Assembly: GCA_007026445.1 (NCBI GenBank)
Contig: VDMD01000009.1
Coordinates: 1-64,000, forward strand
Direction of reading: 5' to 3'
DNA: 64,000 bases
Source: Schizophyllum amplum
Lineage: Eukaryota; Basidiomycota; Agaricomycetes; Agaricales; Schizophyllaceae
Under the pieces are notes generated by a model, which saw nothing but the letters and a program-made list of their open reading frames with translations, was not told the origin of the DNA and did no database searches. The first letter of the stretch is position 1. Each line of letters starts with the position of its first letter. This document shows positions 1 to 64,000 of the stretch, piece after piece. Made by a program: the position numbers and the translations under genes.

Positions 1-700
1 GAATAGGGTCAGTCGATTCTCTATCTATCATACGCAAGAGAAAAATGCTGATCAATCGCGTAGAATTGTGATGTAACGAACAATGTTTCGGAGTAGTACT
101 TGTAGTGGCTGAGCCTTGATGCTCGGTCGCTGCTGCTACTTCTGGCGCGCCAAGATGTTCGGCGTCAAGGCGGTCGGCAGCGATGGATGCAACATGGGAC
201 TCATCGACAATCGTATCGACGGTCACCCAGCTAGCTCTTTGCGACTCAGCGAAATCATCACTTTCGACGCTCACTCTTGCTCTCCTACACGACAGAGCCA
301 GACGAGGTTACGCGCGAGGTGCACCGCCAATTGGCGGCGATCTCATCGCTGGGCGACGAATGCGAGCGAGTCGCAGCGGACGACGTCATGGTCAATACGG
401 GCCCTCCGCGGCTGCGGACCGAGCAGAAGAATACGCTCGCGCATCCGCAGTAAAAAAAGGAGTTGGTAACGCGGAACACCAGGCGTCGCATTGGGTTCGA
501 GGCTACAAAGGCCACGATTCCGACAAGGGGCGTGTCGGCCGCGATGCGAGAGGAAGGGAGGAGGGAGAGGTGAAGGTAGGTCAGCTCTTAGGGGGAGCAA
601 GGAAAATTCGGTGAAGCGGAGACGGCCAGGAAACGGCGGTCTACGCTATGATAATGACGTATCTATGTAATATTCTTCAATGCGATTCGGTGCAACTCTT
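1..700. repeat. HMG 3'-flank module, copy 1
   Basis: A ~0.6-0.7 kb block that follows HMG genes at their 3' side; other copies are at 7885-8675, 25920-26701 and 34315-35114, with a diverged one near 20.1-20.7 kb. On the + strand one frame (about 290-453) reads as a small open segment with recognisable conservation between copies (EPDEV, HRQLAAIS, NTGPPRLRTEQK, AHPQ stop). Other copies carry 1-11 bp indels that break it. It is either the decayed end of a small gene or an untranslated region; no known family was recognised. Confidence 0.6.
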
Positions 701-829
701 TCAAGTTTGTTTTCTTCCCGGATGGCTTGAAGTTTGAGCAAATATTAGTAAGAGAGTGTTTTCTGGCAGAGGCTTCTTCGACAACAGCTCATGAGAAGCA
801 GACAGCCGCGTCCAGCACACTACTTGTAA

Positions 830-1015
830 CGCGACCAGCAGCGTACCAGGAATGCTAGCGCGCTGGGCGTAGTACTTTTTGACGTGCGCGAGGGGAACGT
901 GCTCGGCTGTGGCGTGGAATCGCGTCATGGGAGCCAGGACGATGCGATGCTGCAGCTGCAGCGATCCAACCTGGACTGGATTGAAGAGTGCGGGGGTGGT
1001 CGAAGTGCTAGACAT
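830..1015 (-). pseudogene. Old yellow enzyme (NADH:flavin oxidoreductase) N-terminal fragment, copy 1
   Basis: The start ATG at 1015 opens a stretch of about 60 residues typical of fungal old yellow enzymes: ALFNPVQVGSLQLQHRIVLAP followed by MTRFHATAEHVPL and KKYYAQRASIPGTLL. This corresponds to the first strand-helix of the FMN-binding TIM barrel, in a family that is usually about 360-400 residues. After GTLLVA the similarity stops and no catalytic or substrate-binding motifs follow, so only the first sixth of the gene is present. It is in frame here, whereas the other two copies carry a 7 bp insertion. The fragment lies between the 3'-flank module and the O-methyltransferase and travels with them. 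It is not expected to be functional. Confidence 0.8.
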
Positions 1016-1378
1016 CTGGTCGGGATTCGGAATAGGCTTGAAGGAGGTGTAAGACTCGGACGAGTGAGGAGTTGGGATGTTAAGAGACGACGGCCGAACG
1101 CGTATTTGTACCGCGCTAGGGCAGAGATATGATCTACGCCAGTGTGTCGGAACGTCGATGCGTAAGGCCGCGCATGAAGAGGATACTTTTGCTGATAAAC
1201 GTCTGAGTCGCAAAAGAGGCATCAAAGGTAGCCGAGCGCTCAGATGAGAATAGCACATGAGGCGAGTGTACACTGTGAGATAATCCTGATGCTATTTACT
1301 GCAACCCACCGATTCCTCAGAAGCGTCCTGGTTCCTCCGCACCTTCGTTTGCTGCTTCGTCCATGATATACACTTGGC

Positions 1379-2185
1379 CTACTTCCTCAGCACAAACATC
1401 CAGCCATCGAAGCCCCTCCCATCCGCCGTTGGAACCGTCGTCGCCTCCGTCTCCTCGTCCGTCTCGAGGTACTTGAGCAAGTCGCGAGCGCCCGTGGTCC
1501 AGGTCTCAGTCTGCGCCTCGTCCGCGACAAGACCGTTCTGGACGACGTTGTCGACGATCTGGGGAGGAAGGGTGAGATGTGGGCGGGTGCACGGTAATAT
1601 ATGATCAGTGGCCAACTCACAATGACACCACCGCTCTTCACGAGGCGCTTGCACTCCTTCATGTACTTGACGTTGTTGGCGATCTCTGCGTCGATGAAGG
1701 CGAAGTCGAAGGTGCCGTCGCCCTTGGTGGCGGCGAGGGAGTCCGCGGCGGGGCCAACGACGACCTCGACGCGGTCAGCGAGGTCGGCGTGCGCGAGGTT
1801 CTCGCGGGCGACCTATTGGGGCGTCAACTTTCAAAGAGGATATAGGGGAATCCGATAAAACACATACCTTAGCATGCTTCTCCGAAAGCTCAAAAGTCAA
1901 CAACTTGCCGTCCTTCGGCAGCCCGCGCGCCATCCAGATTGTCGAGTACGCGCCCAGGGTACCGACCTCGATCACGCGCTTCGCACCCAGCGCGCGCACG
2001 AGGAGTTGCAGGTACTTTCCCTGCGCGGCGGATACGGCGATCTCGGGAAGCCCATTCTTGTCCGCGTTGGCGAGAGCGAAGGTGAGCGCCTCGTCGGGCT
2101 CGCCGACGAGGAAACGGGCGTGGTAGGCCTCGCTAGCGGCCCATGTGTCGAAGTTGGCATGCTCGCCGGGCCAGAAGATCGTCAT
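1379..2185 (-). CDS. Class I O-methyltransferase (family 3), copy 1
   Basis: SAM-dependent O-methyltransferase of the caffeoyl-CoA/catechol type (methyltransf_3); probably cytosolic, substrate unknown. Three exons: 2185-1868, 1812-1621 and 1558-1379, with introns 1867-1813 and 1620-1559 (both GT..AG). They give 229 residues, a normal length. Visible motifs are the SAM-binding VIEVGTLGAYSTIW (71-84), FDFAFIDAE with putative metal ligand D147, and IVDNV with D173/N174. One of four near-identical intact copies (also 9348-10155, 10760-11578, 32849-33666). A TATA-like GATAAATAG lies about 80-90 bp upstream of the ATG. It sits beside an OYE fragment and diverges from the spacer leading to HMG1, which hints at a former small metabolic cluster. 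Confidence 0.9.
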
Positions 2186-2827
2186 TGTAGATGAAGGGTG
2201 AGGGCGAGTAAAGGTATTGGTGAATGAAATGTGAGTAGGAGAGTTAAGAAGACCATGGCCACAACGATGCGCTGCTATTTATCTGAGAAAGTAAGAGCAC
2301 GCGCAAGCTCTCGGCAGGTATGTAGAAGACGTAGACGCTGCGACTTCTCGGCCAGCCGCGAGGGTTGCGCGTCGATGCCGCTAGTTGCGGGATATCCATA
2401 GTCTCCGAGTCCCAAGGCAGACTGAGAGTCCGATGGAGTAGCAAACGCGCCCCCGATATCGGCTGCGCGGATGTGCTATGTGGCAGGTCTGTGGAGGGCG
2501 TAGAGAGGCGGCGACTTCTCGGCCAGCCGCGAGGGTTGCGCGTCAATGCCGCTAATTGTGGGGTAATCCATAGCAGGACATCACCGCGCGAGTTGTGGGT
2601 CGTGGAAACAGGAAGCTACAGCAGTGGTGCGATGAAGTATAATTGAGTGTCGTACGTACCATCATGTGCGTCTGGTCATGTAAATGTTTGAGGAGAGGGC
2701 TGGGAGAGGGCCGTCGACGAACGCTAGCGGCGCGATTCAGAGCATCACGGCGTCCCTTGGCTACAGGTAAGGACGGTCAGAATGGCATACGCACCATGCC
2801 GGCAGGGCACCTTCGCAGTCTTGAGTC

Positions 2828-2947
2828 TTGACCCACTTTTTGCAGTCTTGAGCATTGACCCACTCTTCGCAGTCTCATTGACCCACTCTTCGCAGTTCTC
2901 TTGACCCACTCTTCGCAGTCTTGAGTCTTGACCCACTCTTGATCGTC
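2828..2947. repeat. Minisatellite, 20 bp core, five copies (left arm)
   Basis: Five copies of a core close to TTGACCCACTCTTCGCAGTC begin near 2828, 2855, 2878, 2901 and 2928, spaced 27, 23, 23 and 27 bp. The first and last copies are degenerate. The inverted partner at about 32088-32200 has only four, so copy number has changed since the duplication. Confidence 0.85.
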
Positions 2948-3059
2948 AACAGGAATAACCGCAGGCAAATCTCATTGACTCACTGGCAGAAGTCAGCGGC
3001 CTTGGAACGCGTCCAGAGGGCATAAGTACAGTGGTCGCTGAGTCGTCAGTTTCTATGTA

Positions 3060-3261
3060 CAGTCGTTTGCAGAAAAGTTGGCAGTCCCGCCTTCAGATTT
3101 CGCGCGCGTGCGTCGTTGATGCAGCGCGTCAGCCAATCGCGTCGCCAGGGCCGTCGTCTGGATGAGTCCGAGGGCGCAACGACGCTTTCGATTGGCCCTC
3201 AGCGTCGCGTGGCTCGGAAAAACCGCGCGCACGGGACTGCCAACTTTTCTGCAAACGACTG
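3060..3261. mobile_element. 202 bp MITE with TA target duplication
   Basis: The ends are inverted repeats of about 30 bp (left end CAGTCGTTTGCAGAAAAGTT, right end its reverse complement), flanked by TA on both sides (3058-3059, 3262-3263). The corresponding site in the right arm (about 31971-31972) holds a single TA with no insert, so insertion and target duplication are directly visible. TA plus a CAGT-type end suggests a Tc1/mariner-like parent. It codes for nothing. Confidence 0.9.
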
Positions 3262-5267
3262 TAATGTGTGCGTATATGACACAAAGGTTGTATATACATA
3301 TTAGGCAACTGCAAGGCCCGTGAGAAAGGTGACGCAAGCGAGAGGGGCTACCTTCCCACGCTTATAGTGGGTGTTACTTGGAAAAGAGTCTCAACGTAAT
3401 CAGAGCTCGCTGACATGATTATGTACCGACAATCGTGGGCTGTAAGTACATGTTCTATCCACACGTAAGACAGAAATCAGGTCGATGACTCTATACTGAT
3501 AGCGCTAGCGTTACTGGCGTCCAGGCTATACCTGCAACAATATATACAGACTCAGAGACCGCGACAGACGAAGGACTCCTCTATACCATGTGCAAGGTCG
3601 TCGTACAAGGATAACAGGCCGACAAGAACTAGTAAACAGATGGGCATTGACGATCCAAATACTGTTGTAGATATCATAGGGTTGGGTGGCACGACTATTG
3701 AAAAAAATAGTGTCGAATACACCTGGTAGGTAGAACATGCGCTACTAATATATCCTTCAACATCGCGGCCGGACTCCCTCGTGATGACCCCTGCGCAACG
3801 CCAATGACAGAAGAAGCGCTCGAAGGCAAAGGTGAGCCTACGAAAGACAAGGGAGCGCCAGCGACGGATGAGGAGACGCTCAGAGATACTAGTAACACTG
3901 TCACTGGCGCTTATTCTCCAGTTAGCCCGAGCAGCAACGAATCAGCCAAATTGATGGGACGTCGACGATGGACCGGGGAAGCAGCGTAAAGCGGTTTTGA
4001 AGAGAGTGTATACGAAGGGGCGGAGGAGGACCTTCTTGGGGGATCGAGGGGCAACGCAGTGGTCAACGACGTTCGCATAAGTGAAGTTCTTCGACCTTGG
4101 GTGAGCGGACATCGGATAGACGATGTCAGCGAAGTAGGACGCTATAGCGCAAGTCGGAACTGATGGGGCGAACGCGACGAGAGGACTTCAAGAAGTGATT
4201 GTCTCACGTCATGCACGTAGTGACGAAAGTGCGAGCGTGGGTGCCTGGTCCTCGATAGTCGGACTCAAGGGGAGAGAGCGCTCGAGCTCGACGTCGGGAG
4301 GAAAGAGGCGCAGCCAGCATAATTCCGAGTGATCAAAGTGATGGCGGCGTCGTTCCGGGGGGCTCGATAGTTCGACGGAGGGCCACTGCATGCTGTCGGA
4401 GGTGACAATGATCGGGATCTAAGCGTATACACGGTCAACATGACGCTCGCTTGCTGCATCGGCAAACGCACCTGAGGTTTACGTATCTTGAGGTTCTCCT
4501 TCTGCTCGACCTGGCCACGCGACGGGCTCCTCAGGGTCCAAGCATGCTGAGAAGGGAAAAAGCGCAATCGGAGTCCCAGAAACGCACAGGGGTAGAGTAA
4601 ACTTGAGGGCGACTTGGTAATGGCAATCCTGGCTTCAAGACGACGATACACGATATGAGCTCGGAGGACCTGGCGCTTGACGTAGGTTCGGATACCAGGC
4701 GCCCAGTCTTGTATTCTGTCCGAGCTGGAGGGTCGAGAAAGGAACTGGCAGGAGTGAGGCAGGCGGAGGTCGAGACGACTCGCTGATGAACGCAGGAGAC
4801 AAGAAGCGGCCCGGCGGAAACGAATCGTCGGCATAATCCGGGGGTCAGACCACGCCCGATCGCGTGATTTGGAGGCTGAATCCTGCCCGCGCCTCAGAGA
4901 TTCGTTTTCGTAGCTGCAGAGTCGGGCAGAAGGGCTGCAGAAGGGTCATAAATCCTTTGCAAAAATACGCAAACGCACCTGCTTCCAATATCCTTCGTCC
5001 CAGGCTCAGGCAAAGACATCGGCGCCAGTCCGCGCCGATTCCGCGCGCTATGAGTATCTCGGCCCATGTCCAGGAAGCACGGGCAGCTTCAAACACAACA
5101 CGACGCGTAATCCTCAGCAAATTCATGCGTACTCTGGCAGAGGAATAAGGTACTACTTCTCTGGGCGCGAGAAGATTCACAGCGCACGCAACTTCGTCGC
5201 GTAGGGCAAGACAGCTCACTATGCATCCGACAGCCAGCATCGTCTTCCACGCAGTCTTGAGCACCTT

Positions 5268-5766
5268 GTGAGTCCAAGGGTTTTCCGAAGTTGGTCGATG
5301 CCATGTTCACTGAAGCTGACAGGGTACAGAGCATAGGCGCATCCGCCCACCCTTACAGGGAGTTGCTGCATCAAGCCCAGTCTCGCTGTCGCGTGCGTAT
5401 AGTTTAATCTTATGATGTGCTATAGACTGACCTACCTATGCAGGAATGCATATCCGCGAGCCGCCTGGTGCGTTATTCCGCTTGCATTGGCGCGCTGCAG
5501 CATAGGCCGTTAAGCGTAGGCTGTGAGTCCATAAGCCTGTACCGTTTATTTCCATGCATGTGGAAGACGGCTACTCACCTGGAAGCTCGCCCAATGAGAG
5601 CGCTTCACGCAATTACGACGACATTCATCGGGTGATGACGGTCACTGGTCAAGTCGCGTCTGTCGCTTCAGTATCCGATATATCTGCTCGGCACCTGCCG
5701 ACGAACATATCGTGGCCCGTCTGTACGTCCCGTTATTTTGCTTTTCTTTTAACTGACATCATGCAG
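5268..5766 (+). other. Conserved upstream segment with intron-like signals (HMG1 unit)
   Basis: Four intervals have good fungal splice signals: 5268-5322, 5393-5443, 5523-5585 and 5723-5766 (GTGAGT, GTGCGT, GTGAGT and GTACGT donors; CTGAC branch-like strings; AG ends). Equivalent signals in the same order occur upstream of HMG2 (22.6-23.0 kb), HMG3 (28.8-29.3 kb) and HMG4 (37.0-37.5 kb), on the strand of each HMG gene. Joining the exons leaves stops in every frame I tried, so this is a decayed gene or a spliced non-coding or leader transcript. One exon (5444-5522) keeps 26 aligned codons with HMG4 (for example HRPLSVG against HRLLSVN). Confidence 0.5.
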
Positions 5767-5839
5767 GCCATCGCGGAGCACTGACGGCTCGATTTTTGTG
5801 GTCGCTAGCCCGTAGAATGGAGCGCAACATTCTGAGCGG

Positions 5840-6024
5840 CGCGCGCACGAGGTGGACCCATAACGACCCACAAACAATTGCGATCACATGCGCGCGCAAC
5901 ACGAGGATGTGGCCACAGAGGGTGGGAACTTTCCTCGGGCACTGGCGCATTTTTTCTTCAGCTCAGCCGCGACCACCATCGACGCTCGACATCTTCGCTC
6001 GGACACCCATCCAGCCGACTCGTC
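5840..6024 (+). promoter_or_regulatory. Conserved HMG 5' leader/promoter block (HMG1)
   Basis: Contains ACCCATAACGACCCACAAAC followed by AATTGCG and, about 50 bp later, GGTGGGAACTTTCCTCGG. Both strings recur before HMG3 (28553-28740) and HMG4 (36711-36890) and, diverged, before HMG2 (about 22420-22510). The DNA is conserved although the frames differ between copies, so this is regulatory or untranslated rather than coding. That supports starting the protein at 6025. Confidence 0.7.
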
Positions 6025-7884
6025 ATGTCTAATTCTGCATCCCCTGCCACGGAGGAAGAGTACATCAAGCGTCCATCGAATTCATGGATACTATTTGGCC
6101 GCGAAATGCGACAGAACGAAGAATATAAAGGGAAACCGACGCGAGAAGTCAGTAAGTTGATATCGGACACTTGGAGGGACTTGCATCCCGACGAGTTGAT
6201 GATATGGCGAAGGAAGGCCGAGTGGGCGAAGCTGGAGCACGAAGAGAAGCACCCCGGCTACAAATACCAACCCCAAAGCAAGGCGAAGAGGGCGCAGAAG
6301 GCCGCAGAGGCAGCGGCGGTCAAGAAGAGCCAGAAGATGGCAGGCCCCAACGCCGAGACCACCCGCCCTCGCAAGAAGAAGAAGACCGCCGCCGACGCCT
6401 CCATGGCCTCCGTCGCGTCCACTGCCACCGCATCCGATGCGTACGACATGGCGTCGGTTACGGGCCCCCAGATCAAGAGCACCCGCCCTCGCGAGATCGC
6501 CACCGACGCCTCCATGGCTTCTGTCGCATCCACCACCGCCGCCGCCTCCGATGCGTACGACGCATACTACATGGCGCCGTACGCAGGCCCCCCGATCAAG
6601 AGCAGCCGCCCGCGTAAGAGGAAGACGATCGCCACCGACGTCTCCATGGCGTCCATCGCGTCGATCACACCAAGCGCCGCCTACAAGTCGTACAACATGG
6701 CGCCGAGCGCAGGCCGCCAGACTAAGGGCCTTCCCCCGCGCAAGACGACGGCGCTGTCTGCCGACGCCTCCATGGCGTCTGTCGCGTCCACCATGCCGAG
6801 CGCTGCCTCCTTCGATTGGTTTAACACGGCGTCGCCTTTCTATGCTGGCCCGCTCCCGATGCGCTCGCCTTCGACGGCGCCATCGAGTCTACTGCCCACG
6901 CCTCCTCCGCCTGCGGGCAACCACCCTGTCGATTATGCGACCCACCAGCAAACGCTGCCCAGCGACAACGATCGCTGCGTGATCAAAGCAGATGACCGCG
7001 AGGACCCACTGCGCTACGAGAGATACTTGCTGGTGTGTGCAACATTCTAATCTCTCCCTAAATCTTGCTCACACCTTATATAGCATCAGTGGAAGACAAT
7101 GGGCAAAGCGTCAGGGCTCAAGGCAGAGAATGGTATCCTTTATGACTCGGACTCGATCGGCGCGGCCTCGCATGCAGACAATGAAGGTCTGAGCACCGCC
7201 GGCGCCTTTGATGGCTTGAATGGTCAAGGCGTCGTTCATAACGCCGGTCATGTTGCCACCACGCCCGACTGGTTCCGTCGCAACGCACAGCTCCCCGATG
7301 CTGGGACCGGTGTCAGTGAATGGCGGAACACTGTCGGCGAGGCCTCCTCTACACATGATATGCCGACCTTCGACAATACGCGGGCTCAGCCGTCGGTGTT
7401 CTCTCAGGGTTCGGAGTATGGAACCGGCAGCGCGACCGGTAGCGAGTACGACATGTCCTTTAGGAACTCGCGCTCCAGTGGCGAGTACGACGCCGACGAC
7501 TACCAGTACTATTCGCACGCGCCATCTGACAACTTATCGTCTCGCTCAACGTCTATTCCCGACTTGACGGCTGCGTCGCGAACGCACAACACGGGTTATG
7601 CCTCGTATGGGCCCGAGTACGCCTCGACCAGTGGCTCGTCGAACGCTTCGTTCGTCTCCCAGGGCACCGACTACAACGGAACTCACAGTTATGGGTCTGG
7701 TGCGGGTCTTGGCGCTGACTTTGGCCCCAACTCTGGCCTCCGTCCCGGCTCCGAGCTCGACGCCAACTTCGATAGTGGTCTTAGTGTCGAGGTTTGGGAC
7801 TCGGAATATGTCAACCCGTTCGCGCCGACGCTGTCCCCTGCTCAGTGGCAGGGCGAGGGGTCTGGCGCGCACGACGCGCTGTGA
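6025..7884 (+). CDS. HMG-box (MATA_HMG type) transcription factor, HMG1
   Basis: Putative nuclear DNA-binding regulator. Two exons, 6025-7032 and 7084-7884, with a 51 bp phase-0 intron (GTGTGT..TATATAG), give 602 residues. The HMG box spans about residues 13-85 (YIKRPSN..WILF, then EEKHPGYKYQPQ). Four tandem ~40-residue modules follow (110-275), each with a basic RPRK-like patch, a (M)ASVAST core and a Tyr/Asp-rich tail. The C-terminal half is rich in S, G, Y, N and D and ends with SEYVNPFAPTLSPAQWQGEG, a motif kept in the paralogues. The box deviates from the family consensus (Trp in SNSWILF, LHPDELMIW) more than HMG3 does. The start was chosen because upstream in-frame sequence is conserved as DNA, not as protein. 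Confidence 0.88.
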
Positions 7885-8675
7885 AGGGCGCTCTCAACGA
7901 GCGCTCTTCAGTGAAGGATGCAAAGGACATCCTTCACGCGCGCGAGGAGGGAGAATAGGGTCAGTCGATTCTCTATCTATCATACGCAAGAGAAAAATGC
8001 TGATCAATCGCGTAGAATTGTGATGTAACGAACGATGTTTCGGAGTAGTACTTGTAGCGGCTGAGCCTTGATGCTCAGTAGCTGCTGCTGCTTCGGGCGC
8101 GCCAGGGGCGTGCAGCGCCAAGATGTTCGGTGTCAAGGCGGTCGGCAGCGATGAATGCGACATAAGACTCATCGACAATCGCATCGACGGTCAATGACTC
8201 AAGCCAGCTCTTTGCGACTCAGCGAAATTATCACTTTCGATGCTCACTCTTGCTCTCATACACGACAGAGCCAGACGAGGTTGCGCGCGAGGTGCACCGC
8301 CAATTGGCGGCAATCTCATTGCTCGGCGACGAATGCGAGCGAGTCGCAGCGGACGACGCAATGGTCAATACGGGCCCTCCGCGGCTGCGGACCGAGCAGA
8401 AGAGGACGCTCGCGCATCCGCAGTAAAAAAAAAGGAGTTGGTAACGCGGAACACCAGGCGTCGCATTGGGTTCGAGGCTACAAAGGCCACGATTTCGACA
8501 AGGGGCGTGTCGGCCGCGATGCGAGAGGAAGGGAGGAGGGAGAGGTGAAGAAGAGGTCAGCTCTTACGGGGAGCAAGGAAATTCGGTGAAGCGGAGACGG
8601 CCAGGAAACGGCGGTCTACGCTATGATAATGACGTATCTATGTAATGTCCTTCAATGCGATTCGGCTCAACTCTT
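7885..8675. repeat. HMG 3'-flank module, copy 2
   Basis: Follows the HMG1 stop directly. It begins with a GC-rich imperfect hairpin around 7888-7940 (GCGCTCTCAACGAGCGCTCT, then AAGGATGCAAAGGACATCCT) that could mark the transcript 3' end and is also present after HMG3 and HMG4. The rest matches 1-700, including the short frame ending in AHPQ and a stop at about 8423. No recognised gene. Confidence 0.6.
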
Positions 8676-8799
8676 TCAAGTTTGTTTTCTTCTCAGATGA
8701 CTTGAAGCTTGAGCAAGTATTGATAAGAGGGTGTTTTCTGGCAGAGGCTTCTTCGACGACAGCTTAAGAGTCAGCCGCGTCCAGCACACTACTTGTAAC

Positions 8800-8991
8800 G
8801 CGACCAGCAGCGTATCAGGAATGCTAGCGCGCTGGGCGTAGTACTTTTTGACGTGCGCGAGGGGAACGTGCTCGGCTGTGGCGCGGAATTCGGAATCGCG
8901 TCGTGGGAGCCAGGACGATGCGATACCGCAGCTGCAGCGATCCAACCCGGACTGGATTGAAGAGTGCGCGGGTGGTCGAAGTGCTAGACAT
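8800..8991 (-). pseudogene. Old yellow enzyme N-terminal fragment, copy 2
   Basis: Same fragment as 830-1015, with ATG at 8991. A 7 bp insertion (extra ATTCGGA-like bases near 8888) shifts the frame between the APTTRF and ATAEHVPL parts, so it is broken as well as truncated. Located within direct repeat copy 2. Confidence 0.8.
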
Positions 8992-9347
8992 CTGGTCGGG
9001 ATTCGGAATAGGCTTGAAGAAGGTGTAAGACTCGGACGAGTGAGGATGCTAAGAGACGACGGCCGAACGCGTATTTGTACCGCGCTAGGGCAGAGATATG
9101 ATCTACGCCAGTGTGTCGGAACATTGATGCGTAAGGCCGCGCATGGAGAGAACAATTTTGCTGATAAACGTCTGAGTCGCAAAAGAGGCATCAAAGGTAG
9201 CCGAGCGCTCAGATGAGAATAGCACATGAGGCGAGTGTACACTGTGAGATAATCCTGATACTACTTACTGCAACCCACCGATTCCTCAGAAGCGTCCTGG
9301 TTCCTCCGCTCCTTCGTTTGCTGCTTCGTCCATGATATACACTTGGC

Positions 9348-10155
9348 CTACTTCCTCAGCACAAACATCCAGCCATCGAAGCCCCTCCCATCGGCCGTTG
9401 GAACCGTCGTTGCCTCCGTCTCCTCGTCCGTCTCGAGGTACTTGAGGAGGTCGCGAGCGCCCGTGGTCCAGGTCTCAGTCTGCGCCTCGTCCGCGACGAG
9501 ACCGTTCTGGACGACGTTGTCGACGATCTGGGGAGGAAGGGTGAGATGTGGGCGGGTGCACAGTAAAATATGATCGGTGGCCAACTCACAATGACACCAC
9601 CGCTCTTCACGAGGCGCTTGCACTCCTTCATGTACTTGACGTTGTTGGCGATCTCTGCGTCGATGAAGGCGAAGTCGAAGGTGCCGTCGCCCTTGGTGGC
9701 GGCGAGGGAGTCCGCGGCGGGGCCAACGACGACCTCGACGCGGTCAGCAAGGTCGGCGTGCGCGAGGTTCTCGCGGGCGACCTATCAAGGCGTCAACTTC
9801 CAAAGAGGATATAGGGGGAATATGATAAAACACATACCTTTGCATGCTTCTCTGAAAGCTCGAAAGTCACCAACTTGCCGTCCTTCGGCAGCCCGCGCGC
9901 CATCCAAATTGTCGAGTACGCGCCCAGGGTACCGACCTCGATCACGCGCTTCGCACCCAGCGCGCGCACGAGGAGTTGCAGGTACTTTCCCTGCGCGGCG
10001 GATACGGCGATCTCGGGAAGCCCGTTCTTGTCTGCGTTGGCGAGAGCGAAGGTGAGCGCCTCGTCGGGCTCGCCGACGAGGAAACGGGCGTGGTAGGCCT
10101 CGCTAGCGGCCCATGTGTCGAAGTTGGCATGCTCGCCGGGCCAGAAGATCGTCAT
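9348..10155 (-). CDS. Class I O-methyltransferase (family 3), copy 2
   Basis: Exons 10155-9838, 9781-9590 and 9527-9348, with introns 9837-9782 and 9589-9528, encode 229 residues. All motifs of copy 1 are intact (VIEVGTLGAY, FIDAE, IVDNV). This copy forms the left half of the 1.1 kb palindrome and is transcribed away from copy 3, the two starts being about 600 bp apart. Sequence differences from the other copies are few and mostly silent, so it should be a working enzyme if expressed. Confidence 0.9.
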
Positions 10156-11577
10156 TGTGGATGAAGAGTGAGGGCGAGTAAAGGTATTGGCGTATGAGAT
10201 GTGAGTAGGAGAGTTAAGAAGACCATGGCCACAACAATGCGCTGCTATTTATCTGAGAAAGTAAGAGGACGCGCAGGCTCTCGGCAGGTATGTAGAAGAC
10301 GTAGACGCTGCGACTTCTCGGCCAGCCGCGAGGGTTGCGCGTCAGTGCCGCTAGTTGCGGGATATCCATAGTCTCCCAAGGCAGAGTCCGATCGAGTAGA
10401 CTGTAGCAAACGCGCCCCTGATATCGGCTGCGCGGATGTGCTATGTACACGTGATGCTTCCCACGATTCGGATTTGGCACATCCGCGCAGCCGATATCAG
10501 GGGCGCGTTTGCTACAGTCTACTCGATCGGACTCTGCCTTGGGAGACTATGGATATCCCGCAACTAGCGGCACTGACGCGCAACCCTCGCGGCTGGCCGA
10601 GAAGTCGCAGCGTCTACGTCTTCTACATACCTGCCGAGAGCTTGCGTGTGCTCGTACTTTCTCAGATAAATAGCAACGCATCGTTGTGGCCATAATCTTA
10701 ACTCTCCTACTCACATCTCACTCACCAATACCTTTACTCGTCCTCACCCTTCACCCACAATGACGATCTTTTGGCCCGGCGAGCATGCTAACTTCGACAC
10801 ATGGGCCGCTAGCGAGGCCTACCACGCCCGTTTCCTCGTCGGCGAGCCCGACGAGGCGCTCACCTTCGCTCTTGCCAACGCGGACAAGAATGGACTTCCC
10901 GAGATCGCCGTATCCGCCGGGCAGGGAAAGTACCTGCAACTCCTCGTGCGCGCGCTGGGTGCGAAGCGCGTGATCGAGGTCGGTACCCTGGGCGCGTACT
11001 CGACAATCTGGATGGCGCGCGGGCTGCCAAAGGACGGCAAGTTGGTGACTTTCGAGCTTTCGGAGAAGCATGCTAGGGTATGTGTTTTATCATATTCCCC
11101 CTATATCCTCTTTGGAAGTTGACGCCCCAATAGGTCGCTCGCGAGAACCTCGCGCACGCCGACCTCGCTGACCGCGTCGAGGTCGTCGTTGGCCCCGCCG
11201 CGGACTCCCTCGCCGCCACCGAGGGCAACGGCACCTTCGACTTCGCCTTCATCGACGCAGAGATCGCCAACAACGTCAAGTACATGAAGGAGTGCAAGCG
11301 CCTCGTGAAGAGCGGTGGTGTCATTGTGAGTTGGCCACTGATCATATTTTACTGTGCACCCGCCCACATCTCACATTAAACTCACCCTTCCTCCCCAGAT
11401 CGTCGACAACGTCGTTCAGAACGGTCTCGTCGCGGACGAGGCGCAGACTGAGACCTGGACCACGGGCGCTCGCGACCTGCTCAAGTACCTCGAGAAGGAT
11501 GAGGAGACGGAGGCGACGACGGTTCCCACGGCGGATGGGAGGGGCTTCGATGGCTGGATGTTTGTGCTGAGGAAGTA
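9349..11577. repeat. 1.1 kb palindrome with 35 bp spacer
   Basis: Arms 9349-10441 and 10477-11577 are near-perfect reverse complements around a 35 bp non-repeated centre (10442-10476). The arms cover one full O-methyltransferase gene each plus about 300 bp of promoter. Similarity ends exactly at the gene stop codons: beyond them the left side continues into the OYE fragment and the right side into spacer DNA like 2580-2850. Such a structure can extrude as a hairpin and is prone to rearrangement and to assembly errors. Confidence 0.9.
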
Positions 11578-11578
11578 G
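10760..11578 (+). CDS. Class I O-methyltransferase (family 3), copy 3
   Basis: Exons 10760-11077, 11134-11325 and 11399-11578, with introns 11078-11133 and 11326-11398, encode 229 residues. Motifs are as in copy 1, and the last codon of exon 1 is Arg rather than Lys. The second intron matches the 73 bp version of copy 4 (it keeps an extra ATTAAACTCA-type segment), while copies 1 and 2 have a 62 bp version. Copy 3 is therefore not simply a mirror image of copy 2 along its whole length. Divergently paired with copy 2. Confidence 0.9.
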
Positions 11579-12450
11579 CATTACCCGCGCAGCCGATATC
11601 GGGGGCGCGTTTGCTACCAGACTAGGATATTCATAGCGGGACATCACCGCGCGATTTGTCGATTGTGGCAACGGGAAGCTGCAGCAGTGGTGCGATGAAT
11701 GTCGTACGTTCCATCATGTGTCTGGTCATGTTTGAAGAGACGGCCGGGAGAGGGCCGTCGAAGAACGCTAGCGGCGCGATTCAGAGCAGTTGTGCGCTGT
11801 GACAATCACGGCGTCCCTTGGCTACAGGTAAGGACGGTCAAGATGGCATACGCACCATGCCGGCAGGGCACCTTCGCAGTCTTGAGTCTTCCACTCTTGA
11901 CCGTCAGTCTGACTGTCGCGTCGGACTGCAACCAAGTTCAACCTTGACAATCATAGGTTCAGCAGAGCAAGAGAGCTGATAAAAGGACAGCGTACCCTCC
12001 CAAACGACCGTAGTCTGCTTTTGTAGTTGTGCAGGTCCATGTTTGTCGCGGACTGTCGGGCCTCATGTGATAGTCACGTGGACAGTGTTGAACTTCGTCC
12101 GACTTCTTGAAGCGAAGTTGAAGCTGGAGTCTGTACCCGTACTTCAAAAGCGGCCCTCGGTCGGATAGATGAGGCACGCTCATACGCCGGGCAAGTGCGA
12201 GCAAGCACGATGCCATGAATAGCGACGGGGGGCTGAGGTTCAGAGAGAAATAAAGCCGGATTTGTGGAATTGGGATAGAGCTTGATGTACATATGAGGGT
12301 CGGACGAGGTAGAGAACAGATATGCGAAGACTAGGGTCTATGCGGATAGAGCAGAAGTGAGCGCGGCAAGACGGGGAGAGGGTGAAGATGGTAATTGTGG
12401 GAATAGTGAAGTAGAAAGTAGTGGTTTTGATTGACGGAGGCACTTCAACG
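11579..12450. other. Spacer after O-methyltransferase copy 3
   Basis: 11580-11900 matches 2440-2840 in direct orientation (the GCCGATATCGGGGGCGCGTT string, then the CATCATGTG..GGTCATGTTTG stretch). It is spacer sequence joined here directly to the palindrome end. 11900-12450 has no recognisable gene, only a few short frames without family similarity. Confidence 0.6.
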
Positions 12451-12559
12451 GAAGAGCCCGGCTGTTAGAGTCGCTGCTCCTGGCCAGAGGATTACAAAGT
12501 TGCCGAGAACCGGATGATACTTACGATGGGATGATACCTGATGGTTACTTATGAGTAGG

Positions 12560-12790
12560 CAGAATGGTTGAAGGGAACATACAGGAAACATACCGAGAAG
12601 ACTTGATGAGTATGACGCAGGCATGGGGAAAGAGCAGCAACCAGGGGAAACGACGTATGACGACGTTGAAGCCTGGGAAGGCCGAGCGCGGACTTGGAAA
12701 GCCACGTAAAACGTTCCCCAGCGGGCGCATGCCCAGCGCGTCGAAGTCAGCAATCCTGTCGTGTAAGAAGCGAAGGACGTCAGATCGATG
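12560..12790 (-). other. Possible exon of an unrecognised gene
   Basis: One minus-strand frame from about 12790 to 12590 is open and protein-like: VLRFLHDRIADFDALGM, then PLGNVLRGFPSPRSAFPG and FPWLLLFPHACVILIK. It is followed by a good donor (CG|GTATGT). The neighbouring sequence offers no clear continuation, and I do not recognise a family. It could be a lone exon, a gene fragment, or chance. Confidence 0.25.
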
Positions 12791-13556
12791 ACTACTGATG
12801 GGAACACGTCGAGGAATCTGGTGCAGGAGACGTGAGAGTCGGGGGGAGAGCGATTTGTAGTGTGGGGTTTGCCGGGGGCTGGCCGGGGGAGAGGTTGCGG
12901 GATGGAAGCGCTCGCCAAGGTCGCGTCCTTGACGGCATCAATCCGGAGCAAGCTCAGGCTGTCCGCGCCGCTGTGCCGCAGCGTTGCACGACGTGATGCA
13001 TGCATGACGCACGGCGCACTGAGCGTAAGAATGGCCTTCGGACGACCCCGAATGTGCGCGACTCACGTCCTCGCCACTGCTGGCAACGACGGCGACGCGC
13101 TCGGCGTCGCCCACGCCGTCGCGCGCGCTTCCCCCCGCCTCTAGGACCCGCCGGCGGCGCGGAGAAGAACAAGGGCCCATGGTGACGTCACGAGTGGCGT
13201 GGGAAGAAACGGCATGGAGATTGTGGAGATCACTTTGACACGCCCGAGAAGCCGCGGCCTTATTTTCTTTGCGCACGCCCTGACTGGCGACACCTTTTGA
13301 CACCGTCCAGCACGCCGCGCACGACGGCGGCGACATCTACACGACGTTCAACACGACGGCGACACCAACATAAGCGCAGCGCCGAGCCCGCGAGGAGGCC
13401 CGCACCGCACACACGCACGCATCACAGACGCGCCAGGCGCTAATAAAACACGATCCAATAGCAACGCATACTGCTGCAGTACACGTCGGTGCGTTCCCCG
13501 CGTTTTTTATCCCCATCGTCGCGCTCAACGGCGCGCAGCACACAGCATCCCCGACT
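12791..13556. promoter_or_regulatory. Upstream region of the RRM gene
   Basis: GC-rich DNA with no convincing gene. The last 250 bp before the ATG contain an AT-rich TTTTTTAT and a CAATAG string and presumably the promoter and 5' leader of the RRM-protein gene. Short frames here look like shadows. Confidence 0.4.
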
Positions 13557-16500
13557 ATGGCGACCCCGCCGCCACTCGTTGCACCGAAGCCAGTGCTGCC
13601 CCCAGACGCCTCGTCCGCTGTCATCGACCATGTCGGAGGCATGGAAGACGACCCTAGCGGCCGGTCCGCGCAGCCCAGCGTCGCCCCGCCATCCGCGAAC
13701 CTCATCCCGCCGCCGATGACCGAGCCCCTGCCGCAACCGGCGTCCCCGCCAGGCGAGCCACCCACGAAGAACAGGCTGCAGCCGTCCTTCCTCCACGCCT
13801 CGTCCTCGCCCGTCGTCCCCAAGCTGCGCGGCCCAGACAGGATCCCGGGGATAGTGATGTCGTCGGGTGCGTGATGGATTTCGTCGTGGGCAGAGCGTGT
13901 ATGTTGACCGGTAATCACAGAAGACGACGACGAGCGGAGGATGGATGCACAGATGGGAGGAGGGCCGGTAGGCGGGTCCCTATCAAACGCGACCATTGAG
14001 GCTGTCATCCAAGCGGCCACCCAGAGCCCTAGCCCACATCCTGGAATGAGGTGAGCGTCGATCTCCTCATTGTATGCGCTGGGTCTGCTTTGCACGCGCC
14101 TTTCATCTTGCATCTATCTTCTCCCTCCCTTGTCTCGTCCTGCATACCTGTACGCACGTCCGCGACGCCTCTCCGGCGTGTCGTAGAGTCTAGACTCTCC
14201 ACATGTTATGCCCCCAATGGCGATCTTGCTTTGGCAGGCGTCGTGCATGCACCTTATGACCCCTTCGAAGCCTCCGCATCTCCTATTCATCCATCCACCC
14301 AATGCATGCGTCCGCGTCACATCCATAGAGCCGCGTCTGGAAGCGTAGACCATCTTCGACTCCTTTGATCGTCAGGCCAATCACAACGGTCGGATGTAAC
14401 GATCACTATAATCTAACGCGCATCTCATACAGCTCGTACACCCCGCGCAACACATACTCACCTCTCCCTGGTCAATCCTTCTCGCCGAACCCGACAGCGG
14501 CACCGTTCTCGCCCGCGCCGGGCAACAGCGCGTTCGGAGCTGGCGGTGAGTATATGCGTCCGTATATGCACGTTTTCCTTCGTATATGCGCCTTTTCCTT
14601 CGTATATGCGCGACATCTTTCTTGAGAGCGCTTTTCGGATCGTATATGCGCGCGTTACCTTTTAAAGGTTCGCCCAACCATCCATATATGCGCACAAGTC
14701 CTTCGCATAATTGCCTCACCTTGTCCATATCCAACTCTCTAACATCTTCGTTGCCATCTACTACATCCGCGCCTCCTCGATTGGGATCTCTGTTACCGGA
14801 CCTCATTCACGTTGTCTTCGCACCTCTCACACCTTGACTTCGCACCTCTTTCACCATCATCCACTCCACCCAGGCCTACTCTCCCACTTGCACCCGCTGA
14901 TACCCACCCGCAGGAGGCTACTCACCGGCACCCCGCGGTGGTCCGAACTTCCCGGACGGCCTTCGTGCGACAGGGTTCGGCGGTAGTGGCTACGGTGCTG
15001 GCGGGAGCAGCTATGGAGGCGGCAGCAACCTCGGCGGAGGCAGTAACCTTGGCGGCGGGGCATTTGCGGGCAACGGTGCTGGTGCATTCGCAGGCAACGG
15101 TGCTGGTGCTTTCGCTGGCAACGGTGCTGGCGCGTTTGCAGGCAACAGTGCTGGCGCGTTCGCAGGCAACGGTGCTGGCGCGTTTGCAGGCAACGGTGCT
15201 GGCGCGTTTGCAGGCAACGGTGCCGGCACGTTCGGGGGCAGCGACCGGCCGACGAGCCTTACGGACGGGATGCGCGCGCCGAGGGATACGCGGACGCAGT
15301 TGTTTGTAGGGAATGTGCGTGGCTTTTTTCGTCACGGTTTAAGGATATGAGCTGACGGATTCTTTTTCGTGACCTTTAACATATTGGTTGCGGTCGCTGC
15401 CTACTCATGAATTCCTTCGCAAACGCGCATGCATGCATGTTTGGCCGGTGTTCTCTTCTATGCAATGACTCGTCGTGCGGTCTCCGTCTGTATACCACAT
15501 TGCTTGCACTGGACTCATGACTTGGCGTCTCTCTACTCTATCATTCTTCCCTCCACCAGCTTCCCTACCGCGTCCGCTGGCAAGACCTCAAGGATCTGTT
15601 CCGCAAGGCGGGCACGGTGCTCCGCGCGGACGTCAGCCTCGGACCAGACGGGCGGAGTCGAGGATACGGCACGGCATTGCTAGCCACCGGGGAAGACGCG
15701 GGACGGGCGATTGACATGTTTAATGGGTGAGCAGCTTGCTTGATGGAATGATACTGCTGGACTGTAGACTCATGGGAACCTCTAGATACTCCTGGCAGAC
15801 GCGCGTCCTCGAAGTTCGCCTTGACCGTATGGGCAGCACGGATGCGGCTGCAGGAGGATATGGAGGAGCTATAGTGGGGCCCGGAGGCCTTGGCGCGCCT
15901 GGTGGACTGGGTGCAGCTGCTGGAGGACTTGGGGTTGGAGGACTTGGTGCTGCAGGCGCGGGAGGGCTCGGTGGCCTAGGTGCGGGTATTGGCGGAGGTG
16001 CGTTTTGGATGTTGTATGACGCGAGAAGTGTGAGCTGATGAGACTATGGTTTTAGTCGGTGGTCTGGGCGGATATGGCGCGCTGCATGCTGGCTTGGGCG
16101 ATGTGAGGCCGGGTAGCAGCGAGGGCGGAACGGGACCGGGGAGGAGTTTGTTCGTCGGGAATGTGAGCTCGATGGCAGCGAACAATCTGTCCTGTGTCAG
16201 TCACTGACTTCAGCCTCTAGCTACCCTTCCATGTGCAGTGGCAAGATCTCAAGGACCTCTTTCGATCTTCGGGAGGGACTATTTTGCGCGCGGACGTTGC
16301 GCTGGGAGCAGATGGACGATCTCGCGGATTTGGTACGGTTGTGTTCGCGACGGAGGCGGATGCAGAGAGGGCAAGGGCTTTGTTCGACGGGTGAGTGGGA
16401 GCTCGGTGTTTTATTCCCTTTGGGATGTTTCCACATGGGGATAGTATCATTCCCCTTGCGGATAACCAGCGTCTCCTTGCGAATGACTAGCGGCTCCTCG

Positions 16501-19500
16501 TCAATGACTTGCATATCCTCCTCGATGGTATACTTACATCTCCCTGCAGATACGAGTTCAACGGTCGTCAGCTCAAGGTGCACTACGACAAGTTCTCGGC
16601 GAGCGCTGGGATGCTTGCAGTCCCAGGCGCGCAGGGTACATATGGCGACAACTTCGGCAGAGGGGGAGATAACTTTGGTCGCAGCGGACGCGGCATGGGA
16701 CTTGGCGATGGATATGGAGGTGGAGGACTAGGAGGATCTCTGGGTGGTGCCACAGGACTCGGCGGAGGTGCAGGATATGGCGGATTTGGCAGCCCGCACC
16801 TCGCGGGCTTAGGAGGACTCGGCGGATCCGGATTGACCGACCTCGGCTACGACGCGTTCAGCGGACTGCTGGAGGACGAAAATGCCTTCCGGTACGGCGT
16901 CGGCAGCGGCAGCGGCACCACGTCTGCAAGCGCTTCACGTCCGACATCGAGTGGTGTGGGTGTGGGAGGACTGGGTGGCTTGGGTGCGTCGCGGCTGGCG
17001 TCCCTGGGCCATGCGGCTTCACTCAATGCATCGCCTGTGACATCTTTGGGAACGTCTCCGACGCTTGGATCGGTAGCAACACTGGGTGGGACGCTCAGCC
17101 AGTCGACGTCGCCGCAGCTTGCGTCGGGCGCGTTTGAGAGCCGCGCTACCTTGGAGGCTCTTCGTCCGGGGAGTTACGACAGTGCTCTGCGGCCTAGTAC
17201 ACTCGGCGCCATGGGTCGGCTGGATGGTCTATCGTCGAGATTGGGGAGCCTGGACAACGCGCCATTCAGCTCGGATCTACTCGATCGCGCGGGGTTGTAC
17301 GAAGGTTTCCCGATGTCGGTCTCGCCCAACCGGGGTGCCTTCGATACCACGATATCTCAAGCGGCGTCCCCGCGCCTCTCGCAGGCGACGTCGCCGAGGC
17401 TGTCTTCGCAAGCCGCGTCACCAAGATTGCCCTCGCTGACCGCCTCGCCACGACCGTCGACCAGTACCGCAGCTTCTCAGGCGACTCGATCCCAGGCTGC
17501 GTCCCCTCAGTTGACCACGTCGCGCTTGCCCGCATCGCAGCCCGTCACGCGCCTGCCGAGCTTCGCGGATGCCGTCGTAGGCAAAGCGGAGGGCGGCGCC
17601 AGTGTCAAGCGGAGCTCGTCTGATGCGCACCGTCGTGGTGCGGCCCCACCGTCCGTCGCGAGGACGTTGGGCTCGGAAGTACCGTTGGAAGCGGGTCGCT
17701 CAATGAGCTTTGCGGGAATGGGCACGAAGAGTGGGAGCATGGGAGCAGGCCTGGGTGGCGGGGACGACAGCGCGTTGGACAGCGCGACATCGAGCCGAGC
17801 GGAGAGCCCGACGGGCTTTCACTCTCTACCAGCGCCTGTATTTCCGACGTTGTCGAGGCAGTCGAAGGGTGCGCGCTCGTTGGGTGCTGTGCCCAAGGTA
17901 TCGGTATGTGGTCCCTTCTTCATCTGTACCAGCCAGCTGACGAATGCGTGCAGAACCAGGAAGGTGGGGATGCACCATCGAAGGACTTCGTGGACCAGGT
18001 GCTGGCTGCGAGCTTGGCTGGCTCGCGACTCAATCCTTCGTCCGCGAGGCGGAGGCCAGGCCCGGTACCGGTGTTATCTGGTGGTGGGTCCGGAGGGAAG
18101 AGCGCCGGCAGTGCAAGCCCAACGCCGAGCTCGCGCGGGTCAAGCCAGGGAGACGATGCGCGGAGCACACCACCGACTAGTCGCTCGACGTCAGAGGAAA
18201 GCAAGCCGGGGTCATCGTCGCAGCAGCAGCAACAGCAGCAGCAGTCATGGCAGCGTGGCCCTCTCCGTCGTGGTCCGCAGCAGCAGCAAGGCCAGCAAGG
18301 CATGCGGCGTCCTATCCAGAACCCCCATCATCCTGGTCCCATCTCCCTCCCTCCGTTTTCGCCAATGTACGCGGCGCCGTACATGCCAATGGTGGGCATG
18401 TCGCCGATGCCGGCGATGACACCGCACGGAATGCCGCCCATTACGCCGAGCATGCCTCCGTTTACGTTCTTGCCGCCGATGGGGAGCCCGGCGGGGCATC
18501 CCATGCAGCAGCACTATCATATGGCCAACCAGTTGTTGACGCCGCCGGTATCGCCTGGAGTGCACGACGGGAGCCCGCGGACGCCGCAGCAGCATCCAGC
18601 GCAGCAACAGCAACAGCAGCAACAACAGCAGCAGCAGCAGATGCAGCAGCAGGCGCAACAACATGCGCAACAGCAGGCGCATCATCAGCAGCAGCATGCT
18701 CAGCAGCAAGCCCAGCAGCACGCGCAACAGCAAGCCCAGCAACAGCAACAGCAACATGCCCAGCAGCAGCAGCAGCCTCAGCATCCGCCGCAATACCCGT
18801 ATGCGCTACCGCCGCACATGTTGCCATTCTCTCCGGGGCTTGCGCTCAGCCCAGGCGGCTACGGTATGGGCATCAACCCCGCTGTCGGGGCACCCGTACA
18901 CCTGCCGCCGCGCTCGCCTGGCGCTTTCGTTCCTGCTCACTCTCCTGGAGGTTTTTTCGCACCTGTGCCGCCGTTCGCGGCGCCTCCTCCGGGTAGCCCT
19001 GGCGCATATCCGTACCCCGTCTCGCCGATGGGCTACGTCCCGAGCCCTGGTGGGTTCATACCAGCGAGCCCAGGGTACTGGATGCCGATGATGATGCCTG
19101 CGCAGCAGCAACCTCAGCAGCAGCAGCAGCAGCCTGCTCCTCAACAGCAGCCTCCACAGGAGCCGAAGGGCTATTTCGACGTCCTGCCGCAGCAGCAGAC
19201 CTGGCCGAACTACCCGCGACGGAACAGTGGTGACAGCGGCGGCGCGGGCGACCGTACGCCAGGCGCGAGCACCAATGGAATCGGGCAGGGAGTGTACAAC
19301 GAGATCATGAAGAGCGGGACGGAGATTGGACGCGAGGCGCAGCCGTCAAACATTCGGCGGCAGAGCGCAGATGGGGAGAATGATGCGGTCGTGGAGGACG
19401 AGGACGGTGCGTCGATGGCGGGGAACGACCATCGTTCGTACTCGCACTCGGGTGAGACACGGCCGAACATGGAAGAAGGTGAAGGACGACCGGGGTCGCG

Positions 19501-19504
19501 GTAG
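13557..19504 (+). CDS. Two-RRM, Gly- and Gln-rich RNA-binding protein
   Basis: Ten exons: 13557-13866, 13921-14050, 14433-14545, 14914-15314, 15560-15726, 15786-15997, 16056-16162, 16221-16390, 16550-17903 and 17954-19504. All junctions are GT..AG and phases agree, giving 1504 residues. RRM1 is about residues 313-387 (QLFVGN, LPYRVRWQDLKDLFRKAG, RSRGYGTALLAT). RRM2 is about 474-550 (RSLFVGN, LPFHVQWQDLKDLF, SRGFGTVVFA). The closest known type is the Gbp2/Hrb1/hnRNP-M-like mRNA-binding proteins. The linkers are Gly-rich; about residues 235-292 are seven-odd copies of an eight-residue GNGAGAFA repeat. The C-terminal third is low complexity with Pro- and Gln-rich tracts (CAG runs near 18220, 18600-18780 and 19100). 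Introns 2 and 3 are unusually long (382 and 368 bp). It probably acts in mRNA processing or export. Single copy, although it lies inside the duplicated region. Confidence 0.88.
14550..14695. repeat. Repeated CGTATATGCGC motif inside intron 3
   Basis: Intron 3 of the RRM gene contains six to seven copies of (CG)TATATGCG(C/T), at about 14552, 14561, 14581, 14599, 14641 and 14686, separated by 9-45 bp of CTTTTCCTT-like pyrimidine. No other intron of this gene has it. Confidence 0.8.
15055..15240 (+). repeat. 24 bp in-frame minisatellite in the RRM gene
   Basis: About seven tandem 24 bp units (core GCGTTTGCAGGCAACGGTGC) encode AFAGNGAG repeats within exon 4. Units are nearly identical at the DNA level, so copy number is likely to vary between strains. 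Confidence 0.9.
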
Positions 19505-20790
19505 ATGGAGGACGGTGGTCGTCTGTATGGATGTGGTATACGGGACTGCGTCAGGTATGGAATGGCTTGTGTTTCGAGTTTTGTTACTCTGCTTGTCGGA
19601 CGGGCGCCTAGAGCTCGGCGATGGCTTCGTTTGTTGTCAGTGTAATGTCCGCGTCCTTGCATATAGTTGTCACATACAGTAATTAGTACATGGGCGGTGG
19701 TTCATACATACTTTTCGCACACATCTACAGTCTATCTATCTCACAATATATATGTTCTCTTCTGTCCTCTGATCGCTGACTGTACTCGCTTGCACTGTTC
19801 GCGCGAGTCGAGCTCTCCGCTGAGCGGACTCCGGTGAGTAGGCGTAAAGCACGCCTTCAATGCATGAACGACAAGAGGAGGACCCGGCCCAGGGACTGGC
19901 GGTGACAGTCGATGATAACCAGACGCTCCCTCGGACATCGGCGGCCAGACTCGAAGGAGACACATCCTAGAGGCGACCGATCGAGGACATCTAGACTGAA
20001 CATAGAGATATACAAATCGCATTCAAGTTGTTATTAACACATCGACAGCAGAGACTGCCGTCCGCCTGATCGACTTTGCAGACAGCCACAACATAAGTAT
20101 ATAGTAGCGATACAACCGTGACATGAGTGAACGAGTACACAGCAGTCGTGAACTCAACTTCTCTCCCAGATTTTCTCGCCTCACCCCTCCCTCGCGCGCC
20201 GCCGTCCGACTCAGACTCATATCTTCATAACTTCTTCGTAACCTCGTCGAGATCGTGGTCTTGCATCGCGAGCCACTCTGGTGTTCCGCGTTGCCCTCCA
20301 TGTCTCCTGTGGATGCACGTGTATATTCCACAGGCTCGGAGGACCCGTATTAGCCGTTGCTTCGTCCGTTGACGCTCCCTCGCATGTACCGGCGTGCGGG
20401 TGAAAGCACTCTCAATTTGCAGAGCGCTCCCAGGCAGCGTCGGGCTCTGATCATGTTTGCGAGCGGAAACATGCGTCGAGGGGGTGACTTTTGAGAGGAA
20501 TCGCGGAGACAGCTTGACGACAGGGCCGGCAGACGGTCGAAGGGATTATCGACGAGTAACTTGACGCCGGTTATGCCATCTTGGCGCTGCGGACCCGAAG
20601 CAGCAGCAGCGATTGAGCATCACCCAGCCGCTATGTTTACTCCTGGGCAACATCATACGATACATCACAATCCTACACGAGTCGTCAGCATTATTCTCTC
20701 GACTGGGATAGAATCAATCGACTGACCTTGCCGTATGCGTGAAGGATGTCTCTGCATCCTTCACTGAAGAGCGTTCGTTGCGAACACCCT
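19505..20790. other. Spacer with diverged HMG 3'-flank module
   Basis: 19505-20030 is the RRM gene 3' end and unassigned DNA. 20030-20790 resembles the HMG 3'-flank module in reverse orientation but is strongly diverged; for example the reverse strand keeps NTGPPS and HPQ remnants near 20300-20380. It precedes the decayed HMG2, as expected for an older copy of the unit. No intact gene is seen. Confidence 0.5.
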
Positions 20791-22317
20791 TCAAAACCCG
20801 TTCTGCGCGCCAGGACCCTCGCTCTGCCACTGTGCAGCAGACGACGTCGGCGCCAATTGGTGGTCGAGCTCCGAGTCGTCGGCGACACGAAAATTGTCGT
20901 TGGAGACGTTTTCGACAGAGTCGAAGCTGGTAGCAATGCTCAAGTCGACGGAGACTGCGACTTCGCTACCGGCATCTGACGCGTAATTGTGCGTGCCGTT
21001 GTATACGGCGATATGGAGGACAGACGGGTCGCTGGTGTGCTCAGTCGTGGCGGCATTTGACGAAGAAGAGGGGTCGGTTTCGGACTCGTGGCCAGTCATG
21101 ACCGGATATCCAATCGATATATCCCAGCCTTGCGCCGCGCTGTCATCTTCTATAGCGGGGTCGAGAGAATAAGTCCACGGTTCGGCTGAATGGTTGTCAA
21201 ACGTCTGCAAGTCTCGCGTAGATCAGGACTCACCATTGTTGGTAAGCCAAGCATTGTCATCGACCGAAGTGATCACCTGCTGGCTAGCGGGTGCATTGGA
21301 AGACAAGGCGAGGTAGGACTCCGACTCGTAGCCGCCCATGATCGACAGGGAGGCGGGGTACTCAATTGATACGTTGTAGCCTTTCGCTGCATTGCCGTTT
21401 CCGACATCACTGTCCAGAGAATAAGTCCACGGTTCAACGGAACCATTGTCGAACGTCTGTGCGCTACCCGTAGCGTAGGACCCGCCGGCGTTGAGCCACG
21501 TGTAGTCGCCGGCCCCAGCATCGGCGATCTCACTGGAGCTGCGGGAGAACAAGTCGGAGGTGTCAATGACGGTGCCGTCATTAGCTATGCGCAGACCATC
21601 GTTCATAGCGCTCGGACCATTACCATCGGCATGCGCAGACGCGTCGCATGCCGTGTCTGAGACCCCGCCCATTGTCTTCTGTGGCTATACATAGAACTTG
21701 AGCAAAATGGAGACCTCAGATTGAACAAGAGCACGCACCATCTCGAATTCCTGGGCGCGAAGCGCGTCCTCGCAGCGAAGTGCCCCAATCACGCCGCGAC
21801 CCTGCTCGCTGAGTGGTATATGCTGCTGGTTAGCGGATACCAGCTGGACCGTCGATGGGCCGATGGCACGGCTGCCCGCAGGCGGAGGGGTAGCCAGCAG
21901 ACTAGAGGACGCCGTTGCCGACGACGATATCGCGGGAGCGCCGATGAACGTCGACGACGCCATGGAAGGCGATTCCGTCGCAGCGATACGTGCGGGGGAC
22001 GCGAGGGACGCCGTGGACGCGGCAGAGGACGCTGTCTTCATCCTATGCGCGCGGGTATTCTTGGCCTTGCGCGAGTTCGCCGGGCACCTCCTCCTACTCT
22101 TCTCTTCCTCCCTCGCCGCCTTCGCAGCGCGCTTCAACTGCCTTGCCTCAGCCCTACGCGCCTTCTCGGCCTCAATCTCCTTCGACCTGCGGTATCTGCG
22201 GTACTGCAAAGCCTCCATATCGGCCTTCTGCTCCCAAGCCTCCTTCTCCTCGGGAGACATGTTACGCCACTCTGCGGCTATAAGAACGCTGGTAGGAGTT
22301 GTAGTGACGACCAGCAT
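20791..22317 (-). pseudogene. Decayed HMG-box paralogue, HMG2
   Basis: Exon 1 is 22317-21739, the intron 21738-21685 and exon 2 from 21684. The intron position and the AATGGGCGG context match the other HMG genes. The first half of the HMG box (the RPSN..F helix) is missing: after MLVVTTTPTS the text resumes at LIAAEWRNMSPEEKEAWEQK. Exon 2 meets an in-frame TGA at 21223-21225 (NNGES stop), after which the same frame runs on for 144 codons to 20791. The two sides of the stop are an internal ~250 bp tandem duplication (QTFDN.S.EPWTYSLD twice), and the TGA stands where the first copy has TAC. The tail keeps APTSSAAQWQSEGPGAQ. It may make a 346-residue truncated product, but DNA binding looks lost. 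Confidence 0.8.
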
Positions 22318-24351
22318 GTCGATTGATTCGATGAGAAGTGAGTCAGACGGTGTGTGCACGGACGAAAATGTCGAGAGCTGATCGTGGTCGCGGTCGAAGA
22401 GGAGATTGACGGGTCCGGGGGAATTCCCACACTCTGGGGCCAACGCCTCGTGTGGCGCGCGCATATGATCGCGGCTGTGTGTTGTTGTGGGTCCACCTCG
22501 TGCGCGGTCTTGGGGAGCTGCTCGGACCATCTCACCTCATTCCATGCCGACATAAATCAGACCAGTATTGAGCCGTGACAGCCCAAGTACTGAGCAAGAC
22601 GTCAGCCAAAGAATCAAAGACAATAGTGGCACGTACGGACGGCCATAGTATGCAGTTCCCGGCATGTGCCGGGCAGCATGTGAGACAACGAATCGATGGA
22701 CACGACTTGACCTGCAACCGCCAACTCCCGCAGGAGCCCTCCATCAGGATGTGAAGCGCTCATTATCCACGGTGAAGTACTAGGTGGGTCGCCGTGCTCA
22801 GCACGCTCAAGAGAACTTTTAAAGTAGAGCTCACGAACTCACAGGCAAAACGGCCGTCTGCGACTGCAGAGAAAAGGTGCAAGCTAGGGCTCATCCGAGG
22901 TATCTCGTGCCTAGGCAACTATTGCGTGAATAGGTCAGTTCACAACATATAGAGGGAAATCACTAGACATACAACGGAGTCCAGGCCTGATACACCCCAT
23001 GAGAACAGCTGCGTCCTGTACTAGGTGAGCGCTCAGATATGCGAGGCTTGTGGTTGGACGCTACTACTTGAACTCACAGATAAGACAAAAGCACAGTGCG
23101 AGACACGATGAGCGCGTCTGGACTATGTTCTGTCAGTCGTGACGATGTCCTGTGCCCCGTGGCGAGCTCTTCGAAGCTTGGCGACGGCGCAGCACTAGAC
23201 GCTTTCACTAGGAGCGAGGACGTTCGCAGGAGCTTGCGTCCTGTCGACACTATCGCCCCGGCTGAGGTACTGAGAGCGCGGATTGACGCCGAATGACGCC
23301 GAATGTCTCTTCTTCTGCCCGCGACGAAGGATAGTGAAGGCTGGTGTGTTCGAGTATTTTCGCAAAGAATTTATGGCTCTTTTTTGCCTGACTCTCCCGC
23401 CAGCGAACGAACGAGGGGTGCATTCAGGTGGACATTCAACCCTATTCAGCCTCCACGTCACACGGTCGGACCGTGACTGTCAGCGGATTCCTCCGGCAAT
23501 CCCCTGGACCGCTTCTTGTCTCTTGCATCCAAGTTGCGTCCATCAACAAGTATTCGACAGAATCAGCGCCTATTCTACGACTACGATGGACATGCTTGGC
23601 ATACTTGCGCTCTTGGCGAGTCTGCTCACGGACTCAGCGCCCCATGTTCCGAGTCGAACGTCAAATGAAGTGGCAGGAAGTCTGACTCTTTGTGCAGTAT
23701 GTCCCCCATAACATCAAGTCAAGCATTTCTGCCGCTGCGTTCGACCTCTACGAACTTTTTGCGGGATACTCTACGAACCTCTGCGCTCTCTTCCAGGACC
23801 TGCGCGCATCTGGGACTCTGACGAGCATGTCGCGCGAATACGCGTAACAGGAGAAGTCCGAGCAGAGCATATCTGACTCAGGTGCGTTGGCGGAGCAGTC
23901 AGCCAGCAACATACTGATTGCTTCCCTTAGGTTACGATCTCCTTCATGTCTGGCGGCGACTAGAGGTCGTCTACCGCCCTCATTATGCATATCGGCCCCC
24001 TCCAGAAATGATTTTGCTGTCAACGTCTACGTCAATATATGTCTCCCCCTCTTCGACATCATTGTGTTGAGCAACAATCACTTCGCCACTTGCTTTCATA
24101 TCTTCGTTTCCTATTTCTACAAGAACGCTCGAATTGGACACGTATACATCGACCTCGAGTTCTTGACATCTACCTTGCTTCCTTGTTCACCCCCACGGCA
24201 CGACCGCTCACTCTACGACTTTGATTTCTTTGAGATAATCATGAAGAACGTTTTCGCGACCTCGTCTGAAATTTACAAGTTTAAATGGCCGAAGTACGTC
24301 ACCGACCAATGCAAGGCAGCACTTTCAATCTCACAACAACAGTGATACGTC
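22318..24351. other. HMG2 upstream region and spacer
   Basis: 22420-22510 is a diverged copy of the conserved HMG leader. 22560-23090 has the intron-like signals described for the HMG1 unit (minus strand; donors GTACGT near 22637 and GTGAGTTCGTGAGC near 22848). 23280-23560 is related to 29.55-29.80 kb (RRI..AGVF.YF.K.FM.L on the + strand) and to 37.8-38.1 kb. 23700-24350 holds no recognised gene; its end is the 3' region of the dehydrogenase. Confidence 0.5.
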
Positions 24352-25190
24352 TCATATCATCTCCGCCCCGCCAGTCGCGGAGATCGTTTGCCCCGTCACC
24401 CACCTCGAGTTCTCCTGCGCCAGCCATACCACAATGGGCGCCACATCCCCCGGAACCCCCACCCGATGCTGCATCGCCGTCCTCTGCTTCAACGCCACCA
24501 ATATGTCCTCCGGCATCCGCTCGAACATTTCGCTCACCACCGGCCCCGGCGCCACGCAATTCACCGAGTGCCCCGCGGCCCCCAGCTCCGCCGCGCACGC
24601 CCGCGTGAACCCCTCCACCGCCGCCTTGCTCGCCCCGTACAGCGTGTGGTGCGGATACCCGCTCCGTGCGGCGACGGAGGAGATGTTGACGATTCGTGCG
24701 TGGGCGCGGAGGTAGGGCACGACGGCCTCGGTCATGAGGATGATTGCCCGGACGTTTATGTCGAAGACGTGCGCGTAGTCAGCGGCGGTGGTGCCGGGCA
24801 GCGGGCGCGCGACGCCGATGCCGGCATTGTTGATGAGGATATCGATGGTGGGGGTGGAGAATGCGGCGAGAGTGGCGGCAATGATGATGGCGGGGGACTC
24901 GGGGAGGCGAAGGTCGGCGCGGACGGTTGCGGCAGCGGCGCCGTTGTCCAGGGCAATTATCCGGGCGGCGAGAGCGTTGGCTAACGCTGTGCTGGAATCC
25001 GAAGTGTAGGTGATCATGACCTGGATGGGTGAATGTGAATGTGTGATTCATGGGACCAGGCGGGCTCGCGCACCTTGGCACCGTTCTTCGCCAACTCCCA
25101 AGCAATCTCCTCGCCGATGCCTCTCGAGGCGCCTGTGACGATGGCCACCTTCCCACTGAGGATTCTGTTCGTGAGGTCGGCCGTCGACAT
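24352..25190 (-). CDS. Short-chain dehydrogenase/reductase, copy A
   Basis: NAD(P)-dependent classical SDR, probably a 3-oxoacyl-ACP-reductase-like or related oxidoreductase; substrate unknown. Exon 1 is 25190-25074, the intron 25073-25021 (GTGCGC..CCAG) and exon 2 25020-24352, encoding 261 residues. It has the cofactor motif TGASRGIG (19-26), NNAG (103-106), Ser at 153/154, and the catalytic YGASK (Tyr167, Lys171). The C-terminus [13 protein letters not shown] is typical. The intron lies at the same place as in copy B (49674-50490) and in the remnant at 44.2-44.6 kb. It lies upstream of the HMG2 unit on the same strand. Confidence 0.92.
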
Positions 25191-26701
25191 GCCAAGGTAG
25201 GAGATGTATCAAATGCTTGGAAGAGATGGATAAGTATGCGGGCTGGATCGCAGAGCGGCAGTTCATATATATGTTAGATCCAGCTCGTCAGAGACTCACA
25301 GGGAGTGATCTTGTCGTCTCATTTCTCGGGATGAGATGCCCGTTTTCTGCGCTGGCGCCTGCCTATGGTCTTCCATACTCCGCAGACGTCGGAGTAAACA
25401 ACGACACTCGTTATCAGCTCTTGTGCGCTGACTTCGTCAATCCGATGTCGCATACAGACTTCTTTTCATATACCCTGTACACGGTCAGCTATAAAGGGGG
25501 ACCAACGAACCGATAGCTCACCTGCAGACGGCATAGCACGCTCAAGATGCGGTAACGTCTGCTTTACATAAGTTCAAGGAGGTCAAGAGAGAAGGCACGA
25601 AATTGTGCTATGTTCTCTGCAGGTGGCCGGAATGGTATTGTGCACGGCAGGTCGTGCAGCAGCGGCAAAGCAGCTTCGAAACAGCGAGAATGAGACTCAA
25701 CGCAGGGCGACCGGCGTATGGTCCCTAAATGAGCATGGTTGAGAACTCGCACATCATACAATATAGGGTCACTTTGCCAAAGTTGAAGTCAGGGTTGAAA
25801 TATGAACATGCACCAGCGAATTCCGGCAATTGCCGTGGACTGCCCGTAGAGGCTTAGAGCCTCAAGGTTCAGACTTCGGCAGCCCTCATAGCGGCTCATA
25901 GGAGCCAGCTGAGAAGAGACCATATAGAGTTGTACCGAATTGCATTGAAGAATATCGCATATATACGCCGCCGTAGCATAGGCCTGAGACTCCCAGTGCC
26001 CATGTCCGCTGAGTTGCCAATTTTGATTGCTCTTCGCAGGAGCCCATCCGCTGAATCACCTCCAGTTTGCGTTAACTCTCCCACCTCCCGTCCTCGCGCG
26101 TTGCTGTCATCCGCTTGTATGGGTCGTCACCTTCGTAGCCTCGACGCTTAAGCGACGCCTGGTGTTCCGCGTTACCACTCCTCGCCTTATGCGGATACGC
26201 GAGCGTCCTTCTTCTGCTCGGTCCGCAGTCGCGGAGGGCCCGTATTGACCATTGCGTCGTCCGTTGCCGCTTGCTCGCATTCGCCGCTGTGCAGTGAGAT
26301 CACCGCCAATTGGCGGTGCACCCGCGCGCAACCTCGTCTGGCTCTATCGTGTTTGAGAGCGAGAGTATGCGGCGAAAGACAGGATTTGGCGAAGTCGCGA
26401 AAGCAGGCTGGGAAACCGTCGAAGCGATTGTCGACGAGTCACATGTCGCATCCATCGTTGCTGATCGCCTTGACGCCGAAGATCTTGACGCGCCGGAAGC
26501 ATCAGCAGCGACTGAGCAGCAAAGCTCAGCCGCCATAAGTACTCCTCCAAAACATCGTTCGATACATCACAGTCCTGGGCGAATTATCAGTGTCACTCTT
26601 GTCTGCGATGCAGAGAACCAACTGACCTTATTCTCCCTCCTCGCGTGCGTGAAGGATGCCATTCGCATCCTTCACTGAAGGGCGTTCGTTGTGAACGCCC
26701 T
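25191..26701. repeat. Spacer and HMG 3'-flank module, copy 3 (reverse)
   Basis: 25191-25900 has no recognised gene. 25920-26701 is the HMG 3'-flank module in reverse orientation, ending at the HMG3 stop. Here the small conserved frame of the module is read on the minus strand and is broken after EPDEVARG by a 1 bp difference. The hairpin-like AAGGATGC..GCATCCTT and GGGCGTTC..GAACGCCC pair (about 26655-26705) sits just after the HMG3 stop and may form the 3' end of its mRNA. Confidence 0.55.
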
Positions 26702-28552
26702 TCACAGCGCGCCGTGAGCGCCCGGACCCTCGCCCTGCCACTGAGCAGGGGACAGCGTCGGCGCGAGCGGGTTGACATACTCCGATTCCCAGTCTTCGAC
26801 AATAACACCATCATCGCAGTTGAAGTCGAGTTTGGAGCTGGGACGGAAACCAGACTCGGCGCCAAAGTCAGCGCCAAGACCCGCACCAGTCCCATAACCG
26901 TGAGTTCCGTTGTAGTCGGTGCCCTGGGAGACGAACGAAGCGTTCGACGAGCCACTGGTCGAGGCGTACTCGGGCCCATACGAGGCATAACCCGTGTCGT
27001 GCGTTCGCGACGCAGCCGTCATGTCGGGAATAGACGTTGAGCGAGACGACAAGTTGTCGGATGGCGCGTGCGAATAGTACTGGTAGTCGCCGGCCTCGCA
27101 CTCGCACGATTGCGGAAATCCAGTCGACATGTCGTAGCCGTTCCCGGCCGCGCTGCCGGTTCCATACGCCGGGTTCTGCTCGAACACCGACGGCTGAGCC
27201 GATCCATTGTCCAACGACGGCACGTCATGTGTAGAGGAGGCCTCGCCGACACTGTTCCGCCATTCACTGACACCGGTCCTAGCGTCAGGGAGCTCTGTGT
27301 TGGGACCAAACCAGTCGGGCGCGATGACGGCATTGCCGGCGTTATGAACGACACCTTGACCATTCAAGCCATCAAAGGCGCCGGCGGTGCTCAGACCACC
27401 ATTGTCTGCATGCGCAGCTGCGCCGGTCGAGCCCAAGTGATAAAGGATACCATTCTTCGCCTCAAGCCCTGACGATTTGCCCATTGTGTGCAACCGATGC
27501 TATATAAGGCGTGAGCAAGACTGAGGGAGAGATTAGAATGTTGCACACACCAGCAAGTATCTCTCGTAGCGCAGTGGGTCCTCGCGGTCAGCCGCTTCGC
27601 GATCGTTGTCGCTGGGCAGCGTTTGCTGGTGGATCGCATAATCGACAGGGTGGTTGCCCGCAGGCGGAGGAGGCGTGGGCAGTAGACTCGATGGCGCCGT
27701 CGAAGGCGAGCGCATCGGGAGCGGGCCGGCATAGAAAGGCGACGTCGTATTATACCACTCGAAGGAGGCAGCGCTCGGCATGGTGGGCGCGACAGACGCC
27801 ATGGAGGCGTCGGCAGACAGCGTTCGAGTCGTCTTGCGCAGGGGAAGGCCCTTAGTCTGGCGGCCTGCGCTCGGCGCCATGTCGTACGACTGGTAGGCGG
27901 CGCTCGGTGTGGTCGACGCGATATAGGCCATGGAGACGTCGTCGGCGATCGTCTTCCTCTTACGCGGGCGGCTGCTCTTGATCGGGGGGCCTGTGTACGG
28001 CGCCATGTAGTATGCGTCGTACGCATCGGAGGCGGCGGCGGCGGTGGATGCGACAGAAGCCATAGAGGCGTCGGTGGCGATCTCGCGAGGGCGCGTGCTC
28101 TTGATTGGGGGGCCCGTAATCGACGCCATGTCGTACGCATCGGATGCGGCGGCGGTGGGCGCGACGGAAGGCATGGAGGCGTCGGCGGCGGTCTTCTTCT
28201 TCTTGCGAGGGCGGGTGGTCTCGGCGTTGGGGCCTGCACTCTTCTCGCTCTCTTTCATCGCCGCTGTCTCTGCGGCCTTCTGCGCCCTCTTCGCCTTGCT
28301 TTGGGGTTGGTATTTGTAGCCGGGGTGCTTCTCTTCGTGCTCCAGCTTCTCCCACTCGGCCTTCCTTCGCCACTCCTTCTTCTCCTTGGGAGGCAACATC
28401 TTCCATGCGCGCGATATCAACCCACTGATTTCTCGCGTCGGCTTGCCTTTATATTCTTCATTCTTTCGCGTTTCGCTGCGGAAAAGGAAGAAGCAATTCG
28501 ACGGCCGCCTGATGTGCTCCTCCTCCGTGGCAGGGGATGCAGAATTAGACAT
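26702..28552 (-). CDS. HMG-box (MATA_HMG type) transcription factor, HMG3
   Basis: Inverted partner of HMG1. Exons 28552-27551 and 27499-26702 with a 51 bp intron (27550-27500) give 599 residues. The HMG box (about residues 13-85) is closer to the family consensus: HIRRPSNCFFLFRSE, WKMLPPKEKKEWRRKAE. It is followed by four ~40-residue RPRK/ASVAST modules, a S/G/Y-rich half and the C-terminal ESEYVNPLAPTLSPAQWQGE. Flanking DNA is almost identical to that of HMG1, yet 21 of about 74 box residues differ. It belongs to the HMG1/3/4 subgroup. Predicted nuclear regulator; targets unknown. Confidence 0.88.
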
Positions 28553-28740
28553 GACGAGTCGGCTGGATGGGTGTCCGAGCGAAGATGTCGAGCGTCGATG
28601 GTGGTCGCGGCTGAGCTGAAGAAAAAATGCGCCAGTGCCCGAGGAAAGTTCCCACCCTCTGTGGCCACATCCTCGTGTTGCGCGCGCATGTGATCGCAAT
28701 TGTTTGTGGGTCGTTATGGGTCCACCTCGTGCGCGCGCCG
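28553..28740 (-). promoter_or_regulatory. Conserved HMG 5' leader/promoter block (HMG3)
   Basis: One difference from the HMG1 leader over about 245 bp up to position 28793, including the ACCCATAACGACCCACAAAC and GGTGGGAACTTTCCTCGG strings. The two genes should share transcription control unless more distant DNA matters. Confidence 0.7.
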
Positions 28741-30859
28741 CTCAGAATGTCGCGCTCCATTCTACGGGCTAGCGACCACAAAAATCGAGCCGTCAGTGCA
28801 CTGCGATGGCCTGCATGATGTCAGCCAAAAGAAAAGCAAAATAACGGGACGTACAGACGGGCCACGATATGTTCGTCGGCAGGTGCCGAGCAGATATATC
28901 GGATACTGAAGCGACGGACGCGACTTGACCAGTGACCGTCATCACCAGATGAAAATCGTCGTAACTGCGTAAAGCGCTCTCATCGGGCGAGCTTCCAGGT
29001 GAGTAGCCGTCTTCCACATGCATGGAAATAAACGGTACAGGCTTATGGACTCACAGCCTACGCTCAACGGCCTCTGCTGCAGCGCGCCAATGCCAGCGGA
29101 ATAACGAACCAGGCGGCTCGCGGATATGCATTCCTGCATAGGTAGGTCAGTCTATAGCACATCATAAGATTAAACTATACGCACGCGACAGCGAGACTGG
29201 GCTTGATGCAGCAACTCCCTGTAAGGGTGGGCAGATGCGCCTATGCTCTGTACCCTGTCAGCTTCAGTGAACATGGCGTCGACCAACTTCGGAAAACCCT
29301 TGGACTCACAAGGCGCTCAAGACTGCGTGGAAGACGATGCTGGCTGTCGAATGCATAGTGAGCTGTCTTGCCCTACGCGACGAAGTTGCGTGCGCTGTGA
29401 TTCTTCTCGCGCCCAGAGAAGTAGCACCTTATTCCTCTGCCAGAGTGCGCATGTATTTGCTGAGGATCACGCGTCGTGTTGTGTTTGAAGCTGCCCGTGC
29501 TTCCTGGACATGGGCCGAGATACTCATAGCGCGCGGAATCGGCGCGGACTGGCGCCGATGTCTTTGCCTGAGCCTGGGACGAAGGATATTGGAAGCAGGT
29601 GTGTTTGCGTATTTTTGCAAAGGATTTATGACCCTTCTGCAGCCCTTCTGCCCGACTCTGCAGCTACGAAAACGAATCTCTGAGGCGCGGGCAGGATTCA
29701 GCCTCCAAATCACGCGATCGGGCGCGGTCTGACCCCCGGATTATGCCGACGATTCGTTTCCGCCGGGCCGCTTCTTGTCTCCTGCGTTCATCAGCGAGTC
29801 GTCTCGACCTCCGCCTGCCTCACTCCTGCAAGTTCCTTTCTCGACCCTCCAGCTCGGACAGCATACAAGACTGGGCGCCTGGTATCCGAACCTACGTCAA
29901 GCGCCAGGTCCTCCGAGCTCATATCGTGTATCTTCGTCTTGAAGCCAGGACTGCCATTACCAAGTCGCCCTCAAGTTTACTCTACTTACCCCTGTGCGTT
30001 TCTGGGACCCGATTGCGTTTCTTCCCTTCTCAGCGTGCTTGGACCCTGAGGAGCACGCCGCGTGGCCAGGTCGAGCAGAAGGAGAACCTCAAGATACGTA
30101 AACCTCAGGTGCGTTTGCCGATGCAGCAAGCGGGCGTCATGTTGACCGTGTATACGCTTAGATCCCGATCATTGTCACCTCCGACAGCATGCAGTGGCCC
30201 TCCGTCGAACTATCGAGCCCCCCGGAACGACGCCGCCGGTACTCTCGTCTCCTGGATGTACCTTCCGCTCTCCTGCTTCAAGTTGCGTCTACGCCGTTAC
30301 CGCCGACATCACGCCCGGGGCGCCTCCCCCCAGGGTCCGACCAACGAGGACTAGGCACTCATGTTCGCACTATCGTCAAGGCCTACGTGCATGGCGCGAG
30401 ACAATTACTCCCCCCACTCGCTTTCGCGCCATCAGCTCCGACTTGTGCAGGGTGTTCTACCTTCGCGAACCATCAGTACGATGTCCCTCTTACCAGCACA
30501 GTCCGACCAACCACATCAACAGTTTCATGCGCGCGAACGTCGTGGACCACTGCGTTGCCCTCCAATCCCCCAAAAAGGCCCTCTTCCGCCCCTTCGTATA
30601 CACTCTCTTCAAAACCGCTTTACGCTGCTTCCCCGGTCCATCGTCGACGTCCCATCAATTTGGCTGATTCGTTGCTGCTCGGGCTAACTGGAGAATAAGC
30701 GCCAGTGACAGTGTTACTAGTATCTCTGAGCGTCTCCTCATCCGTCGCTGGCGCTCCCTTGTCTTTCGTAGGCTCACCTTTGCCTTCGAGCGCTTCTTCT
30801 GTCATTGGCGTTGCGCAGGGTTCATCACGAGGGAGTCCGGCCGCGATGTTGAAGGATGT

Positions 30860-31494
30860 TACCTGGTGTCCCGCAACCGCGGTTCTGAAATCGTGCGCTG
30901 ACTAAGCAGCCGCTTTGACACATGGGTGGCAAGGCCATCGAAAGGCGTTGTGCGCCCGTTTCTGGCTTCCGTTGCCCTCATAGACGGCGGGAAAAATTCG
31001 GGGGAGGTCTTTGGGTGTCTTAAAGTCCTTGGATGACAGGGGCACGACACCCCTGCGCGGGGGACCGACGGAAAGGGTTGAGCCCTTTGTTGACCCATGT
31101 TTGTTAGTGCACGTCCCCCGCCGACTACTGTAGAAGGATTGGGGGCCAGGATGGTCTCAAAACCACCTGGGGAGTATGGCATTCCTTGAGTTATTTGCAG
31201 CTGACAGAAAGGATTGGCGTCAAACGCCCTCGGTCTGAAGGAATTTGCTCGGCTTTCGGGGGAAGGGCGAGAGGCGACATTGCCAACGTTGCCACCCCTT
31301 TCTGAAGACATTTACGGCAAATCGGTTCTGTTTGTTGCATTGAACTTATCATTATGCACTATCTCCCAAAATTTCGGACGCGTATCCCCCGTCAACACTA
31401 AACCCGAAAACTTGCCAGCTGGCGAGGCAGGTCGAGCCGTGGGAAGCTCACGGTGATGGCTGATCGGTGGGCCAGCGTTGCGGGACACCATTCC
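30860..31494. mobile_element. 635 bp non-autonomous element with 5 bp target duplication
   Basis: Bounded by GATGT on both sides (30855-30859 and 31495-31499). The ends share a 14 bp inverted repeat, TGGTGTCCCGCAAC, four bases inside each boundary. The left arm has the uninterrupted site at about 3745-3765. No transposase is encoded; a minus-strand frame of about 150 residues looks like chance. The superfamily is not assigned. Confidence 0.85.
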
Positions 31495-32087
31495 GATGTA
31501 TCAGCAGCGCATGTTCTACCTACCAGGTGTATTCGTGCCACCCAACCCTATGGTATCTACAACAGTATTTGGATCGTCAATGCCCATCTGTTTACTAGTT
31601 CTTGTCGGCCTGCTATCCTTGTACGACGACCTTGCACATGGTATAGAGGAGTCCTTCGTCTGTCGCGGTCTCTGAGTCCGTATATCTCGTTGCAGGTATA
31701 GCCTGGACGCCAGTAACGCTAGCGCTATCAGTATAGAGTCATCGACCTGATTTCTGTCTTACGTGTGGATAGAACATGTACTTGCAGCCTAAGTACGATC
31801 GTCGGTACATAATCATGTCAGCGAGCTCTGATTATGTTGAGACTCTCTTCCTCCAAGTAACACCCACTATAAGCGTGGGAAGGTAGCCCCTCTCGCTTGC
31901 ATTACCTTTCTCACGGGTCTTGCAGCTGCCTAATATGTATATACAACTTTTGTGTCATATACGCACACATTACATAGAAACTGACGACTCAGCGATCACT
32001 GTACTTATGCCCTCTGGACGCGTACCAAGGCCGCTGACTTCTGCCAGTGAGTCGATGGGATTTGCCCGCGGTTATTCATGTTGACGA

Positions 32088-32200
32088 TCAAGAGTGGGTC
32101 AAGACTCAAGACTGCGAAGAGTGGGTCAAGAGAACTGCGAAGAGTGGGTCAATGAGACTGCGAAGAGTGGGTCAATGCTCAAGACTGCGAAGGTGCCCTG
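32088..32200. repeat. Minisatellite, four copies (right arm)
   Basis: Reverse-complement counterpart of 2828-2947 with one unit fewer (core GACTGCGAAGAGTGGGTCAA). Confidence 0.85.
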
Positions 32201-32848
32201 CCGGCATGGTGCGTATGCCATCTTGACCATCCTTACCTCTCCTTACCTGTAGCCAAGGGACGCCGTGATTGTCACAGCGGCACAACTGCTCTGCATTGCG
32301 CCGCTAGCGTTCGTCGACGGCCCTCTCCCAGCCCTCTCCTCAAACATTTACATGACCAGACGCACATGAGGGTACGTACGACACTCAATTATACTTCATC
32401 GCACCACTGCTGCAGCTTCCCGTTGCCACGACCCACAACTCGCGCGGTGATGTCCTGCTATGGATTACCCCACAATTAGCGGCATGGACGCGCAACCCTC
32501 GCGGCTGGCCGAGAAGTCGCCGCCTCTCTACGCCTTCCACAGACCTGCCGCATAGCACATCCGCGCAGCCGATATCGGGGGCGCGTTTGCTACGAGACGT
32601 CCGATTACTCGATCGGACTCTGCCTTGGGAGACTATGGATATCCCGCAACTAGCGGCATCGACGCGCAACCCTCGCGGTTGGCCGAGAAGTCTCAGCGTC
32701 TACGTCTTCTACATACCTGCCGAGAGCTTGCGTGTGCTCGTACTTTCTCAGATAAATAGCAACGCATCGTTGTGGCCATGATCTTTTTAACTCTCCCACT
32801 CACATCTCACTCACCAATACCTTTACTCGCCCTCACCCTTCATCCACA

Positions 32849-33666
32849 ATGACGATCTTCTGGCCCGGAGAGCATGCCAACTTCGACACCTGGGCCGCTA
32901 GCGAGGCCTACCACGCCCGTTTCCTCGTCGGCGAGCCCGACGAGGCGCTCACCTTCGCTCTCGCCAACGCGGACAAGAACGGGCTTCCCGAGATTGCCGT
33001 ATCCGCCGCGCAGGGAAAGTACCTGCAACTTCTCGTGCGCGCGCTGGGTGCGAAGCGCGTGATCGAGGTCGGCACCCTGGGCGCGTACTCGACAATTTGG
33101 ATGGCGCGCGGGCTGCCAAAGGACGGCAAGTTGTTGACTTTTGAGCTTTCGGAGAAGCATGCTAAGGTATGTGTTTTATCGGATTCCCCTATATCCTCTT
33201 TGAAAGTTGACGCCCCAATAGGTCGCCCGCGAGAACCTCGCGCACGCCGACCTCGCTGACCGCGTCGAGGTCGTCGTTGGCCCCGCCGCGGACTCCCTCG
33301 CCGCCACCAAGGGCGACGGCACCTTCGACTTCGCCTTCATCGACGCAGAGATCGCCAACAACGTCAAGTACATGAAGGAGTGCAAGCGCCTCGTGAAGAG
33401 CGGTGGTGTCATTGTGAGTTGGCCACCAATTATCTTTTGCTGTGTATCCGCCCACATCTCGCATTAAACTCACCCTTCCTCCCCAGATCGTCGACAACGT
33501 CGTCCAGAACGGTCTTGTCGCGGACGAGGCGCAGACTGAGACCTGGACCACGGGCGCTCGCGACCTGCTCAAGTACCTCGAGAAGGATGAGGAGACGGAG
33601 GCGACGACGGTTCCCACGGCGGATGGGAGGGGCTTCGATGGATGGATGTTTGTGCTGAGGAAGTAG
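32849..33666 (+). CDS. Class I O-methyltransferase (family 3), copy 4
   Basis: Exons 32849-33166, 33222-33413 and 33487-33666, with introns 33167-33221 and 33414-33486, encode 229 residues. SAM-binding and metal-ligand motifs are intact (VIEVGTLGAY 71-80, D147, D173/N174). It is the inverted counterpart of copy 1 and is followed by the OYE fragment. It differs from copy 1 in a few codons (for example KYLEKDEE against KYLETDEE) and has the longer second intron. Confidence 0.9.
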
Positions 33667-34022
33667 GCCAAGTGTATATCATGGACGAAGCAGCAAACGA
33701 AGGAGCGGAGGAACCAGGACGCTTCTGAGGAATCGGCGGGTTGCAGTAAGTAGTATCAGAGTTATCTCACAGTGTACACTCGCCCCATGTACTATTCTCA
33801 TCTGAGCGCTCGGCCAACTTTGATGCATCTTTTGCGACTCAGACGTTTATCAGCAAAATTATTCTCTCCATGCGCGGCCTTACGCATCAATGTTCCGACA
33901 CACTGGCGTAGATCATATCTCTGCCCTAGCGCGGTACAAATACGCGTTCGGCCGTCGTCTCTTAGCATCCTCACTCGTCCGAGTCTTACACCTTCTTCAA
34001 GCCTATTCCGAATCCCGACCAG

Positions 34023-34214
34023 ATGTCTAGCACTTCGACCACCCGCGCACTCTTCAATCCATTCCGGGTTGGATCGCTGCAGCTGCGGCATCGCATCGTC
34101 CTGGCTCCCACGACGCGATTCCGAATTCCGCGCCACAGCCGAGCACGTTCCCCTCGCGCACGTCAAAAAGTACTACGCCCAGCGCGCTAGCATTCCTGAT
34201 ACGCTGCTGGTCGC
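34023..34214 (+). pseudogene. Old yellow enzyme N-terminal fragment, copy 3
   Basis: Same fragment as at 830 and 8800, including the 7 bp insertion that shifts the frame within the RF..ATAEHVPL region. This copy therefore shares an ancestor with copy 2 more recently than with copy 1, although its position is the mirror of copy 1. Truncated after about 60 codons. Confidence 0.8.
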
Positions 34215-34314
34215 GTTACAAGTAGTGTGCTGGACGCGGCTGACTCTCAAGCTGTCGTCGAAGAAGCCTCTGCCAGAAAACACACTCTTGCTCAAGCTTC
34301 AAGTCATCTGAGAA

Positions 34315-35114
34315 GAAAACAAACTTGAAAGACTTGAGCCGAATCGCATTGAAGGACATTACATAGATACGTCATTATCATAGCGTAGACCGCCGTTTCC
34401 TGGCCGTCTCCGCTTCACCGAATTTCCTTGCTCCCCGTAAGAGCTGACCTCTTCTTCACCTCTCCCTCCTCCCTTCCTTTCGCATCGCGGCCGACACGCC
34501 CCTTGTTGGAATCGTGGCCTTTGTAGCCTCGAACCCAATACGACGCCCAGTGGTGTTCCGCGTTACCGACTCCTTGTTTTCTGCGGATGCGCGAGCGTCC
34601 TCTTCTGCTCGGTCCGCAGCTGCGGAGGGCCCGTATTGACCACTACGTCGGCCGCTGCGACTCGCTCGCATTCGTCGCCGTGCAATGAGATCGCCGCCAA
34701 TTGGCGGTGCGCCCCGCGCGCAACCTCGTCTGGCTCTGTCGTGTGTGAGAGCAAGAGTGAGCGTCGATGGTGATGATTTCGCTGAGTCGCAAAGAGCTAG
34801 CTGGGTGACCATCGATGCGATTGTCGACGCGTCTCATGTCGCATCCATCGCTGCCGACCGCCTTGACGCCGAACATCTTGGCGCTGCACGCCCCTGGCGC
34901 GCCAGAAGCAGCAGCAGCTACTGAGCATCAAGGCTCAGCCGCTACAAGCACTACTCCGAAACATCGTTCGTCATATCACAATTCTACGAGATTGATCAGC
35001 ATTTTTCTCTTGCGTATGATAGATAGAGAATCGACTGACCCTGTTCTCCCTCCTCGCGTGCGTGAAGGATGTCCTTTGCATCCTTCACTGAAGAGCGCTC
35101 ATTGAGAGCGCCCT
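34315..35114. repeat. HMG 3'-flank module, copy 4 (reverse), abutting HMG4
   Basis: Reverse copy of 1-700 extended to the HMG4 stop. On the minus strand the small conserved frame is open here for 63 codons (34754-34563: EPDEVARGAHRQLAAIS, then NTGPPQLRTEQKRT). It carries an 11 bp insertion farther upstream. The hairpin-like repeat near 35060-35115 lies directly after HMG4. Confidence 0.6.
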
Positions 35115-36710
35115 TCACAGCGCGTCGTGCGCGCCAGACCCCTCGCCCTGCCACTGCGTAGCAGACGACGTCGGCGCGAACGAGTTGACGGAGTCCGAGT
35201 TCCAATCCCCGATACCGGGACCACGGTTGAAGTTGGGGTCGAAGTCAGAGTCGGGACGGAGGCCAAAGTTGGCGCCACGACCCCCGCGAGACCCAAGTCC
35301 ATTCAAGCCATTGTAGTCGGCGTTCTGGGAGGGGAACGGAGCGTTCGACGCCTGACTACTTGAGGAGGCGTGCTCGGGGCCATACGAGGCGTACCCCATG
35401 TTGTTTGTTGGGTATCCCGGGCCATCGTCGCTGACCGCATTAGCCCAACGCGATGCAGCCGTCAAGTCGCGCATAGAAGTCGAGCGAGACGAAAAGTTGC
35501 CGGACGACATGCGCGGGTAGTCCTGGTAGTGGTCGGGCTCGTACCGGCCAGAACGCGAGTTCCCAAGGGACGTGTTGTAACCATTCCCGGCCGCGCTGCC
35601 GGCTCCATACTCCGAGTCATTAGAGAACATTGACGGCTGAGCCCGTCCATTGTCGAACATCGGCGTGCCGTGCGTAGAGTAGGACCTGCCCACGCTGTTG
35701 ACCCATTCATCGACACTGGTCCTAGCGTTAGGGAGCTCCGCATTGTGACCGAATGAGTCAGGTGCGTTCGCGGCGGTGCTCGGACCACCATTGTAGGCAT
35801 GCGCAGCTGCGCCGGTGAAGTCCGAGGGACAAAGAGGTCCATTGTGAACATTGAATCCGAAAGCTCCGCCCATTGTCTGCCCGTAGCCCTATATAAAACG
35901 TGAGCAAAATCGCGGAAGAAGTCAGGGTGCAGCACACACCATGTCATATCCACGGTAGTTGAGCCCGTTCTCGCGGTTAGTCACGCCGCGATCGTCCCCG
36001 CTGAGACGAGCTTGCTGCTGGTCTGCGAGCGACTGCTGAACGATCGGAGGGTTCAGCCAATCATTGCCCAAAGGCGGAGGGGTAACGAGCTGACTAGACG
36101 GCGCGGTCGAAGTCGACCGCGGGTCGGTAAACGTCGGCGGGGCCATGACACGCAGACTCTCCGACGCAGCGACGCTCTGCGCGGTGGACACGATCGATGC
36201 CATAGAGATGTCAGCGGACAGCGTCGTCGTTTTGCGAGTGCGGGAGCCCTTAACTTTGGGGCCTCCGTTCGCGTTCAGCCTCTTCTTCTTCTCCAGCCTG
36301 GCAGCCGCCGCCACCGCGTCCTGGCGCCTTTTCTCCTCCGTCTTCGCCACTTTCGCTGCCTTCCTGGCGGCATTCTCCTGCGCCTTCAACGCCGCCGCCG
36401 CCTGCCGCGCCTGTTTATCGGCGGCCTTCTGCGCATTTCTGTCTGCAACCTGGGCCGCCGTTGAAGGTTGGTACTTGTAATCGGGGTTCTGACGAGCGTG
36501 CTCCTCCTTCTCCAGCGCGGCCTTTATCTCCCAGGGTGCCTTCTCCTCGGCAGACATTGCTGCCCATCGCCTTGATAGCAGCCCGCTGACTTCGCAATTT
36601 GGCCGGCCGCGATACTCGGTTTCTTGCGTGTGTGAGCGCCACAGAATAAAGCAGTTCGAGGGGCGCCGGATTTTGTTCGAGGTAGGGGTTTTACGGTTAG
36701 CCTTAGCCAT
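35115..36710 (-). CDS. HMG-box (MATA_HMG type) transcription factor, HMG4
   Basis: Exons 36710-35940 and 35888-35115 with a 51 bp intron (35939-35889) give 514 residues. The HMG box is about residues 11-85 (IRRPSNCFILWRSHTQ, WAAMSAEEKAPWEIKAA, NPDYKYQPS). It is followed by an Ala/Lys-rich, probably helical stretch (AADKQARQAAAALKAQ..). There is a single RTRK..SADISMASIVST module instead of the four in HMG1/3, then a S/G/Y/N-rich half ending SVNSFAP..SATQWQGEGSGAHDAL. The leader block and upstream signals are shared with HMG1 and HMG3. The start MAKANRK was chosen because upstream sequence is conserved only as DNA. Confidence 0.87.
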
Positions 36711-38973
36711 GATGAGTCGACTGGTGGGTGTACGAGCGGAGATGTCGAACGTCGATGGTGATCGCGGCTGAAGAGAAATTGGGCCAGTCCGAGGAAAGTT
36801 CCCACCCTCTGGGGCCATATCCTCATGTCCTGCATGTGACCGCAATTGTTTGTGGGTCGTTATGGATCCACCTCGTGCTCGCTCCTGAGGCACTACTCGG
36901 ACCGTCGTGATTCATTGTATAGCCTGGCGACGACCACAGTCGACCCTACAGTGCTCTGCGACGGCTTGCACACTGTGGCTTATGTCAGCCAAAGGAAAGG
37001 AAAAACAATGGGACGTACAAACGGTCATGATATGCAGTTCTTGGCATATGCCGGGCGGATGTCGGACGTCGAACTGACGGTCACTACTTCACTCATGACC
37101 GTCAACACTAGACGATGGCCTTCGCGAGTGCGCGAAGCGGCAGCCTTTAGCGGATTGCCATGCGAGTGTTCGTGCTTCGCGTGCATGAGAACCAATGATG
37201 CAGGCTTAAGAACTCACAGTTTACGCTCAACAGCCTGTGGCGCAGTTCATGACAGCCTGCAAGAGCTCGCACCACTTGTCCCCCGACTATGTATCCCTGC
37301 CCAGGTAGGTTAGTATACACCATACTGAGCGAAGAAACTAGACATACGCAACAGCCAGACTAGGCTGGACGTCACATCCCAAACAAAACTGCCACCTTCC
37401 TCCGAGAGGGCGGGCAAGCAATCCTGTGTTTGGTGCCCAGTCAGTCTCTGAACATCGCGTCAACAAAGCTCTGGACTCACAAGGCGAATCAGACTGTTCA
37501 AGACGTTGCGCGTTGACAGATACGCCGTGAGCCGTGGCTCCCCTCCGAGGCGCGTCGCGGGCTCTGCGAGGCTTCTCTTTATGCCCAAAGCCTCAAGACT
37601 CAAGACTCACAGAGCAGCCATGAATTTAGGCGATACGCCGAGCTGTTCGTCAAATGCGTCGCGAATCGTGCTGTGAGACGCTGCGAGTCGCTCTGGAGCT
37701 CTGTGGCGCCATCGCAGCTCTTTCGACAGACAAGTCGGCAAATTCGCCCTCAACCGTGCTTCACTCGACTCGTACGTCCCTGTGCTTTGTGAAAACAGGA
37801 TAATTGACCCACCGGATGTGTAGACGGACGGCGGCGGTCTTTTGTTCGGTGTTGAAAGACGAGATTCAGCAGATGATTCATGTGCATATCCTTTGCAAGG
37901 GTCTGTGGCTTTGCGATATCCCCAGGCTGTCCCGCCAGCGCATTATCAGTGCCAGCGAACGAGCCAGTGCCACCTCGAGGCTCAGCCTCCACGTCACGCG
38001 ATCGGACCGTAACTAGCGAAACGTCCGGATTCCGCCGACAATCAGGTTCCCTCGGACCGCGCATTGTCTTCTGCTTCCATGGCTTCGAACGACGCGACAC
38101 TTTCCCTGCGGCGGACATGTTTGCAACCTGCTCTATAGTGCCATCTTTCCCGAGCTCACGACTTTCAAGGCCGGGGACTGTCATGGACGTCAAGCCAGGC
38201 CGTTGAGAAGTAACAAGTTCCAACTCAAAACTAGCCTCCTCAGGATCCGCGACGATGCCTCTAACTTACCTCGTCTTCGGCTATACCATCTTCGTTTTCC
38301 TCGATCCTTGACGAAATCAGACTTTGCTATTCTCTCTTCGGCATGCTAGCGAACGAGCGGGAACGCCTCGCGCCGAAAAAATCTCATTCGAAGGGAGACA
38401 ATACGGTGTACAGGTGCGTTACTGAATACAATAGACGCGCATTCCTCTAATAATAACATAGCCGCAGTTCATTCCTGACTCTCGAATTCCCTCGAATCCC
38501 CAAGTTCGCCCGAACGAACGCCTTCAAACACGATTCCGTGAAGCGTCACAAGCGCCGAAATCGATCATCTCCTGCTCATACCATTGTGGGTGCGACGTTT
38601 GCTCCTTCATATGCCACGTGTACAGTTTTGGCGACAATGCCGGCCTTGATTTTGAGCAGGTTTTCCTGAATGCGCCGCCCGCACTCTTCTTGAACGTCGA
38701 CATTATTCTCTGGTCGCCTACCCCTCTCGTATCTCAAAGCGTGCACGGATCGTCAGTCCGTATACACGTACTCGCCCTTGTCGCTCCGGCATCGTTACCT
38801 GCACCTTCGCATACCCTGCAATTATCCTTCGCTTGTCGAGCTAGCGTTCTCAAGCTTCTTCATAGACCCTCAGTCCACGCTCGTACGTTTCGATGTTGCT
38901 ATACCTTCCCTCCGGTCGTTGCCTTTTCTCGGATGCACGCGCCAGACTTGCAGCCCCGGAAGTTCCTACGTTA
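36711..38973. other. HMG4 upstream region
   Basis: 36711-36890 is the conserved leader. 36990-37520 carries the intron-like signals on the minus strand (donors GTACGT near 37016, GTGAGTTCTTAAGC near 37218, GTATGT near 37345, GTGAGT near 37481). 37800-38060 has a + strand frame related to the HMG2 and HMG3 upstream regions, ending SLHVTRSDRN stop. 38600-38950 is similar to 44.69-44.90 kb. No intact gene is recognised. Confidence 0.5.
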
Positions 38974-39903
38974 CAGACGTTTCACATATTCTTGCTTTGG
39001 GTGAAAAGTGATCGCATCCGTAAATAAAAAATCAGAAAAATCCCCGAAATTGCTATCGACGTGTGCTGGCGTCCGTAGCGCACTTTCGACACGGTCTATG
39101 AGCTGAAGAAAGTATTATTCATAGGCAGGAGGTCTAGGGCTATGTACAGGAGCAAGAACGAAGTGAAATGACACAGATACGAGTCAGAAACGGATGCATA
39201 GCGCTCCCAGCCAGTCGGCCGCGCGTACATCAGCAGTAGCGGGGACAGCGATTGGAAAGGGGAGTCATAGCAGCGCCATCAAGCCCAGAGAAGGCGCTTC
39301 GGCATGGGAGTAGGGAGAGGATGGAGTGGGAGTGCTCATGTCGTTGGAGATGCAGGCTCGGAGGCGCCCCTGCGCGCAGGCGTGGCAGTCACAGCAGCTC
39401 CTCGGACGTTCGTGCGGGCACGCAGGCTCGTGAAGAGGGGCCCGAGACAGAGCTAGGTGGCTGAGTTAGCGGCAGGAACTGTGAATGGTAGCCACGCACC
39501 GTTACTTATGGCGCGCGCTCGACGCTCGCTCTCGGACAAACCCAGCTTGTATCCCGTCAGAGCCACATTCCGAGGTGTTCCCAGAGTGCAGCGACATCTT
39601 CGGCCGCGCCAGGTAGGCTTGTGAAGCGCGGATGAACACTGAGAGGATTCGACAATGATCGGGCACCCCAAGGGCACCCCAGCTGACCCGCCGGACGTCC
39701 TTCACTCCAAACGCGGTCATTTCGATCCGGGTTTTCTGCCCTCGCCATCTGCAGCTTTGCGCGTCATGGACAGCACCTTTCTGCGCGACTGGACGCGTCC
39801 GACGACGCAAGAACGCGTCGACAGCAATTTCGGGGATTTTTCTGATTTTTTATTTACGGATGCGATCACTTTTCACTCAAAGCAAGAATATGTGAAACGT
39901 CTG
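38974..39903. mobile_element. 930 bp non-autonomous TIR element with TA target duplication
   Basis: Terminal inverted repeats of about 88 bp with about two mismatches (ends CAGACGTTTCACATATTCTT), flanked by TA at 38972-38973 and 39904-39905. The interior is GC-rich with no transposase. The TA|CAG terminus resembles Tc1/mariner/pogo-type elements. Confidence 0.88.
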
Positions 39904-39905
39904 TA

Positions 39906-40975
39906 CCCAGCGTACTTCTGTCATGCCTGAAAATAGAAAATGCCGCAACGTTGGTCAAAAACTATATCAGCTGGAGTGCAGACTGAGAAATGCTCACTCG
40001 AGCCCTTCGTTTGCTTGTCACTGTCAGAGGCATAATGTAGCACTCCGTCGGCTTCGATGAAGTTGTGTGTTCGCTCTGGTCACGTGCCTATCACGTGACT
40101 GAGAGTTGAACTTTCATTTGTCTGAACCCCAGGTCCCGCTCAGCCTCGCCCCATGTCGATGCGAGGATTTGGATAAAGACAACTGGATTGACGATTCAGA
40201 CAATGTTCCCGTCAAACTGATCTGTTGAATAAGTACTGAGGGCAGAATAATATTGTACATTCTAGTAAATCATTCCTTATAAGTTATCACATCATCAAGT
40301 ACACCCGTCTTGCTGTATCCCCGTCGTCTTTCATGTCTCTCTTTGTCCGTGCAGCCCCTTGTGCTTCGACATCACCAATGCAACCTTCTGTCGTCGCCGA
40401 TGTCCTCCACACTACCGCATAACAATATCGGTCGGGCTGCCTCTGATGACCGTCTGCGTTGCTTGTCGCCCGGCGACCGGCCACCGTAGCGGTGGTGTAG
40501 CCCAAATCATCATCGTCGTCCGGAGGTCTTTCAAGTTTTGCGATGTCCTCCGCGATGAGCGCGGCGCAGATCCACTCGAGCTTTTCAAGCGTAAGAGCCA
40601 AATTGATATCGTGCAGGTCGAATGGGCGTGGTGCGGACGACAGCGAGACTGCGGTGAGGCGTCGTTGTCGACCGATCTTGGGACGAGTACGCGCGCAGAA
40701 GCTTCGTCCGCCCGTGATCTCCGTCAAGGTTGGCGTTAGGCGCCGCTGTCACTGCGTAGTTCGCAGCCGTAGGCACCGAAGGACCGCTCTGCCGCTCTTC
40801 GACAATTGATTCTTCATGATCCTTTGTATCTGCCCAATGAGTCAAAACTCTGCGCTCCAACCCATGCATGTTGAGGCGACGTACCATATTTTGTTAACTC
40901 TTGCGCGTGAAGGACGTCCTTCGCACCCTCCAGTTGACATTCACGGAATATGCCTTTCACGCCGCGCGCTCTTCG
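39906..40975. other. HMG5 3' flank
   Basis: Shares a TATTGTACATTCTAGTAAATC string (about 40252) and neighbouring sequence with the HMG6 3' flank (about 45541), defining a second type of 3' module for the HMG5/HMG6 subgroup. No gene recognised; a minus-strand frame at 40887-40585 has no family match. Confidence 0.5.
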
Positions 40976-42560
40976 TCAAAGAGTGGACGGCGCGTACGGG
41001 TTGACGAACATCCCCGAGTAATCAATGGCACCCTCGGTGCCAGCGACTGCATCGAAATCGCTGCTGAGGGGCATGCCGCCGAATGAGGAGTCGTTGTCGG
41101 TATCGCGCGCGTCGAACGATTGACTCGCCGACGAATAGTCGAAGTCGGTCGATGCGTGATCGCCGCCATTCGCAGCGTCTGAAGCAAAGTCGAAGTTGCC
41201 AGACGACCGGGACGCGAAGGTTGTGGACGACGAGTGATCATAGCTGGTCGAGGACGAGTATCTGTAGTCAGTCGTTTGCGGAGCTGAAGAGCTCATCGAC
41301 GCCGAAGACATGTCGCTGGCCGTCCGCGAGAGCGATGCGGGGTACCGTGATGACGTGTCGTAACCAAACGACGCGATATTCTCAGGCGTCAGATAATGGT
41401 CCCAGGACTGGATCGCATTGTCTAAGTTGCCGGCGGGGACGGGGAACGACTCGTTGCCTGACGCAGAGTTTTGCATGCCGGCGACAATCGAGTCGTCAGA
41501 GGAGGTGCCATTGAACGATCCGGAGGCGGCGTACGCCCCCTGCCCATTGTAGTCGACCCGATCATTGTACCTGTTCTCAGTGATGTCGGCGTACATGGCG
41601 GCGGTCGCTGGGTCCATGTAACCATAGTTCTGCACATAGACCAGGCCCGGGTCCTTTGTCTCCGTGCCGTTCATTGTGTGCAGGGACTATATAATGGTGT
41701 CAGCATCAGAGTGCAGAAAGAGGAGTTCTGTTACGCACCATAGTGTTCTGCGCGCCATAAGTGTTCTGTCGGTCGTAAACGGCCCGGGTGTTGTGAGCGT
41801 CGTAGACGGTGCCTAGGACGGCTGTAGGGAAAGCTGCGCCATCGAGTAGGGCAGGCGCCTGCCAGACATACGGGATCCCGCGGTCGCTGGTCGCAAAATC
41901 GATGGCGCGGGGGTCGACTGGCGAAGGAGTGGCGAGCTCGCTGGACGGCGCAGTCGATGAAGATACGGTGAGAGGGCTGGGACCGGCGGCGAACATTGAG
42001 GGAGCACCGTCGAACAACGACGACGGCGCAGTGGCATGAGTCAAGAGCGCGGCACCGGTAGACGACGAAGACGGGGCAGTGGCAGTCGACCACGACGACG
42101 CGATGCTATAAGACGACGCGGACGCAGTGACAGCCAACGTCTTTGACTTGCGCGCCCGGCCACCCTTCGTCGCGCTCGCCCGCGACCTTTTCTTCTTCTC
42201 CCCCGCCGCCGCCGCCGCTGCCTGCTTCTTCTGGGCTTCCTCCTCCCTCAGAACCTTGTCCGCCTGTTTCTGTTCCTTGTTCTTTGGCTTGTATTTGTAG
42301 TTCGGATGCAGTTCTTTATGCTTGCGCTTTTCCTCCTCCGCCTTGCGTTTCCATTCTTGACGTTCCTGGGCTGGGAGTAGCTTCCACTCCACGGAGAGAC
42401 GCTTGCTGATGCTCTGCTGTTGAGCAGGGAGCGCAGGATCGACCTCAGAGCCGAGCTCCGCGAGCTGGGCCTGGCGCGACTTGCGGAACAGGAAAAACAT
42501 GTTCTCGGGCCGCGGAATGCGCTCCTCCTCCGTAGGCGGTGTGGATGTCGGGACAGCCAT
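40976..42560 (-). CDS. HMG-box (MATA_HMG type) transcription factor, HMG5
   Basis: Exons 42560-41739 and 41686-40976 with a 52 bp intron (41738-41687) give 510 residues; an in-frame ATG four codons upstream is possible. The HMG box is about residues 12-90: IPRPENMFFLFRKSRQ, a longer loop with DPALPAQQQ, then WKLLPAQERQEWKRKAE and HPNYKYKPK. Next come an Ala/Lys stretch, a basic GGRARKSK patch and a Ser/Ala-rich linker. Exon 2 begins with the subgroup-specific YGYMDPATAAMYADI and ends GMFVNPYAPSTL. It pairs with HMG6 as a subgroup distinct from HMG1/3/4. Confidence 0.87.
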
Positions 42561-44199
42561 GTCGAGTATCAAAGTGGATAGTATGAGTGGCGGGTGAGAG
42601 TTTGGGAAGAAAGCGTTGAGTCGTTTGTGATCGCGGTCGGGGTCACAGAAATGAGCGCGTCTGTGTCACGCGTCGCATTGTTTGTTCGTGTTCGTTAGTT
42701 TATGTCGCGCCTCGTGTGCGTTTGAAGATGACTGAGCTCGGACCATCGCGCCTCGTGTTTTGTGTATGACCGTCCAAATATGGAGAATAATGGACCTGCA
42801 CGGCGCCACTTCTGTCAGCAATAAAGCATCACAAACAATGACGCTTACGCATCTGATTTTGTGTCGGCAGAGGCAGTGAAGGCCAGCGGGCGATATCGGG
42901 CAGATGTGTGAAGTCGGAGTCGAAATACGGGTCTTCCGCAGACACAACTTGACTTGTGACCGTCAATCGCGGTACATCACAGCTGGCCCTGCACGGTGCC
43001 GGGTTGTGATACATAGCCAGGTGAGCATCTACGCTCAATGTGAGCACGAAAGACGTCCGACTCTCCATCGGCGTAAATTCAGACCTTTCGATGTTCGAAC
43101 TGAACTTCAAAGCTGCTACCCAGCGCTCCACGCGCGGCGGTACCTGATCCCTTCTTCCTTGCCATAGGTTAGCCCACAATATCAAGCAGAGGAATAACTG
43201 GACGTACGACTGTATCAGCGAGCCGTTGCGGCGATGCCACGATGATATCTCTCCTGAACGGACACGGCAAATCTTCTGTGCTGGGCGCAAGCCCGGATGC
43301 TTTTCTCGCACACCGAGTTTCGCACTCAGGAAACATGGGACACCGAGCAAAATCAGCGCAACAAGCATCGCGGGACACACCATGGTTCGTGAGGACCGTT
43401 CTGCGCGGCGTGGCGAGCTCTGCGGAGGCGCTCTCGCGCCTGCGCTAGCTCCAATGCAGGATTGATATGCATTGGCCCTACGTCGAACCGGGGACTGGGA
43501 GCTGCCCTTGTCCATGACCACAGACGAAGTAGCCTCACTGAGTAGGTGCGATGAGCGCCGGTCGCCAGAGCTTCAGGTAATGCATTTTCCTCGGCTTCAG
43601 AAGCTGTTGATGTATCTCGCGAGCGCAGGCGTAATCGCATAACATGGGTCAGGGCTTCAAGAAGCCTCTCCCTTCGATTTCCAGAGGACAATGGCGAAAT
43701 GGCTGGGCTCAGCCTGCCACACTGGCACGTCACGCGTCGATCACGCCGGATTCAGCCGACATCCTCCTTTCCTCCTGCCGTCATCATGGAACATCTGGTC
43801 GACTTGCGCAGCGCCTACGACATAATGGATGTACTTCAGCTTACTCTGCCAAGCACCTTTGACCCTCTCAGCGACTCGGAACCCTTGAACGTTGAACAGC
43901 TTTCGGCGTCGCAGATCCGAACTTTCCCTCGATTCGGACGACGGAGATCATGTCAAGCCGAACACGTCTTCCTGACATCCTCAGGACTCCCATGAAGAAG
44001 TATTGATCCCGTCTTGCCCTGAGTTTGCGCCATGGAGTGGACAAGAGGTCTTCCTACTCTCTCTCGACGCGTAAAGGCCACAGTATGTCTGTACGATGGC
44101 CACGGACTCTCACAGCAACGTCCACATTATCGTCCCCCCGATCATGTACCCCCGTCTGGTCGGCAGAGTCTTGGAGACCGGCACGCGGAATAGGCGACC
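42561..44199. other. HMG5 upstream region
   Basis: 42751-42785 (CCTCGTGTTTTGTGTATGAC and following) matches 48226-48260 upstream of HMG6 and is a candidate shared promoter element. A likely minus-strand intron lies at about 42850-42814 (GTAAGC..GACAG), comparable to the upstream signals of the other units. 43720-43790 (CACGTCACGCGTCGATCACG, CCGGATTCAGCCGACATC) recurs at 49262-49330. No intact gene is recognised. Confidence 0.5.
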
Positions 44200-44640
44200 A
44201 CATCAGGGTCCTAGCTAAGCCAGACGCGGAGACAAGGTGCGTACGCGAACATACCATACAAACGACGCACTCACCTCATCTCATAGCTCCCGATCATCTT
44301 CAGCTTTGGACAGCTCGCTGAGGTTTCCACTGTACAAATGCTCCCTGAAGATTGGCGCCGCTGCCGCCATCATCAAGGCCGACCTCCACCTCCTCGAAGT
44401 CCCCCCTCCAGATCATCGGCGATGCAACCCTCGCCGCCTTCTCCACCTCCCAACCCCACATTTTGGGCAACTGACGCCCGCTTAGAGCAGACGAAGCCCG
44501 GCCTGGAGGCTACGCCCAATGACTTCTCGTCGCGTACTTCATGACGCAGGCCGTCGCGCGGTGCATTAGGGCACATCATCAACCTCTCCAGACTCCGTCG
44601 TCGCCAGACGGAATGCTCGTATATGCTACGTACGCCCTTA
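44200..44640 (+). pseudogene. Short-chain dehydrogenase remnant, copy C
   Basis: Matches the middle of SDR copy B, at the mirror-equivalent place upstream of HMG5. An old intron is recognisable (GACAAG|GTGCGTAC..CTCATAG, about 44234-44287). It is followed by GAAAAIIKADLHLLEVP, then in shifted frames KPGLEATPNDFSS and MTQAVARCI. The cofactor motif and the YxxxK part are missing. Several frameshifts and a large deletion make it non-functional. Confidence 0.78.
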
Positions 44641-44965
44641 TCATCAATATCGGCTTTGAGTCGGAGACGCCACCCATACTTGTCTACAGCGTCGACATAG
44701 TTTCTCCCCGGTTGTTTTTACGCTCTACGCTTCCCGTATCTTCAAAGCGTCCTGATCGCCGATGCGCATACATACAAGTCTCGATTCTTGTCGCTCCAGT
44801 GTGGCTGCCTGCACCCTTGCATATCCTGTAGATTTCCATCGTCTGTCAAGATGTTCTGGGGATCGTTAAAAGGCTCTTTCATGAACCCACATACAAAGTC
44901 TCTACGCTACCTAGCTCACTTTTGTTATACGTGAAATGTCGACCACCATGTGTCAGCGAGCTGTA

Positions 44966-45324
44966 CTGGAGTGTTTCGACCGTAGCTTCACCGCCTGTGA
45001 TGCGTGACGGTCTGAAGCTACCCAACGACGCCTTCATGAGCGCCGGCCCGGCGTGACGGTTCGAAGTTCAACTTCATGAATTAAAAATTTGCGCTGATGT
45101 AGCAGTCTTTTGCTTAGTTTTGAGGCTTAAATCATGCAGCCCATGCCATAAATACGCTTCAAAAGGCCCGAGAAAATTTTTAGATAAAGTTGAGCAAAAA
45201 TGTCAATATTTTGACGACCCGTCGCGGACTTCGCGGCCGGTCGTGATGCGTGACGCTCAGCGGATAGCTTCACTTCAAGGGTCGGTGTGATGCGTGACGT
45301 GAAGCTACGGTCGAAACACTCCAG
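44966..45324. mobile_element. 359 bp MITE with TA target duplication
   Basis: Inverted ends of about 27 bp (CTGGAGTGTTTCGACCGTAG) lie next to TA at 44964-44965 and 45325-45326. Subterminal GTGATGCGTGACG strings are repeated near both ends. The centre is AT-rich. Non-coding. Confidence 0.87.
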
Positions 45325-45326
45325 TA

Positions 45327-46248
45327 TACGCGATTGTTTGAGCTTGTCAATCGCTTGTCCAAAGTCTGCCGGCTCGAATGGAGCTGAAGGTCCAGTCATG
45401 TGACTAACACGTGATCAATGTTGAACTTCTACCGGTCGAAACTCAGCTTGCGCTCATGTCATTGCGATCAAGGTACACGGTGTAATTCAGACATTCTTCC
45501 ATCAGAGACTTGAATGTTTGATACTGAGTGAGCGATAATATATTGTACATTCTAGTAAATCTTCCACTTTATGAGAGCCACATCACCCGGCGACCGTCTT
45601 CCAATATCCCCGTCGTCTTTCACCTTGCGCATCGTCCCTTGTATATCCCTAAAAGATCCCTCGCGCTACCACGTCGCCGCTACAGCCTTCGTATCGTCAC
45701 CGATGTCGTTCAGGATACGACCGCGTAACGTCCGTAGTCGGGTCGCCTCATCATCGGCGTCTGCGTCGTTTGTCGCCGCCAACCCGGACGCCGCAGCGCC
45801 AAGCGACCGTCGCGTGCGAGGCGCTTCTGCGAGGTCCTCCGTGATAAGCCTGGCGCAGACTCACTCGAGTCGCCAGGCATAAGCACCGCCGGAGTGATGT
45901 GGTGCGAGTCCGAATGGACTCGGTGCGGATGACTGCGAGCCGGCAGTGAGGCGACATTGTCAACCAATCATGGGATGGGACGCTCGCAAGGAGCTTCGTC
46001 CACCCATCGTCTCCAGATATCTTGGCTCTGAAGACCGGGAGAGACCACGACCACGGCGTGACCCGCAGCGAGGTAGACACTCGCTTTTTCGTCTTCCTTT
46101 GTATCTGTTCATCCGGTTAGCGTTTCGCTAAGAGACCTATGCAGCTGAACGACGTACCATCTTCCATTCACCCGTATGCGTACAGGATGTCCTTCGCACC
46201 CCTCAGTTGGCGTTCACGGAGAACGCCCTTCACACCTCGCCCTGCCCG
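45327..46248. other. HMG6 3' flank
   Basis: Related to the HMG5 3' flank through the TTGTACATTCTAGTAAATC string at about 45543 and similar sequence up to about 46.2 kb. It also carries a GTGACTAACACGTGATC-like string resembling about 40.08 kb. No gene recognised. Confidence 0.5.
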
Positions 46249-48067
46249 TCAAACAAGCGCGTCCTCTCCCTCGACTACCGACGGCGCGTACGAGTTGACG
46301 AACAGCTCCGAGTAATCGATGCCTCCCTTGGCGCCAGTGATTGCGTCGAAGTCGCTGTTGAGGGCCATATCGCCGAATAAGGCAGAGTTGAAGTCGCCGC
46401 CCGCGTTGAGCGGGGCATGGCTCGCCGACGACGACCAGTCGAAGTTGGTCGATGCCTGAGCGCCGGCGTCCGAAGCCAAGTCGTGGCTGGCAGATGGCTG
46501 GGACGGGAGGGTCGACGACGTCGAGTTCTCGTAGTTGGTCGGCGCAGAGAAGCTCATCGACGTGTTCGGCGCAGAGTAGCCCATCGACGTATTCGGCGCA
46601 GAGAAGCCCATCGACGACGATGACCCGTAGCTGGTCGTCCGCGAGAGCGACGCAGGGTATCGCAGCGTCACGTCGTAGCTGCTTGACGCGATGTCCTCTG
46701 GTGTCAGATAGTGGTTCCAGGGCTGGGTCGCATCGCGCGAGGAGGCATTGAACCAGGAGTCGTTCTGTCCGGAGTACGAGTACGAGTCGTCGGAGATGGG
46801 GATCGAGGGACTACCGGAGATGGGGTTGCCGGAGTCGGTGAGCGATGGGTTACCGGAGACGGCGATCGAGGGGTTGCCCACATCGGTGGCTTGACCGCCG
46901 AAAAGCGAGTCTTCATTAGAGATGCCATTGCGCGACGCATTGTACGCCGCCTGACCGGCGAAGTCGACCTGGCCATTGTACTTGTTACCGGTGATGTCGG
47001 CGTACATGGCGGCTGTCGCCGGGTCCATGTATCCATAGTCCTGCGCATGGACCGAGTTCGTGTTCGTTGTCTGCATTCCGAGCATCGTCATTGTCTGCGA
47101 GAACTATATATTGATATGAGCATCAGAGTGTAAATAAACAAGTTTTTTTACGCACCGTCGTGTCCTGCGTGTCATAGGCGGTGCCCTGAGTGTCGTAGGC
47201 AGTGCCCTGAGTGTGGTGGGTGGTGCTCGGCCACCCGTGGACGTTGACCTGCCATCCGAGGACGTTGCCCTGCCTTTCGTGGACGTTGCCCTGCCTTTCG
47301 TGGACATTGCCCATGACGGATGCAGGGAACTTGGCGCCGTGGAGGAGCGCGGGCGACTGTGTGGTGTATGGCATCAGGCCGCTGGTCATGAGGTCGATAG
47401 CCTGGTGGACGACGGGCGAGGGGGTGGCCAGTGCGGTGGATGGCGCGGTGGATGGGGATGAGGTGAATGGAATGGTGGGCATTGATGAAATACCGACGAA
47501 CGACCACTGCTCCGTTGCGACACCAGTAGGCGACCAGGATGCGATATCAGCAGACGACGTCGACGAGACAGTGGCAGAGGACGACGTCGACGAGACAGTG
47601 GCAGAGGACGACGTCGACGCGAGGCTTGACGACGACGCGGAAGCAGCGGCAGACAACGCCTTCGTCTTGCGCGCCCGGCCACTCTTCGTAGTGCGGGCCC
47701 GCGGCGACCTCTTCTTCGCCTCCTTCGCCGCCGCTGCGGCAGCCCGCTTGTTCTTCATCTCCTCCGCCCTCAGCACCCGGTCGGCCTCTTTGTCCTCCTG
47801 GGACTTCGGCGCGAACTTGTAGTTGGGATAGAGGCGCTCATGCTCGCGCTTCTCTTTCTCCGCCTCGGCTTCCCAGTGGCGGCGGTCCTCGGGCGAGAGT
47901 GCGTTCCACTCGCGCCCGATGCGCTTGCTGAGGTCCTGTTGCGGTGGGGCGGTAGGGTCGGTGCTCTCTGCCACGATCTCGGCCTGACGCGACTTGCGGA
48001 ACAACATATACATGTTCGAGGGGCGCGGGATGTGCGTCGTCGAGGTCTTGGACTTGCGGGAGACCAT
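46249..48067 (-). CDS. HMG-box (MATA_HMG type) transcription factor, HMG6
   Basis: Exons 48067-47156 and 47103-46249 with a 52 bp intron (47155-47104) give 588 residues. The HMG box is about residues 11-85: HIPRPSNMYMLFRKSRQ, EWNALSPEDRRHWEAEAE, YPNYKFAPK. Next come an Ala/Lys-rich helix, a SGRARKTK patch and a Ser-rich linker with an imperfect SSSATVSSTSS repeat. Two short tandem repeats expand the protein: NVHERQG/NVHGW-type octamers before the intron and (S)MGFSAPNT units in exon 2. Exon 2 starts YGYMDPATAAMYADIT as in HMG5 and ends LFVNSYAPSVVEGEDALV. Predicted nuclear regulator. Confidence 0.87.
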
Positions 48068-49673
48068 GGTGATAGTCGAAATGGATCGTATGAGTGACGC
48101 GTGAACGTAAGAGAGGAAACCGTCGAGGTAAGATCGAGGTCGGTGTCAAAGAGAAGAATGGGTCGTGTGTGGCAGTCGTAGCGCGTTATTTGCTCGTATT
48201 TGTCGTGGCTGTGTAATCGGGATCACCTCGTGTTTTGTGTTTATGACCTCCCAAATATGGACTAGCGGGGCGTCACAACGATGAGATAAGGAGAGAGACA
48301 ATGCAACGGTACTCACGCGTGGGGATATTCACTCGCAAGGGCGTTGCGAACATCACAAAGACCATCACAAAGACCATCACAAAGACGTGTGATTGCCACT
48401 CGCGGCCAATCGTACTGGTGCCGCTCGAGCAGATCAGGGAGCTGTGCTCAGTTGCTGAGCGAAGGACAGGTCGTCAAATGATTTTGCTCTGGCTACTCGT
48501 CAGGCGACCAAGAATGCCAGGAGCTGCTGTGCGCAAGTCGACGCCCGTTTCGGTGAACAAGGGCCCGGATTGTCGGACGCTGAAGGAGAGGCAGTGGTTG
48601 GATTGTGTTGTGTATACACACCTGGCATCAAGCATGACGCCTCGAAGTAAAGAGCTTGAGGTATCTGTAGGTAGCGAGGGACAACCACATCTCCCTAGAA
48701 TTAGGTCAGCTCATCGTCACATAACTTGAAGAGAAGTGACCACGTACGACAGCGAGACGACGCGGATACGCCTCTATACCATGAATCCTGGCAAAGAAGG
48801 CCACGTCTCCTCACCGAATGCAGCCCATCCGCTGTGAGTTTGATCCTGCGGCCTTATGCTAAGTTGAAGATTATGAGAACATCTTCGGACGCACCATAAG
48901 CTGTGACAGCGTACTTCTAGGCAGCGATGCGAGCGCTGCAGATGCACTCTCGCGTTGTGGCTCCCCTTGGTCGGAGCCTGAATGTCGAGCGGGAGCCAGC
49001 GCACAAGCAATGCGTCGTTCCGACCTAGAGTCTGCTCACCCTGCGGCCTTGACCAGGGCCTTGGAGCAGCGAGGTGGCACGTACGCGCGAACGAGCCTTC
49101 CAGAGACTGAGCGGTATACCATCGTTTCGCCGTCGACGTTGCCAGGTACACGAACATGGCACATTCGCATGCCCATTGCCTCGGGAATGGATTCCTTTGA
49201 CTTGCTCCTTCAACCTCAGGTCTCATGGCGAATTTTGGGACTGGGGCAGACCTGAGCCACACGTCACGCGTCGATCACGCCGGATGCAGCCGACATCTGC
49301 CTTTCCTCCTGCCTTCATCATCGAACATACTTACAACTGACTTACGAAGCGCCTACAACAACAATGATTAATGAATATCCCTCGACTCTCTCTCTCGAGC
49401 GCTTTCTATTCAGTGACTCGGGCTCTTCGAAAAGTTGGTGCGATTCCGAGCCGTCCCCCGATTTGGAGGTCATGTACGTCCCCGGGCTTCGCCATGTTCT
49501 CTATCCTTGTCCTGTCCTGGGTCCGCGTCATAGGCTGAGTTAGAGAGGACGATCCACCTCTTACATGACGTGCGGGGCCCGTCTAGTATAAGTATGAAGC
49601 CTTGAACAAACGCGTTGGAGCATCGCCCTCCCTCATCGTCCCCCCCTTCCCCCTTCACACTTACACATCGGCC
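48068..49673. other. HMG6 upstream region and SDR promoter
   Basis: 48226-48260 is the element shared with HMG5. A donor-like GTGAGTACCG on the minus strand near 48315 parallels the other units. 49262-49330 repeats the CACGTCACGCGTCGATCACG block seen at 43.72 kb. No gene recognised; the last 150 bp before 49674 contain a TATAAG string (about 49589) and pyrimidine-rich leader suited to the dehydrogenase promoter. Confidence 0.5.
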
Positions 49674-50490
49674 ATGCATCTCCCTCTTGCCGGAAGAGTT
49701 GCAGTCGTGACAGGGGCGTCGCGTGGGATAGGCGAGCAAATCGCATACGAGCTGGCCAAACGCGGAGCTAAGGTGCGTACACGAACGCAACGCGGGGCAT
49801 GTACTCACCCCCAGCGTACAGGTCATGATCACGTTCACCTCGGACAGCAGTCAAAAGCTCGCCGACGATCTCATTGCCCGGGTTGCTGGCCTCAAGAACG
49901 GCTCCGCCGCCGCCAGCGTCAAGGCCGACCTCCGTCTCCTAGAGTCCCCCCAGATCATTGTCGACGCGACCCTTGCTGCCTTCTCTACCTCCCAAATCCA
50001 CATCCTCGTCAACAACGCCGGCGTCGAGCTCGTCAAGCCCGGCCTAGAAGTCACGCCCGACGACTTCGCGTCCATCTTCGATATCAACGTTCGCGGTGCG
50101 TACTTCATGACACAGGCCGCCGCCCGATGCCTCGGCGCGCACGGGCGCATTATCAACCTCTCCTCCCTCGCGGGGCGCCATGGGTTCGAGGGATTCTCGC
50201 TTTATTGCGCGAGTAAGGCCGCGCTGGAGGGCATGACACGCGTGTGGGCGGCGGAGCTCGGGCCGCAGGGGCATACCGTCAACGCCGTCGCGCCTGGCCC
50301 CGTCGAGTCGGACATGTTGGACAAGATCCCCGAGGAGCTGAAGAACTGGCAGAGGGATCGGACGCCGATGGAGAAGCGGTTTGGGAGGACTGACGATATC
50401 GCGCAGATTGTGGGGTGGCTCGCGGAGGAGAGCTCGAGGTGGATTACGGGCCAGACGCTTTCAGCGACAGGCGGCCATGCCATGTATTAG
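49674..50490 (+). CDS. Short-chain dehydrogenase/reductase, copy B
   Basis: Exon 1 is 49674-49772, the intron 49773-49821 and exon 2 49822-50490, encoding 255 residues. Classical SDR motifs are all present: TGASRGIG (13-20), NNAG (97-100), NLSSLAGRHG with the catalytic Ser, and YCASK (Tyr161, Lys165). The C-terminus is TGQTLSATGGHAMY. Close to copy A (24352-25190) throughout and with the same intron position, but with a different N-terminus. NAD(P)H-dependent oxidoreductase of unknown substrate, probably cytosolic. It faces away from HMG6. Confidence 0.93.
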
Positions 50491-50812
50491 GTTCAGATAA
50501 GTGCAAGATATGGAGCTCGATTGCAGTAGCAAGCAATGTACAGATACGAACGACCCCGTTGCAAGAAACTTGGAAAATTCAAAGGCGGCACGAAGAGCAC
50601 CAGTCAAAAAGAATTCAATACATGCCCATTACCAGGACTGGAGTCTCAGTCATGCCTACTCTTTTTGTCCCCTTTTGCCTCCTTGTCCAGCTCTGCTATC
50701 CGATACTTCAAGTACCTCTTCCTCGCGTCTCGCTCACGCTGCACCGATGTCAGCGTCGATTCAAGATAGCCGCGACATTCGCATACCTGATTGACCTTCG
50801 CCTCCAGCAGCA
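50491..50812. other. Convergent intergenic region
   Basis: 322 bp between the stop of SDR copy B and the stop of the Cys/His protein. No gene or repeat seen; presumably holds both 3' ends. Confidence 0.5.
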
Positions 50813-52020
50813 TTAACGAATCGTCGGAGCTAGGATCGTGCTGCTTTCAGTGAGCATTAGCTTGCGCCTGAGCACAGAATACAAACGACGTGCCTTGTCC
50901 CTCTTGCGCTTCTGTGGTCGAGCGGGGGAAGGCGAGCGTCGGCTTTGCAGACGAACCTTTGAAGTCTGCATATGGTGATCAGTGCTCGCTCGTACATAGG
51001 TGGCACGACGATAACGCACCGATGGCGTCGCATGAGCCTGCGACAGCGTGCTGCCAGAGGGTGCGCTGGTGCGCGACTTGCGGGATGGCGTGGTGGGATA
51101 TGTGCCGGCAGACTTGTTGGCGACGCGTGAGCTTGACGGTGCGATGCGGGAGCTCGAAGGCGGGGCGCGTGAGCCTGGAGGCGCGACGCGAGAGCTTGGA
51201 AGCAGGACGCGCGAGCTGGAAGACGCGACACGCGAGCTGGAAGGCGCGACACGCGAGCTGGAAGGCGCGACGCGGGAGCTTGAAGACGCGACTCGGGAGC
51301 TCGAAGACGCGTCGCGGGAGCCCGAAGACACATCGACGCGTGTGCTGGAGGACGCGACGCGTTTCTTGCTCGTCCGCCGAGAAACGAGGACGGGAGGGGG
51401 GCTGGGGGATATGATCTCGATCGTCGAGCTGTTTTCGTCCGCGGTGTCATCGTCGTAGTCGACCGGTACCTCATCTTCCTCGAAATCGCGATCGGTGTCC
51501 TCAAGATCGCGATCGTCGTTCTCGAATTCGCAATCGTCGTCCTCCATGTCGCGATCGACGTCCTTAAAGCTAGCATCGTTCTCGTCCTCCGTATCCTCCC
51601 ATCCGCCAGTGACCGTGGCAGCTGGATGCCGGTCTCTCCGAAAGAGGGCCCTCATACGACCACTGTGTCTGCGCGCGTGCTTCGCCGAGCCGCAAGGGCA
51701 TTGGAATTTGCCCGACCGTTCGTCCCGTTCGATGCGTATGGGGTTTCCTAGTAGTAGTTCAGCATACAGCACAAGAACTTGGGATTCCGCCTAGGAACCA
51801 GCACCCAGCCACAACTCACCTTCCCAGTCCACAGTCACGTAGACGCTGTGAAATTTGCCGCAGTGCTCGTTACGCTGGCTTTGAAGCGTTTTGTGATTCG
51901 CATCGCGTGGATACGCTGGGTCAGGACAATTTGGTTTGCGGCAGCTGTAGACGGCGAATGAGCGAGATGGCCTACCGGCGAGGATGGTGCTTACCGGAAG
52001 GCCTGAGCGGGGTCATCCAT
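50813..52020 (-). CDS. Cys/His-motif protein with Ser-Arg repeats
   Basis: Exons 52020-51995, 51944-51820 and 51777-50813, with introns 51994-51945 (50 bp) and 51819-51778 (42 bp), encode 371 residues with consistent phases. The N-terminal part has a possible zinc-binding pattern (CRKPNCPDP.., H..., HCGKFH), followed by FQCPCGSAKHARRH. The middle is strongly acidic (residues about 110-170, E/D-rich). Then come about ten 7-residue (A/P)SSSSRV repeats (about 190-270) and a basic tail (PQKRKRDKARR) that could be a nuclear signal. I do not recognise the family; a chromatin or nucleic-acid role is only a guess. Confidence 0.65.
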
Positions 52021-53648
52021 GATGGGCGGGAGGGAGGGAGTCAGAAGGGCGTCGAGAGCAACGCGATGCATCTTAACCCTTGCACATATCATCAATCCCG
52101 TCGAGCAAGCGAACGCACCCCAGAATCATAAGTGGCAGATCTTGCACTGACAATGAGGGCCCGCAGAGACACGTGCGGTTCGCATTCAGCAACCATAACC
52201 ACATACGGAAGTACTGATACTTGAAGCTTGACCTCGACCCTCAATATGCCGTCATGATGTCGGCAACCGTGTGTGAGCCTGCGAAGATGCACTGTGAGTT
52301 TACAACATTCATGCAACCTTCACACTCCCCACCCCGGTATTGGGCGGAGACTTGAAGGCGGAGATGCGAGGTAGAGACAGCCAAATGACTGTTAGGTTCG
52401 GGAATGCCTTGAGATATTTAGTGGGACAAAGTAGCGGCGGTCATTTCTGTGGCTATTCGAGGCCGTGAGAGAAAATCTGCAAACAAAGACAGCATGCTTA
52501 GTCTTTTTCGAGTCGAATTACTGTATCAGGACTGCTGGCGTCGATTGACAATGACTGTCCAGGACAAGAAATGGCACCGGGCCGGCCGGATTCCGACGAG
52601 CGTCTATTTCTTGCACGTGGCTTTAATCGCGTTGAATCGGCAACTGCCGCGCCTACATATTCTTCTTGTCCCGAACTCTGATCAGCCCCACGCCTGCGAA
52701 GTTCACAAACGTGTCTAGCTGAAGGCTCATTCGTTCGAAATACTGCACAAAATATGTGTGGTCCTCTTGCGCCTTCTCCTTCGCCGACCCGCAGTTATCT
52801 CGCAATGCTGCTCCATCCTGACGCTTGAACAATACATCACCGCTGTCCGTAACCGCGCAGAACCATCAGTCAGTGCCTTGCTTCTCTGCTTCTCGAGCCT
52901 CCGTCGCTGGTCTGTGTATCTCAGGCGGCTATCGCCCCTCCTTCGATAGGCACCACACATGCGCGAGCGCCGAGCGCTGCCAAGCGCTGCGATGCGTGCT
53001 CCGGGTTCCGCGATATCTCGATAGTCAAAGTATCGCTGGTCCTGAGGCGGGATACGACCTCTCGTCCAGCCTCAAGGGAGCTCTATCACTATGACTTCGG
53101 CTTCAGTCTATCACTCAATGCCGTTCTCTGAGTCCTATCTTGCTCGCCACCGTCACTGACATGCATAACTTGGCCGACATATCGCACGTCCAATATACTC
53201 AAGTGGCGACGTACCTCGCCAACCTCACCTATCGCCTTGGCGGTCGCGAATTGGCGGTCGTGAATCAATTGCAGCGCGAGGCGACGTGATTATAATGTGC
53301 TCAGTATTCATCGGGTCATCCGGCCTCATCATTCGCTCTGCGGCACGAGACCTACCTCTACTCAGCCCAATGAATAGCCGCGGTCCGAGCCCTGGGACAA
53401 GACGGGACGGCGGGGAGGGACACGCTGCGAAAGCGCAGAATAGCATCCACGCGATAAGTTCTTCTACGCTTATCACTTCCATCCCATGCGGAGTGCGTTC
53501 CGACAATCTGCATGTTCGTGGGAGGCAAGCTGACCTTCATAAGGCGGGACTCAGTTTCGTGCTCTTCGCGCAGCGATAGCGCCGCACAGCCTCCCGGCAA
53601 CCTCGCCACCGCCTCTCGACACGTCGCAGCCCTTCGGACAACCGAGAT
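52021..53648. other. Intergenic region before the OPT transporter
   Basis: No recognised gene. A 42-codon frame at 53161-53289 (MHNLADISHVQY.., ending NQLQREAT stop) and a frame near 52758-52949 look protein-like but could not be joined into a gene. The last 60 bp before 53649 are the likely 5' leader of the transporter gene (CACGTCGCAGCCCTTCGG). Confidence 0.4.
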
Positions 53649-56600
53649 ATGGCGGCCGTCATGGAGGAGATCCCCTACGACGAGAAGAGGAACGCGAAGG
53701 TCGCATCACCAGCAACCAGTCTTGACGACGAGAAGAAGAGCCTCGGAGATGTCGAGAACGTCAAGGAGGTGAACAACTCCGACGATAGCTTGGCAACGGC
53801 GGGTGCGTGGCTTACTGTTCACGAACAAATGCGGCGACGCTCATACCTCGTCATAGGCGACGACGATGACCCCGCGTACAACGTCCTCCCCCAGATCGTG
53901 CGCGAGATCTGCGACTTTGACGACGATCCCACGATGCCTGTGCTCACCTTCCGGTATGTTTCCCGTACATGATATCTTGCTCCTGAGCTCATCGCGCCCT
54001 CGCACGCATCCTCAGCTTCTTCGTCATCTCCGCCATCTTCACCGCCCTCGGCGCATGGCTCACGCAAATGGGGTTCTTCCGTACGACGTACATCCCGTAT
54101 TCCAGTACGCGCCCTTGCGTCCCACTCTCCAATGACATGCCTAACCACCGCTCGCAGTATACTTCGTGCAGATTGCCTCGCTGTACGTCGGCCGATTCAT
54201 GGCTCGTGTCCTTCCAAGCAAGCGTGTCGGGTATGGGCGCTTCTCCTTCGAGCTGAATCCCGGCGAGTTCAGCATCAAGGAACACGTCGCTGTAGTTCTT
54301 GCGTGAGTTGCAGTCGATATGTTCTTGATGCTCTCTAATGATATCTACAGCGCCAACACTGGAGCTACTAACGTTGGTTTTGACCTCGATTGAAGGACTG
54401 TACGGCTGACTGAGCTCTGCAGAACCTCGGGGACTATGTGCTCGCGCCGCTCCAGGTGTTCTACAATGAGCGTGCGTGTTGCGCTAGCTCTTCCTTTACT
54501 CGTCATCTGACGCCATCTTGCAGCCATGAACGGATGGGTGGGTGGTCTCTCTACAGGAACATGCCATGTGCTCACGCTGCTTCTGTCCCCGTAAGCTCGC
54601 CATTCTGTTCATGGTGCGCCTTCCGATCATCCTGCTATGCGTTATGGCGACGCTAACGTTGATCGCAGTGGTCCGCGGTCTTCATTGGCTTCTCCTACGC
54701 GTCCTTCGCGCGGGTTTTCCTGATAGAGAACCCGTCGATCCCCTTCCCTCTTAGTACGTGTTCCTTGTATCTCGAGTCGTGAACAGAGGGAGCTCAACAA
54801 TCGTAGCCTTACAGCAGGCGGCGGTGTTCAAGGCTATGCGGTCTTCCGTCATCGGTGACTCCTCCACAGCGCGTAGGCAGATGCGCGTCTTCTGGTCGAC
54901 TATCATCATATTCTTCTGTTGGCAGTTCTTGCCGGAGGTGCGTCATGTTGCATATCCCTGCTTGGCCGACGCTCATAACCGGGTCCGTGCAGTACGCCTT
55001 CCCCTTCACCTCGTCCCTTGCCCTGCTCTGCTGGTTCAGCAAAAACCCCACAACTCAGTTCCTGGGTATGCTCTGAACATTGATATGTATGGTCCTGGCT
55101 CACACGATCTTGAAGGATCCGGCCTCGGCGGTGCGGGCATCCTCAACATCACGCTCGACTGGTCGAACATCGGCTCCACGATGATCTACTACCCCTACTG
55201 GGCGCAGCTCAACTACGTCGCCGCGTGCATCATTACGGCGTGGATTCTCATACCCATCGGTTTCACCAAGGGCATTTGGGGCTCGGACATCTATCCCATC
55301 CAGACGCAGACGCTATACCTGCGCAATGGATCTGTCGTATGTCTAAAGTGTCACTTTGACTGGGCTCGTATTGACATGTACATTGCAGTACCCTACACAG
55401 GAGTTGCTCATTAACGGCGGCGACCTCAATGAGGTTCTGTTCGATGAGATCGGCCCGCCGATGATGTCTGCCCAGCTGCGGTGGCAATGTGAGCTAATTG
55501 AATATTTATTGTAGTGATACGCCTGGCTGACGCGCACGCAGACTTCTTCTCCTACGTCGCGTACATCGGCTCCTTCGTATCCTGCATGCTCTTCCAGGGC
55601 CCGCAACTCTGGAGTGTCTTCCGGCAGCAGTGGAAGAGCGGCCGTGTGTACAACGACAAGCTGACGCAGCTCGCACGGGTATACCCGCAAGTACCGCTAT
55701 GGTGGAACTTAGTGCTCTTTGGGTGCGTGCTCATCTGTATTCCTCATCGCTCGATGCTATCGCTGACTTCCCATCAGCGTCTCCGCGGCGGTCCTCATCG
55801 TGCTGACGGCAACAGGCGTGCTGTACATGCCGATTTACATGCTGTTCATTGGCCTCGCTATCGGCGGGCTCATCGTGCTACCCATGGGCTTTATCTATGC
55901 CGTCTCGGGGTACCAGATGCAAGTCGGGTACTTCAACGAACTATTCTATGGATATGCGATTGACGCGGGCGGAACGCGCCATCCTATTGGGTCGCTGTCG
56001 TACCGCGTCATCAGTGGGCAGTGTAAGTAATGCTGTTGTGCAGTGACATGCCAGGAAAGCTGAACGCTTCTGCACAGGCTGGTACGAGGCGCAAAGCATG
56101 CTTTCAGATATGAAGCTCGGGCACTTCTTCCATATCCCGCCGCGCGCAACGCTCATGGCGCAAGTATGGGGCATCATCGTTGGTGTACCCGTCAAGTGAG
56201 TATCAGCCTCATATCATCACTTGCGGTTACTGACAGTACTCTACAGCTACGCTACCAGTGAGCTATAGTCTGCACACTGTAGCAAAGCATACTGACATAC
56301 GCTCTCAGTACTCTGGGTTTGCAACACGAAGGGTGGCATTCTCACTGGCGCGATCACCGATCCGAATCGTCAATGGACGGGCCAGACCGTCATTTCGCTT
56401 TACAACCAGAGTATCTCCTTCGCCCTCATCGGCCCGCGACGCCTGTTTGATGATCCGGTCTACACGCCCATGGTTGGTGCTCATTAGATCAAAGTATGCA
56501 TAGCTCACCTTCTCACAGCTTTATGGCTTCCTCATTGGCGCCGTCGTGCCTTTCATCCTGTATGGCCTACATCGTTTGAGGCCCAAGTGGCGCTTCGATC

Positions 56601-57062
56601 TCTGGAGCGTGCCCATTTTCGGTGATCGTTGCGAGCACTTGTATGTCCTATTGTCTACGCCGTGGCTAGCGCGCATCAACTGTTGTTTGCAGCTGGGGCA
56701 ATATCTCTAACTCGTTCTTCGTCTGGTTCATCCTCGGCACGCTCAACCACATGTACTTCAAGCGCTGTAAGTCCATTCCTCGGCGTGTCCAAATGCTTGC
56801 TCACACATGACGCGTAGACCGGTACAACTTCTGGAAGAAATATGCGTACCTATGGGGCGCGGCGGCGGACACGGGCTACAATTTCAATATGCTCATCATT
56901 TTCATCGCGTTTAGCGCCGTGAAGACGATCTCGATGCCGAACTGGTGGGGGAACAACGCGGTGTCAGTCGAACGATGTGCGCGTTTTTTTGATTGCTGTG
57001 ACTTGGCTTACCATGTCGATATAGGCTTCTATGTCCCGGAAGGCAGTCTGCATATGCAATAG
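53649..57062 (+). CDS. OPT-family oligopeptide transporter
   Basis: Proton-coupled oligopeptide transporter (OPT family) of the plasma membrane, with many hydrophobic spans. It is split by more than a dozen short introns; clear exons include 53649-53953 and from 54016, and the last coding piece ends CFYVPEGSLHMQ at 57062. The acidic N-terminus runs to DFDDDPTMPVLTFR. Family signatures are ELNPGEFSIKEH (NPG motif) and HIPPRATLMAQVWG (KIPPR-type motif). Membrane-like stretches include FFVISAIFTALGAWL, TIIIFFCWQFLPE and AAVLIVLTATGVLYMPIYML, and the end has NFNMLIIFIAFSA and PNWWGNN. At least one exon is very short (about 22 bp, ANTGATN region). The gene looks complete, so it should be annotated as one spliced gene rather than as many ORFs. 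Exon boundaries in the middle were not all fixed. Confidence 0.9.
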
Positions 57063-57166
57063 AGCGGCGGCGCCACTGAATGAAACATATTACTTCTACG
57101 ATCGCGAGACGTCTCTCATGTATGGTATGGTGTACATTATCTGTGTAAGTATCGTCTGCGGGAATA

Positions 57167-57558
57167 GACCGTATTTGATTCGGTATATATCAAGGATTTA
57201 CTTAACTAAGCAGCTCGTCAAAATTCATCTACGAGGGCAACTTAGATGAAATTCAAAACGAGATTAATAAAATACATAGGCGGAGGCTGGGAGGAGGAGT
57301 GGTAGAACGGCCGGCTGTCGCTGCTCTCCGCCGGAAAACGCTGTCGGACATCGCCGACATGCCTGTAGACTCAGGTGGCATACGCCCGTGCGCGTCATTA
57401 CGCGTGTTCGAGCCTGTGGTCAACCTGCATTGGGCTGTACAACAACAGCGGCTCTTTGATTTTGAACGAAAGGCATGTAATTTTGAATGATCAGCTACAC
57501 TTAGTGGAGCAGTGTTTTGCAAGTGCAGAAGTTGATATATACCGAATCAAATACGGTC
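57167..57558. mobile_element. 392 bp MITE, copy 1 (TA target duplication)
   Basis: Both ends carry an inverted repeat of about 27 bp (GACCGTATTTGATTCGGTAT), and the element is flanked by TA (57165-57166, 57559-57560). It lies about 100 bp after the transporter stop, in its likely 3' untranslated region. A second copy in opposite orientation lies 276 bp further on. Non-coding. Confidence 0.9.
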
Positions 57559-57836
57559 TAATAGGCCTGTTGATCTATCGCACCCGGGGGAACTGTTGCA
57601 TAACATTCAATTATATCAGGGCGTCCACAAAAGTTGCAAATATGGCCGGCCGGCCCGTCGGGCTTCGATGTTGTCCGCACCGTTTGGCACGGACGCGTCG
57701 ACGTGCTCTGACCTGTATGATATCGTATACGGTTGCGAGTCATGCCGAAAACGTATATTAAAGAGACTAGCAGCGCTGGTTTGATGACCTACGCATGACC
57801 TTGGCACTACTGAGCATAATGATATAGCTCCCAATA

Positions 57837-58232
57837 GACCGTATTTGATTCGGTATATATCAACTTCTGCACTTGCAAAACGCTGCTCCACTAAGTGTAG
57901 CTGATCATTCAAAATTACATGCCCTTCATTCAAAATCAAAGAGCCGCTGTTGTTGTACAGCCCAATGCAGGTTGACCACAGGCTCGAACACGCGTAATGA
58001 CGCGCACGGGCGTATGCCACCTGAGTCTACAGGCATGTCGGCGATGTCCGACAGCGTTTTCCGGCGGAGAGCAGCGACAGCCGGCCGTTCTAAGTACCAC
58101 TCCTCCTCCCAGCCTCCGCCTATGTATTTTATTAATCTCGTTTTGAATTTCATCTAACTTGCCCTCGTAGATGAATTTTGACGAGCTGCTTATTTAAGTA
58201 AATCCTTGATATATACCGAATCAAATACGGTC
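57837..58232. mobile_element. 396 bp MITE, copy 2, opposite orientation
   Basis: Reverse-complement copy of 57167-57558 with the same ends and TA flanks (57835-57836, 58233-58234). The two copies differ by only a few bases and indels, so both inserted recently. Together they form a ~400 bp inverted repeat with a 276 bp loop (57561-57836) that has no gene. Confidence 0.9.
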
Positions 58233-58709
58233 TAATGAACTCTTCACTGCTATAGATAACTTCGGATTCTCTTTCTTCTGGCAAACAATTGTTATGGACT
58301 AGCAAAAACACCATACCACAAGGTCAAGTTCCTCAGTGTTTCTTTCGTATATCTATACCTCTGCGCAGATGTCAGTAGGTTGAGACAAATTGTATGATCA
58401 TGACATTGCCAGCCAGTAACCGCACGAACTTGTGACGCAAGTTGACCTGCCCTCAAGCTTGCACGTGGTCTCGGGTCCGACCCCATGACGTGACGCCATG
58501 ACGCGACGCCTCGTGGCTTTGGCCCCATCAAAGTATGAATCAGTTGAACTTGCCAGCTGCGGTCACGCATCAGAGGCCAGCGTTCGAAAACCCTTTGTTC
58601 TCCTCGTGCGGAAGGCCAAGCGGTGTCACAGTCGCGCCATATATAAGTTGGGTTTGCCGTGCGTCGCTCTTTTCCCCCACCATCGTGTATCCAGCTGACT
58701 TCTGCCACC
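58233..58709. promoter_or_regulatory. Upstream region of the FunK1 kinase
   Basis: No gene seen. A TATATAAG string at about 58640-58647, roughly 65 bp before the start codon, is a good TATA box, and the ATG stands in a GCCACCATGG context. Confidence 0.6.
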
Positions 58710-61476
58710 ATGGCCGCTCAGTCCACCGATTCGCCGGGGACGCTCAAGCGCGCATTCCCAGACTCTTCTCTCAACAGCTCTGCGACTCAATCGAACGGGT
58801 ACCCTTCATTTAATCTTCAAAGCCTACAAGCGTCTGCCGCGAACCCGCCTAGTGCCACTGTTGCTAAAACCACTATGGCCACCGATAATCACGGACGCTG
58901 GATCGGTCCAATGCGCTTCAATCACTTTCTGGACAAGTTCGTACCCAAGGCCTCGACGCCCACGCCAGACGTTCGATACAACGGCGTCAAGAACGCCAAG
59001 ACCGAGTCGGATATGTCCAAGAAGCTGGTGCGTCAGCTGTGCTCCTTGACAATAGACCTGTGATGCTGACAGCTCTTTGCAGCTACGCGGCATGAACCGC
59101 GTCCTAGAGCAATGCGTCGCCGTCAACTCTAGCAATCATCCGGACCGTCATTCAGCTGATGGTCAGAAGATCCGAGCCGATTTCCTCGTATACTCCGCCA
59201 TGGTCGACTTGCTCGACGGCTCTACGCAGTTCAACAAAGCGCTACTGGGTGGCGAGGAAAAGTTCCTTGTGGATCCTTTCAATGACGATGCCGCCCACGG
59301 TGGCTTTGAACCTCTTCTCGACGAAAAGAACAGCGTCATTGTCGGCCAGGTCTTACGCTACATCGAGGAAATGCATGCCAGACAGGACCGCGTCTTCTCT
59401 TTCTTCATATTCCTCAACGTCGACTACTTTCGCGTCATCCGGGCCGACAGGGACGGTCTCATCGTGACGGAGCAGTGCGCGTGGTCCAAGAAGGACCCGA
59501 AAAACAAGTTCCAATGCTTGAACGAGTTCCTCCATCGCTTCGACAACCTTAGCCCCAAGGAACAGGGCTTCGACACGACAATTCGCGAGGTGTCTTCTGA
59601 TAACGCTGAACATGCAGAGCGCGCTCGGGAGCACTTACAGAAGCACATATCCGAGAAATTGCAGCACCACCCTATCCGGGAGATTGACGTGCCCTGCGCC
59701 GAGGCCCAGAACGGGTTTCGCACCTTCTACGTCTGGGCGGCGACTACGGACAGTCGCGGTCTGCGCACGCGCGCGACGCGCGGCTACCCTGCCTGGGATC
59801 CGGAGAAGAAGGCAGTCGTCTTCATCAAGGACAGCTGGCGCTCCGATCGTCCGGGCGTGCAGCGGGAGGCGGATGTCATCGCCAGGCTGAACAAGGAGAA
59901 AGTGCGCAATGCACCGAAACTCATCTGCGGCGGGGACGTCCTGGATCAGAGGACAGTCACGCATCTATATATCGACAACGAGTGGAACAGAGGCCAACGC
60001 CTGGAAGGCCACCCGCGTGTGCATCATCGTCTTGCGGAGAACTTTGGTGTCCCGCTATGGAAGTTCAAATCGTCGAAGCACCTTATGCAGATTCTGCTGG
60101 ATTCCATGATTTGTGCGTCGGTCCACGCAGTCTCCGCCGTATTACTGAGTCTACTTTAGGTCACCGTCAGGCTCTGGAGAAGTGCCAAACTCTACATTGC
60201 GATATCAGCGCGCAAAACATCCTTTGGGACGAGAAGAAGCAGAAAGGGTTTCTCAGCGACTGGGATCTTTGCGCTAAGACGCCCGCCAAAACGGACGACC
60301 CGGAAGTCAACATGCTGGCGGAGATACCCGACGGTACTGGTCGTCCTGATCGCACGGTGAGCGCTCGTGCTATCTGTATCCTGTAAGTATGCATCACTAA
60401 CATGACCTCGTCAGGGTACTTGGGCATACATGTCGGTCCTGTCGCTTGAGCAGAAAACGAAACTGCACGACGTGCAAGATGACCTGGAATCCCTGTTCTG
60501 GGTTGGCGTGTATATCATCATCTTCTATTTCCCGTGCGACGAAGGGATCGCGCTCAGTATCCTCGACGACGCACTGCTGCAATATTCTGTTCAGTACAAC
60601 CGTGACTCTGCAAGACCCATCTGGCACGGCGGTACGGAGAAGCGCCTCATCTTAGATGGCAGCACCAGCAGCGTCTACGCATTCACCCTTGCCGACTCGG
60701 TCTCCTCACCTCTGATGGAGTGGTTCCATATGTATCGGGTGATGCTCGACGATTGGGTCTCCTACAAAAAGCAGATGAAGCGGTGGGAAGAGCAGCAGGA
60801 GGCAGAGGATGCAGCCAACGGGGAGATTGAACAATTGCCCACGCAACAGGACCTCACCGATGCGTCTGTCGGCATCGCGAATGAAGAGCTCACCGACGCG
60901 GGTACCGATGTTGGGTCTGTCGCGCAGGACGAGGAAAACGAACTCGACAAAGACGCTCCTGACGAATCGAGCGATGATGACGCGTCCGACGAATCCGAAG
61001 AGGAAGACTCTGCCGACGAGGACTCGGATACGGACGTCAAACCTGTCAACTGGCGACCCAAACCGGATGCTCCGGCTCTGCGCGACTACAAAACCCTCGA
61101 GAAGGCGTGGAGGAAGCTCGTGGAGCATGGCAAGTTCAAGGACAACGACCGTCTCATGGATGACTTACACGAGAGCCCGCCGGAGGTCGTCATCGCGGCG
61201 TACCGGCAGCGGGTGAAGGAGAGGACGACCAAGGCGATCATGAAGCAGGCGGAGGGGAAAGCGCGTCTGAGCGCGAGCCAGCAGCACGCGGGCACCTCGC
61301 GGAGCACGACTCTCGGCGGGACATCTACGAGCGAGGCGGCGAGTGATGCAAATGAGGAGGAGGATGTACGAGCGGCCAAGCGACGGAAGACCTCTGCACC
61401 CGAGAAGCCCTCGGCCTCTCGCCCGACTCAACAGCGCGTTGCCGGCGGGAAGGCCAAAGGCAAGGCTCGGCGCTGA
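58710..61476 (+). CDS. FunK1-type protein kinase
   Basis: Fungal-specific FunK1 kinase, a lineage-expanded family in mushrooms with unknown substrates. Exons 58710-59027, 59083-60112, 60160-60356 and 60415-61476 encode 868 residues. The N-lobe has FIKDSWR (putative ATP-binding Lys) and READVIARL. The catalytic loop is HCDISAQNILW (Asp464, Asn469), and a metal-binding SDWDL (Asp483) replaces DFG, as is usual in the family. RTGTWAYMSVLSL and DDLESLFWVGVYI are FunK1 signatures. About residues 610-680 are highly acidic, and the basic tail (AKRRK, GGKAKGKARR) may be nuclear. The start has a near-perfect Kozak context and a TATA box. All motifs are intact, so it is probably active. Confidence 0.93.
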
Positions 61477-61491
61477 TCTGTGTATCGCTTA

Positions 61492-61917
61492 GAGTCTGGA
61501 CAGTCACAGTCAACGCTCAGCGTTGAGCGTTGTGCAGGCGTTGTCCGAAAGCTCCGGCGCTTCGGAGGCGCGATGCCGTGATGACTTCGGAGATCTCCGA
61601 CATTGTCACGGTTGTTGAACTTGTGTGACACCGTTCGATGAGCCTTGTCTCTATGAACATTTCGCAGCTTGCACAGATGGGACATCGACTAGTGGTAGAA
61701 TTGTCAAATGATTGGGTCTTTGGCGACACAAAACTTCCGACGTGCACGCAGTACGCACTCGAATGTCTGAAAGCACGTGAGCGCGGAATTCTCCGAACAT
61801 CACCTAAGTGTCACGGTGCCGTGCGTGGGTCACCTCCGAGGCGCCGGAGTTTTTCGGACAACGCATGCTCAACGCTCAACGCTGAGCGCTGAGCGTTGAC
61901 TGTGACTGTCCAGACTC
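61492..61917. mobile_element. 426 bp MITE with TTA target duplication
   Basis: Terminal inverted repeats of about 70 bp (ends GAGTCTGGACAGTCACAGTC) are flanked by TTA (61489-61491, 61918-61920). The 3 bp TTA duplication is typical of PIF/Harbinger-derived MITEs. It begins 15 bp after the kinase stop codon and must be part of, or cut short, the kinase 3' untranslated region. Internal subterminal CAACGCTCAGCGTTGAGCG is itself palindromic. Confidence 0.88.
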
Positions 61918-61920
61918 TTA

Positions 61921-63120
61921 CTTAGTCTATGATAGAGCTCTATACTGTGCGAAAATAAGTAGCCCCTTCCGTTTCCTTTGCGTAATTCGTCTCTTGGACT
62001 GTGGACAAGCCCTTTGCATATACATGTTGGTCTTGTTGGAATATCAAAAATCGATAATACGAAGGGAAGAAGGAGAATAAGTTGTAACGGTGTTCCGTAA
62101 TGGCTCCCGCCAGCCTAGCCGCAGGCCTTGCATGATGAGCGGCGGCGGGTGCCCATGTCGATGTCGGGGAAGTCAAGTCGGGGAAGTCAAGTCATTGCCG
62201 TCCACGTCGAGGGGGTTTGTGGGAGTCCGACTCCCCCTCCCCGCTTACCTGTATCATATCGCCAATGGCTGGAGCGCAGAAGAATGAATTGTCATGATCG
62301 GCGACGCCAGCATTGCGGAGGAGGTGTCGCCGGTCGGGGTTGATGCACAGCATCGAGTTCGCCTTTGCCGTGCCATGGATTCATGGAGCTCGGCGAGTGC
62401 GAGTCGAGCATTTCCTCGGGCGTGAAACGGTGGATTGAAGACGATGGCGAGGGCAAGCAAGGCGTTTGTTCAACTTCAACTTGTTTACGTATGTTCATTG
62501 TCTCTTAATCAGCAACTCCCATCATCTCGGCGCCTATCACTATCAGTCCCTTCGCGGCAGGTTTCGCTGACTCGACAACTGAAAACCTTTCGTATCTCCT
62601 GCGACACGAGTCTCGTTCGCAAGCACGTATGCCCGGACACGCATGGCAGCGCATGTCGCTCGCCTTGCACCGTATCAACAACTGCTTCTCCGTGTCCCTC
62701 AAATGTGCCGCGCTGCATCGCTTTTCCAGGCTGAGGAGGTCCCATGATCTTTCTATGGTCAAGAACACAGGGAGAATGATCGGTGGCGACCATGGTGCGT
62801 AGACTTCTAGTCGTTCAATCGTGGCATGTGCTCATGCGCGCTATGACAGCTGTCTTCACTGCCTCCTGCCGACTGTCCCTCCCGATGTCTGTAAATTTGA
62901 TACTGTGCACTCGGCGCGCTGCGATGGCCATCATACATCCTCTCAGTCCAGACAGCCTCCGTGTTCTTCGCCTGGAATTTGGACGTACCACATCCATATA
63001 TAATGTGCAGGCGCACAATCCTCAGCCAGCGCCCTTTGCTATACGCACTACTCTGAGAAGCGACGACAAAGGTCAGCCAGCAGTCCATCGCGTCGAATAA
63101 TCGTGTCTTACCTCCCGTAG
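61921..63120. other. Intergenic region before the aegerolysin-like gene
   Basis: No recognised gene in 1.2 kb. A direct GGGGAAGTCAAGTC doublet lies at about 62167-62192. A TATATAA string at about 62996 lies some 120 bp before the next start and may be its TATA box. The sequence ending in CCGTAG immediately before 63121 could also be an intron acceptor, so an upstream exon is possible. Confidence 0.45.
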
Positions 63121-64000
63121 ATGTTTGACTGTTCTGTCTACGTGACCCTTCACAACAAGACCAAGGAGACCCTCTACAAGGACTCCGCTCTCACATACGC
63201 CAAGGATGGGCAGTGGCTTCGCGTCCCCCTCACCATCGGTGCAGGCCGAAGCGCGAAATTCCAGCTCCAGGACGCCTCCTTCTCCGGCTCGGACGGCAAC
63301 TTCGACTTCATTGTGCGCGACAGCGAGAACAAGGAGCGCGCGCAGATGAAGACCCATCAAGCATGTCCGTGGCCCAGCGGCAACAACGACGTCTCCTACA
63401 CTCCACCCAGGCCTCTGGCGCTCTATGACGTGTCCTTCGATGCCAACGTCGACGGCGGACGCTGGACGCACAATTGGGTCGAGGCGGGCGGCCACCCCGT
63501 CAACGTGGTGTACACGATCGACTACCAGGCCGCGCGCTACCGCTTCACGCTCGAGACGATAACCGCCGTGTCCGCGCATCCAGTCCGCAACTCACGCGAC
63601 GATCTCGTCGTCGATAAGCACGTTCTCTGGAGCAGCCAAGCGCCCGACAAGTACAAGGACGGCAAGAACGGGTCCTTCGCGCCGAACATCTTCGCGCATG
63701 ACTTCAAGAAGCACGTCAGCGAGTCTGGGCATCTGGATGTCACCGTCCGCCCGCTCGACATCGAGCTCGCGGGCGCGGAGGCCATTCTCTACGGCACAAT
63801 CGGCGACAAGCGGGTTTTGCAGACCGACTACTTCTTTCTCAAGGCGCTCGCCCCCATCACCGTGCAGGCGTCCGTGATCTCGCCGGCCACCAGCAGCAAG
63901 CCGTTCGCGTGGAATGCAGACGTCATGTGGCATATGGAGCTGCGTCTGTCGGCCCGTAGCGTCACAGCCGTCGGGCTGTACACGACGCCGCTTGAGCTGT
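63121..64000 (+). CDS. Aegerolysin-like protein, partial (runs off the window)
   Basis: Open for 293 codons from ATG 63121 to the window end with no stop. The first ~100 residues resemble aegerolysins, small beta-sandwich lipid-binding proteins: VTLHNKT, GQWLRVPLTIGAGRSAKFQL, GSDGNFDFIVRD and the conserved ACPWPSGNND. A second region (about 105-140, WTHNWVEAGGHPVNVVYTID) may belong to the same fold. The rest (TDYFFLKALAPITVQA and on) has no family I recognise. Typical aegerolysins are ~140 residues, so this is a longer, multidomain form. Some family members act in pore formation with a partner protein; nothing here shows that activity. The exact start is uncertain because of the acceptor-like TAG before the ATG. 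Confidence 0.6.
   Translation, partial: MFDCSVYVTLHNKTKETLYKDSALTYAKDGQWLRVPLTIGAGRSAKFQLQDASFSGSDGNFDFIVRDSENKERAQMKTHQACPWPSGNNDVSYTPPRPLALYDVSFDANVDGGRWTHNWVEAGGHPVNVVYTIDYQAARYRFTLETITAVSAHPVRNSRDDLVVDKHVLWSSQAPDKYKDGKNGSFAPNIFAHDFKKHVSESGHLDVTVRPLDIELAGAEAILYGTIGDKRVLQTDYFFLKALAPITVQASVISPATSSKPFAWNADVMWHMELRLSARSVTAVGLYTTPLEL

Follow-up and report, generated by a model that had tools for sequence, protein, structure and literature searches.

Patchy gene conversion as the probable origin of a divergence island over the HMG box of two Schizophyllum amplum paralogues

HMG1 and HMG3, two HMG-box genes from one array in Schizophyllum amplum, are probably old duplicates that gene conversion has homogenised patchwise while sparing the box. 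The differences between them pile up in an island that comprises HMG1 codons 12–68 and thereby most of the HMG box (6058..6228, plus strand; partner HMG3 28519-28349). In this island 40 of 171 bases differ, which is beyond chance and is in accord with the original prediction of about 39 differences in about 170 bases. We infer gene conversion as the molecular step from the pattern of differences in one strain and one assembly.

The locus and its genes

The window, which is the whole stretch of DNA analysed (64 kb), lies at the start of a 967-kb contig (C299) of an assembly of 49.65 Mb in 309 contigs, representing one strain. It contains six HMG genes, HMG1 on the plus strand and HMG2 to HMG6 on the minus strand, which form an array of HMG-box genes with copies in direct (tandem) and in inverted order. 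Every one of the six genes has a second exon, about which the original prediction was silent. The intron has a length of 51–54 bp, starts with GTGYGT, ends with TATATAG (TGTATAG in HMG2) and joins the two frames in phase 0 in all six genes.

In HMG1, exon 1 (6025..7032, plus strand) is an open frame that ends at GTGTGT in phase 0. The predicted intron of 51 bp (7033..7083, GTGTGT...TATATAG) has boundaries that are alike across HMG1 to HMG6, and exon 2 (7084..7884) is in frame after predicted splicing; the protein has 602 amino acids. The right-arm partner HMG3 (26702..28552, minus strand; exons 28552-27551 and 27499-26702) encodes 599 residues, of which residues 52–599 are identical to a public S. 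amplum protein (P0001), and the public model has the same exon junction as predicted here. Coding indels between HMG1 and HMG3 are 3 and 9 bases long. HMG4 (35115..36710, minus strand) is the third paralogue and was used as outgroup in the sequence comparisons.

In the public models of HMG3 (P0001) and HMG4 (P0002) the start methionine lies inside the HMG box, and neither protein has an HMG Pfam domain in its listing; both frames are open further, to an upstream ATG. HMG1 is absent among the protein-search matches listed (best 7991 and 7990 candidates by shared words, candidates being limited by length). The public annotation thus masks the pattern described here, since the HMG3 and HMG4 models begin within the box.

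Several other features of the array and its surroundings should be mentioned. HMG2 (20791-22530; position of the start codon not fixed) looks like a decayed copy: the first half of the box is missing, the second half scores 20.9 bits, which is under the Pfam cut-off, and there is a stop in exon 2, while the intron has been retained along with some of the upstream region. A copy of HMG6 is found on another contig (L013, C236:262216-265449) with about 87% DNA identity across 1.2 kb, and its exon 2 frame stops after 99 codons. Related short-chain dehydrogenase frames are located near HMG genes at 24352-25017 (by Pfam) and 49825-50490 (by eye); their pairing hints at array growth by segments larger than one gene. 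A repeat of about 1.1 kb occurs in the flanks (1379-2476, 10477-11578 and 32555-33666) and has relatives of 86–88% identity on C277 and C244. A piece of it of about 32 bp recurs elsewhere; on C223 and C212 it forms facing pairs spaced by about 1.1 kb, an arrangement to be expected of the terminal inverted repeats of a mobile element. Finally, there is an inverted repeat of about 400 bp (57165-57560 and 57835-58234, 97.8% identical), close to which lies a fungal protein kinase-like frame (59077-60159).

Divergence along the two arms

Within the island the 40 differences are spread over the three codon positions (13, 13 and 14) and affect 28 codons, by which 21 of 57 residues are changed; the corresponding hand counts had been 27 and 20. 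The upstream region together with the first 33 coding bases is quiet, as had been claimed, but the number of differences in 5780-6057 is two rather than one. These are at 5826 and at 6057, which is coding base 33, and there is none in the 230 bases of 5827-6056. The quiet region includes the proximal upstream region (5838..6024, plus strand), where HMG1 and HMG3 are identical and HMG4 is alike, with 19 sites private to HMG4 in 175 columns compared (21 gapped columns excluded). It belongs to a low-divergence tract (4344..6052, plus strand) with about 2% differences (37 in 1708 aligned bases, three HMM segments pooled). On the other side of the island, the 82 bases following 6227 are without a difference and the next one is at 6310. 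The earlier count of about one difference in about 100 bp after the block therefore holds for these 82 bases but not beyond, there being 8 differences in 6308-6343.

The description of the two genes as otherwise near-identical could not be upheld: exon 2 differs by about 14%, and more divergent patches are found at 4022-4343 and from 7057 on. In a hidden Markov model of the two arms (segments from the 3-state model, BIC 4111; the 2-state model being slightly better, 4105), low-divergence tracts are interrupted by divergent patches, the larger of which are 4022-4343, the box, and stretches within 7057-7499 and within 7719-8464. The patch at 4022..4343 (plus strand, 3-state model) is a second divergence island, which lies outside the HMG genes. 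It aligns with its partner over 251 of 324 bases at 71% identity, a divergence no lower than that of the box, and it has no match in the assembly besides its partner. An even spread of divergence along the gene, which the original prediction had named as speaking against an island, is contradicted by the software alignment with dN/dS per segment.

Further 3′ the closest partner of HMG1 changes. For example, sites private to one of the three genes in exon 2 number 18 for HMG1, 19 for HMG3 and 28 for HMG4 in codons 401–465, versus 1, 19 and 26 in codons 541–602. Binned informative sites mostly group HMG1 with HMG3 until about 7840, except at 7400-7500, and then mostly with HMG4 up to 8500. Judged by such sites, the HMG1 3′ end with its downstream flank (7840..10445, plus strand) is nearer to the HMG4 side than to HMG3, and 7586-10445 matches 35404-32551 at 92.8%. 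Segments of HMG1 thus have different closest paralogues, and because of the partner switch near 7840 HMG1 looks recombinant. Of this recombinant 3′ end there was no mention in the original prediction.

Silent and replacement divergence

Synonymous changes had been said to be raised inside the block, and this is borne out by the dN and dS values between HMG1 and HMG3 (Nei-Gojobori). dS is 0.39 in the box and 0.073 in codons 69–336, silent divergence of the box being about five-fold that of the remaining exon 1 (silent counts, rounded, box versus rest of exon 1: Fisher p = 0.0005); dN is 0.256 and 0.049, respectively. In exon 2, dS is 0.18 and dN is 0.144. The resulting dN/dS ratios are 0.66 for the box (bootstrap 0.31–1.58), 0.67 for codons 69–336 and 0.72 for exon 2, all with wide intervals. 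Replacement changes are therefore not over-represented in the island, where dN/dS is like that of the flanks within these wide intervals, and equal ratios inside and outside indicate a block that is older or faster at all sites rather than one with an excess of replacements only. By the same comparison (0.66 versus 0.67), a swap of DNA-binding specificity is not demonstrated, although selection for new binding may have acted all the same. In codons 401–480 of exon 2 dS is 0.30 and thus near the box value, which fits with one old background.

GC3 is 0.61 in the HMG1 box and 0.72 in the HMG3 box as compared with 0.81 and 0.80 in the respective remaining exon 1. A low GC3 of the box would be given by GC-biased conversion of the flanks. 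This was not relied on, however, since the HMG4 box has a small dip and those of HMG5 and HMG6 have none, and since GC3 is low also in exon 2.

HMG4 as third sequence

In exon 1, HMG4 is more distant from HMG1 and HMG3 than these are from each other. This allows a three-way comparison, in which sites that differ between HMG1 and HMG3 are set against sites that are private to HMG4 (gapped columns excluded, sites treated as independent). The two numbers are 5 versus 51 in the 325 bases upstream, 1 versus 20 in codons 1–11, 40 versus 47 in the box and 24 versus 244 in codons 69–336 (183 of which are alignable to HMG4). The box thus differs from the upstream 325 bp plus the other exon 1 (40:47 versus 30:315) by an odds ratio of 8.9 (p = 2e-14). 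Over nine segments the share of HMG1-HMG3 differences among variable sites is uneven with a chi-square of 131 at 8 degrees of freedom (p = 2e-24, independence assumed). When the 665 variable sites were permuted, the densest 30-site window was reached in none of 5000 shuffles and the longest run of sites with HMG1 equal to HMG3 in 2 of 5000; for the emptiest window p was 0.023.

Since HMG4 differs from both genes at many of the sites where HMG1 and HMG3 agree, constraint alone does not account for the quiet flanks. Silent divergence is uneven beyond local constraint, some variation being seen also in control pairs. With silent and replacement divergence both jumping at the block and with HMG4 speaking against constraint, the claim that recombination was involved, rather than selection alone, is supported.

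Relatives of the HMG1 box

DNA searches with the HMG1 gene and with its box (best candidates scored) revealed no donor for this box among the paralogues in the assembly. Beside itself, the HMG1 box DNA finds HMG3 alone, at 83%. In protein searches (best candidates scored) the boxes of HMG1 and HMG3 are each other's best match at 74%, followed in order of E-value by HMG4 with 42% to the HMG1 box and 51% to the HMG3 box. A box tree was made from 15 of the 17 assembly matches, L016 and L018 being omitted because they nearly duplicate L015 and L017; of the 34 other Pfam matches in the assembly, most are outside this tree. In it HMG1 and HMG3 are sisters (support 90/78), HMG4 is next (98/97), and the branch of HMG1 has a length of 0.44 and that of HMG3 of zero. 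Private changes in the box amount to 17 in HMG1 (13 replacement, 4 silent) versus 5 in HMG3 (p = 0.017, 18 three-way sites set aside). This misfits divergence at equal rates and calls for extra change on the HMG1 branch.

Matches beyond the assembly are few. Among the best candidates, limited by length, no protein match assigned by name to another species extends over more than 35% of the query. The protein searches yielded S. amplum proteins, the P0006 frame (which is HMG6 exon 2), and partial matches of 13–35% of the query from other fungi or unnamed sources.

The HMG1 box as DNA-binding domain

The HMG box of HMG1 (PF00505; 6064..6264, plus strand; residues 14–80) is recognised by Pfam with E = 8e-11 and a score of 42.7 bits, that of HMG3 with 47.7 bits; both are above the cut-off of 25.4. 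An AlphaFold model of HMG1 residues 1–95, built on five aligned window sequences, has a mean pLDDT of 82 and predicts helices at residues 20–29, 39–52 and 55–75, i.e., the three helices of an HMG box. The nearest solved structures to this model are SOX11, SRY and SOX2.

Some properties differ between the boxes. The net charge is +3 in HMG1, +8 in HMG3, +3 in HMG4 and +1 in HMG6. At one position in helix 1 there is a glycine in HMG1 where 14 of the 15 boxes, i.e., all others, have R (compared by eye). Two putative wedge positions are occupied by W and I in HMG1 and by F and F in HMG3; we take them to correspond to the wedge residues with which SOX and SRY boxes kink DNA. Judged from sequence, these features would fit a changed specificity as well as a partial decay of the HMG1 box.

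Patchy gene conversion and its alternatives

The pattern is probably best explained as follows. HMG1 and HMG3 would be old duplicates in the tandem and inverted HMG-box array, and exchange between copies, by gene conversion and perhaps by crossing over too, would have overwritten 1.7 kb upstream together with codons 1–11, as well as most of the other exon 1. The box would have been spared and would retain the older divergence, with changes that lean to the HMG1 branch. Further 3′, HMG1 may have exchanged with the HMG4 side instead. The original prediction had left it open whether the box cassette was replaced or its surroundings were homogenised. Homogenised surroundings fit better, given that comparable divergence is seen in other stretches and that the 3′ end of HMG1 is HMG4-like. 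It should be noted, however, that there are observations against this explanation. The pair HMG5-HMG6, which is not obviously homogenised, also varies in dS (0.88 in the box, 0.67 in the other exon 1 and 0.51 in exon 2; box versus exon 2, p = 0.13), and so does HMG6 versus its C236 copy, where dS is 0.26 over the box, 0.08 immediately behind it and 0.43 in the initial portion of exon 2. In the latter pair the box has a dN of 0.07 and a dN/dS of 0.26, which is nominally lower than the 0.66 of HMG1-HMG3.

If the box was spared, this may have been due to selection for two different boxes or to mismatches that hindered conversion. The second island at 4022-4343, which is no less divergent and lies outside the HMG genes, speaks for the neutral view. 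A more elaborate form of the selective view would be a diversification by modules, in which conversion keeps the promoter, the 3′ exon and the downstream flank common while selection keeps the box-bearing exon 1 apart; each copy would then read different DNA under the same control. To this we attach only a small likelihood. It can be read from HMG4, the proximal upstream region of which is alike and the dS of which to HMG3 and HMG1 is 1.40 and 1.91 in the box but 0.47 and 0.46 in exon 2 (Fisher p = 0.001 and 0.0001, respectively). However, the other exon 1 of HMG4 is with a dS of 1.3–1.5 as divergent as its box, and the contrast is therefore not box-specific; values above 1 are near saturation, and the control pair HMG5-HMG6 has its box and exon 2 ranked likewise, though not significantly. 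If selection keeps the box apart, the array is a natural test of transcription factor paralogues escaping conversion at the DNA-binding step. On the plain reading, the trees, dN/dS values and ages of HMG genes hinge on the segment used.

That diversifying selection acted on just the box and no recombination took place is very improbable: 21 of 57 residues are changed, some of them at putative wedge positions, but dS is up together with dN, and dN/dS is the same in the box and in codons 69–336. A recent duplication with subsequent replacement of the HMG1 box from a third paralogue, now lost or unassembled, has somewhat better prospects but is still rather unlikely. The private changes do lean to HMG1 (17 versus 5), and the contig begins inside the array, its base 1 matching sequence just downstream of HMG4, so that copies may be missing to the left. 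Yet there is no other close box in the assembly (best candidates scored), the 15-box tree joins the HMG1 and HMG3 boxes as sisters, and the divergent patches outside the box would each require an import of their own. Replacement as a cassette is thus not supported, the only close relative found in the assembly being the partner box itself. More credible than a replacement, but still on the unlikely side, is that the HMG1 box is losing its function while conversion keeps much else alike, a process that may act together with patchy conversion. In favour of decay are the Pfam score below that of HMG3 (42.7 versus 47.7 bits), the lower net charge (+3 versus +8), the glycine in helix 1 and the ratio of 13 replacement to 4 silent private changes. 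Against it are the intact frame of HMG1, the HMG fold, which is predicted to be retained, and the net charges of HMG4 and HMG6, which are low also.

The pattern could also be an artefact of assembly, the arms being two nuclear haplotypes of a hypervariable locus that were misjoined, or the block being chimeric. The window is indeed at the very start of its contig, and other contigs hold near-identical stretches in pairs. But each frame runs open for about 600 codons, the coding indels being 3 and 9 bases long, and the arms differ far more than two haplotig-like contig pairs (0.4 and 0.8%, 3.2 kb each). The arms are separated by about 17.6 kb, of which 8.6 kb were searched (11900-20500); this stretch is without a second copy in the assembly and gave only 18 short partial matches, which together with the low divergence of the contig pairs makes it improbable that the arms are alleles. 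We consider an artefact improbable.

Comparison with known systems

Among the literature matches listed, by titles and the beginnings of abstracts, there is no description of this array or of a conversion island in an HMG box. By sequence (HMG3) and by predicted fold (HMG1) the best matches of the boxes are those of the SOX/SRY type. The relationship is distant, with 25–32% identity in the best 20 fold matches, and unlike in SOX/SRY-type proteins the box of HMG1 and HMG3 is followed by a long tail and a second exon, relatives of which were found in S. amplum only (best candidates).

For patchy conversion between duplicated transcription factor genes, the mammalian homeobox genes TPRX1 and TPRX2 provide an example, which is the opposite in one respect: the 5′ part, which contains the DNA-binding homeodomain, is reported to undergo conversion more often than the sequence downstream of it (PMC8208926). 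Alike is also the mosaic of high and low divergence between the paralogues GOT1p1 and GOT1p2 of Tigriopus californicus despite conversion, these being enzyme genes that were studied in several populations (PMC3728101). A further close case is that of the primate opsins, duplicates that conversion keeps similar and homogenised while a local peak of divergence persists over a functional segment (PMC3924837). For the opsins it is known which sites are functional, and their history is borne out by orthologues, whereas that of HMG1 and HMG3 is read from paralogues; and unlike in the opsins, the quiet flanks of HMG1 and HMG3 take in coding sequence and the peak is without a rise in dN/dS. Divergence islands amid conversion are thus known from opsins and other duplicates, and HMG1 and HMG3 probably present one in another gene family.
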